The translations under genes and the position numbers were made by a program. DNA of 64,000 nucleotides. Origin: an uncultured Bacteroides sp. GTDB taxonomy: Bacteria > Bacteroidota > Bacteroidia > Bacteroidales > Bacteroidaceae. This document shows, in pieces, positions 1-64,000 of this stretch; position 1 is the first letter of the stretch, and each line of letters starts with the position of its first letter. The notes beneath the pieces were generated by a model, which was given only the letters and a program-made list of their open reading frames with translations, made no database searches and was not told the DNA's origin. The DNA lies in contig CAAEFE010000041.1 of the NCBI GenBank assembly GCA_900755095.1, positions 1 to 64,000 on the forward strand, given 5' to 3'.

Positions 1-180
1 GTGCCCTGAAAGGGCTTAATTATATAGCGTAGGGCAACGCCCTACGTAAAAACGACAATCTGAATTTGCGCCCTGAAAGGGCATAATTGTATACAGTTCC
101 GCCCTTTCAGGGCTTGTGGCTGGTGTGTTTTTTTCGTAGGGTGTTACCCTACGCTATATAATTAAGCCCTTTCAGGGCAC
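1..180. repeat. Intergenic palindromic repeat cluster with long inverted repeat
   Basis: Bases 1-46 and 135-180 form a 46-bp inverted repeat with only two mismatches, which compensate each other within the small internal palindrome. Each arm carries the palindrome GCCCTGAAAGGGC and a second palindrome around CGTAGGG. Two more copies of GCCCTGAAAGGGC (or its complement, which is nearly the same) lie at about 71-83 and 102-114. This looks like an interspersed intergenic repeat of the REP/BIME type. No ORF is present. The region lies downstream of the minus-strand gene ending at 250, so it may serve in transcript ending or 3'-end protection; that role is inferred. Confidence 0.75.
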
Positions 181-213
181 TCCAATAAATATATAATTGT
201 AAGGCTTTCAGCC

Positions 214-251
214 TAACCGATAAATTCTCATTTAACCGATAAATTCTCATT
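214..251. repeat. 19-bp direct tandem repeat (2 copies)
   Basis: The 19-mer TAACCGATAAATTCTCATT occurs twice head to tail at 214-232 and 233-251. The second copy overlaps the stop codon of the minus-strand glycoside hydrolase gene (TAA read from 252-250). It is probably a small duplication at the edge of the palindromic cluster. Confidence 0.85.
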
Positions 252-2949
252 AATAAAACAACCAATCCATTGTCTCTTCATCCCCGGCAAGCCCGGCATT
301 ACGCACTTTCGTTTCCGCAGCCGTGAATCCTAACACTTGCAGATAACCTTTGGGTAACATCAACGTATGCTTTCCAGCCGGAAAACTATATGCATGCACA
401 TTTGCCAAAGGCATTCCATTGATACGGACAGCATTCGTCAACACGGGTTCCGCCTGACCGTAATCATTGGCTGACGCATCGATTTCCAGTTTCGGAGCTT
501 TTGCATATTTTTTCTGGTCGTCTTTGAAATAAGCGACTAACAATTTCACCGGAGCATCCGTTTCGAAAGTGATGCTTGTGCCTTTCTCTCTCTGCTCATT
601 TCCATTGAAGCGGAGCGCTTTCATTCCTTTCAATTCCGGAGCTATTGCTTCTATCTTACCTGGAACATCCACAAATAAAGAAATACCCTCATCTACTTTC
701 ACTGTCGGATAATTAGAGATCAGTTTCACGTTTGCAGGAGTCCAGGCAGCAATCTCGACAGTTTCAGTCACCGCATTTCCATTCTGTTTTTCTTTCAACA
801 AAGCGAGGTTGGCTTTGAAATTCTCCAATTCCTTCTCATAGTGTACCAGCAGTTCTTTCCAAGTCTTATTCTTTCCATCATCTCCACCGATAGGAATACG
901 ACGTTGGGCAGTTTGCATACTGTTGGCGTACAAGTAATGTTCGTCCGTCAGTTCCACCAATTTGCGATAGTGTTCCAAGCTTTGTTCCATCAAAGGAATA
1001 GCTTCTTCAAGATTCTTAATCTCTTTTCCCCATTGATAATCCAATACCAGTTTGGCAGCTTTCACTTTCAGGTTGAACGCATACGCAAACTCACGATAAC
1101 AATGCATATCATTCTGCAAACGTGCAAATTCATCCTTATTTGAAGAGACGGAACCTGCTGCTTTATCAATAGCCGCTACTGCTTTATCTCCATGTTCTAT
1201 TACTTGAGCAACAATATCCAAAGGCATTTCACCTACATGAGGTTGCTTTTTCCATTCTTTTTCTACATACTCTATCAGCTTCTCTCCTTCCGGTCCGCAG
1301 CTTTCATAGAATCCCGGATAGATCGTATATTTGTACGGATTGACAAGCTGACTCATAAACATACCCAGTAATAACGTTTGGCGATTTCCCTCTGTAATAC
1401 CAAAACGACGTAACAACTTCGGAGCAATTTCCCCGCTTTCTTCGTATGCTACACGGATATTACTTGCGTTTTCGTCAGAGGTTCCGTAGAACTTGCCCAA
1501 CTGATGGTCCCAGTAACCCATTTCATCTGTACGGTCGCGATGGCAGTTCCACGCATAGCGTCCCCAGGTCTGATACCAGATCCAATCGCGATCCAACTGG
1601 AATTCACGTTCATTGTTTGGTAATTTGTCCGCCGTATAAGGCCAGTCCCAATATGAGGCCTGCGGATAAAGGTGCAACGCATTGGCACCGTGTACATTGT
1701 GCATGGCAGTGACCGCCTTTTGTACGAAATCCGGAGAACCCCAGCGGAACGGTTCCAAATTTGCCAGGATATGTACGTTACTGATATGAATGGAACCCAA
1801 CGAACTCAAATCCGTATGAATTTTCGACCAAGGGCCACGAGGTTCGTAGGTAGTCAACGATTCACCATTGTACTTATGCATCGTATAAAGATTCTTATAG
1901 AGCGGCAAGGCAGCGTCCATCACCAGTTTGCAGTCCGTGTCGTGCGCACGCAACAAAAGAGGCGGTTCATCCGTACGTCCCAATGCCTGTAATCCGTCTT
2001 TCACTCCCGGAATTATTGTTTTGGTAAACCATTCCACATCGTCCTCCACTGTACACATCGCTTCACCCAGACAAACCAGTAATCCTACATTGGGATACTT
2101 TTCAATGAAAGCGGCAATACTCTTGCGTGTATAATCGGCAATCAGAGGAGTAATGGGACGGTTACGGTCCTGTGTTTTCAGTCCGTAATGTTCAGCAAAA
2201 GGTTTGGAAAGAATGATATTATAAAACATCTGTATGACAAAGATACCGCGTTTGTCCGCTTCTTCTGTGAGGAAAGAGAACATTTCTTCGTTCATTTTGA
2301 ACGTTTCTTCATCTACTTCTAATGCAAACGGATAATCTTCCAGTTTCACCAATGACGCAAACGGATGACCGTTCCAAAGGTACAGTGAATTCATGCGGTT
2401 GGCAACCAGCATATCCAAGTATTTAATCAACTGTTCTTTATCATAAAACCAGGGGAAACTTTCCGGCGTATACGGATATTCGTATACACCATGTCCCGGC
2501 AGGTAGGTCATCTTCTGTAATCCTACACATGCACCACGCAATACCATTTCAGGACCGTCTTTCAGTTCCTCCGGGAAGTTCAACTTACCATCCGAATCAT
2601 TCACACGGTCAATCAGTTCACGGCATCCGTAAATGACACCACTCCCATCCCTGCCGGACACTCTGGTCAGATTGCCCGTCGTCGAAATATGAAAACCTTC
2701 TTTCTTGAGCGTCGTGTCATTTACTTCCGTCAAGAGAATCGTTTTGATTTCGGGATCGGAGAATGTCGTGTCTCCCTGTTGCATCATTACCTGATAACCG
2801 GCTTTATCCAAGGTAGTCTGTAACTGCTCCGCACCAAACAAAACACGATTTGACGCATCCGGCGGAGTCATAATCTTCACGGTTTGCCTGCCACACGCTG
2901 CCAAAAAAAGTGTGCATGCCGCAAACATGAATAATCTGGTATTTTTCAT
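250..2949 (-). CDS. Exported glycoside hydrolase-like lipoprotein (GH20/GH67-type N-terminal domain plus TIM barrel)
   Basis: This is an 899-residue protein with a lipoprotein signal (hydrophobic run ending LFLAAC at residues 14-19), so it is probably lipidated and sits in the cell envelope. Residues ~25-115 look like the small alpha/beta domain that precedes the barrel in GH20, GH67 and GH115 enzymes. Residues ~150-480 look like a (beta/alpha)8 barrel (LVANRMNSLYLWNGHP, then acidic residues in LVCLGEAMCTVEDDVEW). A helical region and a C-terminal beta domain follow. The size and the RYAWN segment recall alpha-glucuronidases of GH67/GH115, but I cannot assign a family with certainty. It is divergently oriented from the sensor kinase at 3166, separated by 216 bases. 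Substrate unknown; a plant or host glycan is inferred from neighbours. Confidence 0.6.
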   Translation of the reverse strand: MKNTRLFMFAACTLFLAACGRQTVKIMTPPDASNRVLFGAEQLQTTLDKAGYQVMMQQGDTTFSDPEIKTILLTEVNDTTLKKEGFHISTTGNLTRVSGRDGSGVIYGCRELIDRVNDSDGKLNFPEELKDGPEMVLRGACVGLQKMTYLPGHGVYEYPYTPESFPWFYDKEQLIKYLDMLVANRMNSLYLWNGHPFASLVKLEDYPFALEVDEETFKMNEEMFSFLTEEADKRGIFVIQMFYNIILSKPFAEHYGLKTQDRNRPITPLIADYTRKSIAAFIEKYPNVGLLVCLGEAMCTVEDDVEWFTKTIIPGVKDGLQALGRTDEPPLLLRAHDTDCKLVMDAALPLYKNLYTMHKYNGESLTTYEPRGPWSKIHTDLSSLGSIHISNVHILANLEPFRWGSPDFVQKAVTAMHNVHGANALHLYPQASYWDWPYTADKLPNNEREFQLDRDWIWYQTWGRYAWNCHRDRTDEMGYWDHQLGKFYGTSDENASNIRVAYEESGEIAPKLLRRFGITEGNRQTLLLGMFMSQLVNPYKYTIYPGFYESCGPEGEKLIEYVEKEWKKQPHVGEMPLDIVAQVIEHGDKAVAAIDKAAGSVSSNKDEFARLQNDMHCYREFAYAFNLKVKAAKLVLDYQWGKEIKNLEEAIPLMEQSLEHYRKLVELTDEHYLYANSMQTAQRRIPIGGDDGKNKTWKELLVHYEKELENFKANLALLKEKQNGNAVTETVEIAAWTPANVKLISNYPTVKVDEGISLFVDVPGKIEAIAPELKGMKALRFNGNEQREKGTSITFETDAPVKLLVAYFKDDQKKYAKAPKLEIDASANDYGQAEPVLTNAVRINGMPLANVHAYSFPAGKHTLMLPKGYLQVLGFTAAETKVRNAGLAGDEETMDWLFY

Positions 2950-3114
2950 TCTTCTGATATATATTATAGATTATATAATTCACTTCTTCACTAAGAGAAA
3001 GACGAAATAATCCCCTGTTTGTACTCATTTGTCTCTTTTTCCACTTTTCAGCACCAAATTTCCACTTTCATCCTGCTGTGATATGCAAATTCCTCATTAT
3101 TTAAAAGTTATGCT

Positions 3115-3122
3115 TATCTTTG
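3115..3122 (+). promoter_or_regulatory. Candidate -7 element of the sensor kinase promoter
   Basis: TATCTTTG matches the Bacteroides -7 consensus TAnnTTTG, 44 bases before the start codon at 3166. No clear TTTG lies at the expected -33 position, so this is a partial match. Confidence 0.4.
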
Positions 3123-3165
3123 CCGGCTAGCTTATAATATAAAACAGAAAACAAGAGCAAACAAT

Positions 3166-5598
3166 ATGAAAGAACAAACAAATTATGACTATGAAAAATA
3201 CGTTCAGATAGCACAAATGGCCAAAATGGGATGGTGGGAGTCAGATTTGAAAAATAAAGAATATATCTGCTCTGACTTTATTGTTGACTTACTCGGCCTT
3301 GAAAGTAACCGCATCAGTTTCACCGAATTTCACCAAAGAATACGTGAAGATCACCGGCTGCGTCTCAAAAATGAATATATGTCTCTTTCTTATCTGGAGA
3401 CATACGAACAAATGTTCCCAATCCGGGCAAAAGACGGGGAAATATGGGTGTACTCTAAGATTAATTTCCAAAAGCCCGATAAAGAGGGATATAGGAATAT
3501 GACGGGCTTTCTGCAATATATTGACAGACCGATCGATACTACGAATGAAAACATTGATTTCTTTCAAGTGAGCAATCTGCTTTACCAACAAACTAATATT
3601 TCATATTCATTGCTTGCTTTTCTGCAATGTGATGATGTCACTCAAGTGGTTAACAAGACATTAGGAGATCTCCTCAACCAGTTTTTGGGCGATCGTATCT
3701 ATATCTTCGAAATAAACAGAAAAGAACAACGCCAGGATTGCACTTATGAGGTTACCGCCGAAGGAATATCCAAGGAACAGGAATTCTTGAGCAATATTCC
3801 CTGGGACCCTTCTACCTGGTGGAACCATCAGATAGCCGAAAGAAGAGCTATCATTCTGAACACGTTGGACGACATGCCCGAAGAAGCTGCGGAATATCGT
3901 CAGACATTGGAAATGCAGGATATCAAATCGCTGATGGTAGTTCCGCTAATCTCTAAAGAAGAGGTATGGGGCTATATGGGAATTGATATGGTAAGAACGC
4001 AGCGTAGCTGGAGCAATGTGGATTATCAATGCTTCTCCTCTCTTGCTAATATTATCAGTATTTGCATCGAATTGCGAAAGTCGGAATTACAAGCCAAAGA
4101 AGATCGTCTTGCTTTGGACAACAGCGAGAAGATATTGAGAAACATCTATAAGAACCTTCCGGCAGGCGTCGAACTTTATGACAAAGACGGTTATCTGGTA
4201 GATATTAATGATAAAGAGCTTGAAATATTCGGCTTGTCTGACAAGAATGAAGCATTGGGAGTTAATCTGTTCGACAATCCCAATATTCCTTTAGAGGTTA
4301 AAGAGAGATTGAGAGCGAAAGAAGATGTAAACTTCTCCATCAATTATGACTTCTCAAAAATAAATCAATATGTAGATAGCCGGAGAAATGGGATTATTAA
4401 TCTTACTACTAAGGTTACTGCTCTCTATGATTCTCAAAATCGATTTATCAACTATCTGTTTATCAATATAGATACAACGGAAACGACCAATGCATACACT
4501 AAGATACAGGAGTTTGAGAATCTGTTTCTTCTAATCGGTGATTATGCCAAGGTAGGATTTGCTCATTTCAATGTATTGACAAGAGACGGATATGCCCAAG
4601 ATACATGGTACAGGAATTTGGGTGAAAAAGAAGGTACTCCCATGCCACAGGTTATTGGAGTATATGCACATGTAGTTCCTGAAGATCAGGCTGTTCTGAA
4701 AAACTTTGTAGGTGAAGTGAAAACGGGAAAGGCAACCAGTTTGCGTAAAGAAGTTCGTGTATGCAGGGAGAATGGCAAATATACATGGACCAGCATCAAT
4801 GTGATGGTCAGGGATTACCGTCCGCAAGACGGCATTATTGAGATGTTGTGTATCAATTATGACATCACGCCTTTGAAAGAAACTGAACAGAAATTGATTA
4901 TTGCCCGCGATAAAGCGGAAGAACTGGATCGTCTGAAGTCGGCTTTCCTAGCTAACATGAGTCATGAGATCCGTACTCCTCTCAATGCTATTGTCGGCTT
5001 TTCCAGCCTTCTGGCAGAAACGGACAGCAGAAGCGAACGGCAAGAATACATTAAGATTGTACAAGAGAATAATGAACTTCTCTTGCAACTGATATCGGAC
5101 ATTCTCGATCTTTCGAAAATAGAAGCGGGAACATTCAATTTTGTATATACCAATGTGGATGTTAATGAGACTTGTTCTGAAATTATCAAATCAATGGGGA
5201 TGAAAGTGGGTAAAGGTGTTGAACTGATTTTGGAGGAACCATTCCCGGAATGTTATATCTATACGGATAAAAACAGATTCACCCAAGTAATCAGTAACTT
5301 TATAAATAACGCATTAAAGTTCACACAGCAAGGCAGTATCACCTTGGGATATGAACAAGTATCCCATCAGAAAATAAAATTCTATGTGCGCGACACCGGA
5401 ATGGGAATACCGGAAGAAAAGCAAAAGAGCGTATTTGAACGTTTTGTGAAGCTGAATACTTTTGTTCAGGGTACAGGACTGGGACTTTCTATCTGTAAGA
5501 GCATTGTTTCCCAAATGGGAGGAGAAATTGGCGTGGATTCGACCGAAGGAGTAGGCTCCTGCTTCTGGTTTACACATCCGTACCACGCTGCTGACTAG
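3166..5598 (+). CDS. Cytoplasmic PAS/GAF multi-sensor histidine kinase
   Basis: An 810-residue sensor kinase without an obvious signal peptide or membrane segment. Domains in order: a PAS-like domain (~15-125), a GAF-like domain (~165-305, with [17 protein letters not shown] typical of GAF), two more PAS-like domains (~320-440 and ~450-570), a HisKA dimerisation domain with phosphoacceptor His at about residue 600 in [11 protein letters not shown], and an HATPase_c domain with N-box FINNALKFT and G2 box [10 protein letters not shown]. It lacks the C-terminal receiver domain that many Bacteroides hybrid kinases carry, and no response regulator lies next to it. Its partner must be encoded elsewhere. 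It transcribes away from the glycoside hydrolase gene at 250-2949. Confidence 0.9.
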
Positions 5599-5693
5599 AC
5601 TGACTATAAAAAGAGTTGTCCGCATGTTTGGTTTCTCAATATTAATATGATCAATATATTCGGGCAGTTTGTGGATTCTAAATGAATAGAACT

Positions 5694-5725
5694 ATTGACT
5701 TTGCCCTTTTTATTTTGTATATTTG
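5694..5725 (+). promoter_or_regulatory. Bacteroides-type promoter in a gene-free interval
   Basis: ATTG (5694-5697; consensus TTTG) is followed after 20 nt by TATATTTG (5718-5725), a perfect TAnnTTTG -7 element. Transcription would begin near 5732. The only ORF behind it is an eight-codon peptide (5751-5777), and the strong hairpin at 5818-5855 follows. This fits a small RNA or leader-type transcript. Confidence 0.5.
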
Positions 5726-5731
5726 CAATAA

Positions 5732-5855
5732 CCAATTAGCTAACATCAAAATGATATATACAAAAATAGATACATAAAGTAGTTTTTCAGATACATAAAT
5801 ATATGTCTGAAAGAGTAAAAACGGGGTGAAATTAGCAAAAATTTCACCCCGTTTT
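5732..5855 (+). ncRNA. Candidate small RNA between promoter and strong terminator
   Basis: Inferred transcript from the promoter at 5694-5725 to the hairpin at 5818-5855, about 125 nt long. It contains an eight-codon ORF at 5751-5777 (MIYTKIDT), so a leader peptide is an alternative. I recognise no known RNA family. Expression data would decide. Confidence 0.3.
5818..5855. terminator. Strong hairpin terminator
   Basis: A perfect 16-bp stem (5818-5833 with 5840-5855) with a 6-nt loop, sequence core AAAACGGGGTGAAATT. T-rich tracts flank both sides, so it could end transcription in either direction: the kinase transcript or small RNA from the left, and the EEP operon from the right (its last gene ends at 6114). 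Confidence 0.8.
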
Positions 5856-5897
5856 GTTTAATATATTCAGTGCCGTTTGACGAATTTCTATGAATGT

Positions 5898-5957
5898 CGT
5901 TTATAATAAATACAAGAGACGTTTATAATAAACTATTTCACTTTTTATTATAAACGT
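5898..5957. repeat. Three copies of a 13-14-bp motif, two direct and one inverted
   Basis: CGTTTATAATAAA occurs at 5898-5910 and 5920-5932. Its inverted copy TTTATTATAAACGT lies at 5944-5957. The spacing of 22 bases between the direct copies and the facing inverted copy resembles a protein-binding operator, but the inverted pair could also form a hairpin. Confidence 0.5.
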
Positions 5958-6113
5958 TCTATGAGTTTATTAGTATCTTGTATGAGAAAAAGAAAACAGT
6001 GTAAAGGCCGAAACAACACCAATGCGATATATACAAATATATCTATACACTTATAGTAATGAACGACCTTTACAACTTGTTTTTTATAACTATTCAAATG
6101 TTTATTCCTTTTC

Positions 6114-7004
6114 TCATTTCAGTAGCGCTTCCACCATTACAGGAAAATGATCTGAAGAGTACTTATTATACTTTATATCATCATCAATGGTGTGATAAGA
6201 AAGTATTTTTATTTTTGGAGTCACAAAAATAAAATCTATGCGCTTAGCTGTTTTTCCAGTTTTGTCATAGGCATAAAAACTACCGGACGGTCCTTTAGGA
6301 GGCGTCAAAGTACATTTATATGAATCCAGTAATAAACTATCTTTCAGGAGAAGTTGTACCGGTTCTTCGTCCGGAGTGGCATTAAAATCACCGGTGCAAA
6401 AGGTTGGTCTGCCTTTAGCGATTTTCCTTACCTGTTCCAACAACATGAACGAAGATTGCCGTCTTGCTTCTGTTGCTTCATGATCCGTATGCGAATTAAA
6501 TACATAGAATTTCTTCCCGGACCGGAGGTCTTTAAAATATCCCCAAGTGCAAATCCGGCGACAACGTGCTCCCCAACCATAAGAAGGTATATCCGGAGTT
6601 TCCGAATACCAGAAATCACCATGTTTCAACACCTTAAAGCGATCTTTTTTATAGTAAATGGCACAATGTTCTCCTTTATTATCCCCGTCACGATCACGAC
6701 CGATATAAGAATATTCGTTCAGAATCATCATATCTTTTAATTGAGAGGTACGTCCTTCCTGTATGGCAAACATATCGAACTTATTCCGCCGCACAACATC
6801 TACCAATGCGTTCAGACGGACTTCCCAAGCCTTATCCCCCTTGTCTCCTTTGGTACGGATGTTATAAGATGCAAGGCGAATAATATCTTCCGGTTTCGTT
6901 TTGTCTAAGTTGGAAGATTTTGCCGGAAGACCTCCGGCAAAAAGTAAAATCAAAAGTAGAAAATAATATTTCTTATTTATAGAACACTTCATATTACAAA
7001 TCAT
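6114..7004 (-). CDS. Exported endonuclease/exonuclease/phosphatase (EEP) family protein
   Basis: A 296-residue metal-dependent phosphodiesterase/phosphatase of the EEP (DNase I-like) superfamily. The N-terminus has a signal peptide (FLLLILLFAGGLPAKS); the second Met at residue 5 is an equally good start. Family motifs are intact: Asn in SYNIR, the metal-binding Glu in AIQEGR, His in SHTDHEATEARR, TGDFNATPD, IDFIFV and SSDHFP. It is the last gene of the SusC/D operon, 11 bases after the GLUG gene, and is paralogous to the EEP gene at 9195-10088. EEP members cut DNA/RNA, sphingomyelin or inositol phosphates; the substrate cannot be read from sequence. It probably acts in the periplasm or outside the cell. 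Confidence 0.85.
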   Translation of the reverse strand: MICNMKCSINKKYYFLLLILLFAGGLPAKSSNLDKTKPEDIIRLASYNIRTKGDKGDKAWEVRLNALVDVVRRNKFDMFAIQEGRTSQLKDMMILNEYSYIGRDRDGDNKGEHCAIYYKKDRFKVLKHGDFWYSETPDIPSYGWGARCRRICTWGYFKDLRSGKKFYVFNSHTDHEATEARRQSSFMLLEQVRKIAKGRPTFCTGDFNATPDEEPVQLLLKDSLLLDSYKCTLTPPKGPSGSFYAYDKTGKTAKRIDFIFVTPKIKILSYHTIDDDIKYNKYSSDHFPVMVEALLK

Positions 7005-7015
7005 TAAATATCAAT

Positions 7016-9187
7016 TTATTTACTCCATTTAAATACCGGGTAGCCGTTGCCTCCTTCTTTCCAAAGAGAAGAATCCCAGTTTATGACAGTGTTTTTCAGC
7101 TCGTTAGCAGATTTAGCTACTCCTTGGAAACTACTACCGGACGGTGATGTCTCATCTGAAACGGTAAATGTAGCCTCTCCTGCTTTCAAAATCATACCGT
7201 CATAAGCATAGCAGTTTTCATAAGTAGCATTGGCAGTACCTCCGACTATACGTCCCACCTTTGCTTTATCGGTACTAACCAACATACTATTCCAAGCAAT
7301 ACATTTTTTTATGACTAGTTTACCGCCATCCACTTTGCCGACTATACCTCCGGCATTTCCTCCACCTATGGCATTGATATCACCACTAGTATAACAGTTT
7401 TCAATACTGCTTCCACTGGCATTGCCATTCACCCTTCCGATGATTCCACCAGCTTTACCTGTATTGTTAGCAATTTGATCAATAACAGTAGCACTGGAAT
7501 AGCAATTTTTGATATATCCCGAACCACCAAGTACACCGCCAATTCCACCTGCTGCTCCCGACCCCTTCAGTACTCCGGTAGTATAGCAGTTTGTTATCTT
7601 TCCAGTATAATTCTCTGCACCGGCAGCCAATCCTACATAACCGGCTATGATGCCAATACCAGTATTCGGAGATGAGATATTTGCATCCACAAATCCCACA
7701 TTTCTACATTCTCCACACAATACCCCGAAGAAGCTTCTATATGTGCCTGACTCACAAGTAAGGTTTTTAATTACATGATTGCGTCCATCGAAATCAATCC
7801 ATTTATGGTAACCATTAGCATCATTTAGAGGTGCCCACTTGATCCCCTGCATATCAATATCCGCACTCAAGACAAAATAAGTCGTTTGTTTTTCAATGAG
7901 GGCTTTGCTCATATTCTGAATATGGATAGCATTAGCAATCACATAAGGATTATTTTGAGTTCCGTCTCCATTGGCAAAATCTCCTTCCGGTTCGTTGTCA
8001 TGTCCTCCATAACTAGCATAATCTTCTCTATCCAATTGCCACTCTAAAATAGGGAATCCCATATCTATATTCCCAACATTATGCCATGGGGTCCCCCAAT
8101 TAGCAATGCTATTCTGCAAAGTCAGAGCACTTTCACTCACTCCATCATATTTTCCTGTCGAAACGGAACCTGCATTATCCTCCGGAGTAAATCCTGTACA
8201 AATCATATCCTCCCATGCATAACATTCAGATGCGACGGGATCCGCCTGATGTCCATTTTCACCTTGAGACAAAACTCCACTGATACGTCCAGATCTGGCA
8301 GCAGGACCTGTTATTTTCCAGTTCCAAGCAACACAGGACGTAATTTTAGCTCCTTCGGAAGGAAGTGCAGCAATACCTCCCACTGAATTGGCTCCAATTA
8401 ATACACCTGTAGAATAGCAATACGACACTTCACTGTTTTCATACATAGAACCTACAATACCTCCACATTCATCTCCTGTAGATATAACCTCTGCTGTGGA
8501 ATAACAGTTTTTGATATAACAAATCTGTCCTCCATACGGTCTACCCATACGGGAAGCTATTCCACCAGCATACTTTCCTTTCACTTTTCCGGAGACGTAA
8601 CAGTTTTCCACCTGCCCTGTCTTCTCTACAGCGTTCGGAGCTTTCACTCCGATATAACCGCCGATAACCCCTGCCCCACTATTAGTAGCTGCTTCTACAT
8701 GGGCATTATAGAAACCGACATTTTTACAAGTCCCGGCCAAAATACCGAAAAAACTGGCATACGCTTTGTCTGTACAGGTGAAATTCTTTATAATATGATT
8801 ATTTCCATCAAAATAGATATAATAGTCACCGGTTGGGTTCAATGGATCCCAATTAGATATAGACTTCATATCAATATCAGCTCCCAATTGGAAATAAATC
8901 ATCTTTCCTTTCACCAAAGCCTCACTCATATTCTGAATCTGTATCACATCCATAACGAGATAGGGCTTGTTCACTGTTCCATAACCTTTTTCAAAAAGCC
9001 CGCCTGCTCCGTCACCCTCGTCTCCGTCATCTATGTCTGTGTTTCTATCCGGCGGAATACGGCTATAGGAATCCATCGGATTAAAATCAGAGCATGAGAA
9101 AGATAAAATAGCCATCCATAAAATGGTCCAATATCTCATTACCGAGTATGTACTTATATGATAAAATTTGTTTTTCATAATCTTCAT
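7016..9187 (-). CDS. Surface lipoprotein with duplicated GLUG-repeat beta-helix domain
   Basis: A 723-residue protein with a lipoprotein-like N-terminus (MAILSFSCSDFN) and an acidic linker. Two homologous halves follow, about 55-385 and 400-723. Each opens with a G(T/Y)G..NPY segment, then IQIQNMS or IHIQNMS, ADIDM and FDGxNHxIKN, and continues with GLUG-like repeats (NCYxxGxVxG...GGIVG). Such repeats fold as a right-handed beta-helix and are common in surface adhesins and binding proteins. Its place after SusC, SusD and an EEP gene suggests the SusE/SusF role of a surface ligand-binding lipoprotein; that is inference. Eight bases or fewer separate it from the upstream EEP gene, so it is co-transcribed. 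Confidence 0.75.
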   Translation of the reverse strand: MKIMKNKFYHISTYSVMRYWTILWMAILSFSCSDFNPMDSYSRIPPDRNTDIDDGDEGDGAGGLFEKGYGTVNKPYLVMDVIQIQNMSEALVKGKMIYFQLGADIDMKSISNWDPLNPTGDYYIYFDGNNHIIKNFTCTDKAYASFFGILAGTCKNVGFYNAHVEAATNSGAGVIGGYIGVKAPNAVEKTGQVENCYVSGKVKGKYAGGIASRMGRPYGGQICYIKNCYSTAEVISTGDECGGIVGSMYENSEVSYCYSTGVLIGANSVGGIAALPSEGAKITSCVAWNWKITGPAARSGRISGVLSQGENGHQADPVASECYAWEDMICTGFTPEDNAGSVSTGKYDGVSESALTLQNSIANWGTPWHNVGNIDMGFPILEWQLDREDYASYGGHDNEPEGDFANGDGTQNNPYVIANAIHIQNMSKALIEKQTTYFVLSADIDMQGIKWAPLNDANGYHKWIDFDGRNHVIKNLTCESGTYRSFFGVLCGECRNVGFVDANISSPNTGIGIIAGYVGLAAGAENYTGKITNCYTTGVLKGSGAAGGIGGVLGGSGYIKNCYSSATVIDQIANNTGKAGGIIGRVNGNASGSSIENCYTSGDINAIGGGNAGGIVGKVDGGKLVIKKCIAWNSMLVSTDKAKVGRIVGGTANATYENCYAYDGMILKAGEATFTVSDETSPSGSSFQGVAKSANELKNTVINWDSSLWKEGGNGYPVFKWSK

Positions 9188-9194
9188 TTTTATT

Positions 9195-10088
9195 TTAGAT
9201 TTCTACTACGATCACCATAGGATAATGATCGGATAAAGAACTGACAATAGTGCGGGTAGAAAGCACCGTAGCATGTTTCACAAAAATAAAATCAATTCTG
9301 GTCTTTTTAGAAGGAAATGTAAAGAGAGCTCCATGCTGAACGGCCGCTTCCCGATATGCATCTTTTAATATACCACTTTGGCAAATCGTAGTGGCTATTT
9401 CGGGAGCATCAGGAGTAGCATTAAAGTCGCCGGTACAAAATGCGGGAGTATTGTCTTTTGCTTTATCGGAAACTGCATCCACCAGCATTTGGCATGCGTG
9501 TTTTCTAGCATTATCAGCCAAAGGCATGTGAGTTTCAAAAAGATAAAATTCTTTTTGAGTCTTACTATCCTTGAATTTTCCCCATACACAGAAACGTTTG
9601 AAATTTGTTTCATCCCATCCGTTGGAAGGAATGTCCGGAGTTTCGGAAAACCAGAAACGTCCGGCATCCAGTAATGTGTAGCGGCTCTTCTTATATAAAA
9701 TGCCACTCATCTCTCCTGCCTTGTTATCGTCATTTCCAGTGTCACGACCATAAGCGAGAATCTGATAATCACTCGCAAGTTGAGTTCCTAAGTAGGAACG
9801 TTGTTCCCAACTGGCTTCTTCGAATCCACAAATCTCAAAATCGTAGTCTTTGATTAATTGTGCCACACGTTCCCGTCGGTTAGTCCATCCTGTACCAGTC
9901 TCCACCTGTAAGTTATAAGTTGCTACACGCATGGACGTTTCAGTTACGGGGTCTTCGTCTTCCTCTCCATCTCCTGTATCCCACGTGAAATCAGGATAGT
10001 ACAATGAATTGTCTTTATTATCTTCACAACTGCTGGCAAAAACAGAGAATATGAAGGAAATCAATGTATATATTACTATCTTTTTCAT
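9195..10088 (-). CDS. EEP-family lipoprotein (DNase I-like fold)
   Basis: A 297-residue protein with a lipobox (VFASSC) followed by an acidic segment, so it is probably surface-exposed. The EEP catalytic motifs are present: ATYNLQ, GFEEASW, ETHMPLADNARKHA, TGDFNATPDAPE, RIDFIFV and LSDHYPM. It is clearly a paralogue of the protein at 6114-7004: both contain the shared block FWFSETPDIPS or FWYSETPDIPS. It lies between SusD (29 bases upstream) and the GLUG lipoprotein (7 bases downstream). The two paralogues may act in sequence outside and inside the outer membrane on a phosphodiester-containing substrate; the substrate is unknown. Confidence 0.85.
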   Translation of the reverse strand: MKKIVIYTLISFIFSVFASSCEDNKDNSLYYPDFTWDTGDGEEDEDPVTETSMRVATYNLQVETGTGWTNRRERVAQLIKDYDFEICGFEEASWEQRSYLGTQLASDYQILAYGRDTGNDDNKAGEMSGILYKKSRYTLLDAGRFWFSETPDIPSNGWDETNFKRFCVWGKFKDSKTQKEFYLFETHMPLADNARKHACQMLVDAVSDKAKDNTPAFCTGDFNATPDAPEIATTICQSGILKDAYREAAVQHGALFTFPSKKTRIDFIFVKHATVLSTRTIVSSLSDHYPMVIVVEI

Positions 10089-10117
10089 AAATCTATTATT
10101 TATATCTTTTATACTTG

Positions 10118-11863
10118 TTATTCATTCCATCCCGGATTTTGGGTTACAACACCGTCAGATAGTGTTATTTCCTGTCTTGGTACCGGATATAGATAATCAC
10201 GGTTCTCATTCCAAGTACGGTCGATCCAGCTATAACACAACAAATTACCATAATTACCTTCCGACAAAGAGGTGCCACTTCCATCAGAAGCCAGTTTTAC
10301 ATACGTCACACTCCCCACATTGGGTTGCGAAGATGTGGTGTAGAAACAGACATCATTTGTTCCGTCTCCATCAATATCATACGCTTTATTGATAGCTGTA
10401 GCAGGAAGATAAAATCCTTTAAAGGATTGGGCCATACATTGCCCCTCTTTCCAGCGCATCAAATCATAATAACGGAAGCCTTCCATGACCAGCTCTATCG
10501 CACGTTCCCGGCGGATTTCCAGAATCACCCCTTTATTATCTCCTGTGACATTCACATAACCGGTTTCCGGAGCACACATATAAGGGTCCGGAGAAAGGTT
10601 TGCTGCGTTCATATTCAGTTTTCCCGTGACTCCTGCACGTGTCCGCAATTTGTTTATCGTATTGTCGATATCAGTTTGCGTCAGTGTGCCTAATTCTGCC
10701 TTTGCTTCGGCATAGTTCAAATAAACTTCTGCCAATCTGAACAGAGGAAGGTCATTGCTTGAATCACCTGTATAGCTCATATTATCATTTGCATATTTCA
10801 GCAAGTGGTATCCGGTCATCGTGACATTCATATTTATATTTGAAGTACGGATTGTTTGTGCTAAACGCGGATCACGATTGACTATTTCATCCTTGAATTC
10901 CATTGTTGCATAATTGGGCTGGTCGGTGAAACGGTTGCCGTTCTTCATTAAATAATAATTGACCAGTTTTTTCGAAAGTCCGGGGCGGCCTAATGTCGGA
11001 GAATTCTCAAAAGCCTGTACTTTATGAACCAGACTCAAATCATTATTATAATCCCTTGCCAATATGATTTCCGCATCAATCGCATTCTCGGATTTAAAGA
11101 GATTACGATAGGACTGTGAGCCGGATTGATACAATGAATATCCTCCGGAAGCAGTCATGATTTCATTAGAGGCACTTACACAGTCATTCAAGTATTTCTC
11201 ATAATCACCCAATCCATGATATTTACGATAAGTACCTTCAAATAATCCTACACGTGACTTTAATGCCTGGGCAGTCCACCAGGTTACACGATAAAGTTCT
11301 TTTGTCCGGTTGGTTTCTTTAAAAACCTCTATGGCAAAATTAAGATCTTCCATTATCTTTCCCATCACAAATTCGCGTGAATCCCTGGCTTTGTATAAAT
11401 CAGCATCATCCGAGCCGAGTACTTTATCGTACCAAGGTACATCTCCAAAACGTTTCACCTTTTCAAAATAAAAATAAGCACGGAAGAAGCGTGCCAGGGC
11501 TTCATATTTGTCGCGCACTTTCTGGTCTTTACAGTTTCCCAGATTATCCAATAAAAAATTAATTGATCGCAGTGCACTCCAACTCCATCCTCCACCCGTT
11601 TCCGGAATGACACGTTGCCCACTCACTTCGTCGCTTAAAGGAGATACAATCAGCATATCAGCATCGTCCCTATAAATATCACCGTCACCCGGAAAATTGT
11701 TTGAATAGAACTGGTTACTGTACAACTGTAATTGCTCTTCATTCGTAAAATAATCCTTAGTCGTCAAGCGATCTTTCGGATTTATATCCAATATGCTTTC
11801 ACAAGAAGCAAATAACAACGACAGACCAACAGTCGCCCACAATGTATATTTCATTATCTTCAT
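10118..11863 (-). CDS. SusD/RagB-family nutrient-binding lipoprotein
   Basis: 581 residues; signal peptide and lipobox (LFASC) followed by the SusD-type start ESILDINPKDRLTTKDYF. The RagB/SusD core with TPR-like helices is recognisable (LPLFRLAEVYLNYAEAKAEL, ERAIELVMEGFRYYDLMRWKEG) and the C-terminus ends in LYPVPRQEI...NPGW as usual. SusD sits on the outer face of the outer membrane as the lid of the SusC channel. It directly follows SusC (26 bases) and starts the downstream EEP/GLUG part of the operon. The ligand is unknown. Confidence 0.95.
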   Translation of the reverse strand: MKIMKYTLWATVGLSLLFASCESILDINPKDRLTTKDYFTNEEQLQLYSNQFYSNNFPGDGDIYRDDADMLIVSPLSDEVSGQRVIPETGGGWSWSALRSINFLLDNLGNCKDQKVRDKYEALARFFRAYFYFEKVKRFGDVPWYDKVLGSDDADLYKARDSREFVMGKIMEDLNFAIEVFKETNRTKELYRVTWWTAQALKSRVGLFEGTYRKYHGLGDYEKYLNDCVSASNEIMTASGGYSLYQSGSQSYRNLFKSENAIDAEIILARDYNNDLSLVHKVQAFENSPTLGRPGLSKKLVNYYLMKNGNRFTDQPNYATMEFKDEIVNRDPRLAQTIRTSNINMNVTMTGYHLLKYANDNMSYTGDSSNDLPLFRLAEVYLNYAEAKAELGTLTQTDIDNTINKLRTRAGVTGKLNMNAANLSPDPYMCAPETGYVNVTGDNKGVILEIRRERAIELVMEGFRYYDLMRWKEGQCMAQSFKGFYLPATAINKAYDIDGDGTNDVCFYTTSSQPNVGSVTYVKLASDGSGTSLSEGNYGNLLCYSWIDRTWNENRDYLYPVPRQEITLSDGVVTQNPGWNE

Positions 11864-11889
11864 ACTATATTCCTTTATATTCGTTATTA

Positions 11890-14800
11890 TCAGAACGTTA
11901 TATCTACACCAAAAGAGTATGTCTTTGCCCAGGGATAAATATTTGCGTCACTTTTACTTGTTTTCCAGCTGTTACTTGCCGATGCTTGTTCCGGATCAAT
12001 ATAATCGGAATGTAGCTTAGTGAATGTCAGCAAGTTCTCACCACTAAAGTAAACACGTATTTTCTCGAAACCTATTTTGGAAAGCCATTTATCCGGCAAT
12101 GTGTAACCAATAGAAAGATTCTTCAATCGGCAATAAGCCAAGTTCTGCAAATATTTAGTATTAACCACTGCTAATTCACGATTACTACCGAGAGCCACAT
12201 ATCCTCTGGGACGTGGGAAATAAGCATTTGTATTTTCTTCACTCCATACCTGGCTCATAAAGTCGGAAGGAATAAAACTAGCGTATGGTCGGGAATAAGG
12301 TCCCCAAAACATGGACGTTTCAGCACCAGGATACCAATTTTGTTTGCCAATGCCCTGAAAAAGAACTGAAAAATCAATTCCATACCAATCTGCAGAGATT
12401 CCGAAATTATAATTATAGCGCGGCAATGAGTTACCGATCACTTTCATGTCTTTCCGGTCATTAGCTGATGTTGTCTGTTCAATCTTGTTGTTACCATCCA
12501 AATCGACAAATTTGAGGTCACCGGCATGAAGTCCATTATCCAAAGCGCTTGCATTAATCATTTGGTTAACGAACGATTGGTCCACTTTATAATTCCTTGC
12601 TTCTTCATCCGTTTTAAAATAACCGTCTACTACGTATCCCCATATTTCGCCCAACTGCTGTCCTTCGTAAGGATCAGTCAGCGTTCGGTTGGGATTATCA
12701 TATTTTGTCACTTTGGAGGTGTTATCTCCGATACCAGCCATTATCCGGTAGTTGAAAGGCTTGCTTGCCAAAGTAAAACTATCTCCCCAAGTAACAGATG
12801 CTTCCCACCCTTTCGTACGCAAGTCTGCCACATTCATTCTGGGAGAAGAGGCACCATATACGCCAGGCAAAGTCTTTCCTGCCATCAACATATCTTTGGT
12901 ATCACGAATATATGCATCAAAAGATACATTCAAACGGTTATTAAGAAAACCCAAGTCCAAACCTATATTTTTTGTGATTACAGTTTCCCAAGTCAAATCG
13001 GTAGAGTTCGGAGCTGACTCATAGGCATAATCGCCTTTCGTAGTATCTCCGAAAGCATAGTTCATTACCGCTCCGGTATTAATCAGTTGCAGATAGTCAT
13101 AATAGCCTACTGTTTTCTGATTTCCCAATGATCCGTAAGACAGTCTTAGTTTCAGATTACTTACATAGTTTTTGGCTTGTGTAAAGAAGGCTTCTTCACT
13201 GACACGCCATCCGGCAGAGAACGACGGGAAGAAACCGAAACGATGTCCTCGACGGAAACGGGAACTACCGTCATAACGTCCGCTGGCTTCAAATAGATAG
13301 CGGTCTTTATATCCATAATTCAAACGATAGAAAAAACCAAGAATCGCATATTCCTCTTGTCCTCCGGTTATGGATATATCATCACCTTTTGCCAGATTAA
13401 AATCATCGAGAGATTCAGAGAGTAACCCGTTACGTTTCATTCCCAGTTTCTTGAAATACTTATAATCATAGTTACCTCCCACAATGACCTTTACCGAATG
13501 TGCATTTGCGAAGGTATTGTCATACGTCCCGTATAAGTTGAAAGTCTGGCGTATCTGGTTGTTTTGTATTTCCGACAAATAATTGCCTCTGGTACGTCCG
13601 TTATCCATTGTGATTGTTTCTCCCGGATTTCTGGAGTATAACACATCTACGGAACGATTCAAATTCTGCTGGTTGTAATGCGCCCAGCTGTAATTTGCAC
13701 GAATCTCAAAATGCTTGATGGGTTTCAATACGGCCTCGAACGTAGTTACAAACTCATATTCACGATCCCGGTTATGGTGGCCGCCATTCAATAATACGGC
13801 ACTCACACCATCTGCCACTTCTCCTGTGTCTGTCAGACCTGTTCTGTAAACCAGAGTTCCATCCGGATGCATCGGCACAATACTTGCCAAAGCATGCCGC
13901 CCGGCTCTGGTGAAAACGTCATTCACTCCTGATAGTCCCGGATAGGTATATTCAGAATGGTAATAGGAAGTATTGTTACTTAATTCAAACCAGGAAGTGA
14001 TATTGGCAATGATTTTCGAACGGAACGTATATTTCTTAAAACGGTCCGGATCTATTCTGATAATTCCTTTCTGATTATAGTAGTTGCCTGATAGCATGTA
14101 CTTCACTTTTTCGGTTCCTCCCGAAACCGTCAAGTTATGCTCCCAAGTGGGACGGGTATTATCAAACAAACAATTATACCAGTCAAAGTTGCCGTAATAT
14201 TTATACTCTCCGTTTTTTTCTACCACCCATGGACGGGAAGGATCTTCCACTTTATCATTACGGCGAATCCATAATTCATGGTAATCTTCTTGGGTATAAT
14301 GTGTATAAGGGACGCCCTGGTATGTTTTGTAGAACATATCATTGATACCGGCCGAATAATAACCACGCGTCTCAAAATCCGTAGAAGTTGTCGTTTCACC
14401 AAAACTGAAACGACCGTTATAGCTGACATTGGTCTTGCCTACCTTTCCATTCTTGGTTGTAACCAAAATAACTCCATAAGCAGCACGGGCACCATATACG
14501 GCAGCAGCCGAAGCATCCTTCAAAACACTGATGGATTCTACGTCATTGGGGTTTACCTTATTTATATCTCCCTCGATTCCGTCAATGATAGTCAGAGGTG
14601 CTGCATCCGCACTAATAGAGTTGACTCCACGGATATTGAAGCTTCCCCCTTGTCCGGGACGTCCCGAACTAAAGTTTACGTTCATATTCGGTACAGAACC
14701 TTGCAGAAGCTGTGATAAGTTGGCAGCAGAACGGGTCGTCAGTTCATCACCCGAAACGATAGCAACGGCACCAGTCAGGTTTACTTTCTTTTGCGTACCA

Positions 14801-15390
14801 TATCCCACCACTACCACTTCTTCCAGTGTCTTACTATCTTCGCGAAGAACTACTTGAGACAGATTTCTGCTAGTAGCAGCGTAATTAACCGTAATATATC
14901 CGATGTATGAGACTGTAATCGTACTGTTTTCGGGAACATTAGCCAAAGTATAACGTCCGTCTACATTCGTTATTGTACCCAAAGAGCTGCCTTGCACCAT
15001 CACACTGGCGCCAATAATCGGCTCTCCTTTCTCATCGACTACCCGACCGGATATATTTCTTTTGTTCGCATTACTGGTCTGTTGTTCAGAATCCGTAACT
15101 TTCTCCTTCAAATAAATTTTTGTTTTTCCGATCTCATAGTTCACGTTAGTACCGAGAAACAAATCATTCAGAACTTTGGATAGTTCCTGATTCTTTGCTT
15201 CTACCGTCACTATTCGATCCGGATTGACGATCGTACGGCTATAAGCCACCGTAAGACCAGTTTGCTGTGTAATAGCAGAGAATACTTTCTCCAGCTTTAC
15301 TTGTTTAAGATTCATTGTCACCTTTTGGGCAGAAGCGGACACGCTTATGATTATCCCCAGCAACAATACGAGCAGAACTTTGTGTTTCAT
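11890..15390 (-). CDS. SusC/RagA-family TonB-dependent outer membrane transporter with STN domain
   Basis: About 1166 residues from the chosen start. The ORF extends 21 codons upstream to 15453, but the signal peptide begins at the internal Met (MKHKVLLVLLLGIIISVSA), so 15390 is preferred. Domains: signal peptide; STN/secretin-TonB short domain (~25-95), the domain that talks to a FecR-type anti-sigma factor; carboxypeptidase D-like domain (~110-195, GRVVDEKGEPIIGASVMVQG); plug with VVVVGYGTQKK; and a 22-strand barrel. The STN domain matches the adjacent FecR/ECF sigma pair, implying trans-envelope signalling when substrate binds. First gene of the six-gene Sus-like set running to 6114. Confidence 0.95.
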   Translation of the reverse strand: MKHKVLLVLLLGIIISVSASAQKVTMNLKQVKLEKVFSAITQQTGLTVAYSRTIVNPDRIVTVEAKNQELSKVLNDLFLGTNVNYEIGKTKIYLKEKVTDSEQQTSNANKRNISGRVVDEKGEPIIGASVMVQGSSLGTITNVDGRYTLANVPENSTITVSYIGYITVNYAATSRNLSQVVLREDSKTLEEVVVVGYGTQKKVNLTGAVAIVSGDELTTRSAANLSQLLQGSVPNMNVNFSSGRPGQGGSFNIRGVNSISADAAPLTIIDGIEGDINKVNPNDVESISVLKDASAAAVYGARAAYGVILVTTKNGKVGKTNVSYNGRFSFGETTTSTDFETRGYYSAGINDMFYKTYQGVPYTHYTQEDYHELWIRRNDKVEDPSRPWVVEKNGEYKYYGNFDWYNCLFDNTRPTWEHNLTVSGGTEKVKYMLSGNYYNQKGIIRIDPDRFKKYTFRSKIIANITSWFELSNNTSYYHSEYTYPGLSGVNDVFTRAGRHALASIVPMHPDGTLVYRTGLTDTGEVADGVSAVLLNGGHHNRDREYEFVTTFEAVLKPIKHFEIRANYSWAHYNQQNLNRSVDVLYSRNPGETITMDNGRTRGNYLSEIQNNQIRQTFNLYGTYDNTFANAHSVKVIVGGNYDYKYFKKLGMKRNGLLSESLDDFNLAKGDDISITGGQEEYAILGFFYRLNYGYKDRYLFEASGRYDGSSRFRRGHRFGFFPSFSAGWRVSEEAFFTQAKNYVSNLKLRLSYGSLGNQKTVGYYDYLQLINTGAVMNYAFGDTTKGDYAYESAPNSTDLTWETVITKNIGLDLGFLNNRLNVSFDAYIRDTKDMLMAGKTLPGVYGASSPRMNVADLRTKGWEASVTWGDSFTLASKPFNYRIMAGIGDNTSKVTKYDNPNRTLTDPYEGQQLGEIWGYVVDGYFKTDEEARNYKVDQSFVNQMINASALDNGLHAGDLKFVDLDGNNKIEQTTSANDRKDMKVIGNSLPRYNYNFGISADWYGIDFSVLFQGIGKQNWYPGAETSMFWGPYSRPYASFIPSDFMSQVWSEENTNAYFPRPRGYVALGSNRELAVVNTKYLQNLAYCRLKNLSIGYTLPDKWLSKIGFEKIRVYFSGENLLTFTKLHSDYIDPEQASASNSWKTSKSDANIYPWAKTYSFGVDITF

Positions 15391-15537
15391 ACTACTTGCT
15401 TTGATTAAAGTTAAACTTAGATTTAAAATCTCATTTATGCTTAGTAGACACACAAGTCAAAAAAGCGGGTGAGAGAAAAAAGAGTTTTTTTGCATAAGCC
15501 TAATTTATTTCATAACATTCTTATTCTAAAACAGTAA

Positions 15538-15559
15538 AGGCTGCGTATATACACAGCCT
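15538..15559. terminator. Hairpin between fecR and susC
   Basis: A near-perfect palindrome with AGGCTG/CAGCCT arms lies 32 bases after the stop codon of the FecR-type gene. It probably ends or attenuates the sigma/anti-sigma transcript before susC. Confidence 0.5.
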
Positions 15560-15590
15560 GTCCTCATTCTATTATCCTATCCAGTATATT

Positions 15591-16598
15591 TTACTTCTTT
15601 CCGTCCTGTTTCATTCGGACTGTCACTTCTTTCCGGACTTCATCATATTCAAATTTTACCGGCGCAATTTTTTCCAAATCCTGAAGCACTTTCTCCAGTA
15701 TCGTATTATCCGAGGTCAACGTATATACATATTTCGATGCCTGCTCATCCTCTATCTTAAAGTTTACATTATACCAGCGGTTCAAAACCTTGACTACTTC
15801 TGTCAGCGGAGTATCTTTAAAAGAAATCACATTGTCTTTCCACATTGAGACTTGTTTTGAATGATCGTTTTTGATTATCCGACACAGCTCACTTTCTTTA
15901 TTATATATCAGTTTTTCACCCGGCAGTAACGGGTATTCTTTTGCAGAGGAGAGAGTCAGATTTACATGTCCTTCATCCAGACAAATCACAATATCTTTAT
16001 TTTCCGGGTAGGCTTGTACATCGAAAGAAGTACCCAGTACATGAACAGAAGGTCCGTTCAGATTAACAATAAACGGACGTTTTTTATTCTTGGCTACCAC
16101 GAAATAGGCTTCTCCCACCAGAAAAACTTCCCGTTTACCCAATCCGAACTTTTTAGGATACTTCAACCAGGAATCCGAATTGATATAAACTCGTGTCCCG
16201 TCTTGAAACATCATCTGTATCCGCTCTCCTTTGGCAACACGAATTTCCTCATATTCCGTAGTGCCGAATAAATCCACCCGGGAATTGATCTGTAAATAAA
16301 GACCTACCAGGAAAATAACGGGAATCAAGATTGCAGCCACACGGAAGCAGATACGTTTGATCTGTTTACGTGATATGTTCTTTTGGATTTGGTGGTACAT
16401 CTTTTCTGAAGGTATAATATGGTCCACATATATTTCTGCCGTTTCGGCATTTAAACATTCCGCCTCCCGAATCATCACAGCATCCAGATAAGTATTCCCT
16501 TCTTCTGTGGCAAACCATTCCGCCACAAACTTTGCATCCTCCGGTGTAGCAACTCCGGCAAGCACTTCTTCTATTTGTTTATCAGTAGGTCGATTCAT
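15591..16598 (-). CDS. FecR-family anti-sigma factor
   Basis: A 335-residue inner-membrane anti-sigma factor. The N-terminal cytoplasmic part (1-80) would bind the ECF sigma factor. One membrane segment (VAAILIPVIFLVGLYL, ~85-100) follows, then a periplasmic FecR domain (ERIQMMFQDGTRVYINSDSWLKYPKKF, VGEAYFVVAKNKKRPFIV, VLGTSFDVQAYPENKDIVICLDEG) and a C-terminal STN-like region (DTPLTEVVKVLNRWYNVNF). It lies 7 bases after the sigma gene and immediately before the STN-bearing SusC, the usual three-part trans-envelope system. Confidence 0.95.
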   Translation of the reverse strand: MNRPTDKQIEEVLAGVATPEDAKFVAEWFATEEGNTYLDAVMIREAECLNAETAEIYVDHIIPSEKMYHQIQKNISRKQIKRICFRVAAILIPVIFLVGLYLQINSRVDLFGTTEYEEIRVAKGERIQMMFQDGTRVYINSDSWLKYPKKFGLGKREVFLVGEAYFVVAKNKKRPFIVNLNGPSVHVLGTSFDVQAYPENKDIVICLDEGHVNLTLSSAKEYPLLPGEKLIYNKESELCRIIKNDHSKQVSMWKDNVISFKDTPLTEVVKVLNRWYNVNFKIEDEQASKYVYTLTSDNTILEKVLQDLEKIAPVKFEYDEVRKEVTVRMKQDGKK

Positions 16599-16605
16599 TC
16601 TCTTT

Positions 16606-17271
16606 TTATCTTAAATAGTGGACACTCAAATACGTCATTAGTGTGACAAAAGTAACAATTATTAGCATTTTACTTAAATGAATACGTAGCATTTTCAATG
16701 CTTCCGAATAATGCGTTTTGACTGTATTAACAGACAGATTCATCCGTTCGGCTATTTCCTGATTCGTTAGTTCCTCTTTCACTTTCATCAAACAAATACT
16801 GCGTTTCTGTGGCGGAAGCATATCTACCGCTTTATAAAAAGAAGCCATCAATTCTTTCTTCTCCAGATTTTCTATCAGATTATCTTCGTAGACAGGTGCC
16901 GATTGTGCTATCTCATAGTTCTTACTGATTGCACTATTCTCATTACGAATCAGATTTAAGACATGATTTTTCGTCATAGTGAACAGATAGTTCTTAAGGC
17001 TGATTCCTACATGTAGTTCCGACCTAAATTCCCATAAACGGGCAAAGACATGTTGCACTACATCTTCTGCCATGTCTGCATTCATTAAATAACGGTAAGC
17101 TAATACATATAACAGCTTATGATATCTGTCATAAGCCTGTGTAAAGGCTCCTTTATCTCCTTTTTCTATGAAGGAAAAGAGCTTCTCGTCATCCGTATTA
17201 GTGTATTGAGCTGATTTATCTAACATTCCTTGGACTTTGTTTAATCGTTTTTCCAAAAGAACAAAAGACAT
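16606..17271 (-). CDS. ECF RNA polymerase sigma factor with hydrophobic C-terminal tail
   Basis: 221 residues. Sigma region 2 at ~25-95 (YRYLMNADMAEDVVQHVFARLWE) and region 4 at ~145-200 (LPPQKRSICLMKVKEELTNQEIAERMNLSVNTVKTH). It belongs to the Bacteroidetes sigma-70 family group paired with FecR proteins and should drive the susC operon. Oddity: the last 20 residues (MLIIVTFVTLMTYLSVHYLR) are strongly hydrophobic and could form a membrane anchor. Helix KTH of region 4 is retained, so it should bind DNA. A minus-strand TACTTTTG (17305-17298) is a possible -7 element for its own promoter. Confidence 0.93.
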   Translation of the reverse strand: MSFVLLEKRLNKVQGMLDKSAQYTNTDDEKLFSFIEKGDKGAFTQAYDRYHKLLYVLAYRYLMNADMAEDVVQHVFARLWEFRSELHVGISLKNYLFTMTKNHVLNLIRNENSAISKNYEIAQSAPVYEDNLIENLEKKELMASFYKAVDMLPPQKRSICLMKVKEELTNQEIAERMNLSVNTVKTHYSEALKMLRIHLSKMLIIVTFVTLMTYLSVHYLR

Positions 17272-17345
17272 ATTACAATTATGTGTCTTTCACAAAACAA
17301 AAGTAGTAAAATTTAGAAAAGGCAATGCATATTCCTATAAAAAAA

Positions 17346-17394
17346 GTCCCTGATTAACAATCTCCACTATAAAAGAGGATCGTTAATCAAGGAC
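17346..17394. terminator. Terminator after the GH127-GH141-GH78 unit
   Basis: GTCCCTGATTAAC (17346-17358) pairs with GTTAATCAAGGAC (17382-17394) with one mismatch. On the minus strand it follows the GH78 gene (stop at 17422), and the stem is followed there by a run of T (complement of AAAAAA at 17339-17345). It separates the pectin unit from the sigma factor gene. Confidence 0.7.
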
Positions 17395-17421
17395 TACTCC
17401 ACTAACTAATTAACAAATGAA

Positions 17422-19626
17422 TTATAAATGATAGGTAACAATTCTTTCTTCGGGTGAATCGATCCAGAGCCGCCATACTCCTTCCGACACTTTCTCCGGT
17501 GTTCCGATATTTGCTTTGGGGGAACGACGGCTTTTGATTGTCAGATAGCCTTTCCCTTCTGTTGCTTTCACTTTCATCGTTTTGCTGTTCATATAGACAT
17601 GGATATTGCCATTCGGTGTGGGTACAGTGCCTTCCATCCATTTCAATCCTCCCAACACAGGAGTAATAGCAAACTCTTTATATCCTTCTTTTACAGGTTT
17701 CACTCCCAGATAATATTTGCCCAACAAGTAGATAGGACTCGCTCCCCAAGCATGGCACAAACTCTTGCCATAAGGACGGCCATACATGGCAAGATGTTGC
17801 GTTCCAGTTTCTTCAGGGTTGTATTTTTCCCAGAAAGAGGTGGCGCCTTCCTTTAACATTCCTCCCCAATAGGCTTTCATTTCTTTCATTACAGCATCCT
17901 GTTCGCCAAGAGCACAAAGGGCTTCCAGTTCGTAAAAACGCATATAGGGAGTCGTTATTTTCAGAATACTGTCATTCAGCAGAACAGACTGTTTAATGGC
18001 TTGTTGCTTATCTTCATTCAAATATTGAAAGAAGACAGAAAACATATTCGCATAGCGGGTGACCGCATCACTTTGCTGACCGTTGACACAGTTATGTACA
18101 AATGCCTGTTTCTGATTATTCCAGAAGGCAGGTTCTAACTTTGCTTTCAAAGCAGCAGCCAGTTTCTCGTATTTCTGTTTACCATTGGCATCTCCAACTA
18201 ATTCCGCACACAAAGCCATCGTTTCCAGACTTCTGCAAAATAAGATTTGTTCAAAAGAGAGTTCGCCTTTCTTATCCAGATAGCCGTCTGCCCAGTCCAC
18301 AAATACCCAGTCGCCCGTCATTCCTTCTACCATGCCATTCTTATTGGTACGTCCCAACACATAATCCATCATTGTTTGCATACGTGGATATAGTTGGTTG
18401 ACAAAATGGCGGTCGCCACTATACATATAATAATCATATACACTAAGAAACCAATAGAAAGTATAGTCCATGATTGTATTGCTGTGGCTGGTCACAGGAT
18501 CTTTGCCACGAAGTAACCAAATTGTACGTTTGACGGACTCGTTATCAAAGAAAAGATAGTAGTTCATCAAATAACTTTGGATAGCATCGCCACTCCATAC
18601 CCAACGGTCACGTTTGATACCGTCAATGAAGAATTCGCGAGTAGTGAGATGCATGGTGTATGCACCAACTTCCCAAATACGATTCAATTCTTCATCATTA
18701 CAACGGAAACTTCCGCGGTATTCTTCAGGAAGATATTCATATTGCATGGAGACTTCTCCAATCTGTACACCCGGCTCGTGAGTTACATAGACATAGCGGA
18801 AGGCTTTGCTGTTCTCCAATGTATATTCGTTTTCAGAATTACTCAAGGGAGAAGTGCTGCGGATAGCAAGGTCGGTCACTTGTCCCGGTTCGAGCAAGAG
18901 TTTGTCCAATGTTTCGCAATATGCTTTATCTTTTGCTTCTTCCGGGCTTTCACCATAATAAATTTCTATTTTTCCTTTTCCGGAAAGATTCTTCAATGTG
19001 ATGAATCCGAATGTTTCTTTTCCAAAATCATAAAGGATACCTCCTTCGGACTGTTCTGACTTCGTAACAGGTTGCTGCGGTTCACGCATCAGACTGAATT
19101 GGGAAGGACGTTGGGTAGCTCCGTCAAAGTTCCAGCATCCGGCATCCATATAGATAGTGGCAGATGTGTCACTGGCTTTTCCGCTCTCGTCAATCCATTC
19201 TTTATCTTCGTAAGTCACACGCCAGGAAGAGTCTGAATTCACTGTTTTTCCCTTCACATAAATAGTGGGAGGAGTAGCCTGATTCCAGACTTTAATGTTC
19301 AGATTATGTTTTCCGGCCGGAAGCAACATGGTTTCCGGCATACCGAACTGGAGCTTTCCATCCAGTTTGACGTTGTACTTTCCTTCGGCAGCAATAAAGA
19401 TTTCTTCCGGCTCGGAAAGATTCAGTTGCTTGCTGAATTCTACGACAACATAATGACTGTCCGTTTTCCAAAAAGGAGGAAAAAATGCACCTCGTTCCGT
19501 ACGACGGTTATTCATTTGATTTCCCAGCCAGATTTCGTAGTCTCCCGGATACCATATCCAGGTCTGGGCAAATGTGCTGCTTGCCAAAGACAAGGCACTA
19601 AGCAATATCATATATTTCTTTTTCAT
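17422..19626 (-). CDS. GH78 alpha-L-rhamnosidase (RG-II locus type)
   Basis: About 734 residues from the Met at 19626, which begins a clear signal peptide (MKKKYMILLSALSLASSTFA); the ORF itself extends 7 codons upstream. N-terminal beta domains (~25-300) are followed by the (alpha/alpha)6 catalytic barrel with the GH78 motif DGIKRDRWVWSGD (~336-348) containing the general acid/base region, and a C-terminal beta domain. In B. thetaiotaomicron a GH78-GH141-GH127 trio of this order acts on RG-II side chains (established for the families); here the same order suggests removal of alpha-L-rhamnose. It is separated from GH141 by 162 bases containing a tandem repeat, so it may have its own promoter. 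Confidence 0.9.
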   Translation of the reverse strand: MKKKYMILLSALSLASSTFAQTWIWYPGDYEIWLGNQMNNRRTERGAFFPPFWKTDSHYVVVEFSKQLNLSEPEEIFIAAEGKYNVKLDGKLQFGMPETMLLPAGKHNLNIKVWNQATPPTIYVKGKTVNSDSSWRVTYEDKEWIDESGKASDTSATIYMDAGCWNFDGATQRPSQFSLMREPQQPVTKSEQSEGGILYDFGKETFGFITLKNLSGKGKIEIYYGESPEEAKDKAYCETLDKLLLEPGQVTDLAIRSTSPLSNSENEYTLENSKAFRYVYVTHEPGVQIGEVSMQYEYLPEEYRGSFRCNDEELNRIWEVGAYTMHLTTREFFIDGIKRDRWVWSGDAIQSYLMNYYLFFDNESVKRTIWLLRGKDPVTSHSNTIMDYTFYWFLSVYDYYMYSGDRHFVNQLYPRMQTMMDYVLGRTNKNGMVEGMTGDWVFVDWADGYLDKKGELSFEQILFCRSLETMALCAELVGDANGKQKYEKLAAALKAKLEPAFWNNQKQAFVHNCVNGQQSDAVTRYANMFSVFFQYLNEDKQQAIKQSVLLNDSILKITTPYMRFYELEALCALGEQDAVMKEMKAYWGGMLKEGATSFWEKYNPEETGTQHLAMYGRPYGKSLCHAWGASPIYLLGKYYLGVKPVKEGYKEFAITPVLGGLKWMEGTVPTPNGNIHVYMNSKTMKVKATEGKGYLTIKSRRSPKANIGTPEKVSEGVWRLWIDSPEERIVTYHL

Positions 19627-19665
19627 TTTTCTTTCTATTACTAACAAACTGAATCATAAGAAATA

Positions 19666-19757
19666 ATTCGTTCCACAGTGGTTGACGTTTAGTTCCACAT
19701 CTGTTTCCCTTTAGTTCTACAATTGTTTTCCTTTAGTTCCATATCTGTGGAACGAAT
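19666..19757. repeat. Four-unit 22-bp tandem repeat flanked by 13-bp inverted repeats, upstream of GH78
   Basis: Four units of exactly 22 bp start at 19666, 19688, 19710 and 19732, each with (T/G)TTC(C/T)A at the same offset (GTTCC begins at 19670 and 19692; GTTCT at 19714; GTTCC at 19736). The outermost units also form a 13-bp inverted repeat: ATTCGTTCCACAG (19666-19678) with CTGTGGAACGAAT (19745-19757). A 22-bp period is about two DNA turns, so regulator subunits could stack on one face. It lies 40 bases upstream of the GH78 start and 32 bases downstream of the GH141 stop. Confidence 0.8.
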
Positions 19758-19788
19758 CACGTATTACAGTTAAATGACTTGTCAATAC

Positions 19789-21660
19789 CTACTGGATATT
19801 TAGTAAATCCTTATATCCTGCTTCCAGTCCCGCACGTTCACGAACATCATTATCCACCTTCGGGCCATTGTTCTCCCATACATTTCCCGGGCCATTGGCA
19901 TTTTGCAGATACTTCTCTCCTTCTGTCCAATTATCACGTACAGTAATAAAGGAAGAACCTTCATCCGTATAAAGATAGAACCAGTGATTAGGATCGTGTA
20001 CATACCCCGGTTTATAAATACTATGCACGCAATTCTCCGTTACATAACTTTTCGGCTGCGAACCGAGTGTGTAAATACCTGCCACATCATACATGTGTTT
20101 CGCATAATGATGAATCAGATTGGCATGTACTCTGTTATTACGCATACAATTCACAGTTTGCGTCCATCCCCAACCAAGGCTGATGCCACTATAAGGCACT
20201 TCACTGATTTCATTATGCTCGATATTGACGTCCCCTACATATCCCGCAGCAATGGCAAGACATCCCCAATCTTCATTGCCTATTTCCGTGAAATAGCAAT
20301 TATTGATTTGTTGCTGTGTGCATACTTCCCGACGGTCAGCAGGATCGTATGGCAAATGCGTCTCATGGGCAGCCGGAGAAAAACTGCCGACTAACAGACC
20401 ATTTCCGGCAATATCGCGGAAGAGACAGCCACGAACAACACCGCCTTGCACCGCTTCTTCATAATCCAATCCGGTCGAGCCTAAATGCTCGAACCGGCAA
20501 CGCTCGAAATCAATCTGCTTTGCAGCAACCACACGAACAGCAGCTGCGGGACGTCCCAACCATCCTTGGTTATCCAACGGATGATTCAAGTAGTTCCGTT
20601 GCATTTTCGGATCAATCCGGTAACCATCTGTCAGATACATACCTGCTTGAAGAGGTACATGTCCTTTTTCTGACGGACGCATCCACGTAGTATAGGAAAA
20701 AGTAATTTTCTCAAAACGAATATGACACACAGGACGATCTAAAGTTCCTTCCACCCGTACTAATGTCTCAACGGCAGGCACGATCACTTCCGCCTCCTGC
20801 ATCTTCTCTCCTTCCCGTGGATAATAATATACTTTACGGGCATCTATATCATGATACCATTCTCCAGGCACATCCTGCAATTCGCGGGCATTTGTCAGAT
20901 AGAAAGCAGAATTATGTCCGTCCGTCGTCACCATCGGACGCGGCCAGGGATGCTCAAACTGAATCCGGCTTTCCGGTTGATGAAAACGTATTGCCGCGCT
21001 ATCTCCCTGCACTTCAACTGAACGAATCCGAAGATTGGCAACACACCACATTTGGTGTAATACCATCTCGGCATATTTAGCTTTCAAATTCCCTTTATTA
21101 TCAATAAGTCTGCGAATGGAAACTACAGGTACATAAAGCATTTCATTCTTCTCATCCACACTGCAAATGCGATTCATCTTTTCGAAATCTTCCACATCAC
21201 GGGCACGAACTGCCTTTTTTCCATTCACCCACAACTGGCGGAAATCCAATGGACGTCCATTAAATACCGGGACATCTGCTACCCAAACTTTCCCTTGCTT
21301 CTTCCAGCCATTTATGCTGATTCCCCCACTCAATATCACCTTTTCATCGCCTACCGAACGAATGACTGTGGGCGATTCCTTGGTTCCGCTATCTTCCGGA
21401 CGGATAAAAGCCGGTTCATAGAAGGCATACGTTCCACCTTCCATATAGATTGTGATTCCACCTTGAATACGGTTATCCTCTGTCCTGCGCCATTCTCGTG
21501 CTTGTCGCAAGGCAGAAGTCAGCGTGGCTTTAGGAGATTGACGAGTTCCGTCGTTGAAGTCACTGCCCTTGGGAGAAATCCATATCTCACCGGCCAATAG
21601 CCAGTGACTGCACAAGATACATATAGCCGTTACAAATAACTTTTTCATGTTTTTTTTCAT
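19789..21660 (-). CDS. GH141-family parallel beta-helix glycosidase
   Basis: 623 residues (or 619 from the second Met) with a signal peptide (LFVTAICILCSHWLLAG). Begins IWISPKGSDFNDGTRQSPKATLTSALRQARE, the right-handed beta-helix signature of GH141/pectate-lyase-like proteins; repeated coil residues run through ~330-560 (e.g. RCRFEHLGSTGLDYEEAVQGG). GH141 was founded on an RG-II enzyme (alpha-L-fucosidase acting on 2-O-methyl-fucose) and also contains xylanases; the neighbours favour the RG-II role. Starts 23 bases after the GH127 stop, so the two are co-transcribed. Exported, likely periplasmic. Confidence 0.88.
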   Translation of the reverse strand: MKKNMKKLFVTAICILCSHWLLAGEIWISPKGSDFNDGTRQSPKATLTSALRQAREWRRTEDNRIQGGITIYMEGGTYAFYEPAFIRPEDSGTKESPTVIRSVGDEKVILSGGISINGWKKQGKVWVADVPVFNGRPLDFRQLWVNGKKAVRARDVEDFEKMNRICSVDEKNEMLYVPVVSIRRLIDNKGNLKAKYAEMVLHQMWCVANLRIRSVEVQGDSAAIRFHQPESRIQFEHPWPRPMVTTDGHNSAFYLTNARELQDVPGEWYHDIDARKVYYYPREGEKMQEAEVIVPAVETLVRVEGTLDRPVCHIRFEKITFSYTTWMRPSEKGHVPLQAGMYLTDGYRIDPKMQRNYLNHPLDNQGWLGRPAAAVRVVAAKQIDFERCRFEHLGSTGLDYEEAVQGGVVRGCLFRDIAGNGLLVGSFSPAAHETHLPYDPADRREVCTQQQINNCYFTEIGNEDWGCLAIAAGYVGDVNIEHNEISEVPYSGISLGWGWTQTVNCMRNNRVHANLIHHYAKHMYDVAGIYTLGSQPKSYVTENCVHSIYKPGYVHDPNHWFYLYTDEGSSFITVRDNWTEGEKYLQNANGPGNVWENNGPKVDNDVRERAGLEAGYKDLLNIQ

Positions 21661-21683
21661 TTCTGTATACTAAACAATCCGGA

Positions 21684-23780
21684 CTATCTGGCAAGAGGCA
21701 TCCATACAGTCATTTCTCCCTTTCCTCTGTTTCCCCAGGCATAATAAGGAATCAAGCGGATATTTACTGTCTTTTCAGCCTGAACAACCGGCCGGTAAAG
21801 CACTCCTTCCCACGAAGTTGTAGATGCCAGACGTGCCATTCCTTCAAGTGCAACAATCGGACTGCCTTCGATTGTGATTTTCTTCGGAGTTAGTTTTATA
21901 TCAGCGGGAATCAATACATTATCAATCTTTTCCCCGTTTGCAATATCCATACTTTCCAGACAGTACACCAACGGCCCGCGCTTCACGACCACCTGATTAC
22001 GAATCTCCTCTGCTAACGGATGAGCTTCGAGCAAACGGACAGGCATATCCATCACCAGCTCCACTACATCCCCCTTCTTCCATGTACGATTTACTTCCGC
22101 ATACGAATTTGCCTTCGCATTGACTTGCAGCGGCTGCCCATTCACCCTAAGCGTAGCCTTTTCACACCATTCAGGAATACGTAAGAAGAGCGAGAAAGTA
22201 CCTACCTTACGAGGAACTTTATCCAACGTTACGCGCACATTTCCATCCCAAGGATAATCCGTTTCCTGCGTCAGAGCTACTTCTCCCTTCTCTTTCCAAG
22301 TCGTTGTCAATGTATTTGCCCCATACAAATTGCAATAAATCCCTTCCGGACTCAATGTATATGCATAGTTTTGTGCCTGACACAGCGTACGCAATGTGTT
22401 CGGAGGACAGCAGAAACAACTGATATATTCCGTCCGTTCCTTCGGCCAACGAAGTGAGTAAGGAAGACCGGCACTGATACGAAGCGGATTCGTGTAGAAA
22501 TACTTCTTTCCATCCAGACTGATACCGCTCAATACACTATTATAAAGACAAGTCTCTACAAGATCGGCATATTTCGCATCCCCTGTCACCTCCAGCATCC
22601 GCCAGTTGAACAGCATATTACCGATATTGGCACACGTTTCATTATGCGCAGTGCTATTCGGCAACTGATAAGGACGTCCATAACTCTGATGCACTTTCTG
22701 AATACTATCCGGCTCATAACACGTTCCATCGGGCGATGTACCATCATAAAGAGCACCGCAAGCACCGGTCACATACATTTTCCGGGTCACGATATCATTC
22801 CAGATACTAGTCAGATTCTTCATTAATTGCTGCTCACCGGTTTCTGCATATACATCCGCTACTCCGGCATACAGATAGTTGGCACGTACCGCATGTCCCA
22901 TCGCACGATATTGATCGCGGAAAGGAATACGGTCCTGGTTATCGTCCGTACCGTTCTCTACCATACCACGGATATCAATCAGATTCTTTGAAAGCTCCAG
23001 ATAACGGGGATTTCCGGTAGCCCGGTACATTTCGACTACCCCCATATAGTGAGAGGGACAAATAGCATTGCGAGCCAGTTCGGCAGAAGCCGTTTCATAA
23101 AAATGACAGAGGAAATCCGTCGCTTTCACGGCAGCATCGAAAAGAGTCGTTTTTCCGGTGGCACGACGATGCACAATACCCGCCATCATCAAGTGTCCCA
23201 GATTATAAGTCTCAAAGTTCAGCCGATTGGCAAAAGCTCCTTTTTCATCCTCATCACCTACTTTCGTTCCAATGACCGTTTGTTTATGCTGATCCTCCAA
23301 TGCATGAGAGTCAATCCCTTTATTCAGTTCTTCGATAACAACAGGCGTATGTATATAACCATCTGCACGTTGGGCTTTTACGACACAAGCAATAAAGTTA
23401 TCCATCAACTTATCCAGTTCCGGATCTTTGTTGACAGCATAGACAGAAGCCACTCCTTCCATCCACTTATACATATCTCCGTCATGGAACGGAGGTCCCC
23501 AATGTTCACCCTTGCACACACCGGCAGCAATCTCAAAATTACGGAAACCGTGAGAGATCTCCGGCGTGTTCCAAGTGTTCCACATACTTTGCAGGGAAGT
23601 CCGGCTAAATACCTGAAAGCGATCTCCCCAGAATCCATCTGTCCAATGTACGGCACTGATTCCGGTATTCGCCATCTTCGCAAAACGGCTCTGACTCATA
23701 TCCGTCAATCCATTGCTTTGCGCAAGTGCTCCCGTAACGGAGGCGGAAGCTAAAAGAAGTAACAGTTTTATCTGTTTCAT
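21684..23780 (-). CDS. GH127-family glycosidase (aceric acid hydrolase / beta-L-arabinofuranosidase type)
   Basis: 698 residues with signal peptide (MKQIKLLLLLASASVTGALAQ). (alpha/alpha)6 barrel (~40-470) followed by beta domains. Key GH127 features are visible: HNETCANIGNMLFNW (~378-392) and CFCCPPNTLRT (~453-463) with the Zn-binding/nucleophilic cysteines known in the family. GH127 covers beta-L-arabinofuranosidases and the RG-II aceric acid hydrolase; being first in a GH127-GH141-GH78 unit points to the latter, by synteny. First gene of the unit, preceded by a 128-base gap to the DUF5131 gene. Confidence 0.9.
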   Translation of the reverse strand: MKQIKLLLLLASASVTGALAQSNGLTDMSQSRFAKMANTGISAVHWTDGFWGDRFQVFSRTSLQSMWNTWNTPEISHGFRNFEIAAGVCKGEHWGPPFHDGDMYKWMEGVASVYAVNKDPELDKLMDNFIACVVKAQRADGYIHTPVVIEELNKGIDSHALEDQHKQTVIGTKVGDEDEKGAFANRLNFETYNLGHLMMAGIVHRRATGKTTLFDAAVKATDFLCHFYETASAELARNAICPSHYMGVVEMYRATGNPRYLELSKNLIDIRGMVENGTDDNQDRIPFRDQYRAMGHAVRANYLYAGVADVYAETGEQQLMKNLTSIWNDIVTRKMYVTGACGALYDGTSPDGTCYEPDSIQKVHQSYGRPYQLPNSTAHNETCANIGNMLFNWRMLEVTGDAKYADLVETCLYNSVLSGISLDGKKYFYTNPLRISAGLPYSLRWPKERTEYISCFCCPPNTLRTLCQAQNYAYTLSPEGIYCNLYGANTLTTTWKEKGEVALTQETDYPWDGNVRVTLDKVPRKVGTFSLFLRIPEWCEKATLRVNGQPLQVNAKANSYAEVNRTWKKGDVVELVMDMPVRLLEAHPLAEEIRNQVVVKRGPLVYCLESMDIANGEKIDNVLIPADIKLTPKKITIEGSPIVALEGMARLASTTSWEGVLYRPVVQAEKTVNIRLIPYYAWGNRGKGEMTVWMPLAR

Positions 23781-23859
23781 TAATATGGATAATTTAAAAT
23801 TTACACAATATCTTTATAAAAAGACGTGATTATCCGTATTTTGTACTCAATAAAACAAA

Positions 23860-23890
23860 AAAGCGAAGATTGCCAAGCAACCCTCGCTTT
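23860..23890. terminator. Terminator after the DUF5131 gene
   Basis: AAAGCGA (23860-23866) pairs with TCGCTTT (23884-23890), with inner TTGC/GCAA pairing. It lies just after the stop of the minus-strand gene ending at 23909, and on that strand a T-rich run follows. Confidence 0.6.
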
Positions 23891-23908
23891 CAGTAAAAAA
23901 TATCTAAA

Positions 23909-24658
23909 CTAACCTTTTATTTCTTGTTTATCAGGCGTATAATTCAATCCTGCCTTCCTCGCCTGCGAATGTTGAAACTGTCGGGCAATTTTGTATTCAT
24001 GTCCCTCTTTCAGCAAATAACTCCCAGTCTGCTTGAACCAAAAGCCGACATTCGCATCTATACATTGCTGCCGGATATCCAGCACCCACTCGTAGTCACA
24101 CATTCGGGCTTCCTTTCCCGACTCCCCTCCGGCAACCACCTGTTCCACCCAATCCCCTAACTCACCTCTAAAATCAATCCGGCTAAGAAGCGGCTCGCAG
24201 ATAATAATTTTATGTTTAATAGGAATTTCTCTATAAATAGGTAGACGATAATCCACCCTATCCTGATTCTCCATTGTGCAGCAGATTGTTACGTTCTCAT
24301 ACCCATCACCCCAATCGGGAGGCAGACACTGTTGTAATCGATCGATTCGTTTGGTTATAAAAAGGAAACGAAGATCCTGCCGTATCCGCATCATCTCCCA
24401 CGCTTCGGCACGCCATTCGTCAGCATCTTCTATCAGAAAGTCCGAAGTAAAACAGGTATATACCAGATTGCCCGAAGGTATCTTATACGTACCGTTCTTT
24501 TTCCGAAGCAAGGGTAAATCAAACTTCTCCGTCTTTGTCACCACCGAACTGTCTTTTCCATATTTACCATCCGTCCGATACACATAACAATGGCGGCAGC
24601 CCTCACTCAATTTGTGACAGCCATGCCAAAGATTCCACATTGAAGCTTTTTCACCCAT
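23909..24658 (-). CDS. DUF5131 (phage Gp37/Gp68-like) protein with cysteine cluster
   Basis: 249 residues. Starts MWNLWHGCHKLSEGCRHCYVYR with three cysteines (C14, C21, C24), the hallmark of the DUF5131/gp37-gp68 family, which resembles radical-SAM iron-sulfur proteins. Other family-like segments: VYTCFTSDFLIEDADEWRAEAWEMM and FLFITKRIDRLQQCLPPDWG, and VAGGESGKEARMCDYEWVLDIR. The biochemical role of the family is not established to my knowledge. Found in phages and in chromosomes near mobile DNA. A -7 element TATCTTTG (minus strand, 24680-24673) lies 15 bases upstream. Confidence 0.85.
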   Translation of the reverse strand: MGEKASMWNLWHGCHKLSEGCRHCYVYRTDGKYGKDSSVVTKTEKFDLPLLRKKNGTYKIPSGNLVYTCFTSDFLIEDADEWRAEAWEMMRIRQDLRFLFITKRIDRLQQCLPPDWGDGYENVTICCTMENQDRVDYRLPIYREIPIKHKIIICEPLLSRIDFRGELGDWVEQVVAGGESGKEARMCDYEWVLDIRQQCIDANVGFWFKQTGSYLLKEGHEYKIARQFQHSQARKAGLNYTPDKQEIKG

Positions 24659-24672
24659 CTTCTTTTTTTCTT

Positions 24673-24680
24673 CAAAGATA
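24673..24680 (-). promoter_or_regulatory. Candidate -7 element for the DUF5131 gene
   Basis: On the minus strand this reads TATCTTTG, a perfect TAnnTTTG, 15-22 bases before the start codon at 24658. No matching TTTG at -33 was found. Confidence 0.4.
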
Positions 24681-24710
24681 TATTTAAACTATTACATAAC
24701 CATAAAAAGA

Positions 24711-24744
24711 GTGCACCCTATTCTTCAACAGAATAAAGGTGCAC
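24711..24744. terminator. Hairpin, terminator-like on the minus strand
   Basis: GTGCACC (24711-24717) pairs with GGTGCAC (24738-24744), extended by TATTCT/AGAATA. On the minus strand the stem is followed by TCTTTTTATGG, a T-run typical of a Rho-independent terminator. It could end the amidase transcript far downstream or an unrecognised small RNA. Confidence 0.5.
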
Positions 24745-24828
24745 CAAAACACAAACAAAACAAACAATAGAGCGACCTTCACAGGCAGCCGATCCACAAG
24801 GGATCTTTATCTTAGTCAGCCCATCTTG

Positions 24829-24981
24829 ATGATGATAGCTTCACTCATAGCGATACTCCTACTGCTGATAACAATGCAGGCAAAAAGTATTCCATGTATT
24901 GCCTTACATGAATCCGGTTTTCCATTTCCTCCCAAAATTCTAATTGCTTATAACGGGGAAAGTAGCACCCAAAAATCATAA
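24829..24981 (+). CDS. Possible small hydrophobic peptide
   Basis: A 50-residue reading frame beginning MMIASLIAILLLLITMQAKS, a single predicted membrane segment, followed by a short polar tail. The longer frame from 24739 adds an unlikely N-terminus that overlaps the hairpin. Small membrane peptides next to hairpins can be type I toxins, but nothing else supports that here, and chance is quite possible. Confidence 0.2.
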   Translation: MMIASLIAILLLLITMQAKSIPCIALHESGFPFPPKILIAYNGESSTQKS

Positions 24982-25387
24982 AAGAATGTTTTTTTATCGA
25001 GAAGACATTTTGCTAATCGACTATTATATATAATCATTAATCCCTAATATTGTTTGTTAGTTACCTTCTGCAAAGGTCCGTATAATCACGAATATGGCAA
25101 ATTGTATTCATGTTTAAGAGAACAATATCTGTTTACAAACAAGACTAATAGCTAATGTTTTAAAATAGCCTGTTTCAGTATATGCAAAATTCAAACTCAA
25201 AAGCTACCACTTTTACGTTATTCGCACATTTAGGGCTATACAATTCCAATTATCACAATAGAAAAATTCGCCCTCATTCTCATTGTATATCCCGATGATG
25301 AATATGAATATTATTGAACAATCACTCCATTAAGCCCGATATACCTCTACAAAGATAGTATTATTCTATATATTTCTATGCAAATCC

Positions 25388-26326
25388 TCAAAAAAGAATT
25401 CTCCTCTTTTTATAAATAAAGTAAAGTAACATCAATGTCGATATACTAATTATTAGCATCCAACTTATATTTTTCCTATAATATAAGCTATTCTCTTCCT
25501 CCTCACAAACCACTTTATGATGATTCGTGTCGATGAAAGATGATATTTGAGTATCTTCTTTCTCATCTATCCTCTCTTTCTTTTCAAAAACCTTATTCAC
25601 CGTCTTTCTGCTACCTGAAATAAAACAGGTGGAAGAGAAATCCCCTGTCGCAGTATCTTTCCCCAATACTACCAATATTTGTTCGGTAGACTCCTCCATC
25701 CGTTCCAGCATCTTCCTTTCCTGATTAACATCATACGAAGCCACATGGGAAGAATGCCCGGAAGAACTTGAATCCATCTGCACCTCACTGCTCCTACTGA
25801 TAACTTCCTTCTTAGTCCTACATCCCGAAAGCACCCCCGGAAGAACGAACCCCAATAATAAAACAAACAGCAGCTCTCTCCCACTCTTCATAAACTCCCT
25901 CACATCAAAACAAGGACACGCTTTCACATATTCATAAGGTTCGATCACCCCGTCTCCATTCAAATCCGGCGAAGTATCCCGGTGTCCCAATACCTGAAGA
26001 ATAGTATATTCCCGTTGCAAATCCATTATTACTTGATAAAGCACCCGTTTTTGAACATTTGTCCGAGTATCTGCCGGATGTCCGTTCTCATCCAATCCCC
26101 CGATATAACAGAGCCCGATACTTCGCTCATTCCAACCTTTGCAATGTGCTCCAGGCAAATCAATTTCCCTTCCTTTCTCCAGTCTTCCGTCCAGACGGAT
26201 AACATAATGATATCCGATGCCGTTGAACCCACGTTCCCGATGCCAACGGTCAATATCTGCGGCGGTAAAGTCCTGTCCGGCTTTTGTTGCCGAGCAATGC
26301 ACTATAATAGAATCTATCTTTCTCAT
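25388..26326 (-). CDS. N-acetylmuramoyl-L-alanine amidase with C-terminal membrane module
   Basis: 312 residues. Residues 1-145 form an Amidase_2/PGRP-type zinc domain: HCSAT (H10), GYHYVIRLDG (H40), GHRDTSPDLNGDG, and the ACPCFDV end. Beyond this it continues with a hydrophobic stretch ending LPGVLSGC (~152-172, lipobox-like), a polar region with possible coiled coil (~175-280), and a second membrane segment (ISWMLIISISTLMLLYFIYKKR, near the C-terminus). Stand-alone amidases of this Bacteroides family are about 145-160 residues, so the extra half looks like a fusion with a spanin-like membrane protein. It forms a cassette with the two genes upstream. Role: peptidoglycan cleavage, phage-lysis-like. 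Confidence 0.85.
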   Translation of the reverse strand: MRKIDSIIVHCSATKAGQDFTAADIDRWHRERGFNGIGYHYVIRLDGRLEKGREIDLPGAHCKGWNERSIGLCYIGGLDENGHPADTRTNVQKRVLYQVIMDLQREYTILQVLGHRDTSPDLNGDGVIEPYEYVKACPCFDVREFMKSGRELLFVLLLGFVLPGVLSGCRTKKEVISRSSEVQMDSSSSGHSSHVASYDVNQERKMLERMEESTEQILVVLGKDTATGDFSSTCFISGSRKTVNKVFEKKERIDEKEDTQISSFIDTNHHKVVCEEEENSLYYRKNISWMLIISISTLMLLYFIYKKRRILF

Positions 26327-26354
26327 GACATTTTATTTTTATCAACTAACCTCA

Positions 26355-26705
26355 TTAATATTCCGAAGGAGGAATGCGCTTCACACACCCTCTGATCTCA
26401 CACTTTTTCACCTCCGACTCTTTCTGTGCCAACTCCACCTCATGGCATTTATGTATCCAGTCGATCTTCTCTTCCTGCTCCTTGCGAAGCTCGATATAAA
26501 GCCCGTCTATTTTCTCGTCCCGCTGTGCCAGGCGATCTTCCAGCCAATCCACCTTTTTACGACGATTTTCTTCTTCCAGACTGCTCACGTCTGCCTCTTC
26601 TTTCCGTGCATCCGTTTTCCAGCAAGAGATATATCTCACCATCCATTTCACCGCTTCCAAACCACCCATAGCAGTAATAAAAGCAAGGATTGTAGTTATT
26701 TGCAT
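26355..26705 (-). CDS. Small membrane coiled-coil protein of the HU-amidase cassette
   Basis: 116 residues: one N-terminal membrane segment (ITTILAFITAMGGLEAVKWMV) and a long charged coiled coil (~35-100). I do not recognise a named family. Its place between an HU-like gene and an amidase gene, 28 bases before the latter, suggests a holin- or spanin-type partner in a prophage-derived lysis-like cassette. That function is inferred from position only. Confidence 0.65.
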   Translation of the reverse strand: MQITTILAFITAMGGLEAVKWMVRYISCWKTDARKEEADVSSLEEENRRKKVDWLEDRLAQRDEKIDGLYIELRKEQEEKIDWIHKCHEVELAQKESEVKKCEIRGCVKRIPPSEY

Positions 26706-26734
26706 ATTGATCTATTTATGTAGTTATAAAGAAA

Positions 26735-26756
26735 GAATGAGGCCGAAGCCCCATTC
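26735..26756. terminator. Hairpin after the HU-like gene
   Basis: GAATGAGGC (26735-26743) pairs with GCCCCATTC (26748-26756) with one mismatch and a CGAA loop. On the minus strand TTTCTTTATA follows. Possible partial terminator between the HU-like gene and the membrane protein gene. Confidence 0.5.
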
Positions 26757-26790
26757 CATACAAAATCGCTAATTCCCGACTTTCCGTTTA

Positions 26791-27309
26791 TCAAGCTGCC
26801 GGATCGGGTGCTTCACCATTACCTCCTGCACCTCCGTCAGGATCCGGTGCTTCGCCTCCTTCGCCTGAATCACCGTCGATGATACTTGAGTCGTTGATAT
26901 GATCCAAATCCTTAAACTTCAATCCATCCGAACGCGTTGAAGTTCCCGTAAAGAGACGGATATCCGAATTCGCACGAAAACAAACCCACAGACCACTGAT
27001 GTCGGATACAGTAAAATTTTCCGCCTTTTCCGTTCCTTTGCTTTGAGCTGAAAGGAAAAAGTAACCCAATCCCTTAATGTTCACTGAACGGCCCGAAAGT
27101 AATGTCTTACGTAGAAGTGTACGAAAATCTTTCAATACACTAATTGTTTCACCCTCACTTACACCGGAAGTAGAAGAGATTTCTTTTGCAAACTCATCCA
27201 GTGTAGCGCTCGTATCATATTGATAAGAAATCACCGGATACACTTTCTTTCCTGCCTCTTTGTTTGTCGGGTCACACAGACGTTGAACTCTTTTAAATCT
27301 AATTGCCAT
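26791..27309 (-). CDS. HU-like DNA-binding protein (Bacteroides HU-domain family)
   Basis: 172 residues. Residues 1-125 match the Bacteroides HU-related family: MAIRFKRVQRLCDPTNKEAGKKVYPVISY, then an HU-like helix-strand region with SGRSVNIKGLGYFFLSAQSKGTEKAENFT. The C-terminus is a low-complexity Gly/Asp/Pro tail (PDPDGGAGGNGEAPDP). Such proteins recur beside amidase genes in Bacteroides and are thought to be of mobile-element origin; DNA binding is expected from the fold, the biological role is unclear. Confidence 0.85.
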   Translation of the reverse strand: MAIRFKRVQRLCDPTNKEAGKKVYPVISYQYDTSATLDEFAKEISSTSGVSEGETISVLKDFRTLLRKTLLSGRSVNIKGLGYFFLSAQSKGTEKAENFTVSDISGLWVCFRANSDIRLFTGTSTRSDGLKFKDLDHINDSSIIDGDSGEGGEAPDPDGGAGGNGEAPDPAA

Positions 27310-27694
27310 AATACTTTTCTTTTTTTAAATGAATACTGTTTAATAATTACTTCGCTAACGTTAACAATGCAAAGATGCGACATATTCAACGGACATGAAA
27401 CGACAAGCGATTATCGGCTATACAGCATATTAGAGGAGCCTTTTTCCTTAAAAAAGGAAGTGAAATCAAATAAAAAACGACAAAAAAGGTTAGTCAGGAA
27501 GAAACAAAAACAAATAAATATCACATTTATTCAATTCAATAGATATATTTTCATTTATAACATATAAAAAGGTGTAGGAATTATAGGGCAAATCTTATCA
27601 GACACATTGTCCTACTTGATACCGTATTTCCTACACCTAAAGAAAGAATACTCCTGTTTTTATCTATTCAGAAGTCTCATCAATAATCATTTTA
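27310..27694. other. 385-base intergenic region
   Basis: Holds the likely promoter region of the HU-like gene near 27340-27380 (minus-strand CATCTTTG at 27377-27370 is one mismatch from TAnnTTTG), A-rich low-complexity sequence at 27440-27530, and the terminator hairpin at 27571-27637. No gene supported. Confidence 0.5.
27571..27637 (-). terminator. Terminator of the TonB_C-like gene
   Basis: GGTGTAGGAA (27571-27580) pairs with TTCCTACACC (27628-27637), with an inner TAGGGCAA/TTGTCCTA stem. On the minus strand the stem is followed directly by TTTTTATA. It lies 57 bases after the stop codon at 27695. Confidence 0.7.
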
Positions 27695-28369
27695 CTATCT
27701 ATTTGTATCTTCATTTATTATAGTAATCGTTTTTGAGAATATAGAATCTCCTCCTGCGTCGTGGACTCCATAAACAGCCATAGAACCACAATTTATGCCA
27801 TTCATTCTTTTTACAGTAAACTTTTGGCTGCCAGTTTCTATTCCCACAACTGATACCCTGGGTTCCAAGACAGAACATCCATCTGGCAATACAAAATTTA
27901 TTATGATCTTATAATCCACATTATCTTCTGACAATTTCCATACAGGCATTTTCTTTATAGTCTGGAGTACTTCTTTATCTAAATCCATGCAAAGCCCTTT
28001 AATAATCCGGCTATTTATTATTTTCTTACTTTTGGATATAGTAAAGCCTGTTATGATCTCTCCTTGTATTCCCATCTCAACAGCTTTTGACTGATAATCT
28101 ATATTTTCTTTGAGAAAAGAAAATATACTGTGTAGTCCTGTTGAGGAGCAAAAAGCATCGCAACCTATAGAATCCATTTGTATTTGAGAAATAACAATCG
28201 TATCATTTCTTGTTGCATCTAATGTTGTGACTGTTTTAAATCTAGACCTGTCATCCAAGTCCTGTGCTTTAACCGAAGCATTGACTACTATCATTAGGAT
28301 AATAAACGAAAATAACCATGAGTGTAAATTTTCTACCTTGCTTTTTAAAGATTGTTTTTTGTAAATCAT
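27695..28369 (-). CDS. Exported protein with TonB C-terminal-like domain
   Basis: 224 residues with an N-terminal membrane/signal segment (LHSWLFSFIILMIVVNASVKAQ). Residues ~95-155 resemble the TonB C-terminal fold: VEMGIQGEIITGFTISKSKK, then SRIIKGLCMDLDKEVLQTIKKMPVW, matching the pattern of Bacteroides energy-transducer proteins. It has no proline-rich spacer, so it is unlikely to be a working TonB; it may be a peripheral binding partner. It follows the LytTR gene by 66 bases and may belong to the same unit. Specific role unknown. Confidence 0.65.
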   Translation of the reverse strand: MIYKKQSLKSKVENLHSWLFSFIILMIVVNASVKAQDLDDRSRFKTVTTLDATRNDTIVISQIQMDSIGCDAFCSSTGLHSIFSFLKENIDYQSKAVEMGIQGEIITGFTISKSKKIINSRIIKGLCMDLDKEVLQTIKKMPVWKLSEDNVDYKIIINFVLPDGCSVLEPRVSVVGIETGSQKFTVKRMNGINCGSMAVYGVHDAGGDSIFSKTITIINEDTNR

Positions 28370-28435
28370 AAGAATGTTTTTAATGTTGATACATTGAGAA
28401 TATTTAAAATCTGTGCTATAGCCTATTGGATTAAC

Positions 28436-28876
28436 CTATGTCTGCATACATAATTTATTCATTAGTGTAGGTAAATAAGAGTCGCTAATTGGTATTAAAG
28501 CCCCATCAATACGGATTCTTTTCCGTTCGATATAATTAATATGAGATAACGAAACAATATAAGAACGGTGCACACGACAAAAATTATTTCCGCTAAGACA
28601 TTCTTCAAAACGTTTTAGACTTACTTGCGAAAGTATGGGCTTTCCATCTGTGCGATGCACCTTTACGTAGTCTCCTCCATATCCTTCCATATAGAGAATA
28701 TCTTCCTGACGAAGTCTAACAATCCGAGGGCCCTCACGAAGAAAGATAGGCTGTCCAGCATGTTTGTCACACAACAGTTTGTTGACTTCCATTAAGTCTT
28801 GGGTAATTTTCTCCAGATACTCCATCAAATCATTGAGCGTGGAAACATCCCCATCGAAAGTAATACATTTCAGCAT
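28436..28876 (-). CDS. LytTR-type DNA-binding protein without receiver domain
   Basis: 146 residues. A short helical N-terminus (1-45) is followed by a LytTR DNA-binding domain (~45-143): FLREGPRIVRLRQEDILYMEGYGGDYVKVH, VSLKRFEECLSGNNFCRVHRSYIVSLSHINYIERKRI. There is no REC domain, so control must come from dimerisation or another protein. It lies 125 bases downstream of a complete LytTR response regulator, giving two LytTR regulators in one island. Confidence 0.88.
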   Translation of the reverse strand: MLKCITFDGDVSTLNDLMEYLEKITQDLMEVNKLLCDKHAGQPIFLREGPRIVRLRQEDILYMEGYGGDYVKVHRTDGKPILSQVSLKRFEECLSGNNFCRVHRSYIVSLSHINYIERKRIRIDGALIPISDSYLPTLMNKLCMQT

Positions 28877-29001
28877 AACATCTCGTTTTAATTGTAGTTA
28901 TCTACCACAAATTAAAAGAAAACATCAGTAAACTAAAGTTAAACACCGGCAAACGGGGATTCTTTGCAGGTGAGACAGACAGCAAGCAAAGGTGAACAGA
29001 T

Positions 29002-29763
29002 TCAACCCTCTTCCTGCATAAGCCACTTTTTGAATAATGGAGTCTTTACCTTACTTATAATAATACGTTCTGGAATAGGCAAAAGTAAATTCACGGAAAG
29101 TCGGTTACCTAACCAAAGATCTATATCTTTAATAGACTTACGGGATACAATAAATTGGCGGTTAGCACGAAAAAAAAGCTGTTTATCTAGTTGCTCGCCA
29201 AGTGCATCAAGCGTCCGGTCTACAGGATGCCTTTTACCATCAAAAGTATAAGCAGTAACCTTCTCCTGAACAGTATAAAAATAGTAAATATCATCTACCG
29301 AGAGTGGATAAAATTTGTCAGCAAGCATAATCAGCAACTTCTTTACTTCATTCCTGTTTTTAATAGCAGTATTAGTTTGCAGGATATGTTCCTCACGCTC
29401 CAACGGATTAAAAAGAAGAAATTTATTCAAAGCATGCTCCAACGTTTTTTGTGTAACAGGTTTTAATAGATAATCAATGCTACTCACCTGAAAAGCTTGT
29501 AAAGCATATTCATCATAAGCAGTAGTAAATACCACAGGAGCCGCTATATCTACTTTTTCAAAGATTTTGAAGGCCAATCCGTCTGCCAGATGAATATCCA
29601 TAAAAATAATATCCGGTTGTGATGAACTCCGAAGCCATTCGATACTATCTTCAATACTTTCCAGTTCAGCAACCACTTCAATGTCAACTACCGAATTGTG
29701 GCGTAAAATAGCCTTCAGACTGCTAACTGCTGCTGTTTCATCTTCAATAATAACCGCTTTCAT
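29002..29763 (-). CDS. LytTR-family response regulator
   Basis: 253 residues: receiver domain (1-120) with acidic pocket E8/D9, phosphoacceptor D56 in IIFMDIHLADG and the conserved Lys in DYLLKPV; LytTR DNA-binding domain (~150-250) with FFRANRQFIVSRKSIKDIDLW. It starts 3 bases after the stop of the sensor kinase gene, so the pair is translationally linked. Likely targets are the envelope-protein genes next door, by proximity. Confidence 0.95.
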   Translation of the reverse strand: MKAVIIEDETAAVSSLKAILRHNSVVDIEVVAELESIEDSIEWLRSSSQPDIIFMDIHLADGLAFKIFEKVDIAAPVVFTTAYDEYALQAFQVSSIDYLLKPVTQKTLEHALNKFLLFNPLEREEHILQTNTAIKNRNEVKKLLIMLADKFYPLSVDDIYYFYTVQEKVTAYTFDGKRHPVDRTLDALGEQLDKQLFFRANRQFIVSRKSIKDIDLWLGNRLSVNLLLPIPERIIISKVKTPLFKKWLMQEEG

Positions 29764-29766
29764 ATA

Positions 29767-30969
29767 TTATCCCAATACGTTTAATAAAGGAAGAAAAACT
29801 TTAAAATATCCATTAGATTTTTCTATATAGATATTCTCCCCAGTCAACATCAGATAACGTCCCTGAAGATTCTTTAATCCTATCCCACTACAAACATAAT
29901 CTTCCATTTTAGGTTGAATAGGATTTGATACTACCAATAAACTTTCTGATACTGTATATATCTCGATTCGCAAAGGGTGTTGCATACTGATAATATTATG
30001 TTTAACTGCATTCTCGATCAATGGAAGTAGACTTAGGATAGGCAGTTTTTTCGGTAGACAGGGTTCTGCGACCTGAATTGAGAAAAACAATTTATTTTCA
30101 TATCGTACACTAAGTAGATAAGTATATGCATTTACAAAATTCAATTCTTCATTAAGAGTCACTAACGTTTTATGATCACTCTGCAAAATATACCGGAAAA
30201 CATTAGATAACCCTTCCAAATACTCAAGTGGTTTTTCCTGTTCTCCTGTCCGGATCAGCGAATCAAGTCCGTTTAATGAATTAAAGAAAAAATGTGGATT
30301 AATCTGCCCCATCAACGCGTTATATGAATTTTGCAATTTCTCAACTTTTATCTTCTCATACTCCAACTTCATTTCTTGTTTCTTATCAAGCAGATGGAGC
30401 AAAAATATACTTAACATAATAATCAACAAAACAAAAATATGTTCTATTAATAAAGGATATGAATCAGCAGCAGAAAAGATAGTACTTATTCCCAATCGGA
30501 TCTGTTCAGGAGTAACAATGGAATCTGTGGCTATATTCAGCGTTTTAGTCGAAACTTCTGTTATTGAAATAAAACCATCTGTGCACTTGTGAGGATGGGA
30601 CACTGTTATATTGCATATCCTTTCCATAAGTAATTTATGTAAAATAGGATATATTTTATATAATCCGAAAGCAATAAATAAAACTACTCCCATCGCAAAT
30701 CCTATTATTTTCACTTCCTTACCTCGAAAAAACTTATTTCCCCATTTATACATCCATCTATAAAAAATAAATAATATGAAAGAAAAAAAGAAGAACCAGA
30801 ATATGGAAAACCAAAAATTACATTTTTCCGTTTCACACATAAGAACGGATACTTTCGAATCCATCATCAAATCATAGTGCCGCATCAAGAGTGTAAAATT
30901 GGCAAAAAGAGAAAGAATCACTGATATAGTGAATCCAATAAATAATTCGTTCTTTGTCAATCGCAACAT
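29767..30969 (-). CDS. LytS-type sensor histidine kinase
   Basis: 400 residues. Four membrane segments (~8-30, 53-71, 88-108, 174-194) with a periplasmic loop (~110-172), a short coiled coil, the His_kinase domain with phosphoacceptor H226 in QINPHFFFNSLN, and an HATPase region with N-box PLIENAVKHN and GIGLKNLQGRY. Operon with the LytTR regulator downstream. A good promoter precedes it (30996-31028). Confidence 0.95.
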   Translation of the reverse strand: MLRLTKNELFIGFTISVILSLFANFTLLMRHYDLMMDSKVSVLMCETEKCNFWFSIFWFFFFSFILFIFYRWMYKWGNKFFRGKEVKIIGFAMGVVLFIAFGLYKIYPILHKLLMERICNITVSHPHKCTDGFISITEVSTKTLNIATDSIVTPEQIRLGISTIFSAADSYPLLIEHIFVLLIIMLSIFLLHLLDKKQEMKLEYEKIKVEKLQNSYNALMGQINPHFFFNSLNGLDSLIRTGEQEKPLEYLEGLSNVFRYILQSDHKTLVTLNEELNFVNAYTYLLSVRYENKLFFSIQVAEPCLPKKLPILSLLPLIENAVKHNIISMQHPLRIEIYTVSESLLVVSNPIQPKMEDYVCSGIGLKNLQGRYLMLTGENIYIEKSNGYFKVFLPLLNVLG

Positions 30970-30995
30970 AGTCCTCTTTTATTTTGTTAACCCCA

Positions 30996-31028
30996 CAAAA
31001 ATAATCAATCCAGCAACTCTATCTCAAA
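30996..31028 (-). promoter_or_regulatory. Promoter of the LytS/LytTR operon
   Basis: On the minus strand TTTG (31028-31025), 21 nt, then TATTTTTG (31003-30996), a good match to the Bacteroides -33/-7 consensus, 27 bases before the kinase start codon. Confidence 0.6.
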
Positions 31029-31136
31029 TAAGCCGATGAAACGGACAAAACAGTCGGTGAACCGCCATCTTTTTATAGATAAATGAAAATTCAGGTGGTA
31101 TATTGCATCCTCTTTTCATAAATAAACCTCATCGAC

Positions 31137-32342
31137 TTATTTTAATTTTCCCCGATAAAAGATTTCACCCAAAGTAAGAGAAAGTGTAGCACCTATAACG
31201 TCACGGTTTAATATCTCTTTTTTCAGACGTAACCGGTCATAAAAAATACCAATATTAATTCTTCCTCTAAATACGGGCAATCCTAGTCCGGCATTAAACC
31301 GTAAAGACACTCCGGAACTTCCATTGATCCTCATATAAGAGTTAGACAAATCAATTCCGGCTTTATAAGATACTTGTTTCCAAAAGCCATCAGAAGAATA
31401 ACCGTTAGGAAAATAACAAATGCCGACACGACATTCATTCACGTCTTGAAATTCAATTCGACTGTCTACAGACGTTAGAGAAGTATATTGCTGAAAAGTA
31501 TAATCCAACGCATAAGTCCATTTTTTATATTGTAAAGAACCGCCTATTCCAAAATATTGAGGTAAGCTTTGCTTCTGACTTCTTTGCTTCTTCTTATTTT
31601 GTGTTTTGTCATTTACAATGTATTTCTCATTAGTGACATCCATTTTCTGGCGATGGCCGTAAACAACCCCTAGTGTATAAGACAAATCATGATTCAATGC
31701 ATAGTGATATTGAACTCCCCCATTTGTATAAAGTGTCCTTGCGTGCATCTTCTTATCAACAGCCACGTCATTTTGTTGCTCTGACAATACAATGTTACCA
31801 AACAAATAACTAACATTTATTCCTATAGACCAATATTGGGATAACAGATAAGCATTTGACCAACTTATTTTTGAGATTCCTCCACTTCCAGTAAAAGCGC
31901 CAATATTACTCTCATGAGGATTTCCTTCTATAGGTTGAGAAGATTGGAAATAATAACCAACTGAACTATAAGGAGTCAGACTTACTGCTGTATACCACCG
32001 TGGAATTACCCGCCCACCCAATATCAAAGCAGAAAAACTTCCAGTAAACGCCCGATTAGAGCTGCCTTCAGAAGTGCACGATTCATTTTTGGCAAAAATT
32101 GCAAGTTCTGTTAGAAGCCGTTTACTGTCTAAGGCTGTCAATCCTGCCGGATTTTCAATGTTCATCAGTACATTATTCCTCATTCCGTAAGCAACTCCAC
32201 CCATACCTGCATTCTGTCCATAAAGTCCGTTTTGCAGTTCTCCGATGCCAAACATAGAATATGGCGATGAAGTCATTACGTTTTGTGTCTGTGCCTTTAG
32301 TGTCATTAATAAAAGAAGAATCAGGCAATTAATAGCTTTCAT
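31137..32342 (-). CDS. Outer membrane beta-barrel protein
   Basis: 401 residues with signal peptide (CLILLLLMTLKAQTQ) and a beta-barrel pattern of alternating residues. The start of the mature protein, SSPYSMFGIGELQNG...AGMGGVAYGMRNN...NIENPAGLTALD, is typical of a FadL/PorV-like Bacteroidetes family. Its start overlaps the end of the DUF4270 gene by 14 bases (32329-32342), so the two are translationally coupled and probably act together at the outer membrane. Ligand unknown. Confidence 0.75.
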   Translation of the reverse strand: MKAINCLILLLLMTLKAQTQNVMTSSPYSMFGIGELQNGLYGQNAGMGGVAYGMRNNVLMNIENPAGLTALDSKRLLTELAIFAKNESCTSEGSSNRAFTGSFSALILGGRVIPRWYTAVSLTPYSSVGYYFQSSQPIEGNPHESNIGAFTGSGGISKISWSNAYLLSQYWSIGINVSYLFGNIVLSEQQNDVAVDKKMHARTLYTNGGVQYHYALNHDLSYTLGVVYGHRQKMDVTNEKYIVNDKTQNKKKQRSQKQSLPQYFGIGGSLQYKKWTYALDYTFQQYTSLTSVDSRIEFQDVNECRVGICYFPNGYSSDGFWKQVSYKAGIDLSNSYMRINGSSGVSLRFNAGLGLPVFRGRINIGIFYDRLRLKKEILNRDVIGATLSLTLGEIFYRGKLK

Positions 32343-33648
32343 ATATTTTGTAATTTAATTGAAGAGTTATAGGATGTTGACCTTTAGTATCACTAAATGT
32401 CAGATTTCTCAATGTCTTGGTATAATCATCACTATTAAATACTAATTGAAGATTATGCTTGTATTTTCCAGAAGTTCCCAATTCATCTTTCATGAATTGC
32501 GTAACATCAAAATAATAGTATGTATTTCCAAGAAATACATCATCCTTCACTAATTTCCCTCCTTGTACTTGCTTTCCCAAATAATCTTTAACAGCATCAG
32601 TGACTACATTATTTTCGTCTGCTATATACAGGAAAATGCTATCCGGCAAGGTATTATATCCTGAATAAGTACCATATTCAGGATAGATTCTCAATCCTGC
32701 TTTTTCTATATGCACATATTCACCTTGCTCCATTATATCATTAAGATAAGGAAACTCAAGGCGGGTATACCATCCGATACCAGCAAATAGCACTCCTCTG
32801 TTTCCTAATTCTGCAGAAGGTATCTCTACCTTTTTCCATGGATATGTTTCCATGGGAGTATCATGTCGGTCATGTTGTAATTGATTGAATTGTGTTGCTG
32901 TATTCGGTGAAAAAAACAATTTCTGATGATTCTCATAACCACTTTCAATATGATAATGTAATATCAAAGCTGACAATGAATCTGCTACCTGAAAACCTAA
33001 TAATGAGTAACTTTGCTGTTCATCAGGAATGATAACAATTCCTTTAAAATAGTCTTCAAAATGATTCACGGCAACCGACTCATCATGGTTATGGAATCGG
33101 GTCAGCAAATCTTTCCCTAACTTATCCGGCAAGCGTATCTCTAGTTTTTCAGAGGTTCGGGGTCTAGGTATAAAAGAATAAACAGTCAATGGTTCGGGTT
33201 CATAAGCAAATGAAGAGTTATTATACAAATAACCATTGTCATTCAATACAACTTTTTCAGATAACAAATGAATGGAATACCGTTGCTGTTGAGTAGTATC
33301 ACCAACAAAATTCTTATTAGTGGAAAGCAACAATATCAATGAATCAAACTGCACTGTCACATCCGATTCCGTTGAATATTGAGGACGCAAATAAGGGATA
33401 TAACTGGCAGCAGAAATGCTCCCCCATAACGGATGCATGTATTTTCCAGCCAGTACGACTTGCTTTCCTGAAGTTTCTAAAGAGTCAATTAAGACAGCAG
33501 TCACCGTGATGGAACTCGTATCCATACTTATATTACGTAAATCAGAATCGACTAATCTATTTCCGAAAGTATTATTTTCATCATAACACGATACTATGGA
33601 GCAAAATATTATAAAGTAACAGCAAACAACAACCAACAATTTATACAT
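32329..33648 (-). CDS. DUF4270-family lipoprotein
   Basis: 439 residues. Signal peptide with a lipobox-like Cys (FIIFCSIVSC). The body shows the DUF4270 pattern: GNRLVDSDL near the start, VLAGKYMHPLWGSISAASYIPYL, DSLILLLS and a C-terminal YYFDVTQFMKDEL...LQLVFN. Family function is not established; members are surface or envelope lipoproteins in Bacteroidetes. Divergent from the kelch gene with a 243-base gap to the preferred kelch start, and coupled to the OMP gene. Confidence 0.8.
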   Translation of the reverse strand: MYKLLVVVCCYFIIFCSIVSCYDENNTFGNRLVDSDLRNISMDTSSITVTAVLIDSLETSGKQVVLAGKYMHPLWGSISAASYIPYLRPQYSTESDVTVQFDSLILLLSTNKNFVGDTTQQQRYSIHLLSEKVVLNDNGYLYNNSSFAYEPEPLTVYSFIPRPRTSEKLEIRLPDKLGKDLLTRFHNHDESVAVNHFEDYFKGIVIIPDEQQSYSLLGFQVADSLSALILHYHIESGYENHQKLFFSPNTATQFNQLQHDRHDTPMETYPWKKVEIPSAELGNRGVLFAGIGWYTRLEFPYLNDIMEQGEYVHIEKAGLRIYPEYGTYSGYNTLPDSIFLYIADENNVVTDAVKDYLGKQVQGGKLVKDDVFLGNTYYYFDVTQFMKDELGTSGKYKHNLQLVFNSDDYTKTLRNLTFSDTKGQHPITLQLNYKIYESY

Positions 33649-33891
33649 ATTGCATTTTTGACTGCAAAAGAGAGGATAACTCTTCGTATATACAATTTTA
33701 ACCCGTCAATCAATCTATATCTTCCGGTAATAAACTATTTGTGAAGGTGAAATAAGTATTAAGTGCTGTCAAATCATTCGCCTGCCATTACACTGAATTA
33801 ACGGCCTAAATTTATATACTTACCGATTCTATTTGCCCAACATATGAAAGCCCTGTTCTTTTGTAGCCGTAAAATAATAATATTATATATG

Positions 33892-34890
33892 ATGAAACAT
33901 TTGAATTTATTTGTATTCCTGATAACTGTGATTTCTGTTATCACAATTTCTTGTAGTAGTGACGAGGAAGATGATTTGATGGGTAAATGGTATCGTGTAT
34001 CCGATTTTGACGGATTAGCACGCGGAGAAGCAACCTCTTTTACAATTGGTAGTAAAGGATATCTGACTGGTGGTTATGATGGTAAAAAACATCTGAATGA
34101 TCTTTGGGAATATGATATGGAGCTTGACTTTTGGACACAAAAGGCGTCTTTCCCAGGAACCTCTCGTAGCTCTGCTGCTGCATTTTCTGTCGAAAATAAA
34201 GGGTATTTCGGCACAGGCTACAATGGGAAAGATTACTTTAATGATTTTTGGGAATATAATCCGGATACAAATACATGGAATTCTAAAGCAGATTATCCGG
34301 GAAGTGCTCGTAATGATGCCATAGCATTTGGATTATCGGACAAAGGATACTTAGGTAGTGGTTACAATGGAAATTACTTAAAAGATTTCTATACTTACAA
34401 TCCATCTACCGACTCTTGGGAACAAATAGTTAGCCTAGGTGGCAGTAAACGTCGTGGAGCAGCTTGTTTTGTTATAGACAACATTGCTTATGTCTGTGCC
34501 GGATTCAATAACGGTGAATATGTTAAAGATTTCTGGAAATACGATCCAGTCCAAAAACGTTGGATTCAACTTCGTGATATTGCAGACACATCAGACGCAA
34601 CATACGATAATAAGTATAACAGTATAGTACGAATCTATGGAGTTGCTTTTGTTATTGACGGACAAGGTTATCTAACATGTGGTGGTACTCCCGATTTGCG
34701 CACTAATACATGGAAATATACTCCAGATACAGATTTATGGGAAGAGGTTGCTAATTTTAAAGGTGCTCCCCGTACTGCAACAGCTTCTTTCTCTAATGGA
34801 AACAAAGGTTTTATTGTTACAGGTAGGAGCAATAATTATCGTTTTGATGATATTTGGGAGCTTCATCCGTATGAATATGATGAATATTAA
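33892..34890 (+). CDS. Kelch-repeat lipoprotein
   Basis: About 332 residues from the Met at 33892; the frame opens at 33844, but the signal peptide and lipobox (VISVITISCSSDEEDD) fit the later start. Six kelch-type blades follow (patterns GYLTGGYDG...NDLWEYD...FWTQ, GYFGTGYNG...NDFWEYNP, and so on), enough to close a beta-propeller. Envelope-anchored binding protein by inference. Its end overlaps the next gene by 20 bases. Confidence 0.85.
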   Translation: MKHLNLFVFLITVISVITISCSSDEEDDLMGKWYRVSDFDGLARGEATSFTIGSKGYLTGGYDGKKHLNDLWEYDMELDFWTQKASFPGTSRSSAAAFSVENKGYFGTGYNGKDYFNDFWEYNPDTNTWNSKADYPGSARNDAIAFGLSDKGYLGSGYNGNYLKDFYTYNPSTDSWEQIVSLGGSKRRGAACFVIDNIAYVCAGFNNGEYVKDFWKYDPVQKRWIQLRDIADTSDATYDNKYNSIVRIYGVAFVIDGQGYLTCGGTPDLRTNTWKYTPDTDLWEEVANFKGAPRTATASFSNGNKGFIVTGRSNNYRFDDIWELHPYEYDEY

Positions 34891-35236
34891 AACCGGAAAC
34901 TACATACTTTGGGTTAGTCTACTATCACTATTGATTATCATTCTTCTTCATCAGTCAATTATAGTAATTGAGGATGAAGAAGAATCCAAAGCTAGATTAG
35001 AAATATTTCAATCCCCAAAGGGATGGGGATATCAAATTATTATGGGACAGAAGATTCTTATATATCAACCGACCATTCCAGCTATTGACACTGTTATGCC
35101 TTTCCCTGATGAAATTAGTACACGGAAGATAGGTATACTGGTCTTAAAACGATTTAACGAACATCGCAACTTTTCTGTTTCAAAGGAGGAAGTTTACCAA
35201 CGTTTACCTTCATGTTATAATGTAATAGTAGAGTGA
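34871..35236 (+). CDS. DUF4907-like membrane-anchored small protein
   Basis: 121 residues from the first of three closely spaced Met codons (MNMMNIKTG; 34871, 34877, 34880). One N-terminal hydrophobic segment (YILWVSLLSLLIIILLH) is followed by a small domain (GWGYQIIMGQKILIYQPTIPAI, RKIGILVLKRFNEHRNFSVSKEEV). I recall DUF4907 proteins beside kelch proteins in Bacteroidetes and this fits, but I cannot verify it. Translation is coupled to the kelch gene by the 20-base overlap. Confidence 0.65.
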   Translation: MNMMNIKTGNYILWVSLLSLLIIILLHQSIIVIEDEEESKARLEIFQSPKGWGYQIIMGQKILIYQPTIPAIDTVMPFPDEISTRKIGILVLKRFNEHRNFSVSKEEVYQRLPSCYNVIVE

Positions 35237-35815
35237 TTTTTTAGTCACTAATAATTTCAAAGCAGAAACTCCAACTAAGATTTACGGAGATTCAGAAAAT
35301 GATATGTTACAATTTTAATTAATATATTTGATAAATTCACATCAAACCTTTTTTATAAAGATAATTCACTTCCACAAAATACGCTCTAAATCAATTATAA
35401 AATAAAAGAACGATATGGGTGTGATCAAACATAAATACCATCTATGCTCCAATGGAACATAGATAATCAAGCCCCATTTACTTATTTTACTACACATGTA
35501 ATTTAACAAGAAATTCTTTCATTATTACAAATTGGGGTGATGAACATAACTTCATAACCCGATTTTAGAAAGATCATTTATTCCTTTAAAACCAACGAGG
35601 TGTTTCTCGGTGTGCAACGGGTCGTTCCTTTAAAAGGAACGACCCGTTGGTTTTAAAGCAAAAATCAGTTATATAACTACCTAATAACCAACATATTGTA
35701 TTTGTTTGTTTCGAGCCACTTTCCGAAAGAAAATTCACAACACAAGCAAAAAGGATGTTAGTGCCAAGCGTGGCTATTCGTTAATAAATATTTTACAAAT
35801 TAAATCTTCTCATCA
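35237..35815. other. 579-base intergenic region with nested hairpins
   Basis: Apart from the inverted repeats at 35584-35658 I see no gene. The ORF open from 35706 overlaps the better frame starting at 35816 and is not supported. Confidence 0.55.
35584..35658. repeat. Two mutually exclusive inverted repeats
   Basis: CAACGGGTCGTTCCTT (35615-35630) pairs perfectly with AAGGAACGACCCGTTG (35634-35649), a 16-bp stem with a 3-nt spacer. CTTTAAAACCAACG (35584-35597) pairs perfectly with CGTTGGTTTTAAAG (35645-35658). Bases 35645-35649 belong to both, so an RNA could fold only one way at a time, as in an attenuator. A terminator or a mobile-element end are alternatives. Confidence 0.6.
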
Positions 35816-36304
35816 ATGGTTACAGTTACTTTTTCGATCAAGCCCTACCTGGCGGCTTATATGTACGTGCGCTTCAAAAATCATATCGACTCGCCTCCCA
35901 ACGTCCCTTTATCTTCTTCCTCACATTCACCTATTCACCTTCTCGACACCCAACCTATTTATCACTTCCTCCATCAGCTCTCCGTCCCCCACCCTCCAAA
36001 TGTGTCTTGGCACGAAACCGGAAATATAACTTTCTCCCTTCCCCATCCAAGATATGGCAAAAATCCAAATATATACAATTATATAGGTCACGACAGCGTA
36101 CTTGTTATAGAAAAAGAAATAGAAGTGGAAATGAAAGCCGAACTCTACGAATTCCTTCTGGAAAATAAATACTGCCACGGTATCATGTTCAAAAGATCCA
36201 TGGAAACTTTCGTCGAACATTATAATATGGTAGAGCTAGTGGAAGAAGAAAGTTTGATGAGGGCGTTTCAGAGGTGGAGAAAGATGGTAAAAGAGGAGAA
36301 GTAA
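35816..36304 (+). CDS. Hypothetical protein, 162 aa
   Basis: I do not recognise a named family. The protein starts MVTVTFSIKPYLAAYMYVRF, has a proline/serine-rich stretch (~28-60), a conserved-looking middle (SLPHPRYGKNPNIYNYIGHDS) and a helical acidic C-terminus (EEESLMRAFQRWRKM). I have an impression of similar small proteins in Bacteroides mobile regions. It is followed by 476 bases without a gene, so it is probably a single-gene unit at the left edge of the defence island. Confidence 0.55.
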   Translation: MVTVTFSIKPYLAAYMYVRFKNHIDSPPNVPLSSSSHSPIHLLDTQPIYHFLHQLSVPHPPNVSWHETGNITFSLPHPRYGKNPNIYNYIGHDSVLVIEKEIEVEMKAELYEFLLENKYCHGIMFKRSMETFVEHYNMVELVEEESLMRAFQRWRKMVKEEK

Positions 36305-36780
36305 ATGAAGTACCTTAAGCTATATTCCAACATAGCTCTTTATGAATATATTTCAATACAAAGATTTGAAAATCAGATGTATCTTCCTTTTTCAAGATTA
36401 ACAGTTTGCTACTCACTTGAGAAGATAGAACGAGTAGTATAATTATCATTCATTTAAACAACATTACCTATGAAGAATAAATATCTATTTCCATAATACA
36501 GTTTCATGTTTTCTCATCAAATATAAATTCATATTACTAACAAGTAGAATATATTGTGTGTCATATTGATTTTTAAGAAATTATATTTTGTTCAGTTCAT
36601 ACATTGATAGCCTTATAAATTGATGTCTATTTATAAGGTCATTGATTTACAATTATATCAGCAATCAATCAAAATACAAAACATTTTAAAATGTCCGAAA
36701 TATGAAACTAAATTAGCTAGGAATACTTTAAAAAAATAATTATCTTTGTGCAATACTGAATAATTTATAAAATCGCAATA
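36305..36780. other. 476-base AT-rich region upstream of the Argonaute gene
   Basis: Very AT-rich. Holds an inverted repeat CCTTATAAAT/ATTTATAAGG (36611-36620 with 36629-36638) and the candidate promoter at 36741-36748. No gene seen. The drop in GC continues into the Argonaute gene and suggests horizontal acquisition. Confidence 0.55.
36741..36748 (+). promoter_or_regulatory. Candidate -7 element of the SIR2-Argonaute gene
   Basis: TATCTTTG, perfect TAnnTTTG, 33-40 bases before the start codon at 36781. No TTTG at the expected -33 distance. Confidence 0.45.
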
Positions 36781-39700
36781 ATGGAAAAAGATATAACTCT
36801 TGAATACGCGGCTTTTTTAAGATCTTTTAAACGAAATATTGATGTACCACATTCGTTCCTTTTAGGTGCTGGGGCTTCTATAAGTTCAGGGGTACAATCT
36901 GCTTATGATTGTATTTGGGAATGGAAAAAAGATATTTTCTTATCAAAAAATGTAAATTCATCAGAATATTACAAGAATTTCAAGGATAATGCTGTTAGGA
37001 AAAGCATTCAGAAGTGGCTAGATAATGAAGGTGGTTATCCTATATTAGATTCCCCCCAAGAGTATAGTTTTTATGCAGAAAATGCTTATCCTATTGCAGA
37101 AGATAGAAGAAAATATTTTTTTAGTCTCATAGAAAATATAGAACCTTACATTGGGTATAAGTTACTTTGCCTTTTAGCGGAACATAACATTGTTAAATCG
37201 GTGTGGACCACAAACTTTGATGGGTTAATCGTACGTGCAGCTCATCAGAATAGATTAACTCCTATCGAAATAAATTTAGATAATGTAGATAGAATTTATC
37301 GAAATCAAAGCTCTAAAGAACTCTTGACTATTGCCTTGCACGGGGATTATAAGTTTTCTACATTAAAGAATACTGACGAAGAACTAGACACCCAAAATGA
37401 AACCTTTAAAGATCACTTATCTAATTATCATATAGATAAGAACATGATAGTAATTGGATATAGTGGTAGAGATAAGTCTCTTATGGATGCTTTAAAAGAA
37501 ACTTTCACAAAAAAAGGATCAGGTCGTCTATACTGGTGTGGGTATGGAGAAACCATCAATTCTGAAGTCTCAGAATTATTGTTGACTATTAGAGCGTCAG
37601 GAAGAGAAGCTTATTATGTGGCTACTGATGGTTTTGATAAGACGATGATTCATCTTTCAAAATCTGCTTTTGAAGATAATCCAATTATTTCATTACAAAT
37701 AGATGAAACATTAAAAGATATATCTGAAAATGAACTCCATAATACAGATTTCACTTTAAATGTAACTAAAACAGACAAGTATATAAAAAGTAATCTTCAT
37801 CCTATTATTTTTCCCAAAGAGGTTTTTCAATTTGAAATCGATTATGGAAATGAAAAACCTTGGAGTTTTTTGCGAATGCTTACAAAAGAGACAAATACTT
37901 GTGCTATTCCTTTTAAAAAGAAAGTCTTTGCGTTAGGAACATTGAGTGAAATAAATGCTACATTTAAAAACTATCTTAGAAGTGATATTAAGCGTGAAGC
38001 TATTTCTAAAAAAGATATAGAAAATGTTGGAGCATTTAGGGCATTAATGCTACAGGCTGTCTTAAAGTATTTCACACATGACCCAAATATTGAGTCAGAT
38101 AATAAAGATAAACTTTGGATGAAGTCGTCAGAACGCAATATTGGAAATATATCAATTCACAAAGCATTATCCCTATCGTTATTTTTTAGCAACAATAACG
38201 ATTATGCTTATTTATCATTCTCTCCTACTGTCTATTTAACTTCTCCAGAGGAGATAGGTATAAAAAAGAAACAGGAAATCAGTAAGAAATTATTAGAAAA
38301 GCTCTATAATAATAAATATGATGAATATCTATCTTTATGGAATACTTTATTATTTGAAAATAAGCGATTGAAGTTTGAATATCCATTATGTTCAGGAACC
38401 GGATTTGAGTTTCAAATTTCCTGTAATTCTGCTTATGGTGAAATCAATGTCTTGGATTCTAATTTTAGAACATATAGCCTCCCATCTTTCGATAAGAGAA
38501 AAGCTCCATTTAAGGGAGTACAGTTCTTGGAACCTCAATTAGTATTCCGAAGCAAAGTAAATGATAACGAATCTCGAGACTATCATCCAATGCGAGGATT
38601 AACTAGTAATAGACCTTATGATGTAATTCTAAATGGAAGAATTTACTCTAACGAAATTAATTTATCTGTGATTTGTGGCCAAAAGTATTCTAATGCTTTT
38701 TACTCATTTCTATCACAATTACAAACAAAACATTTCACAGGAAATATCAATCCAGACTACTTGATTGATTATCCAGGGTTTACTTCTATTTTTAATATAC
38801 CTATCAACGTTCCTTACTTTGAAGATAAAGACAATTGGTATAATTTAGATTTCCAAAATGACAATAATCTAGAGGCTCATAAAAATGCTCTTCAACTAGC
38901 TAGACTTATCACTTCAAAAATTGACCAAATAGCAAATACTCATACACAGAGTACAATTGTTATATTCATCCCTGAAGAGTGGAGAACTTTTGAGAGTTAT
39001 ATATACAAAGGTGAAAGTTTTGATCTACATGACTATATAAAGGCGTTTGCTGCCTCAAGGGGTATTTCAACACAATTAATAAGAGAAGATACATTAAATG
39101 ACAGTTTAAAATGTCAGATTTATTGGTGGCTTTCTCTCTCATTCTATGTTAAATCATTCAGAACCCCATGGATATTAAATAATCAAGAAAAAAACACAGC
39201 TTATGCAGGCATAGGATACAGTATTTCTAAAATTCTAGATAAACCGGAAATTGTTATTGGATGTAGCCATATATATGATTCTAACGGACAAGGATTAAAA
39301 TATAAATTATCCAAAATTGATGACTATTATTTAGATAAACATTCAAATCCATATTTATCATATAATGATGCTTTTCAATTTGGAGTTTCAATAAGAGAGT
39401 TATTTTACCAATCTCTGGACAAGCTTCCAGAGAGAGTTGTAATACATAAACGAACAAAATTTACAGAAGATGAAATAAATGGAATTAAAACCAGCTTAAA
39501 TAAGGCTGGTATTCATAGAATCGATTTGATTGAGATTAACTATGAGTCAGATGCTCGTTTTTTGGCAATGCGTGTTGATAATCAAGCACAAATGCTGCAA
39601 GCAGATGGGTTTCCTATTTCGAGAGGTACCTGTATTTTGACAAATAAGAACTCTGCACTGCTTTGGACACATGGAATAGTTCCTTCTGTTAGACAGAATA

Positions 39701-39945
39701 ATTACAAATTCTATTTAGGCGGAAGGAGTATTCCAGCTCCTCTTAAAATTACCAAACATTATGGTGATAGTAATATTAACACTATTGCTTCTGAAATCCT
39801 AGGGTTAACTAAAATGAATTGGAACTCATTTGACTTGTATTCTAAGTTACCCTCTACTATTGATTCCTCCAATCAGATCGCTAGAATAGGAAAATTGTTA
39901 TCTCGATTTGAAGGAAAAACTTATGATTATAGGCTTTTTATCTAA
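36781..39945 (+). CDS. Single-chain SIR2-APAZ-Argonaute (short pAgo fusion) defence protein
   Basis: 1054 residues. N-terminal SIR2 domain (1 to ~290): GAGAS (29-33), WTTNFD with N145, HGD with H187, and GYSGRD (226-231); the Asn and His match the NAD-hydrolysing residues of SIR2-associated short Argonautes. An APAZ-like middle (~330-560) follows, then MID-PIWI (~560-1054): HDYIK...RGISTQ...SFYVK for 5'-end guide binding, RVVIHKRTKF and the C-terminal LTKMNWNSFDLYSKLPST. The slicer tetrad is not evident, as expected in short pAgos. Length equals SIR2-APAZ (~570) plus short pAgo (~480), so this is a one-polypeptide form. Known related systems sense invading plasmid or phage nucleic acid with RNA guides and deplete NAD+, killing the cell. 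Strongly AT-rich. Confidence 0.9.
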   Translation: MEKDITLEYAAFLRSFKRNIDVPHSFLLGAGASISSGVQSAYDCIWEWKKDIFLSKNVNSSEYYKNFKDNAVRKSIQKWLDNEGGYPILDSPQEYSFYAENAYPIAEDRRKYFFSLIENIEPYIGYKLLCLLAEHNIVKSVWTTNFDGLIVRAAHQNRLTPIEINLDNVDRIYRNQSSKELLTIALHGDYKFSTLKNTDEELDTQNETFKDHLSNYHIDKNMIVIGYSGRDKSLMDALKETFTKKGSGRLYWCGYGETINSEVSELLLTIRASGREAYYVATDGFDKTMIHLSKSAFEDNPIISLQIDETLKDISENELHNTDFTLNVTKTDKYIKSNLHPIIFPKEVFQFEIDYGNEKPWSFLRMLTKETNTCAIPFKKKVFALGTLSEINATFKNYLRSDIKREAISKKDIENVGAFRALMLQAVLKYFTHDPNIESDNKDKLWMKSSERNIGNISIHKALSLSLFFSNNNDYAYLSFSPTVYLTSPEEIGIKKKQEISKKLLEKLYNNKYDEYLSLWNTLLFENKRLKFEYPLCSGTGFEFQISCNSAYGEINVLDSNFRTYSLPSFDKRKAPFKGVQFLEPQLVFRSKVNDNESRDYHPMRGLTSNRPYDVILNGRIYSNEINLSVICGQKYSNAFYSFLSQLQTKHFTGNINPDYLIDYPGFTSIFNIPINVPYFEDKDNWYNLDFQNDNNLEAHKNALQLARLITSKIDQIANTHTQSTIVIFIPEEWRTFESYIYKGESFDLHDYIKAFAASRGISTQLIREDTLNDSLKCQIYWWLSLSFYVKSFRTPWILNNQEKNTAYAGIGYSISKILDKPEIVIGCSHIYDSNGQGLKYKLSKIDDYYLDKHSNPYLSYNDAFQFGVSIRELFYQSLDKLPERVVIHKRTKFTEDEINGIKTSLNKAGIHRIDLIEINYESDARFLAMRVDNQAQMLQADGFPISRGTCILTNKNSALLWTHGIVPSVRQNNYKFYLGGRSIPAPLKITKHYGDSNINTIASEILGLTKMNWNSFDLYSKLPSTIDSSNQIARIGKLLSRFEGKTYDYRLFI

Positions 39946-40003
39946 AAAATATGATATTAGAATTACTCCAGAATGTATAATAAACAAATAATAAGAAATA
40001 ACC

Positions 40004-40573
40004 ATGGACAGAAGTTTACCAGTATTGTTAAAGCGTTTCTCGCCAGCAAATGATTTACAAACATTATCGGTGCAATTTACAGAAATAGCAAGAGCAGCTT
40101 TGTACGGAGGTTATTTTGTCGTTAATAAAGATGAATATCATATTTATCTGTTAGATATAGAATTCTATTTCCACAGCGAAGAAACAGATGGGATACATGA
40201 GCCTAAAATGTACCATAAAGGTAATCTGCCTTTCTTTCCCAAAGGTACACTTTGGCCCCATTTATCGGGAGTGGATGTAACTTTTGAGGATGATGAATAC
40301 CAAAAGTATCGGGCTTCCTTCTTGATCCGTGGCTATAAATATATTGGAAAGGATGGAGAGGAATACATCAATGGTACAGATGATTTTCACCCACAACATT
40401 TATGGGAGGACCTGTTTGGTAACGCTTCTTTTCTACGCCCCAGTGGTTTAACCATAAAATGGCAATCGAATATATATTCTGAGGATGAACCACTCATTCA
40501 GTCTGCACGTATAAGAATGCCACAGTATGAAAGTGAAAACGAGCCTCACCCATGGAGGTTTTCTAAAAAATAA
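40004..40573 (+). CDS. Unknown 189-aa protein behind the Argonaute gene
   Basis: Not recognised. Soluble, no signal or membrane segment. Central block with many aromatics and conserved-looking acids: YLLDIEFYFHSEE, YHKGNLPFFPKGTLWPHLSG, VDVTFEDDEYQKYRASFLIRGY, ending PHPWRF. The G..W(P)HxSGxDxTF...RG pattern hints at an enzyme active site (His, Asp), but I can name none. It starts 58 bases after the Argonaute stop and 48 bases before the DUF5655 gene, all in one direction, so an operon is likely. Higher GC than the Argonaute gene, so it may have a different origin. Confidence 0.6.
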   Translation: MDRSLPVLLKRFSPANDLQTLSVQFTEIARAALYGGYFVVNKDEYHIYLLDIEFYFHSEETDGIHEPKMYHKGNLPFFPKGTLWPHLSGVDVTFEDDEYQKYRASFLIRGYKYIGKDGEEYINGTDDFHPQHLWEDLFGNASFLRPSGLTIKWQSNIYSEDEPLIQSARIRMPQYESENEPHPWRFSKK

Positions 40574-40621
40574 TATATAGTTAAGAAAGTCTGAATCCGC
40601 AAAACAATTCAAAATAAAATT

Positions 40622-41533
40622 ATGGCACTTTACAAATATAATACTTCAGGCGTCTTTTCTGAAATAAAGGAAAAGCCTTTTAAATTGGAAAGAGATATTC
40701 AACGCATGTTTGAAACCAATATGTCCGAAATCATGGGACTTGAAATGATAAAGTCCGAATTTACGATCAAAGACCGCCGTATTGATACGCTTGCCTTTGA
40801 TCTTCAATCGAAGGCTTTTGTTATCATTGAATATAAGAGGGAAAGAAACTCCAGTGTCATAGATCAAGGGTTTACTTACCTAAGCCTAATGCTGCAAAAT
40901 CAGGCTGATTTTATTCTGGAATATAATGAAACACAAGCTAGGAACTTGAAACGGAATGATGTGGACTGGTCGCAGACAAAAGTCGTTTTTGTTTCACAAG
41001 GATTCACGCCTAACCAACGAGAAGCCGTCAATTTCAAAGATTTATCCATTGAATTATGGGAAGTGAAGCGCTATGAGAATGATAGTGTTTCCATCACTCC
41101 TATTCGCAAAAGTCACGCATCGGCAAGCATTAAAACAGTGATGCAAAATAGTCCGGAATTTAAAGAAGTGACAGAGAAGATTAAAGAATATTCCGAGGAA
41201 AATTTGTTAAAAGGAAAATCTGACGATGTTGTAGAATTATACGAGAGTTATAAGAATGCAATTCTTAATTTGAATACAGAAATTGAAGTTAAACCACAAA
41301 AATGGTATGTTTCATTCAAAAAGGCCAACAGCCATATTTGTGCACTTGAAATCCAGAAAAATGGAATAAAGCTTACTATAAATGTGAGCAAAGGACATTT
41401 AGAAGATAGTAAGCAATTAACAAGGGATATTTCAACTGTCGGACATTTTGGTAATGGAGATTATGAACTCAAAATCTCGGATACTAAATATTTAGAATAT
41501 ATCATGAGTCTTGTGAAGCAAGCGATTAAATAA
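40622..41533 (+). CDS. PD-(D/E)XK nuclease-like protein with DUF5655 domain
   Basis: 303 residues. N-terminal half (20-150) resembles NucS/DUF91-type nucleases: RIDTLAFD with D55 and FVIIEYKRE with E70 and K72 make a D-E-x-K active site. The C-terminal part (~195-303) matches the DUF5655 pattern (VELYESYKNAILNLNTEIEVKPQKWYVSFKKANSHICALEIQKNGIKLTI...DISTVGHFGNGDYELKI). Members are common in defence islands and are often annotated as hypothetical or DNA-binding nucleases. It could be a third component of an Argonaute-linked unit or an independent gene; sequence alone does not decide. Confidence 0.75.
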   Translation: MALYKYNTSGVFSEIKEKPFKLERDIQRMFETNMSEIMGLEMIKSEFTIKDRRIDTLAFDLQSKAFVIIEYKRERNSSVIDQGFTYLSLMLQNQADFILEYNETQARNLKRNDVDWSQTKVVFVSQGFTPNQREAVNFKDLSIELWEVKRYENDSVSITPIRKSHASASIKTVMQNSPEFKEVTEKIKEYSEENLLKGKSDDVVELYESYKNAILNLNTEIEVKPQKWYVSFKKANSHICALEIQKNGIKLTINVSKGHLEDSKQLTRDISTVGHFGNGDYELKISDTKYLEYIMSLVKQAIK

Positions 41534-41600
41534 ATATGGCTAATTATTGTAACATAGTAAACCCCGATAATCCACTTCTGTAGATTGCTACAAAGAGCCG

Positions 41601-41632
41601 TTTTCTTCAAGAAAAGAGCAAAAATATATTTG
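41601..41632 (+). promoter_or_regulatory. abiEi promoter with overlapping inverted repeat
   Basis: TATATTTG (41625-41632) is a perfect TAnnTTTG. The T-rich TTTTC (41601-41605) sits near -33. TTTTCTT and AAGAAAA (41601-41607, 41609-41615) form an inverted repeat around one base at that spot. AbiEi antitoxins are known to autoregulate by binding inverted repeats in their promoter, so this is a candidate operator. Confidence 0.45.
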
Positions 41633-41651
41633 TACATATAAAAAGAATAGT

Positions 41652-42236
41652 ATGGATGACAAATTGAAACATCTGATAGAACAGAATAAGGGATATATAA
41701 CCCGCAAGCAGATCATCGGTAACCGTTATCTGTATTACCAGTTATTAGAATCGGTAAAATTGGGTGAGATTATCCGCCTGAAGCCGGGTGTGTACTGTAT
41801 AGATGATGCAATGGCAGAAACTATGATTGACCTTGATAAAATAGTACCGGAAGGGGTATTGTGCCTCTACTCCTCATGGGCACACTATGGACTCACGACA
41901 CAGATACCCCAAGGCTTTTATGTGGCCATACCAAGAAAAAAGAAAGTTATTTTACCTGACTATCCCCCTATCATCCTTAATTATTGGGACAATTCCATCT
42001 ATACCATTGGAATTAAGCGTGAACGAATAGGCGGAATCGAGGTATCTATCTATGATATGGAAAAATCAGTCTGTGACGCCCTTCGTAACCGTAACAAAAT
42101 CGGTATCGATGTCAGTTCCGAGATTTTGAGGAATTACCTGTCACGTAAAGAACGTAATATCACCCAATTAACGAGTTATGCCAAGTCCATGCGGATAGCT
42201 GGAATACTTAATAACTATCTGGAAATTCAACTATGA
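41652..42236 (+). CDS. AbiEi-type antitoxin/transcriptional regulator
   Basis: 194 residues. N-terminal winged helix (MDDKLKHLIEQNKGYITRKQIIGNRYLYYQLLESVKLGEIIRLKPGVY), then the AbiEi body (CLYSSWAHYGLTTQIPQGFYVAIPRKKK, ISIYDMEKSVCDAL-like segment). This is the antitoxin half of type IV toxin-antitoxin systems; it represses its own promoter and neutralises the AbiEii nucleotidyltransferase. It appears intact and overlaps the toxin start by 4 bases (ATGA, 42233-42236). Confidence 0.9.
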   Translation: MDDKLKHLIEQNKGYITRKQIIGNRYLYYQLLESVKLGEIIRLKPGVYCIDDAMAETMIDLDKIVPEGVLCLYSSWAHYGLTTQIPQGFYVAIPRKKKVILPDYPPIILNYWDNSIYTIGIKRERIGGIEVSIYDMEKSVCDALRNRNKIGIDVSSEILRNYLSRKERNITQLTSYAKSMRIAGILNNYLEIQL

Positions 42237-42541
42237 CAAAAGAAAACAAAGACTACGGTAAATCCATAAAAGCGAAACTTCTGAATCTATCGAAAGCGGA
42301 AGGGCTTTCTTACCAGCCATTACTGATACACTACATGCAGGAACGCCTTTTATACCGACTTGCACAGAGTAAGTACAAGCACTGTTTTTACCTAAAAGGT
42401 GGCGCATTACTTTATGCCCATGAACAATTCAAGGCACGCCCGACATTGGATATAGATTTTCTGGGGAACAGTATTGCTAATGACAAAAAGATAATAGAAG
42501 AAGATTACTTAAATAATATAAGGGCCAACATTTATCAGTAA
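42233..42541 (+). pseudogene. Truncated AbiEii nucleotidyltransferase toxin
   Basis: 102 residues remain of a protein that normally has about 220-300. The catalytic start is there: KGGALL (GG at 56-57) and RPTLDIDFLG (D73, D75). From about residue 87 the frame leaves the family pattern and stops at 42541, nine bases from the end of the oppositely oriented nuclease-like gene. The C-terminal half is missing, so it is probably not an active toxin. The restriction-modification block begins exactly here, which suggests that its insertion removed the toxin. Confidence 0.75.
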
Positions 42542-42549
42542 ATATCTGT

Positions 42550-43491
42550 CTAACTGCGAGCAGCAATTACCTGAGATATTTTTTCAATAACCTTTTTGTA
42601 TTCATTATCTGATTTATCGGCAGGTAATTCAAAGATAAAACTATCAGTTGCTCGCAAACTAAAGGCATTACCTTCTATTACTTCCAATTTCCATTGTTGC
42701 TCAATATATGTTTGAGTTGGGTAATAAAGAACAAAAAATAAAATACGACTATTGGATTTAGAAGCCAAATAATCCCTTAATAAGGCCAAGCGTTTATACT
42801 TGCGCCCGTCAGGACGTGGATAATAGTTTGTGAAACATTGCTCCGAGATAGGACTGGATAATGTGTGTTTCTTAAATTCAAGAATGCAAACCGCTTTATT
42901 ATCTTCATTCAAAAGTAGAAGGTCTGCATCACCCGGATATAAACTATCTGTCTTAGACAAACTGCATTCTAACCTTGAGGTACCATAGATAAGTCCTTTG
43001 GAACCTATTGAAACAGGACCTCCGGAATGAGACTTTATCAGCTCTTTAAATTCTGACAAGCTATATTTTTGAGGAGAAAAGCTATAATGCCCTTCCTTGA
43101 AGAATAAAGAGACAATTAGCAACTCATTTCTGTCGTTGGACCAATCCAAATCATCATGAAACACAATAAATTGAATTTGCATATCATATTCTGTTGCGAA
43201 CCGTCCTAGTCTGCATAGATAATCTTTACCAAATTCTTTTTCCATTTCAAAGTCCAACTTACCGATAAATTCATCATAAGTATAGTTAGGCAATAGTATT
43301 CTTTTAATCCAGACATAAGGAGAAATTTGATTAATCGCCCAATCAACGAAGAAATCGAAAGTCAAACCAAACGTATTAGACTTGGATAATATATCATTAG
43401 ACAGCCAAGCCTCCGGTGAGCCACTCATTATATTTGTTTTAGCTAGACAAGCCCTATTGTCGCAACGTGCTAAAAATGTTTTCTGTAACAT
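42550..43491 (-). CDS. Probable PD-(D/E)XK restriction endonuclease
   Basis: About 313 residues from the Met at 43491; the frame extends 32 codons further to 43587, but that extension is rich in rare hydrophobic residues and lies in the divergent promoter. Active-site-like segment YPGDADLLLLNEDNKAVCILEFKKHT with D188/D190, E205 and K207 (numbering from 43491). No family name recognised. It is divergent from two DNA methyltransferase genes and next to them, so a type II-like nuclease of the same system is the best guess. Confidence 0.6.
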   Translation of the reverse strand: MLQKTFLARCDNRACLAKTNIMSGSPEAWLSNDILSKSNTFGLTFDFFVDWAINQISPYVWIKRILLPNYTYDEFIGKLDFEMEKEFGKDYLCRLGRFATEYDMQIQFIVFHDDLDWSNDRNELLIVSLFFKEGHYSFSPQKYSLSEFKELIKSHSGGPVSIGSKGLIYGTSRLECSLSKTDSLYPGDADLLLLNEDNKAVCILEFKKHTLSSPISEQCFTNYYPRPDGRKYKRLALLRDYLASKSNSRILFFVLYYPTQTYIEQQWKLEVIEGNAFSLRATDSFIFELPADKSDNEYKKVIEKISQVIAARS

Positions 43492-43612
43492 AAGCGTAGT
43501 TATCTTTATATTCAAAGTTTCAAAAATCAGACAAAGATAATCAAATCGAATATATACTCTTCGAAATATGAAATGAAAAAGATTCATTCATACCATTATT
43601 TCATATAATAAA

Positions 43613-43644
43613 TTTGGGAGATAATCCTATTATTTCTACTTTTG
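43613..43644 (+). promoter_or_regulatory. Promoter of the methyltransferase operon
   Basis: TTTG (43613-43616), 20 nt, TACTTTTG (43637-43644): a full match to the Bacteroides -33/-7 consensus, 29 bases before the methyltransferase start codon. Confidence 0.7.
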
Positions 43645-43672
43645 ACAGAAAATGACAATTTAAATATTTAAT

Positions 43673-44662
43673 ATGCAAACCATGGGTTCTACATCCAAAG
43701 ATATAAAAGAGAAAGATAAACGATTGTTAGAAGGAGTCATACAAAAAAAGAAAAAACAGCAGAAAGGCATTAAACCTTTTGTAAACAAAGTCATTCAGGG
43801 CGACTGTCTGAACATATTGCCATCCATTCCTGATAAATCCATAGATATGATACTTTGTGATTTGCCGTATGGTACCACACAAAATAAATGGGATTCCGTG
43901 ATTGATTTGCAGGCTCTTTGGGCTGAATACGAACGTATTATTAAAGATAATGGGGCAATCGTTTTAACTGCACAAGGTATTTTTACAGCCAAATTGATTT
44001 TAAGCAGGGAGAAATTATTCAAATACAAGATTACCTGGATCAAGTCAAAACCGACCAACTTTTTAAATGCCAAAAAACAACCGCTTCGTAAGCACGAAGA
44101 TATTTGTATTTTCTATAAAAAACAGCCGGTGTACAATCCGCAAATGACTAAAGGGGAAGCGTATGATAAGGGGATCAGAAAAGATCAATATACAGGAAGT
44201 TATGGAGAGTTCAAGCCACAGCATGTAAAAAGTGATGGCGAACGTTATCCCAATGATGTGGTATTCTTTGAGGAGGATCATGACGACTTTGTATATGTGA
44301 AAACGGCTGAATCGGAAGGAGAAGTTTATCATCCGACACAAAAGCCTGTTGAATTGGGTAGATATCTAATCAGAACATTCTCTAACCCGGGGGATATCAT
44401 TCTGGATAATGCTTGCGGAAGCGGCAGTTTCCTGCTGTCGGCCATTCTGGAAAACAGAAGATTTATCGGAATAGAAAAGAATGAAGATGTATTATTGCAC
44501 AGAATACAGCCTACTGACTATATCAAGATTTGTATGGATAGGATTTCAGAAACACTAAAAAGAGAAGAAGTGACTCCATCGACTCGCAAACTTTTCAAAA
44601 AACCAATCACAAAATATCACACCTTAAACTATTTAGAAACGGATGCCACAAATCAACTATAA
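43673..44662 (+). CDS. Site-specific DNA methyltransferase (N4-cytosine/N6-adenine, beta type)
   Basis: 329 residues; the second Met at 43682 is an equally good start. Motif IV DLPYG (63-67) comes before motif I (DNACGSGSFL, near 245-254), and HPTQKPVEL before that marks the beta-class order. AdoMet-dependent methylation of a DNA amino group. It overlaps the next gene by 20 bases (44643-44662), so the two are translated together. It could be the protective methylase of the divergent nuclease gene. Confidence 0.9.
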   Translation: MQTMGSTSKDIKEKDKRLLEGVIQKKKKQQKGIKPFVNKVIQGDCLNILPSIPDKSIDMILCDLPYGTTQNKWDSVIDLQALWAEYERIIKDNGAIVLTAQGIFTAKLILSREKLFKYKITWIKSKPTNFLNAKKQPLRKHEDICIFYKKQPVYNPQMTKGEAYDKGIRKDQYTGSYGEFKPQHVKSDGERYPNDVVFFEEDHDDFVYVKTAESEGEVYHPTQKPVELGRYLIRTFSNPGDIILDNACGSGSFLLSAILENRRFIGIEKNEDVLLHRIQPTDYIKICMDRISETLKREEVTPSTRKLFKKPITKYHTLNYLETDATNQL

Positions 44663-47426
44663 TGAAAGAAGTTGGGCCATTGATGTGATTAGCGAAATCA
44701 ATCTTTACCTGGCTAACAAAAGTTGGCATGTAAAAAGTGCCGGAGGAGAGAATACAATCAGAAATGAAAAATCGAGTTTATTTCCGGATGTGCTTATCTT
44801 CAAAGACTCTGCTAAAAAGATAATTTTGCAGGGATGGGAACTCAAAATGCCTGATACCCCTATAACCGACACGGAATTAATAAATAACGCCAAGATAAAA
44901 TCAGAGATACTGCACAATAATAGTTTTATTCTTTGGAATGTGACAAGCGCAGTTTTGTATGTTAAGAAAGGGAATACATATTCTATCTTGAAATCATGGA
45001 ATAGTATCGACCTTCATTCGCGTTCAGAGGTGAAAGAAAATGAGAATCTTTGGAAAGATCTTCTACATACCATTCTGGAAGATTTAAATGATTATTTCGA
45101 GCATGGAGAAATAACTGAAAGTGGATCTTCCGAGATATTGGCAATTGATAAAATAATCGATATCGTTCTCGAAAATATAGATTCGACAGCAGAAAACATA
45201 AAAGAGAATATAAAAAGTAGTGCAGTACTCGATGCGCAAATAGATAATTGGTGGCTCTCTTCTGCAGCAGAATATGGATTTAGCTCGCAAGCCCCAAAAG
45301 ACGCTAAGCATAAACTGCCCACTCTATCAAAGGTTATATTGACCGACTGGTTTTTCAAGATTATTTTTGGCAACATTATCAAACGGCATTTCAATGAGGC
45401 AAAGATTATTGAAACAATTACTTTCGATACAACTGTCAGTGAAGCCCTACAAATAATAGCCAACATCTCGGAGCACTGTAATTTTTGGAATATTTTTGGG
45501 AATAATATCGCTAATGAATTAGTATCTGATAATGCATGGAAGCAGCTAGTTCAATTAAATGTATTTCTTTCAAACCTTAATATTGAAGGGGTTGATATTC
45601 AAATCTTGCAAAACTTACTGCAATCGTCCATCGCCTATGCCAAAAGAAAAGTGGCCGGACAATTTGCGACTCCTCCTCAACTAGCCGATTTATTAACAAG
45701 GCTAACGATAGATAAAAAAGATGGAATTACCCTCGACCCTTGTTGTGGAACGGGAACTATTATTAAGCAGGCTTATTCTCTTAAAGAAGAATATGAAATT
45801 GGTCAAGAGCAAATTATTGAGAGTATCTGGGCTTCGGACAAACATTCATTTCCTATCCAGCTATCAACACTGACCTTATCCAATCCCGGCAATATTGGAA
45901 AAGTTCTGCATATCTTCAGGTCGGATGTAATTGAGTTGCACGCAGGACAAACTATTGTATTTAAAGATCCCAATAATGGAAATCAAGTAGAAAAGCAACT
46001 GCCTAAGGTAGATTATATCATATCTAATCTTCCTTTTATAAGAGAGAAAGAGATCAAAAAGCTCAATCCGAATATAAAGGAAATCAATAAATTAATCAAG
46101 GAACAGACTAAAGCGAAAAAGACACTAAGTAAAAAGAGTGATATATTTGCATATATTCCTTTCTACTTGTACGACATTATCTCAGACAATGGAAAAATTG
46201 GATTAATACTTTCTAATGCATGGCTTGGAACAGACTATGGAGAAATATTCTTAGAGTTAATTCAAAAATATTTCAATATTGACTGTGTTGTTATTTCCGG
46301 GAAAGGACGATGGTTCAATAATGCAAAGGTTGTCACCACATTATTAATAGCAACCAAGAGGGAGATTTCTGATCCGGTAAATTTAGACAGGAGAATTTCT
46401 TTCTGTACATTAAAAGAGAAACTTGAGAACATAGCAGATATTAAGAAATTAAGTAGTGAAATCATTCTTAATAAAGAGTCTGATTGGGTCAATATTCAAT
46501 CTTATTCAATAAATGAAATCAAACAATTGGAAAATATCGGAATCCCATGGTCCGGATATTTTGCTAATTTGAATTGGTTGCCTACGATAGCCGAGAAGCT
46601 TATTGACTCTAAAAAGTTTTTCGATTTTATACGTGGAGAAAGAAGAGGTTGTAATCGTATGTTTTATCCTGCAAAAGGACACGGAATAGAAGATGAATAT
46701 ATTGAGCCTGTTCTAAAAAACTTAAAGAAAGCATCTTCATTCATTGCAACTAGTCAGACGCAGGCTTTCTGTTGTTCAAAAAGTATCGAAGAACTCGAAA
46801 CTTTAAATCATACCGGGACTCTGAATTGGATAAGATCTTTTGAAAACCAAATGGACAAAACAAATAAGAAGCTATTACCTATAGCTTTACGTAAACCAAA
46901 TATGTTTTGGTATGAAATGAGCACAAAAAACATGGCAGATTTTGTCGTTAATATTAATTTCGACAAAAGTTTATTTATAGCCATGCTTGATAAACGTTCT
47001 TTCTTCGATCAACGGATGATTGGCTTTTCAATAAAGGAACAGTACAAAGATGAAAACAAGATTTTCCTACTTGCATTACTGAATAATATTTTGAGTATGT
47101 TTTTCATTGAGAGTTTCGGATTTGGCAGGGGACTGGGAGCACTTGACCTTAGAGAAACTAAATTCAAGAAGGATTTCAAGATACTCAATCCGGAGTTACT
47201 GTCTGATGCGCAAAAGAAAGAAATCATAAAAGCATTTCAACCTATTTTCAATAGAGACAGATTACCTCTTGAAAAGGAATTACAACAAAAGGATAGAATC
47301 GACTTTGAGCTGATGTTATTAAAGATCTATGGATTGGACAAGTACTATGATACAATAAAGCAGACTTTATTACATCTGTATAAAACAAGATTTGCAGTCA
47401 AAGAGAAAAAACGTAAAAAGGCATAA
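44643..47426 (+). CDS. N6-adenine DNA methylase with N-terminal nuclease-like domain (type IIG-like)
   Basis: 927 residues. The N-terminus holds a PD-(D/E)XK-like motif: FPDVLIF with D49 and LQGWELKMPD with E66 and K68. Residues ~330-620 are the gamma-type methylase core: QFATPPQLADLL, motif I DPCCGTGTI (~365-373) and motif IV SNLPF (~462), a variant of NPPF. A target-recognition-like C-terminus follows. Nuclease plus methylase in one chain is the plan of type IIG/IIL restriction enzymes. Yet it is fused by overlap to another methyltransferase and faces a separate nuclease-like gene, so it may be one part of a larger system. Ends at a terminator (47430-47464). Confidence 0.8.
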   Translation: MPQINYNERSWAIDVISEINLYLANKSWHVKSAGGENTIRNEKSSLFPDVLIFKDSAKKIILQGWELKMPDTPITDTELINNAKIKSEILHNNSFILWNVTSAVLYVKKGNTYSILKSWNSIDLHSRSEVKENENLWKDLLHTILEDLNDYFEHGEITESGSSEILAIDKIIDIVLENIDSTAENIKENIKSSAVLDAQIDNWWLSSAAEYGFSSQAPKDAKHKLPTLSKVILTDWFFKIIFGNIIKRHFNEAKIIETITFDTTVSEALQIIANISEHCNFWNIFGNNIANELVSDNAWKQLVQLNVFLSNLNIEGVDIQILQNLLQSSIAYAKRKVAGQFATPPQLADLLTRLTIDKKDGITLDPCCGTGTIIKQAYSLKEEYEIGQEQIIESIWASDKHSFPIQLSTLTLSNPGNIGKVLHIFRSDVIELHAGQTIVFKDPNNGNQVEKQLPKVDYIISNLPFIREKEIKKLNPNIKEINKLIKEQTKAKKTLSKKSDIFAYIPFYLYDIISDNGKIGLILSNAWLGTDYGEIFLELIQKYFNIDCVVISGKGRWFNNAKVVTTLLIATKREISDPVNLDRRISFCTLKEKLENIADIKKLSSEIILNKESDWVNIQSYSINEIKQLENIGIPWSGYFANLNWLPTIAEKLIDSKKFFDFIRGERRGCNRMFYPAKGHGIEDEYIEPVLKNLKKASSFIATSQTQAFCCSKSIEELETLNHTGTLNWIRSFENQMDKTNKKLLPIALRKPNMFWYEMSTKNMADFVVNINFDKSLFIAMLDKRSFFDQRMIGFSIKEQYKDENKIFLLALLNNILSMFFIESFGFGRGLGALDLRETKFKKDFKILNPELLSDAQKKEIIKAFQPIFNRDRLPLEKELQQKDRIDFELMLLKIYGLDKYYDTIKQTLLHLYKTRFAVKEKKRKKA

Positions 47427-47429
47427 AGA

Positions 47430-47464
47430 AACGAGGGTGCACTTCACTTTTGGACACCCTCGTT
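47430..47464. terminator. Convergent terminator
   Basis: AACGAGGGTG (47430-47439) pairs with CACCCTCGTT (47455-47464), followed by TTTCT on the plus strand and a T-run (complement of AAAGAA) on the minus strand. Serves the methylase gene and the regulator ending at 47477. Confidence 0.75.
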
Positions 47465-47476
47465 TTCTATACTCTT

Positions 47477-49240
47477 TTATCCAACAATGCTCTTTATATA
47501 ATCGGACGGACATACATGATAAAAGTCTTTGAACTTCTTTCCAAAATATTTAGCATCGCAATAGCCCAGTATACTTGCAATATCCGAAATACGATACTGC
47601 TGGGAAGCCAGCAATTTAAGTGCTTTGTCCATTTTGAATGAATTGATATACTCTTCAGGAGGGTTTCCCGTAATCTCTTTTATCTTATTATAAAAAGCAG
47701 TACGGCTCATTCCTATATCAAGACTTAATTTATCTATTGTATATTTATCAGTAGAGAGATTTTTTTCCAGGATTTTATTGACTTTATCCATAAAATTCCG
47801 GTCGGCATTTTCTGTTTCTATTTCGGCTTTTGAGGGTATCATCGGAGAAATGGCATCTGACAGAAACAGCCTGATCCGTTCGCGCAAGACCATGCGGTTT
47901 TCGACAAGCATACGTATGTCTGCCCTAAGTTTACAAATACTTTCCGTACGTAATTCCAGACGGTCTGCCCTACTCTCTAAATGAGATAAATAGCTTTCGC
48001 TGTCAAAGGTTCTTAATAGAAGAATGATTGGTATGTAGCCCATCATTTTATTTTCTTTAATTTGAGTACTAAGTGTATCTCCGCTTATTCCATTCACATT
48101 GTCGTCAATAATGATCGCATCAGGATTTTGACTGATAGCTGTATTGATTAGCAGCTCCGGATTATCAAGGACTGAAATCTGAAAATAGCGTGATAAAGTT
48201 TTCTTCAAATAATCACTGAATAACTTATCTGCCATCACTAATAGGATATGAGAAGTTTCTCTCGCTTTAGTGTTTTGTTTATCGCTCTTAGGACTCTCGC
48301 AGGAATCATCTATTTGGGTCTTCGTTTTTGCAGAAGAATGTTTCAATACCGGGCATGACTGATTCTGGCAATGGCAGTCTGTCGGAATAACGATTTGGAA
48401 AGTAGCAGCTTTACCATGTCTGCATCCGGTTATTTTTCCGCCATGCAGACGGATGATTTTTCTTACCGTCCATAAATCACTATATCCATACACGGGAAAT
48501 ATAATAGGAATAAAGGGAAACATTTTCCCTGCTCTTTGCCCGGCTATTTCGTTATTGCTAATCTGCAACTGCCAGGAATTCATTGTGTGGGTTACGTTGA
48601 TCGATATGCAACAGCCTGACTCGGAAATCAAAATCATCTTGTTGATAAGATGTTGAAGTGCTGCAGTCATTATGTTTTCGTTTATCCTGCAACTGACACA
48701 ATCCGAACATTCACCGACAGTCAGCCGTATCTGGCGGGAATTGGCATGAGCCCGGCATTGATTGACAATGGAAGTAACATAAGTGGAAAGTTCCAAATTT
48801 ACCGTTGACGTTTTAGGAGGAATTCTCTTATTTACTTTATTTAGAGTTGCAATATTCCGGTTACAATATATGATACATTCGGCATATCCCAATGCTTCTT
48901 CCACTTGTTGGGAAAGGGGTTCAGGAAGATTGCCTGTTTTAAGTTCTTCCAATTGATTCCGCAACAATATTAACGGTGTATGTGCAGTATGGAGCATATT
49001 CATAGCAATCTTAAATTTTTCATGTGATAACAACTGCACATTGTATTCTATTATAAGGTAGGTAAACAAAATCACAAATAGCCCAATGCCGAAACTTTCC
49101 ACAGGGACCGCATATCCGAGCAACGACAAATCGGGTAAAATGATGCCAATAGTTTGTTTACTGTTTACTAAATTGGCTCCAACATCTAAAGAAAACAAAG
49201 CTCGGAAGCTTACTAAGAAATTCAGGTAACAATCATTCAT
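47477..49240 (-). CDS. Degenerate HTCS-like regulator (membrane, pseudo-kinase, receiver, AraC)
   Basis: 587 residues with the C-terminal order of hybrid two-component systems but no large periplasmic sensor: one membrane segment (~48-66), a HisKA-like segment (LHTAHTPL, H84/H87), an HATPase-like region with lost N-box (LQHLINKMIL) and no recognisable G1/G2 glycine boxes, a receiver-like domain (~333-445) with Asp in IIIDDNV but PIILLLRT instead of the usual T..K, and an intact AraC DNA-binding domain (~485-587; LSLDIGMSRTAFYNKIKEITG, ISDIASILGYCDAKYFGKKF). It probably binds DNA without being a working kinase. Could control one of the RG-II arms, being 4 kb from GH95. Confidence 0.8.
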   Translation of the reverse strand: MNDCYLNFLVSFRALFSLDVGANLVNSKQTIGIILPDLSLLGYAVPVESFGIGLFVILFTYLIIEYNVQLLSHEKFKIAMNMLHTAHTPLILLRNQLEELKTGNLPEPLSQQVEEALGYAECIIYCNRNIATLNKVNKRIPPKTSTVNLELSTYVTSIVNQCRAHANSRQIRLTVGECSDCVSCRINENIMTAALQHLINKMILISESGCCISINVTHTMNSWQLQISNNEIAGQRAGKMFPFIPIIFPVYGYSDLWTVRKIIRLHGGKITGCRHGKAATFQIVIPTDCHCQNQSCPVLKHSSAKTKTQIDDSCESPKSDKQNTKARETSHILLVMADKLFSDYLKKTLSRYFQISVLDNPELLINTAISQNPDAIIIDDNVNGISGDTLSTQIKENKMMGYIPIILLLRTFDSESYLSHLESRADRLELRTESICKLRADIRMLVENRMVLRERIRLFLSDAISPMIPSKAEIETENADRNFMDKVNKILEKNLSTDKYTIDKLSLDIGMSRTAFYNKIKEITGNPPEEYINSFKMDKALKLLASQQYRISDIASILGYCDAKYFGKKFKDFYHVCPSDYIKSIVG

Positions 49241-49625
49241 ACTAATATCGGATTTGATTAATATTTTACACCTTTAGTAAAACACGCCTAAGAATCTTTT
49301 AACGTGCTTAAAACCCGATGCAAGTATAAACTTTTCAATGTATATACAGGAGGTGGTTTCCGACAAAAACAATGGGTGTTTTCTATCAAAAATGGTAACA
49401 ATGTCTTTTGTTACCGAAATATTAAGAGGGTATACCATCAAGCCTTCATTTTACCCAGGCAATCCTCATTAGTTAATTATTTTCATCGTAAATAATACGG
49501 TCATAATATCATAAAAGTTAATTGAATCATCAAAACAATAGAGTATATTGAATTATAAAGCTACATATATAATTAGAAAATTATATATGCAAGTGAGTAT
49601 CGTTTAATCATAAGAAACATATATA
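49241..49625. other. 385-base intergenic region
   Basis: AT-rich. A small hairpin GGTAACAA/TTGTTACC lies at 49394-49401 and 49408-49415. No gene or promoter that I can support; the HTCS-like gene might have lost its sensor domain here, but I cannot show remnants. Confidence 0.5.
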
Positions 49626-50240
49626 TCATAGAAATACCTCATCATACAATGGAATTTTCTTCGCATCGTAGACATGAGTGACTGCAAAGACATCATCTTT
49701 CTTGATTAGTAACCAGTCTCTGTCCTGGTCGTCCATATTAGTATGGATAAGAGTAAACAGGCCTTTGAGCTTATGACCATGTAATTTGAATTCAAGTATT
49801 CCGTTTTTAATGGCAGCGGATATGTTACGATTATTACCGACGTAAGCATAGGTTCCGCTATCCCATATTTCCACTGTACCTGCTCCATAGTTGCCTTCGG
49901 GTATAACTCCCTCAAAGTGTGCGTAACTCAAAGGATGATCTTCTGCCTGTATAGCCAGTCTTTTATCTTTCGGATTCATGGAAGGGCCTTTAGGTACCAC
50001 CCAACTTTTCAACACTCCATCCACTTCCAGACGAAAATCGAAATGAAAATGACTGGCTTCATGCTTTTGGACAACAAAAACAGGTATCCGGCTTGGAGTC
50101 TCCACGGTATCCGCCATCGGTTCCGGAGTCTCACTGAATTGTCTTTTTGCCCGGTACTCTTTGAGGTTGTTAAAAGAGGGGTCTACCTGCTTTTCTACCA
50201 TCTTTGTACTTTTCCCTTCATCGGGAGAATTCTTTGCCAT
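49626..50240 (-). CDS. Stand-alone LigD-type 3'-phosphoesterase domain protein
   Basis: 204 residues. The 3'-phosphoesterase (PE) domain of bacterial LigD fills ~25-190: VVQKHEASHFHFDFRLEVDG, VLKSWVVPKGPSMNPKDKRLAIQAEDHP, SYAHFEGVIPEGNYGAGTVEIWDSG. The conserved metal-binding His/Asp residues are present. In LigD this domain removes 3'-ribonucleotides or phosphates at DNA ends during non-homologous end joining. No ligase, polymerase or Ku gene is nearby, so it acts alone or with partners elsewhere. Confidence 0.88.
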   Translation of the reverse strand: MAKNSPDEGKSTKMVEKQVDPSFNNLKEYRAKRQFSETPEPMADTVETPSRIPVFVVQKHEASHFHFDFRLEVDGVLKSWVVPKGPSMNPKDKRLAIQAEDHPLSYAHFEGVIPEGNYGAGTVEIWDSGTYAYVGNNRNISAAIKNGILEFKLHGHKLKGLFTLIHTNMDDQDRDWLLIKKDDVFAVTHVYDAKKIPLYDEVFL

Positions 50241-50444
50241 AGTCTGTATTTTTTCAGGTGAATAAAAAAAAACGAATGATTCATTGACACAACAATCAGT
50301 ATATCTGTTTGTTGCCGGAATTCATCTATTTTAATAGCTTTAAAACCGTATTTACGTTTGCTTACTTATTTTTCTACTCGTTTTCACCTTTCTCCCAGAA
50401 ATGTATGCCCCCAATTATCATGTATTATGTTTGTTTATAGCAAA

Positions 50445-50482
50445 AGCGGGTAAATATGTGCTATGTTACATATTTACCCGCT
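50445..50482. terminator. Terminator of the GIN-domain gene
   Basis: A perfect 15-bp stem, AGCGGGTAAATATGT (50445-50459) with ACATATTTACCCGCT (50468-50482), 22 bases after the minus-strand stop at 50504, followed on that strand by TTTGCTATAA. Confidence 0.8.
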
Positions 50483-50503
50483 TCCTGTAAGGGATCTAAT
50501 TTT

Positions 50504-51295
50504 TTACTTGCCGGAAATTGAGTCTTTCTTGCCTTGCTTATTTACAATAGAAGGACTTCCTTTATATTCAATATCTCCACTACCACTGGCTTTTGCGTCC
50601 AACTGTTTGGAAGCGTAACAAGATATATCACCGGAACCCGAAACTGTAGCAACTACATTAGTAGCCGTCAATTTGTCGGCACTGATATCGCCGGAACCAT
50701 TCACAGTCAACATAGCCGTTTGAGTGGAACCTTTCATCTTCACGTCACCAGAACCGCTAACTATCGTTTTTACAGTAGTGGCCTTCACATTCTTCACATC
50801 AATATCTCCACTACCTTTTATAAAAGCAGATAGATTGGTGTATTGTAAATTCTCGGCTTCAATATCTCCGGAACCTGTTATATTCAGATTTAAATCAGCT
50901 CCTTTGAGGGTACCTTTCAGATATACATCGGCCGAGCCTTTAATATCTACATCATCTAATGAAGGAGAAGAAGCAATCACTTTCAACCGGCGTTCTCCAC
51001 TAAGAATCTTAACGCCTTTCTTTATATTTACCTGCAGCACTCCATTTACCGTAGATACTTCCAACAGGTCAACCAGGTTATCCGAACCATATATAGAAAC
51101 TGTTGTTTTAGAATCACTACTCTGACGATACTCAACGTCGGGGCTACCCAGGACCCTGATTGAACTGAAATTACTCACATTATTCAGTTCTTTCGTGATA
51201 TACTTCTTACTGGGAGTAATACTCTGCGCCTGCATACTTGTAATACACATGAACATCAGCATTACTAGCATAGATGTAACATTAAAATTTTTCAT
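50504..51295 (-). CDS. Exported GIN-domain (DUF2807) protein
   Basis: 263 residues with signal peptide (MLVMLMFMCITSMQA). Four to five repeats of GSGD(I/V)-type turns (KGSADV, TGSGDIEAE, KGSGDIDV, SGSGDVKM, SGSGDISC) form the GIN-type beta-helix, found in putative surface adhesins/autotransporter-like proteins of Bacteroidetes. Function unknown. A TATATTTG -7 element (minus, 51331-51324) lies 29 bases upstream. Confidence 0.88.
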   Translation of the reverse strand: MKNFNVTSMLVMLMFMCITSMQAQSITPSKKYITKELNNVSNFSSIRVLGSPDVEYRQSSDSKTTVSIYGSDNLVDLLEVSTVNGVLQVNIKKGVKILSGERRLKVIASSPSLDDVDIKGSADVYLKGTLKGADLNLNITGSGDIEAENLQYTNLSAFIKGSGDIDVKNVKATTVKTIVSGSGDVKMKGSTQTAMLTVNGSGDISADKLTATNVVATVSGSGDISCYASKQLDAKASGSGDIEYKGSPSIVNKQGKKDSISGK

Positions 51296-51365
51296 AACTT
51301 CTTATTATTAAATATTCTACTGACAAATATAAGAAGTATATTTCAAAGTATGGCAACTAAAAGAA

Positions 51366-52160
51366 TTAATAAATTAATTTCTCCAACCATACATCGAGTT
51401 CCTGAAGCCATTCCTGTTTGTACACAAAGCTATCATTGTAACCAAATCCATGCCCTCCTGTAGGATATATATGCAAGGATATAGGAACACCAGATTTCTG
51501 TAATTGGGCAGCAAATTGTATTCCATTCTGGGGACTGACCACACTGTCATCTGAGGCAGCCACTATAAAAGCGACGGGTGTACTTGAAGTGACATGTTCA
51601 ATCGGTGAATATTGTACCATCTTATCCGGTGAATAAGAGTGACCAAACATCCGTTCACGGCAGGGAAGATGCGTTAAACGATCATCAATACTAACTACCG
51701 GGTAGATTAATATCTGAAAATCAGGCTTTTCCTTATCAGATAATATCGTAGCCGAACAAGTGGCCAAATATCCACCAATAGAAGCTCCCATTACTCCTAC
51801 CCGTTTGCTAAATTCCGGGAATTTTTCTCGTATAACTGCTAATGCCAACCGGATGTCCTGTCTAGGAATATCAGGATTTTCATGAGGCATTCTATATTTG
51901 AAAAGCACGTAAGTCATTCCCTTTTGGGTGAACCATTCGGCGAAATCAAGACCTTCATGTTCCAAATTGGTCTTTAAGAAGCCGCCGCCGGGACACATAA
52001 TAACACTGCTACCATTTGATTTTTCACTGGTAAAAACAAATAAAGTTCCTTCAGGAGCATTTTCCACTATCCCCATCAGCTCTTTATTATTCACTTCCGA
52101 CAAGTTATATACCTTCATCGATAAATTATCGTACAGGCTTACACAAATTAAATTCTTCAT
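51366..52160 (-). CDS. Alpha/beta hydrolase (esterase-like)
   Basis: 264 residues, or 250 from the internal Met at 52118. Oxyanion-hole loop CPGGGF (56-61), nucleophile motif GASIGG (S127), acid Asp in AASDDSVV, and His in GGHGFGY. This set matches acetyl/xylan esterase-like hydrolases. No signal peptide, so cytoplasmic. Its first start overlaps the preceding dihydroorotate dehydrogenase-like gene by 4 bases (ATGA at 52160-52157), which implies coupled translation and favours the early start. Substrate unknown. Confidence 0.85.
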
Positions 52161-53194
52161 TTCAATTCGTTTTTAAGTTTATTTCCTAACTTATGAACAA
52201 TAGACGGACCGGAATAGATGAAAGCCGAATAGATTTGTATCATGTCAGCCCCTTGAGAAATCATTCCGGCTGCATCTTCGGCTGTCATGATTCCTCCTGC
52301 TCCGATAATCAGAAAGTGCCGATCGGTATGTTCGGATAAATAACGCACTACTTCCTGCGATTTCTTTCCAATACCCCGGCCACTCACCCCGCCGTTGCCA
52401 ATCTTCTCCAATTGTTTTGTTTCTGCCTGATGCAATCCTGAACGATCCCTTGTAGGTCCCGTGGCTATAAAGCCCTCTATAGAGTATTTATATGCAAGCG
52501 AAATGACTGTATCCAGTGCTTTTTCATCTATATCTGCCGGAAGTTTAATGAAAATACTACATCTTTTGTTCGCCGCCTGACGAAATATTGTGAGCTTTTC
52601 TAAAACCATAGCAAACAGGTCGTTATCTATACTACCCCAGTTTAGGGTAAAATAATCCACACAATCATATAAATGGATGAAAGTCGACTCAAAATATTTG
52701 ACAATTTGATCTCCTGTAGAAAGCGGATTCTTATTAATATTTACTCCTAATACATAAGAATGCTTTCTATATTTCCTGATATGTTGCCGGACAGCATCTA
52801 CTCCACAATTATTGAAGCCCGTACGTGAAATCAACGATTCATCATCCACCAATCTGAAAATACGTGGGGAAGGATTTCCTGATTGGCTGTCAGGAGTTAC
52901 TGTACCTACTTCCAGAAAGCCGAAACCAAAGTCTGCCAACTCATCAAAAGCCTCTGCATTCTTATCAAACCCGGCAGACAGTCCAATTCGGTTCTTAAAT
53001 TGCAAATGCCCATACGAAAATGGATCAGAAACTCTGCTGTAGCCTCTCACGCAAGCTCGGACCGGAAACAAATAGCGATAAAACTTCAACCAGCTTAAAA
53101 GCATCCGGTGCACTTTTTCCGGATCAATGCAAAATAATAACGGCCTAATGATTAAATTATACATATTCATATACCTGTTTAATAGTAAATACAT
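52157..53194 (-). CDS. Divergent class 2 dihydroorotate dehydrogenase homologue
   Basis: 345 residues (a start at Met 11, 53164, is possible). N-terminal membrane-associating helices as in quinone-dependent DHODH, then FMN TIM barrel: [94 protein letters not shown]. The catalytic SSPNT loop expected after LGVNINKN is replaced by [12 protein letters not shown], and the usual ATNTT is ATGPT. So fold and FMN site are kept but the canonical Ser base is lost. It may be inactive in pyrimidine synthesis or act on another substrate; a normal pyrD probably exists elsewhere. I withhold the gene symbol for this reason. Confidence 0.8.
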
Positions 53195-53415
53195 AAGTCT
53201 ATATCTGAAATTATACTTTTCAGGAGTATTTTTACAGATGCAAAGTAAGTTCTTTTTAGCCGGATATTGAAGTTCGTTTTTTTTATACCCGATAACTTTT
53301 AATTATTCCTATTTCTTATTGCTTGTGCAATGGGTACAAAAAGAACTTTCAATCGTCTCTTTTATAAAAGTATGTAAACAACAGGTTTATATAAGAATAA
53401 AAGCAATAGAAAGAA

Positions 53416-55884
53416 ATGAATAAAAAGAGATTAATCGGATATCTGTTGGTAATAGTATCTGTAGGTTGTATTCATGCACAGGAGAAAAAGTTATCTGTAC
53501 CCGAATACAAGCTATGGTATGACTGTCCCGCGCAGGTATGGACCGAGGCATTACCCCTTGGAAATGGTCGTTTGGGGGCCATGGTATATGGAACACCAGG
53601 CACAGAACAAATACAACTAAACGAAGAAACCATTTGGGCGGGACGTCCCAATAATAACGCTAATCCGAATGCACTGGAGTATATTCCCAAAGTGCGTGAA
53701 CTTGTTTTTGCCGGAAAATATCTGGAAGCACAAACTCTCGCTACAGAAAAGGTGATGGCAAAGACAAATTCAGGAATGCCATATCAAAGTTTCGGTGATT
53801 TACGAATCGCTTTTCCCGGACATACACGTTATTCTAACTATTACCGGGAATTAAGTCTGGATTCCGCACGTGCAATCGTACGTTATGAAGTAGACGGAGT
53901 GCAGTATCAACGCGAAACGATTACTTCATTTACCGATCAGGTAGTAATGGTACGACTGACTGCCAATCGCCCCGGCCAAATTACTTTCAATGCACAGCTT
54001 ACCTCCCCTCACCAGGATGTTATGATCGCTTCTGAAGAGGGAAACTGTGTAACACTCTCGGGAGTCTCTTCCTTGCATGAAGGATTGAAAGGAAAAGTAG
54101 AATTTCAAGGCAGATTGACTGCTAAAAATAAAGGTGGAGAAATAGCTTGCGCCGATGGAATACTTTCTGTAGAGAAAGCCGACGAAGCGATCATCTATGT
54201 ATCTATTGCAACTAATTTCAATAACTATCAAGACATCACCGGTAATCAGATAGAACGGGCAAAAAACTATTTGGCAAAGGCAATGGTTCATCCGTTCATT
54301 GAATCGAAGCGGAATCACGTTGATTTCTACCGACAATATCTGACACGTGTTTCTCTTGATTTAGGAGAAGACCAATATGCAAATGTGACAACCGATAAGC
54401 GTGTGGAGAATTTCAAAAACACCAATGACACACATCTGGTTGCTACTTATTTTCAATTCGGACGTTATCTGTTGATCTGTTCTTCCCAACCGGGAGGACA
54501 ACCCGCCAATTTACAAGGAATTTGGAATGATAAATTAGTTCCTTCCTGGGATAGTAAATATACTTGTAATATCAATTTGGAAATGAATTACTGGCCTTCG
54601 GAAGTAACGAATCTAAGTGAACTGAATGAACCGTTATTCCGTCTGATAAAAGAAGTGAGTGACACAGGAAAAGAGACGGCCAAGATTATGTATGGAGCCA
54701 ACGGATGGGTGTTGCATCATAACACGGATATATGGCGTATTACAGGAGCAGTAGACAAAGCTCCTTCGGGTATGTGGCCCAGTGGTGGCGCATGGCTTTG
54801 CCGACATCTTTGGGAGCGTTACCTATACACCGGGGATGTGGAATTTCTGCGTTCCGTCTATCCGATACTGAAAGAGTCCGGACGTTTCTTTGATGAAATA
54901 ATGGTGAAAGAACCCGTACACAACTGGTTGGTAGTCTGCCCCAGTAATTCACCGGAGAATGTACATTCGGGAAGTAATGGAAAAGCCACTACAGCTGCCG
55001 GATGCACCATGGACAACCAATTGGTGTTCGATCTTTGGACAGCAATTATATCTGCCTCTCAAATACTGGATACAGACCGGGAGTTTGCCTCTCATCTGAC
55101 ACAACGTCTCAAAGAAATGGCTCCCATGCAGGTAGGACATTGGGGACAATTACAGGAGTGGATGTTCGACTGGGATGATCCGAAGGATGTGCACCGCCAT
55201 ATTTCTCATTTGTACGGACTTTTCCCCAGCAATCAGATTTCCCCTTACCGTACCCCCGAACTATTCGATGCGGCACGTACTTCTCTGATTCATCGTGGCG
55301 ACCCGTCGACCGGGTGGAGCATGGGATGGAAAGTTTGCCTTTGGGCACGCCTGCTTGATGGCGACCACGCTTACAAACTGATAACTGACCAGTTGACTCT
55401 CGTACGCAACGAAAAGAAAAAAGGAGGCACCTACCCTAATCTGTTCGATGCGCATCCGCCATTTCAAATTGATGGGAACTTTGGTTGTGCCGCAGGTATT
55501 GCAGAGATGTTGATGCAAAGTTACGACAGTTTTATATATTTACTTCCTGCATTGCCTGCCGTTTGGAAAGAAGGTTCTATCAAAGGAATCATTGCCCGTG
55601 GAGGTTTCGAACTTGATTTGAGTTGGAAAAACGGGAAAGTCAGCCGCCTGGTCATAAAATCCCATAAAGGTGGCAACTGCCGCCTGCGCTCGCTTAACCC
55701 GTTGACAGGCAAAGGGCTGAAACGTGCCAAAGGGGCAAACACAAATCCTCTCTACGCTGTTCCTGCCATTCCCGAACCATTAATCAACGAAAAAGCCAAC
55801 CTGAATAAAGTGGTTGTTGCAGATACCTATTTATATGACCTGCCCACCAAAGCAGGACAGGAATATATATTGACCGGAAAATAA
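53416..55884 (+). CDS. GH95-family glycosidase (alpha-L-galactosidase/fucosidase type)
   Basis: 822 residues with signal peptide (LLVIVSVGCIHAQ; a lipobox-like Cys is present). N-terminal GH95 domain (LPLGNGRLGAMVYG, NEETIWAGRPNNN), (alpha/alpha)6 barrel with CNINLEMNYWPSE and IDGNFGCAAGIAEML (catalytic Asp region), and a C-terminal beta domain. GH95 includes alpha-1,2-L-fucosidases and the RG-II alpha-L-galactosidase; position before GH105 and GH140 favours the latter. First gene of a four-gene operon (gaps 13, 20 and 31 bases). The 221-base upstream region shows no full promoter match. Confidence 0.9.
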   Translation: MNKKRLIGYLLVIVSVGCIHAQEKKLSVPEYKLWYDCPAQVWTEALPLGNGRLGAMVYGTPGTEQIQLNEETIWAGRPNNNANPNALEYIPKVRELVFAGKYLEAQTLATEKVMAKTNSGMPYQSFGDLRIAFPGHTRYSNYYRELSLDSARAIVRYEVDGVQYQRETITSFTDQVVMVRLTANRPGQITFNAQLTSPHQDVMIASEEGNCVTLSGVSSLHEGLKGKVEFQGRLTAKNKGGEIACADGILSVEKADEAIIYVSIATNFNNYQDITGNQIERAKNYLAKAMVHPFIESKRNHVDFYRQYLTRVSLDLGEDQYANVTTDKRVENFKNTNDTHLVATYFQFGRYLLICSSQPGGQPANLQGIWNDKLVPSWDSKYTCNINLEMNYWPSEVTNLSELNEPLFRLIKEVSDTGKETAKIMYGANGWVLHHNTDIWRITGAVDKAPSGMWPSGGAWLCRHLWERYLYTGDVEFLRSVYPILKESGRFFDEIMVKEPVHNWLVVCPSNSPENVHSGSNGKATTAAGCTMDNQLVFDLWTAIISASQILDTDREFASHLTQRLKEMAPMQVGHWGQLQEWMFDWDDPKDVHRHISHLYGLFPSNQISPYRTPELFDAARTSLIHRGDPSTGWSMGWKVCLWARLLDGDHAYKLITDQLTLVRNEKKKGGTYPNLFDAHPPFQIDGNFGCAAGIAEMLMQSYDSFIYLLPALPAVWKEGSIKGIIARGGFELDLSWKNGKVSRLVIKSHKGGNCRLRSLNPLTGKGLKRAKGANTNPLYAVPAIPEPLINEKANLNKVVVADTYLYDLPTKAGQEYILTGK

Positions 55885-55897
55885 TAACTCAACCGAT

Positions 55898-57100
55898 ATG
55901 AACAGAAACTTATTAAAACTGATTGTTGCTTGCGGAGCTACTTGTTTTATCGCATGTACGGCACCTCAGAAAGCAGAGACTGAAAAATGGAGTGAACGCA
56001 TGGCACGCTCCGAAATGAAACGTTTCCCCGAACCCTGGATGATTGAAAAAGCTAAAAAACCACGTTGGGGATATACCCACGGATTAGTAGTGAAATCCAT
56101 GTTGGAAGAATGGAAACATACCGGGGACAGTACATATTATGAGTATGCCAAGATTTATGCGGATAGCCTGATAGATGCTGACGGGCATATCAAAACCATG
56201 AAGTATCTTTCATTCAATATTGATAATGTCAACGGCGGAAAGATCCTTTTCGATCTTTATGCACAGACCGGAGACGAACGCTACAAAATAGCTATGGATA
56301 CTTTACGCAAGCAAATGGCGGAGCAACCCCGTACCAGTGAGGGAGGATTTTGGCATAAATTGAGATATCCTCATCAAATGTGGTTGGACGGAATTTTTAT
56401 GGCTTCTCCTTATCTGGTTCAATATGGTGCTACTTTTGATGAACCTGCTTTATTTGACGAAGCAACGAAACAAATTCTTTTGATAAAGAGCAAGACTTAT
56501 GATCCCGCAACAGGGCTTTATTATCACGGATGGGATGAAAGTCACGAACAGAAATGGTCCAATCCTGAAACGGGTTGCTCTCCTAATTTTTGGAGTCGCA
56601 GCATCGGATGGTATGGAGCAGCTATTGTGGATGTACTGGACTTCCTGCCACAGGAAACTGCCGGACGCGACAGCATTATACAGATTCTGCAGGGATTGGC
56701 TAAAGCGATTGTGAAATATCAGGATCCTTCATCCGGAACCTGGTATCAGGTAACCGATCAGGGAGCGCGTGAAGGTAATTATTTGGAATCATCTGCCACT
56801 GCCCTGTTTATCTATACGCTTGCCAAAGCTATTAATAAAGGATATATTGGCAACGAATATATCGAACCGACACAAAAAGCCTTTGACGGAATGGTAAAGA
56901 CATTTACCCGTTTGGAAGAAGATGGCAGTTATACAATCACCAATTGCTGTGCTGTTGCAGGATTGGGTGGAGATTCAAAAAGATACCGTGACGGCTCATT
57001 TGAATATTATATCAGTGAACCGATCATAGAAAATGATCCGAAATCGGTAGGTTCATTTATTCTGGCTGCCATTGAGTATGAGAAAATGACAAAGAAATAA
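55898..57100 (+). CDS. GH105 unsaturated glucuronyl/galacturonyl hydrolase
   Basis: 400 residues; lipoprotein signal (ACGATCFIAC). (alpha/alpha)6 barrel with RWGYTHGLVVKSM near the start, SEGGFWHKLRYPHQMWLDGIFMASP (D near 164, catalytic region), and CSPNFWSRSIGWYGAAIVDVL, all typical of GH105. It would hydrolyse unsaturated uronic acids made by lyases, or act on uronic acid in RG-II as the family is known to do. Second gene of the operon. Confidence 0.9.
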   Translation: MNRNLLKLIVACGATCFIACTAPQKAETEKWSERMARSEMKRFPEPWMIEKAKKPRWGYTHGLVVKSMLEEWKHTGDSTYYEYAKIYADSLIDADGHIKTMKYLSFNIDNVNGGKILFDLYAQTGDERYKIAMDTLRKQMAEQPRTSEGGFWHKLRYPHQMWLDGIFMASPYLVQYGATFDEPALFDEATKQILLIKSKTYDPATGLYYHGWDESHEQKWSNPETGCSPNFWSRSIGWYGAAIVDVLDFLPQETAGRDSIIQILQGLAKAIVKYQDPSSGTWYQVTDQGAREGNYLESSATALFIYTLAKAINKGYIGNEYIEPTQKAFDGMVKTFTRLEEDGSYTITNCCAVAGLGGDSKRYRDGSFEYYISEPIIENDPKSVGSFILAAIEYEKMTKK

Positions 57101-57120
57101 ACTAAAAACGATAAAGTACA

Positions 57121-58587
57121 ATGAGAAAATTCAAAATTCTTCCTCTTTTGTTGCTGCTATTGACAATGGCAACTTCGGTCGCAGCACAGAAGAAAACACA
57201 AAAGACGTATATCCCCTGGAACAATGGCAAGCTCGTAGTTTCCGAAGAGGGACGTTATCTGAAACACGAAAACGGCACTCCTTTCTTTTGGTTGGGAGAA
57301 ACCGGTTGGCTATTGCCCGAACGCTTGAACCGGGATGAAGCCGAATATTACCTGGAACAATGTAAACGTCGCGGATATAACGTGATTCAGGTTCAAACGT
57401 TGAACAATGTTCCGTCTATGAATATCTACGGACAATATTCGATGATTGACGGATACAACTTCAAAAACATCAATCAAAAAGGCGTATACGGTTATTGGGA
57501 TCACATGGATTACATCATCCGTACAGCAGCAAAGAAGGGACAATATATCGGCATGGTCTGTATTTGGGGAAGCCCGGTAAATCGGGGCGAAATGACTGTA
57601 GAACAGGCAAAAGCATACGGCAAGTTTTTAGCGGAGCGTTATAAGGACGAACCCAATATTATCTGGTTTATCGGTGGGGATATTCGCGGAGACGTGAAAA
57701 CAGCCGAATGGGAAGCATTAGCAACCTCTATCAAGGCTATCGACAAAAATCACCTGATGACATTCCATCCACGCGGAAGGACAACCTCCGCAACTTGGTT
57801 CAATAATGCTCCCTGGTTGGATTTCAACATGTTCCAAAGCGGACACCGCCGCTACGGACAACGTTTCGGAGATGGTGACTATCCTATCGAAGAAAATACG
57901 GAAGAAGATAACTGGCGTTTTGTAGAACGCAGCATGGCCATGGAACCCATGAAACCTGTGATTGACGGCGAACCGATCTATGAAGAAATTCCTCATGGCC
58001 TGCACGATGAGAATGAACTGTTGTGGAAGGATTATGACGTACGCCGTTATGCTTACTGGTCTGTATTTGCCGGAGCTTTCGGACATACTTACGGCCATAA
58101 CTCAATCATGCAATTTATCAAACCGGGTGTAGGTGGTGCTTACGGTGCAAAAAAGCCCTGGTATGATGCTTTGAATGATCCGGGCTACAATCAGATGAAG
58201 TATCTGAAAAACCTGATGCTGACTTTCCCGTTCTTCGAACGCATACCCGATCAGTCTATCATTGCAGGACAGAATGGAGAACGTTACGACCGCGCTATCG
58301 CTACACGTGGTAATGATTATCTGATGGTATACAACTATACCGGACGTCCGATGGAAGTTGATTTCAGCAAGATTAGCGGTGCGAAAAAGAATGCCTGGTG
58401 GTACACTACGAAAGATGGTAAATTGGAATACATCGGAGAATTTGATAATGGTGTGCATAAATTCCAGCACGATAGCGGTTATTGCAGCGGGAACGACCAT
58501 ATCCTGATTGTAGTGGACAGTAGTAAGAACTATATAGGGAAAGACTGGACAGAGTTACCGGACGCACAACAAAAATGGAATAAATAA
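57121..58587 (+). CDS. GH140 apiosidase (DUF4038 plus C-terminal beta domain)
   Basis: 488 residues; signal peptide (LLLLLTMATSVAA). TIM-barrel DUF4038 domain (~30-370): GTPFFWLGETGWLL, GMVCIWGSPVNRGEMT, ERYKDEPNIIWFIGGDIRGD (catalytic Asp region), VIDGEPIYEEIPHG (Glu region). The C-terminal ~95 residues are a beta domain often called collagen-binding-like (NDYLMVYNYTGRPMEVDF...GNDHILIV). GH140 was founded on the B. thetaiotaomicron enzyme that releases RG-II side chains at apiose; this is the strongest single indicator that the locus targets RG-II. Confidence 0.9.
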   Translation: MRKFKILPLLLLLLTMATSVAAQKKTQKTYIPWNNGKLVVSEEGRYLKHENGTPFFWLGETGWLLPERLNRDEAEYYLEQCKRRGYNVIQVQTLNNVPSMNIYGQYSMIDGYNFKNINQKGVYGYWDHMDYIIRTAAKKGQYIGMVCIWGSPVNRGEMTVEQAKAYGKFLAERYKDEPNIIWFIGGDIRGDVKTAEWEALATSIKAIDKNHLMTFHPRGRTTSATWFNNAPWLDFNMFQSGHRRYGQRFGDGDYPIEENTEEDNWRFVERSMAMEPMKPVIDGEPIYEEIPHGLHDENELLWKDYDVRRYAYWSVFAGAFGHTYGHNSIMQFIKPGVGGAYGAKKPWYDALNDPGYNQMKYLKNLMLTFPFFERIPDQSIIAGQNGERYDRAIATRGNDYLMVYNYTGRPMEVDFSKISGAKKNAWWYTTKDGKLEYIGEFDNGVHKFQHDSGYCSGNDHILIVVDSSKNYIGKDWTELPDAQQKWNK

Positions 58588-58618
58588 TCTTATATAAACG
58601 AATGATGAAAACATACTT

Positions 58619-61600
58619 ATGAATAAAAGGATAGTATCATTCTTCTTTCTTCTGCTCTTTACCGGGGCCATATACGCAGCCATAGATATCACTGATCTGC
58701 GAACGGAACTGCTGAAAAGTCCGGAAGGTATCGACGTGCGCCAGCCCCGATTGAGTTGGCGCATCGAATCGGATGAACAGAATGTGATACAGACTGCGTA
58801 TCACATTCTTGTCGCATCTTCCCCGGAGCTATTGGAACAAGGAAAAGGAGATATATGGGATTCAGGAAAGATTGAATCTGACGCTTCCCAATGGATCACT
58901 TATCAGGGAAAAACATTAAAACGTAATGCTTCCTACTATTGGAAAGTGAAAATCGACACCAACAAAGGTGCAACGAATTGGAGTGCTCCGGCTTTTTGGA
59001 CCACAGGACTATTTAATGAAGCGGACTGGCAAGGACAATGGATCGGCTTGGATCGGGCCGCTCCCGGAGACAGCGAAACACAATGGAGCCGTTTGGCAGC
59101 CCGTTATCTTCGAAAAGAGTTTGCGTTAAAGAAAGGCGTGAAACGTGCCACAGTACATATCGCCGGAATGGGATTATATGAGCTGTTTATCAACGGGCAA
59201 CGCATCGGCAATCAAGTACTGGCACCTGCTCCTACCGACTACCGGAAAACGATTCTGTACAACACATACGATGTGACTTCACTGCTTCAGGCAGAAAATG
59301 CTATGGGAGTAACTCTCGGAAATGGCCGCTTCTATACGATGCGTCAGAACTATAAACCGTATAAGATACCGACTTTCGGTTATCCTAAGCTTCGGTTGAA
59401 TCTGATTGTTGAATATGCAGACGGCAGCAAAGAAACAATTGCTACAAACACTTCATGGAAATTAACTACTGAAGGTCCTATCCGTAGCAACAATGAATAT
59501 GACGGCGAAGAATACGATGCCCGTAAAGAGTTAGGAGACTGGACTCAAACCGGATATGATGACAAGGGCTGGATGCAGGCCCAACGCGTCAGTATTCCTT
59601 CGGGAACATTGCGTGCACAAATGATGCCGGGCATGAAAGTCACAGAAACCTTGAAACCCGTTTCTATTAAAAAGCTCGGTAGCAAATATATTCTGGATAT
59701 CGGTCAGAATATGGCGGGATGGGTACGTTTCCGGATAAAAGGGCAAGCCGGTGACAGCATCCGTCTCCGTTTTGCAGAAAGCCTGCAAGATAATGGTGAA
59801 CTTTATACAAGAAACTTCAGGGATGCCCGTTCTACAGATGTATATGTTGCCAACGGACGCGAAACAAAAGATGCTACCTGGGCGCCTCGCTTTATTTATC
59901 ATGGATTCCGTTATGTAGAAGTCAGCGGTTATCCGGACGCCAAAGCAGAAGATTTCGTTGCCGAAGTAGTAGAAGATGAAATGGAACATACCGGTACTTT
60001 CAACTGTTCCGATGAAACTCTGAATAAGATTGTCCGTAATGCATTTTGGGGAATCCGGAGCAACTATAAAGGGATGCCGGTTGACTGTCCGCAACGGAAT
60101 GAACGCCAACCCTGGTTGGGTGACCGTACCATGGGTTGTTGGGGAGAAAGTATGCTTTTCGATAATTACGCCATGTATACCAAATGGGCGCGTGACATTC
60201 GCGAAGCGCAACGGGAAGACGGTTGTATTCCTGATGTAGCCCCGGCATACTGGAACTACTACTCGGACAATGTGACTTGGCCTGCCGCCTTACCGATGGC
60301 CTGCGATATGCTTTTCACGAACTTTGGAGATAAACGTTCGATCGAAGAGAATTATCCGGCTATCAAGAAGTGGGTATCTCATATCCGTGAATACTACATG
60401 ACAGAGGATTTTATCATCACCAAAGATAAATATGGTGACTGGTGTGTTCCACCCGAATCACTGGAGTTAATTCATAGTAAGGACCCCTCCCGCAAGACCG
60501 ACGGTGCCTTGATCGCCACCGCTTATTATCTGAAGGTATTACAACTGATGCACCGCTTTGCAAGCCTGCAAGGGCTGAAAGCTGACGCAGAAGAATGGGA
60601 AGATTTGGAACATCGTATGAAAGATGCATTCAATGCCCGTTTTCTGCACATAAAAGAAGGTACTTCTCCCGTACCGGGACATACTTTATATCCCGACAGC
60701 ATTTTCTATGGCAACAACACAGTTACTGCCAATATCCTGCCACTTGCTTTTGGACTGGTACCTAAGAACTACATCCATGAGGTAGCTAAAAATGCCGTCA
60801 CTTCTATTATCACCACCAACAAGGGACATATAAGTACCGGAGTAATCGGTGTGCAATGGCTATTGCGCGAATTGAGCCGTCGTGGCCATGCCGATGTAGC
60901 CTACCTGTTGGCTACCAATAAAACATATCCATCTTGGGGATATATGGTTGAAAAAGGTGCTACCACTATTTGGGAGTTATGGAACGGTGATACGGCCAAT
61001 CCTGAAATGAACAGCGGTAATCACGTGATGCTTTTAGGCGATTTATTACCCTGGTGTTTCAATAATTTGGCAGGTATTCGTGCAGACCGCTGGAAGTCCG
61101 GTTACAAACATATCGTTTTCCAACCGGCTTTTGAAATCCAGGAATTGAGCAATGTGGATGCCTCATACATGAGTATCTACGGGAAAATAATCAGCCGGTG
61201 GACAAAGACTCCTACTCATCTGGAATGGGACATCGAGCTTCCTGCCAACACAACAGGTGAAGTGCACCTACCGGATGGACGGAAGGAAAAGATCGGATCG
61301 GGAAAATATCACTTCAGTGTAGACATACCCACCCGGAATACAGCTATTCTAAGTGATGAATTCCTATACAAAAAAGCTTCTTTCCCCGAATGTCACGGAG
61401 CTACGATTGTAGAACTGAAGAACGGCGATCTCGTAGCCTCTTTCTTCGGAGGAACCAAAGAGCGCAATCCGGATTGTTGCATTTGGGTATGTCGTAAGCC
61501 TAAAGACTCAAAAGAATGGACCGCCCCCCAACTTGCCGCTGACGGTGTGTTCTCGCTCAAAGATTCACAAGCTGCATTGGCTGGAATCGATTCAACTTGT

Positions 61601-62479
61601 ACACCTGTGAAAAATGAAAAAGGAAAACTTATTGCCCGCAGAAAAGCTTGTTGGAATCCGGTTCTTTTCCAGATTCCCGGAGGTGACTTGATTTTATTCT
61701 ATAAAATAGGTCTGAAAGTGAGTGACTGGACAGGATGGTTAGTTCGTTCACGCGATGGAGGAAAGACCTGGAGCAAACGCGAACCGCTTCCAGAAGGTTT
61801 TCTTGGACCTATTAAGAATAAGCCGGAATATATCAATGGGCGTATCATCTGCCCTTCCAGTACGGAAGGAAGTAACGGATGGAGAGTTCATTTCGAGATT
61901 TCCGATGATAAAGGCAAGACCTGGAAGATGGTCGGACCACTGGATGCCGAGTTATCCGTCCCCACCCAAAACCGCAAAAAGGGGGATATGAATGTGGATG
62001 ACCAGGAAGGCGGAGAAGCTATCAAAGGAGAAGGAGCCAAACCTGTTTATGCAATACAACCCAGTATTTTGAAGCATAAGGATGGAAGATTACAGATACT
62101 CTGCCGCACACGTAACGCACAGGTAGCAACTGCGTGGAGCAGCGATAATGGTGATACGTGGAGTAAAGTAACGCTACTGGATGTTCCGAATAATAATTCC
62201 GGAACGGATGCTGTGACAATGAAAGACGGTAGACATATACTTATCTACAATAATTTCTCTACATTGCCCGGAACTCCGAAAGGTCCGCGTACTCCGCTCT
62301 GTGTGGCCGTTTCAGAAGATGGTATCAATTGGCAGCCTGTTCTTACATTAGAAGATAGTCCGATTAGCCAATACTCTTACCCTAGCATTATTCAAGGGAA
62401 AGACGGGAAACTGCATGCCATTTACACTTGGCGCCGTCAACGAATTAAATATGCAGAGATAGATCCGACGAAGTTTTAA
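58619..62479 (+). CDS. GH78 alpha-L-rhamnosidase fused to a sialidase-like beta-propeller
   Basis: 1286 residues; signal peptide (IVSFFFLLLFTGAIYAA). Residues ~25-910 are a full GH78 enzyme: N-terminal Ig-like and jelly-roll domains, catalytic motif DCPQRNERQPWLGDRT (~488-503) and WELWNGDT, and a C-terminal beta domain ending near 905. Residues ~915-1286 are a BNR/Asp-box sialidase-like domain with Asp-boxes SRDGGKTWS, SDDKGKTWK and SSDNGDTWS plus SEDGINWQ; the order fits exo-alpha-sialidase-like GH33/BNR_2 proteins. Both halves are of full size, so this is a true fusion or a two-enzyme chain. Last gene of the RG-II operon, ending in a terminator at 62501-62538. Confidence 0.88.
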   Translation: MNKRIVSFFFLLLFTGAIYAAIDITDLRTELLKSPEGIDVRQPRLSWRIESDEQNVIQTAYHILVASSPELLEQGKGDIWDSGKIESDASQWITYQGKTLKRNASYYWKVKIDTNKGATNWSAPAFWTTGLFNEADWQGQWIGLDRAAPGDSETQWSRLAARYLRKEFALKKGVKRATVHIAGMGLYELFINGQRIGNQVLAPAPTDYRKTILYNTYDVTSLLQAENAMGVTLGNGRFYTMRQNYKPYKIPTFGYPKLRLNLIVEYADGSKETIATNTSWKLTTEGPIRSNNEYDGEEYDARKELGDWTQTGYDDKGWMQAQRVSIPSGTLRAQMMPGMKVTETLKPVSIKKLGSKYILDIGQNMAGWVRFRIKGQAGDSIRLRFAESLQDNGELYTRNFRDARSTDVYVANGRETKDATWAPRFIYHGFRYVEVSGYPDAKAEDFVAEVVEDEMEHTGTFNCSDETLNKIVRNAFWGIRSNYKGMPVDCPQRNERQPWLGDRTMGCWGESMLFDNYAMYTKWARDIREAQREDGCIPDVAPAYWNYYSDNVTWPAALPMACDMLFTNFGDKRSIEENYPAIKKWVSHIREYYMTEDFIITKDKYGDWCVPPESLELIHSKDPSRKTDGALIATAYYLKVLQLMHRFASLQGLKADAEEWEDLEHRMKDAFNARFLHIKEGTSPVPGHTLYPDSIFYGNNTVTANILPLAFGLVPKNYIHEVAKNAVTSIITTNKGHISTGVIGVQWLLRELSRRGHADVAYLLATNKTYPSWGYMVEKGATTIWELWNGDTANPEMNSGNHVMLLGDLLPWCFNNLAGIRADRWKSGYKHIVFQPAFEIQELSNVDASYMSIYGKIISRWTKTPTHLEWDIELPANTTGEVHLPDGRKEKIGSGKYHFSVDIPTRNTAILSDEFLYKKASFPECHGATIVELKNGDLVASFFGGTKERNPDCCIWVCRKPKDSKEWTAPQLAADGVFSLKDSQAALAGIDSTCTPVKNEKGKLIARRKACWNPVLFQIPGGDLILFYKIGLKVSDWTGWLVRSRDGGKTWSKREPLPEGFLGPIKNKPEYINGRIICPSSTEGSNGWRVHFEISDDKGKTWKMVGPLDAELSVPTQNRKKGDMNVDDQEGGEAIKGEGAKPVYAIQPSILKHKDGRLQILCRTRNAQVATAWSSDNGDTWSKVTLLDVPNNNSGTDAVTMKDGRHILIYNNFSTLPGTPKGPRTPLCVAVSEDGINWQPVLTLEDSPISQYSYPSIIQGKDGKLHAIYTWRRQRIKYAEIDPTKF

Positions 62480-62500
62480 ATTGAATCGTCTTCTAAATAA

Positions 62501-62538
62501 AATCGACCGCTCCTTTGTCCGCAAAAGAGCGGTCGATT
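62501..62538. terminator. Terminator of the RG-II operon
   Basis: AATCGACCGCTC (62501-62512) pairs with GAGCGGTCGATT (62527-62538), followed by CTTTGTATTT. Twenty-two bases after the GH78 stop codon. Confidence 0.85.
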
Positions 62539-62591
62539 CTTTGTATTTATCCATTTTATATTTTACATTTGCCAATAAATAAAAAAGAACG

Positions 62592-63479
62592 ATGGCAGAT
62601 AATTATATAGAAAGACAACAGGAACAATATGAGGCCAGAAAGGCTGCTTGGAAACAAGCACAGAAATATGGTAAGAAGAAATCTACAACAGTTCATCCGG
62701 CAGAATCGGCTTCGTGTACTCCAATGACCTCAAAATCATCCCCCTCCAAAAGAAGAGTATTTATAACAGGAGGAGCGGAAGGTATAGGCAAGGCAATAGT
62801 AGAAGCTTTTTGCCTGTCCGGCGATCAAGTCGCTTTTTGTGATATAAATGAAATAGCGGGACAAGAGACTGCAAAAGCAACCGGATCTATATTCCATAAA
62901 GTCGATGTCAGCGATAAGGATGCGCTTGAAAGTTGCATGCAACGTATTCTTTCCGAATGGAATGATATTGATATTATTATCAACAACGTCGGTATTAGTC
63001 AATTTTCGTCTATCACCGAAACGAGCGTAGAGGATTTCGACAAAATTCTTTCTATCAACCTACGCCCTGTATTTATCACCTCCCGCCTGCTTGCCATACA
63101 TCGTAAAGAGCAGTCCTCTCCTAACCCATACGGCCGGATTATCAATATCTGCTCCACACGTTACCTGATGAGTGAATCGGGAAGTGAAGGTTACGCAGCT
63201 TCGAAAGGCGGTATCTATTCTTTAACTCATGCACTGGCTTTATCGTTATCTGAATGGAATATCACCGTCAACTCTATTGCTCCGGGATGGATACAAACTC
63301 ATGATTATGACCAACTCCGGCCGGAAGATCATTCACAACATCCTTCGCGACGGGTAGGCAAACCGGAAGATATTGCCCGTATGTGTCTGTTTCTCTGCGA
63401 GGAAAACAATGATTTCATCAATGGAGAAAACATCACGATTGATGGGGGAATGACGAAAAAGATGATTTATATTGAATAA
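62592..63479 (+). CDS. Short-chain dehydrogenase/reductase with charged N-terminal extension
   Basis: 295 residues. A 50-residue charged, non-conserved-looking N-terminus (MADNYIERQQEQYEARKAAWKQ) precedes a normal SDR domain: RVFITGGAEGIGKAI (NAD(P)-binding glycine motif), NNVG, catalytic Ser in ICSTR, Tyr-x3-Lys in GYAASKGG, and the SDR end NFINGENITIDGG-like (DFINGENITIDGG). The substrate is not predictable. It sits between two terminators, so it is a single-gene unit. Confidence 0.88.
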   Translation: MADNYIERQQEQYEARKAAWKQAQKYGKKKSTTVHPAESASCTPMTSKSSPSKRRVFITGGAEGIGKAIVEAFCLSGDQVAFCDINEIAGQETAKATGSIFHKVDVSDKDALESCMQRILSEWNDIDIIINNVGISQFSSITETSVEDFDKILSINLRPVFITSRLLAIHRKEQSSPNPYGRIINICSTRYLMSESGSEGYAASKGGIYSLTHALALSLSEWNITVNSIAPGWIQTHDYDQLRPEDHSQHPSRRVGKPEDIARMCLFLCEENNDFINGENITIDGGMTKKMIYIE

Positions 63480-63498
63480 AAATCTATCACTTTAATGA

Positions 63499-63551
63499 AT
63501 ACTATCGTATTTGTTAAAGTCTTTTGGGCACGATAACAAATACGATAGTAT
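63499..63551. terminator. Bidirectional terminator between convergent genes
   Basis: A perfect 18-bp stem: ATACTATCGTATTTGTTA (63499-63516) with TAACAAATACGATAGTAT (63534-63551), loop of 17. It lies between the plus-strand SDR gene and the minus-strand patatin gene. Confidence 0.85.
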
Positions 63552-63558
63552 CCACTAT

Positions 63559-64000
63559 TTATTGCATTAATATTCTTCGAGTAACTTCCACTCCTGTCTT
63601 TACAATCGAAGCTGCATGATGGAACTCCAACATATCATACGTATCGCCAGAAATCTGAATTAAGATATCCGGCTGACAACGTTCTATCTGATAACGGGTG
63701 ATTTGCTGCATCATCATCCTGGAAGATTCTGTCAACAGATTATAAGGAGATACTTTCTTTTTCTTTCCAGTATCAATGGGTGCATTCACATCGACAGCTA
63801 TCAGAATGTCTCCTTCAGTGCGTTGCACATGACTCAATGGAAGAGGATTCAGAATACCTCCATCAATCAATACCATACCGTCTTTTCTCAACGGACGGAA
63901 AAGCATAGGGATAGAAATAGACGCACGAATAGCTTCATGTAAGCTCCCTCTGTCAAACCTGACTTCCTGATCGCGGACAATATCCGTAGCCATCGCTACA
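63559..64000 (-). CDS. Patatin-like phospholipase, C-terminal part (cut by window edge)
   Basis: The 147 visible residues begin inside the protein: the frame remains open past 64000. Visible motifs: MATDIV (usual ATDI after the strand following the Ser), EAIRASISIPMLFRPL and DGGILNPLP with the catalytic Asp of the DGG/DGA motif. These belong to the patatin/RssA-type serine lipases, whose GxSxG lies upstream, outside the window. The apparent Met start at 63993 is an internal codon. Confidence 0.88.
   Translation of the reverse strand, partial: VAMATDIVRDQEVRFDRGSLHEAIRASISIPMLFRPLRKDGMVLIDGGILNPLPLSHVQRTEGDILIAVDVNAPIDTGKKKKVSPYNLLTESSRMMMQQITRYQIERCQPDILIQISGDTYDMLEFHHAASIVKTGVEVTRRILMQ

Follow-up and report, generated by a model that had tools for sequence, protein, structure and literature searches.

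A single-chain SIR2-APAZ-MID-PIWI short Argonaute of the S1A branch in a Bacteroides defence island

Introduction

Short prokaryotic Argonautes (pAgos) with a SIR2 effector are described in two forms: clade S1A holds the SIR2-APAZ-pAgo fusions and clade S1B the two-gene form (PMC12205087), and S1A is likewise presented as SIR2/APAZ fused to pAgo in PMC11156904. The TIR and nuclease forms are assigned to clades S2A and S2B, not to S1A (PMC12205087). A count from 2018 gave 106 short pAgos with APAZ in one branch, 102 of which also have SIR2, and the same source describes short pAgos as always carrying substitutions in the PIWI catalytic site (PMC6299218). For the SPARSA of Geobacter sulfurreducens (GsSPARSA), NADase activity is reported to be abolished by N142A or H186A in GsSir2; in GsAgo, the guide 5' phosphate is held by H166, K170 (printed as K70; the alignment gives 170) and Q181, and the first two guide bases are contacted by D164, N184, R190 and N195 (PMC10781750).

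Here, we analyzed a gene of the fused kind in a stretch of 64,000 nucleotides from an uncultured Bacteroides sp. (contig CAAEFE010000041.1), hereafter the window. A fused PgSir2-Ago has reportedly been studied by Zaremba in 2022.

Results

Domain architecture of the fused Argonaute

The open reading frame runs from ATG to stop at exactly 36781-39945 (+), as a preliminary description of this DNA had placed it, and it is open throughout. The gene and its parts are as follows.

36781..39945, + strand: single-chain SIR2-APAZ-MID-PIWI short pAgo, 1054 aa (ORF, PADLOC, PDB, AF2 model and structure matches)
36793..37680, + strand: SIR2 domain, predicted NADase, about residues 5-300, ends approximate (Pfam SIR2_2 at 140-258, 40.7 bits; GsSir2 match at 25-295)
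37213..37215, + strand: codon of N145, aligned with catalytic N142 of GsSir2, conserved in 45/45
37339..37341, + strand: codon of H187, aligned with catalytic H186 of GsSir2, conserved in 45/45
37747..38451, + strand: APAZ domain (N-L1-L2 equivalent), about residues 323-557
38497..39186, + strand: MID domain, about residues 573-802, with pocket residues H750, K754, Q765 and K791
39187..39942, + strand: PIWI domain, about residues 803-1054, predicted to be without slicer activity (structure match; short-pAgo membership)

SIR2, APAZ, MID and PIWI thus follow each other in that order in one polypeptide, and the structure matches align residues 3-557 to SIR2-APAZ and 573-1054 to MID-PIWI. The Pfam scan named SIR2_2 only (cut-off 24.5 bits), and NCBIfam returned nothing above its cut-offs for this protein. 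The PADLOC pAgo model PDLC02384 (1030 positions) matched residues 5-1054 with 1537.8 bits (E=0); a full-length model of the single-chain architecture is therefore already in a public library of 2023. A MID/PIWI match had been looked for at residues 560-1054, and phmmer against the PDB found it at 585-1053, where the protein resembles the Geobacter SPARSA pAgo (8in8_C, E 8.8e-58); residues 25-295 matched the SIR2-APAZ partner (E 1.2e-27). The PADLOC, PDB and structure matches uphold the four-domain reading first made from motifs, and the full-length match at E=0, the PDB matches and the catalytic pair conserved in 45/45 sequences together exclude chance. Because SIR2-APAZ (3-557) and MID-PIWI (573-1054) leave no space for it, a canonical PAZ domain is absent from the protein; Pfam names no PAZ either, which is weak evidence as it also misses MID-PIWI.

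The SIR2 motifs were found where they had been described, with GAGAS at 29-33, N145 within WTTNFD and H187 within HGD. The LYSKLP motif is also present, at 1019-1024, but it does not end the chain as claimed, since the C-terminus lies 30 residues further. The AF2 model has its lowest confidence at about residues 189-198, 314-318, 619-621, 977-981 and 1015-1027, the first of these segments having the HGD aspartate as its first residue. The PIWI domain is predicted to be slicer-inactive from its membership in the short pAgos. None of the 14 matched PDB sequences is a fused chain like this one, the longest having 706 residues, and the fused form appears to be without a solved structure.

Catalytic pair and guide pocket

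For the residue comparison, the window protein was aligned with those of 44/51 related loci, after omission of seven with an incomplete protein or a broken frame (L018, L041, L043, L046, L047, L049 and L050). N145 and H187 align with N142 and H186 of GsSir2, and both, like H750, K754, Q765 and K791, are identical in 45/45 sequences. The SIR2 catalytic pair is intact, as first described. Short-pAgo SIR2 domains were once described as putative nucleases (PMC6299218), and a guided sensor whose SIR2 domain acts mainly otherwise than by NAD+ hydrolysis, for instance by nucleic-acid cleavage or ADP-ribosylation, can be considered on this ground; however, the pair needed for the GsSPARSA NADase is conserved in 45/45 sequences, and NADase activity is what has been reported for SPARSA (PMC10781750), which makes this alternative very improbable. 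A SIR2 domain that hydrolyses NAD+ is the preferred reading.

With GsAgo as the one reference for the pocket, H750, K754 and Q765 align with its phosphate ligands H166, K170 and Q181. The base contacts D164, N184, R190 and N195 correspond to D748, R768, D774 and Q779 of the window protein. In the family alignment, position 748 is D in 44/45 and position 779 is Q in 43/45 sequences; position 768 is R in 26/45 and N, the GsAgo residue, in 3/45, and position 774 is D in 33/45 and R, the GsAgo residue, in none of the 45. Of the four base-contact residues, three are thus not those of GsAgo, which makes another preference at the guide end a reasonable prediction. We tentatively propose, at somewhat less than even confidence, that the Bacteroidota S1A proteins select a 5' guide dinucleotide other than the 5'-AU of GsSPARSA with the phosphate pocket unchanged. 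If so, the fused chain may draw on another small-RNA pool than GsSPARSA.

Defence island and neighbouring genes

The Ago gene lies in an island with PDC-S18, AbiEi, AbiEii, type II methyltransferase and type IIG genes, in agreement with the defence-island setting proposed for it. The genes that follow it are listed below.

40004-40573, + strand: 189-aa protein, starting 58 bases downstream of Ago
40622-41533, + strand: PDC-S18 candidate
41652-42236, + strand: AbiEi
42233-42541, + strand: AbiEii, 102 aa, next to a complete AbiEi gene and ending just before the opposite-strand gene
42550-43587, - strand: 345-aa protein, candidate defence gene
43673-44662, + strand: type II methyltransferase
44643-47426, + strand: type IIG restriction-modification gene

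Neither the 189-aa nor the 345-aa protein has a match in Pfam, PADLOC or NCBIfam; the former has 190 homologs, two among those listed being named from Phocaeicola coprophilus. On one side the island borders a Kelch-repeat gene; on the other come an AraC-type regulator gene and, beyond it, sugar-utilisation genes. No tRNA genes were found in the window, and a Pfam scan of 30 of its ORFs showed no conjugation genes.

The 189-aa and PDC-S18 genes share the strand of Ago, with gaps of 58 and 48 bases, and a relative of PDC-S18 occurs at one of the related loci, L007, where it is apparently a 303-aa ORF about 1.1 kb downstream of Ago. Ago could on these grounds be a component of a multi-gene system with one or both genes. 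This alternative is as improbable as a SIR2 domain acting otherwise than on NAD+, since relatives of the 189-aa gene occur at 0/51 loci and PDC-S18 at 1/51, some of these loci being short contigs with little flank. An Ago acting as one chain is preferred. An obligate companion gene was likewise ruled out, by the same two counts and by the broadest neighbour cluster, which reaches 8/51 loci. Among the neighbour ORF clusters (the 20 widest with at least 4 members were listed), several of the widest consist of conjugative-transposon genes by comparison with L012, and one cluster of 6 consists of type IIG gene relatives (L007, L015, L017, L021, L026 and the window).

Further along the window, the dihydroorotate dehydrogenase gene (52157-53194) has its nearest named relative, 84% identical, in an 'uncultured Bacteroides sp.' In five protein records (P0244, P0256, P0270, P0289 and P0290), a 99-100% identical piece of this enzyme is joined to unrelated domains of rhamnosidase, AraC, FecR and GH127 types by Pfam accession. 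These fusions look like a chimeric assembly of contigs of the same species. A 3.7-kb flanking stretch was compared with 393 genomes from the order to which Dysgonomonas sp. 511 belongs, and its best match by E-value was 73% identical. Similarities of this kind do not by themselves establish the genus Bacteroides that the preliminary description gave for the island.

Base composition

The Ago gene has 31.2% GC and 22.7% GC3, and the window has 39.3% GC. The stretch at about 28-48 kb is AT-rich overall (34-40% GC for the ORFs at 40004-47426 and 32-37% for those at 29767-33648), with the Ago gene as its GC minimum. The gene had been called far more AT-rich than its surroundings; it does have the lowest GC, but the contrast was overstated, as the adjoining genes are also low in GC. 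The count of Ago against its own flanks covered 42/51 related loci, leaving out the seven omitted above together with L011 and L035, which are on short contigs. GC was lower in Ago than in the flanking DNA in 33/42 and higher in 9/42, with a mean difference of -2.6 points. These values fit an AT-rich mobile gene and leave the transfer undated. As for the suggestion that AT-richness points to transfer, composition alone is no proof of a recent event; the mobility of the family itself is shown by the tree and by the mobile-element settings of some relatives, described below.

Relatives and tree

In the genome collection, 64 pattern matches yielded 51 loci, most of which encode a full-length single chain of about 1052 aa. 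They come chiefly from Bacteroidota, others including Rhizobium, Sulfuricurvum and Caldilineaceae, and the closest Ago in this collection is that of Dysgonomonas sp. 511 (80%). The protein database holds 1380 homologs at E <= 0.001, not all of them necessarily single-chain; the best 120 of these are each at least 68% identical, and several among the matches listed already carry the name 'Protein argonaute' or 'SIR2 family protein'. In the preliminary description, single-chain forms were called few. This does not hold: they constitute a named clade, S1A, in PMC12205087 and PMC11156904, 102 SIR2-APAZ-containing short pAgos were counted in 2018 (PMC6299218), and PADLOC has the full-length model.

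In the MID-PIWI tree, a 100/99 branch separates all 45 single-chain rows from the two-gene SIR2 rows, which come next; the latter are only four (L056-L059, on alphaproteobacterial plasmids), long branches were flagged by the tool, and no row was picked as a published S1A reference. The window protein pairs with that of Dysgonomonas (100/99). Among the Bacteroidota sits a row from Sulfuricurvum (Campylobacterota), and families are interleaved; the Ago gene has therefore moved frequently.

One 42-kb contig encodes a 953-aa version (P0122) that is identical over the aligned residues but for an in-frame loss of residues 102-202, and with them of N145 and H187. It may be either a natural variant with a dead effector or an artefact of assembly.

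Mobile elements, plasmids and phages

Megablast of 33500-48500 against plasmids gave no match. At the protein level, Ago relatives occur in 118/72,556 plasmid records, all less than 60% identical, and only 3 cover 80% in one place. At no fewer than 9/51 loci (at least 9), Ago lies near genes that cluster with the conjugative-transposon genes of L012, in which TraG, TraJ, TraK, TraM, MobB and MobC were confirmed by an NCBIfam scan of that locus only. A TraG-type gene is near Ago in L009, L010, L012, L023 and L025, and mobilisation-type genes in L001, L019, L022 and L035. One cluster contributes a 101-aa gene that begins about 250-290 bases from Ago and points away from it in L009, L010, L012 and L023; in L025, this gene follows Ago on the same strand. 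The recurrent 101-aa gene possibly marks a cargo hotspot.

Matches to Ago were found in 4/50,697 phage records. The best is a partial relative with 58% coverage at 48% identity on an unverified 7.3-kb faecal 'Bacteriophage sp.' contig (L062, 5443-7287), where it reaches the contig end; in the remaining three, the match is confined to roughly a quarter of the protein, at the SIR2 end. In addition, an IMG/VR viral contig (L052, 8001-9749) encodes residues 463-1054 at 54% identity. As weak leads, these suggest that the family may sometimes be carried by phages or prophages.

Discussion

The window protein combines the four-domain anatomy with an intact SIR2 pair, a conserved 5'-phosphate pocket and kinship to SPARSA, and its gene has no partner that is widely shared. 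It is very likely a one-chain SPARSA in which guided sensing of an invader leads to NAD+ loss by SIR2 and an abortive outcome. In this mechanism, MID would hold a 5'-phosphorylated small guide, and APAZ with an inactive PIWI would form the channel for the guide-target duplex. Pairing of the guide with invading single-stranded DNA would lead to oligomer assembly and switch on the SIR2 domain, which would then hydrolyse NAD+, so that the infected or plasmid-bearing cell would stop growing or die before the invader spreads.

The guide and target chemistry, the inactive PIWI, oligomerisation, NADase activity and the abortive outcome are inferred by analogy with GsSPARSA and other short pAgos. The nucleic-acid sensor proposed in the preliminary description is supported by the domain matches and the intact SIR2 pair, and the mechanism guessed there likely holds by transfer from SPARSA. 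Several points count against it: the chemistry would be borrowed from a relative with about 26% identity in MID-PIWI, aligned MID base-contact residues are changed (N184 to R768, R190 to D774, N195 to Q779), and the low-confidence segments of the AF2 model and the limits of the tree given above also weigh here. The least probable reading is that Ago is instead inactive or degenerating and a mere passenger of the island, as the apparent decay of the neighbouring 102-aa AbiEii (which matches only the first third of 294- and 299-position AbiEii models) and the 953-aa version without both catalytic residues are set against a full-length window protein with all tested catalytic and pocket residues intact and a 90% cluster of 1106 member sequences around it. 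A guided SIR2 sensor in one chain remains the preferred reading. A single gene with guide binding, target sensing and, as predicted, NADase activity would be convenient for tests of short-pAgo guide choice and switch-on.

Compared with known systems, SPARTA (TIR-APAZ/pAgo) and SPARDA (nuclease-APAZ/pAgo) carry a TIR or nuclease effector, whereas the effector here is SIR2. The S1B two-gene form was ruled out for the window, as a single ORF carries both pAgo and SIR2-APAZ. The Geobacter SPARSA (GsSir2-APAZ/GsAgo; PDB 8in8, 8jkz, 8y80) has the same domains in the same order, and equivalents of its N142/H186 and H166/K170/Q181 are retained; it differs in being two proteins instead of one, in a MID-PIWI of low identity and in the three guide-base contacts noted above. 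Closer still is the protein of Galbibacter orientalis (Joostella marina) DSM 19592 (L034), which likewise joins these four domains in a single chain (1052 aa, 73% identity), with the same catalytic and pocket residues and no class-changing difference seen; judging by the strain, it is probably the protein named JomAgo in papers. The window Ago is thus not unusual, and is a further intact member of the known and widespread S1A branch.
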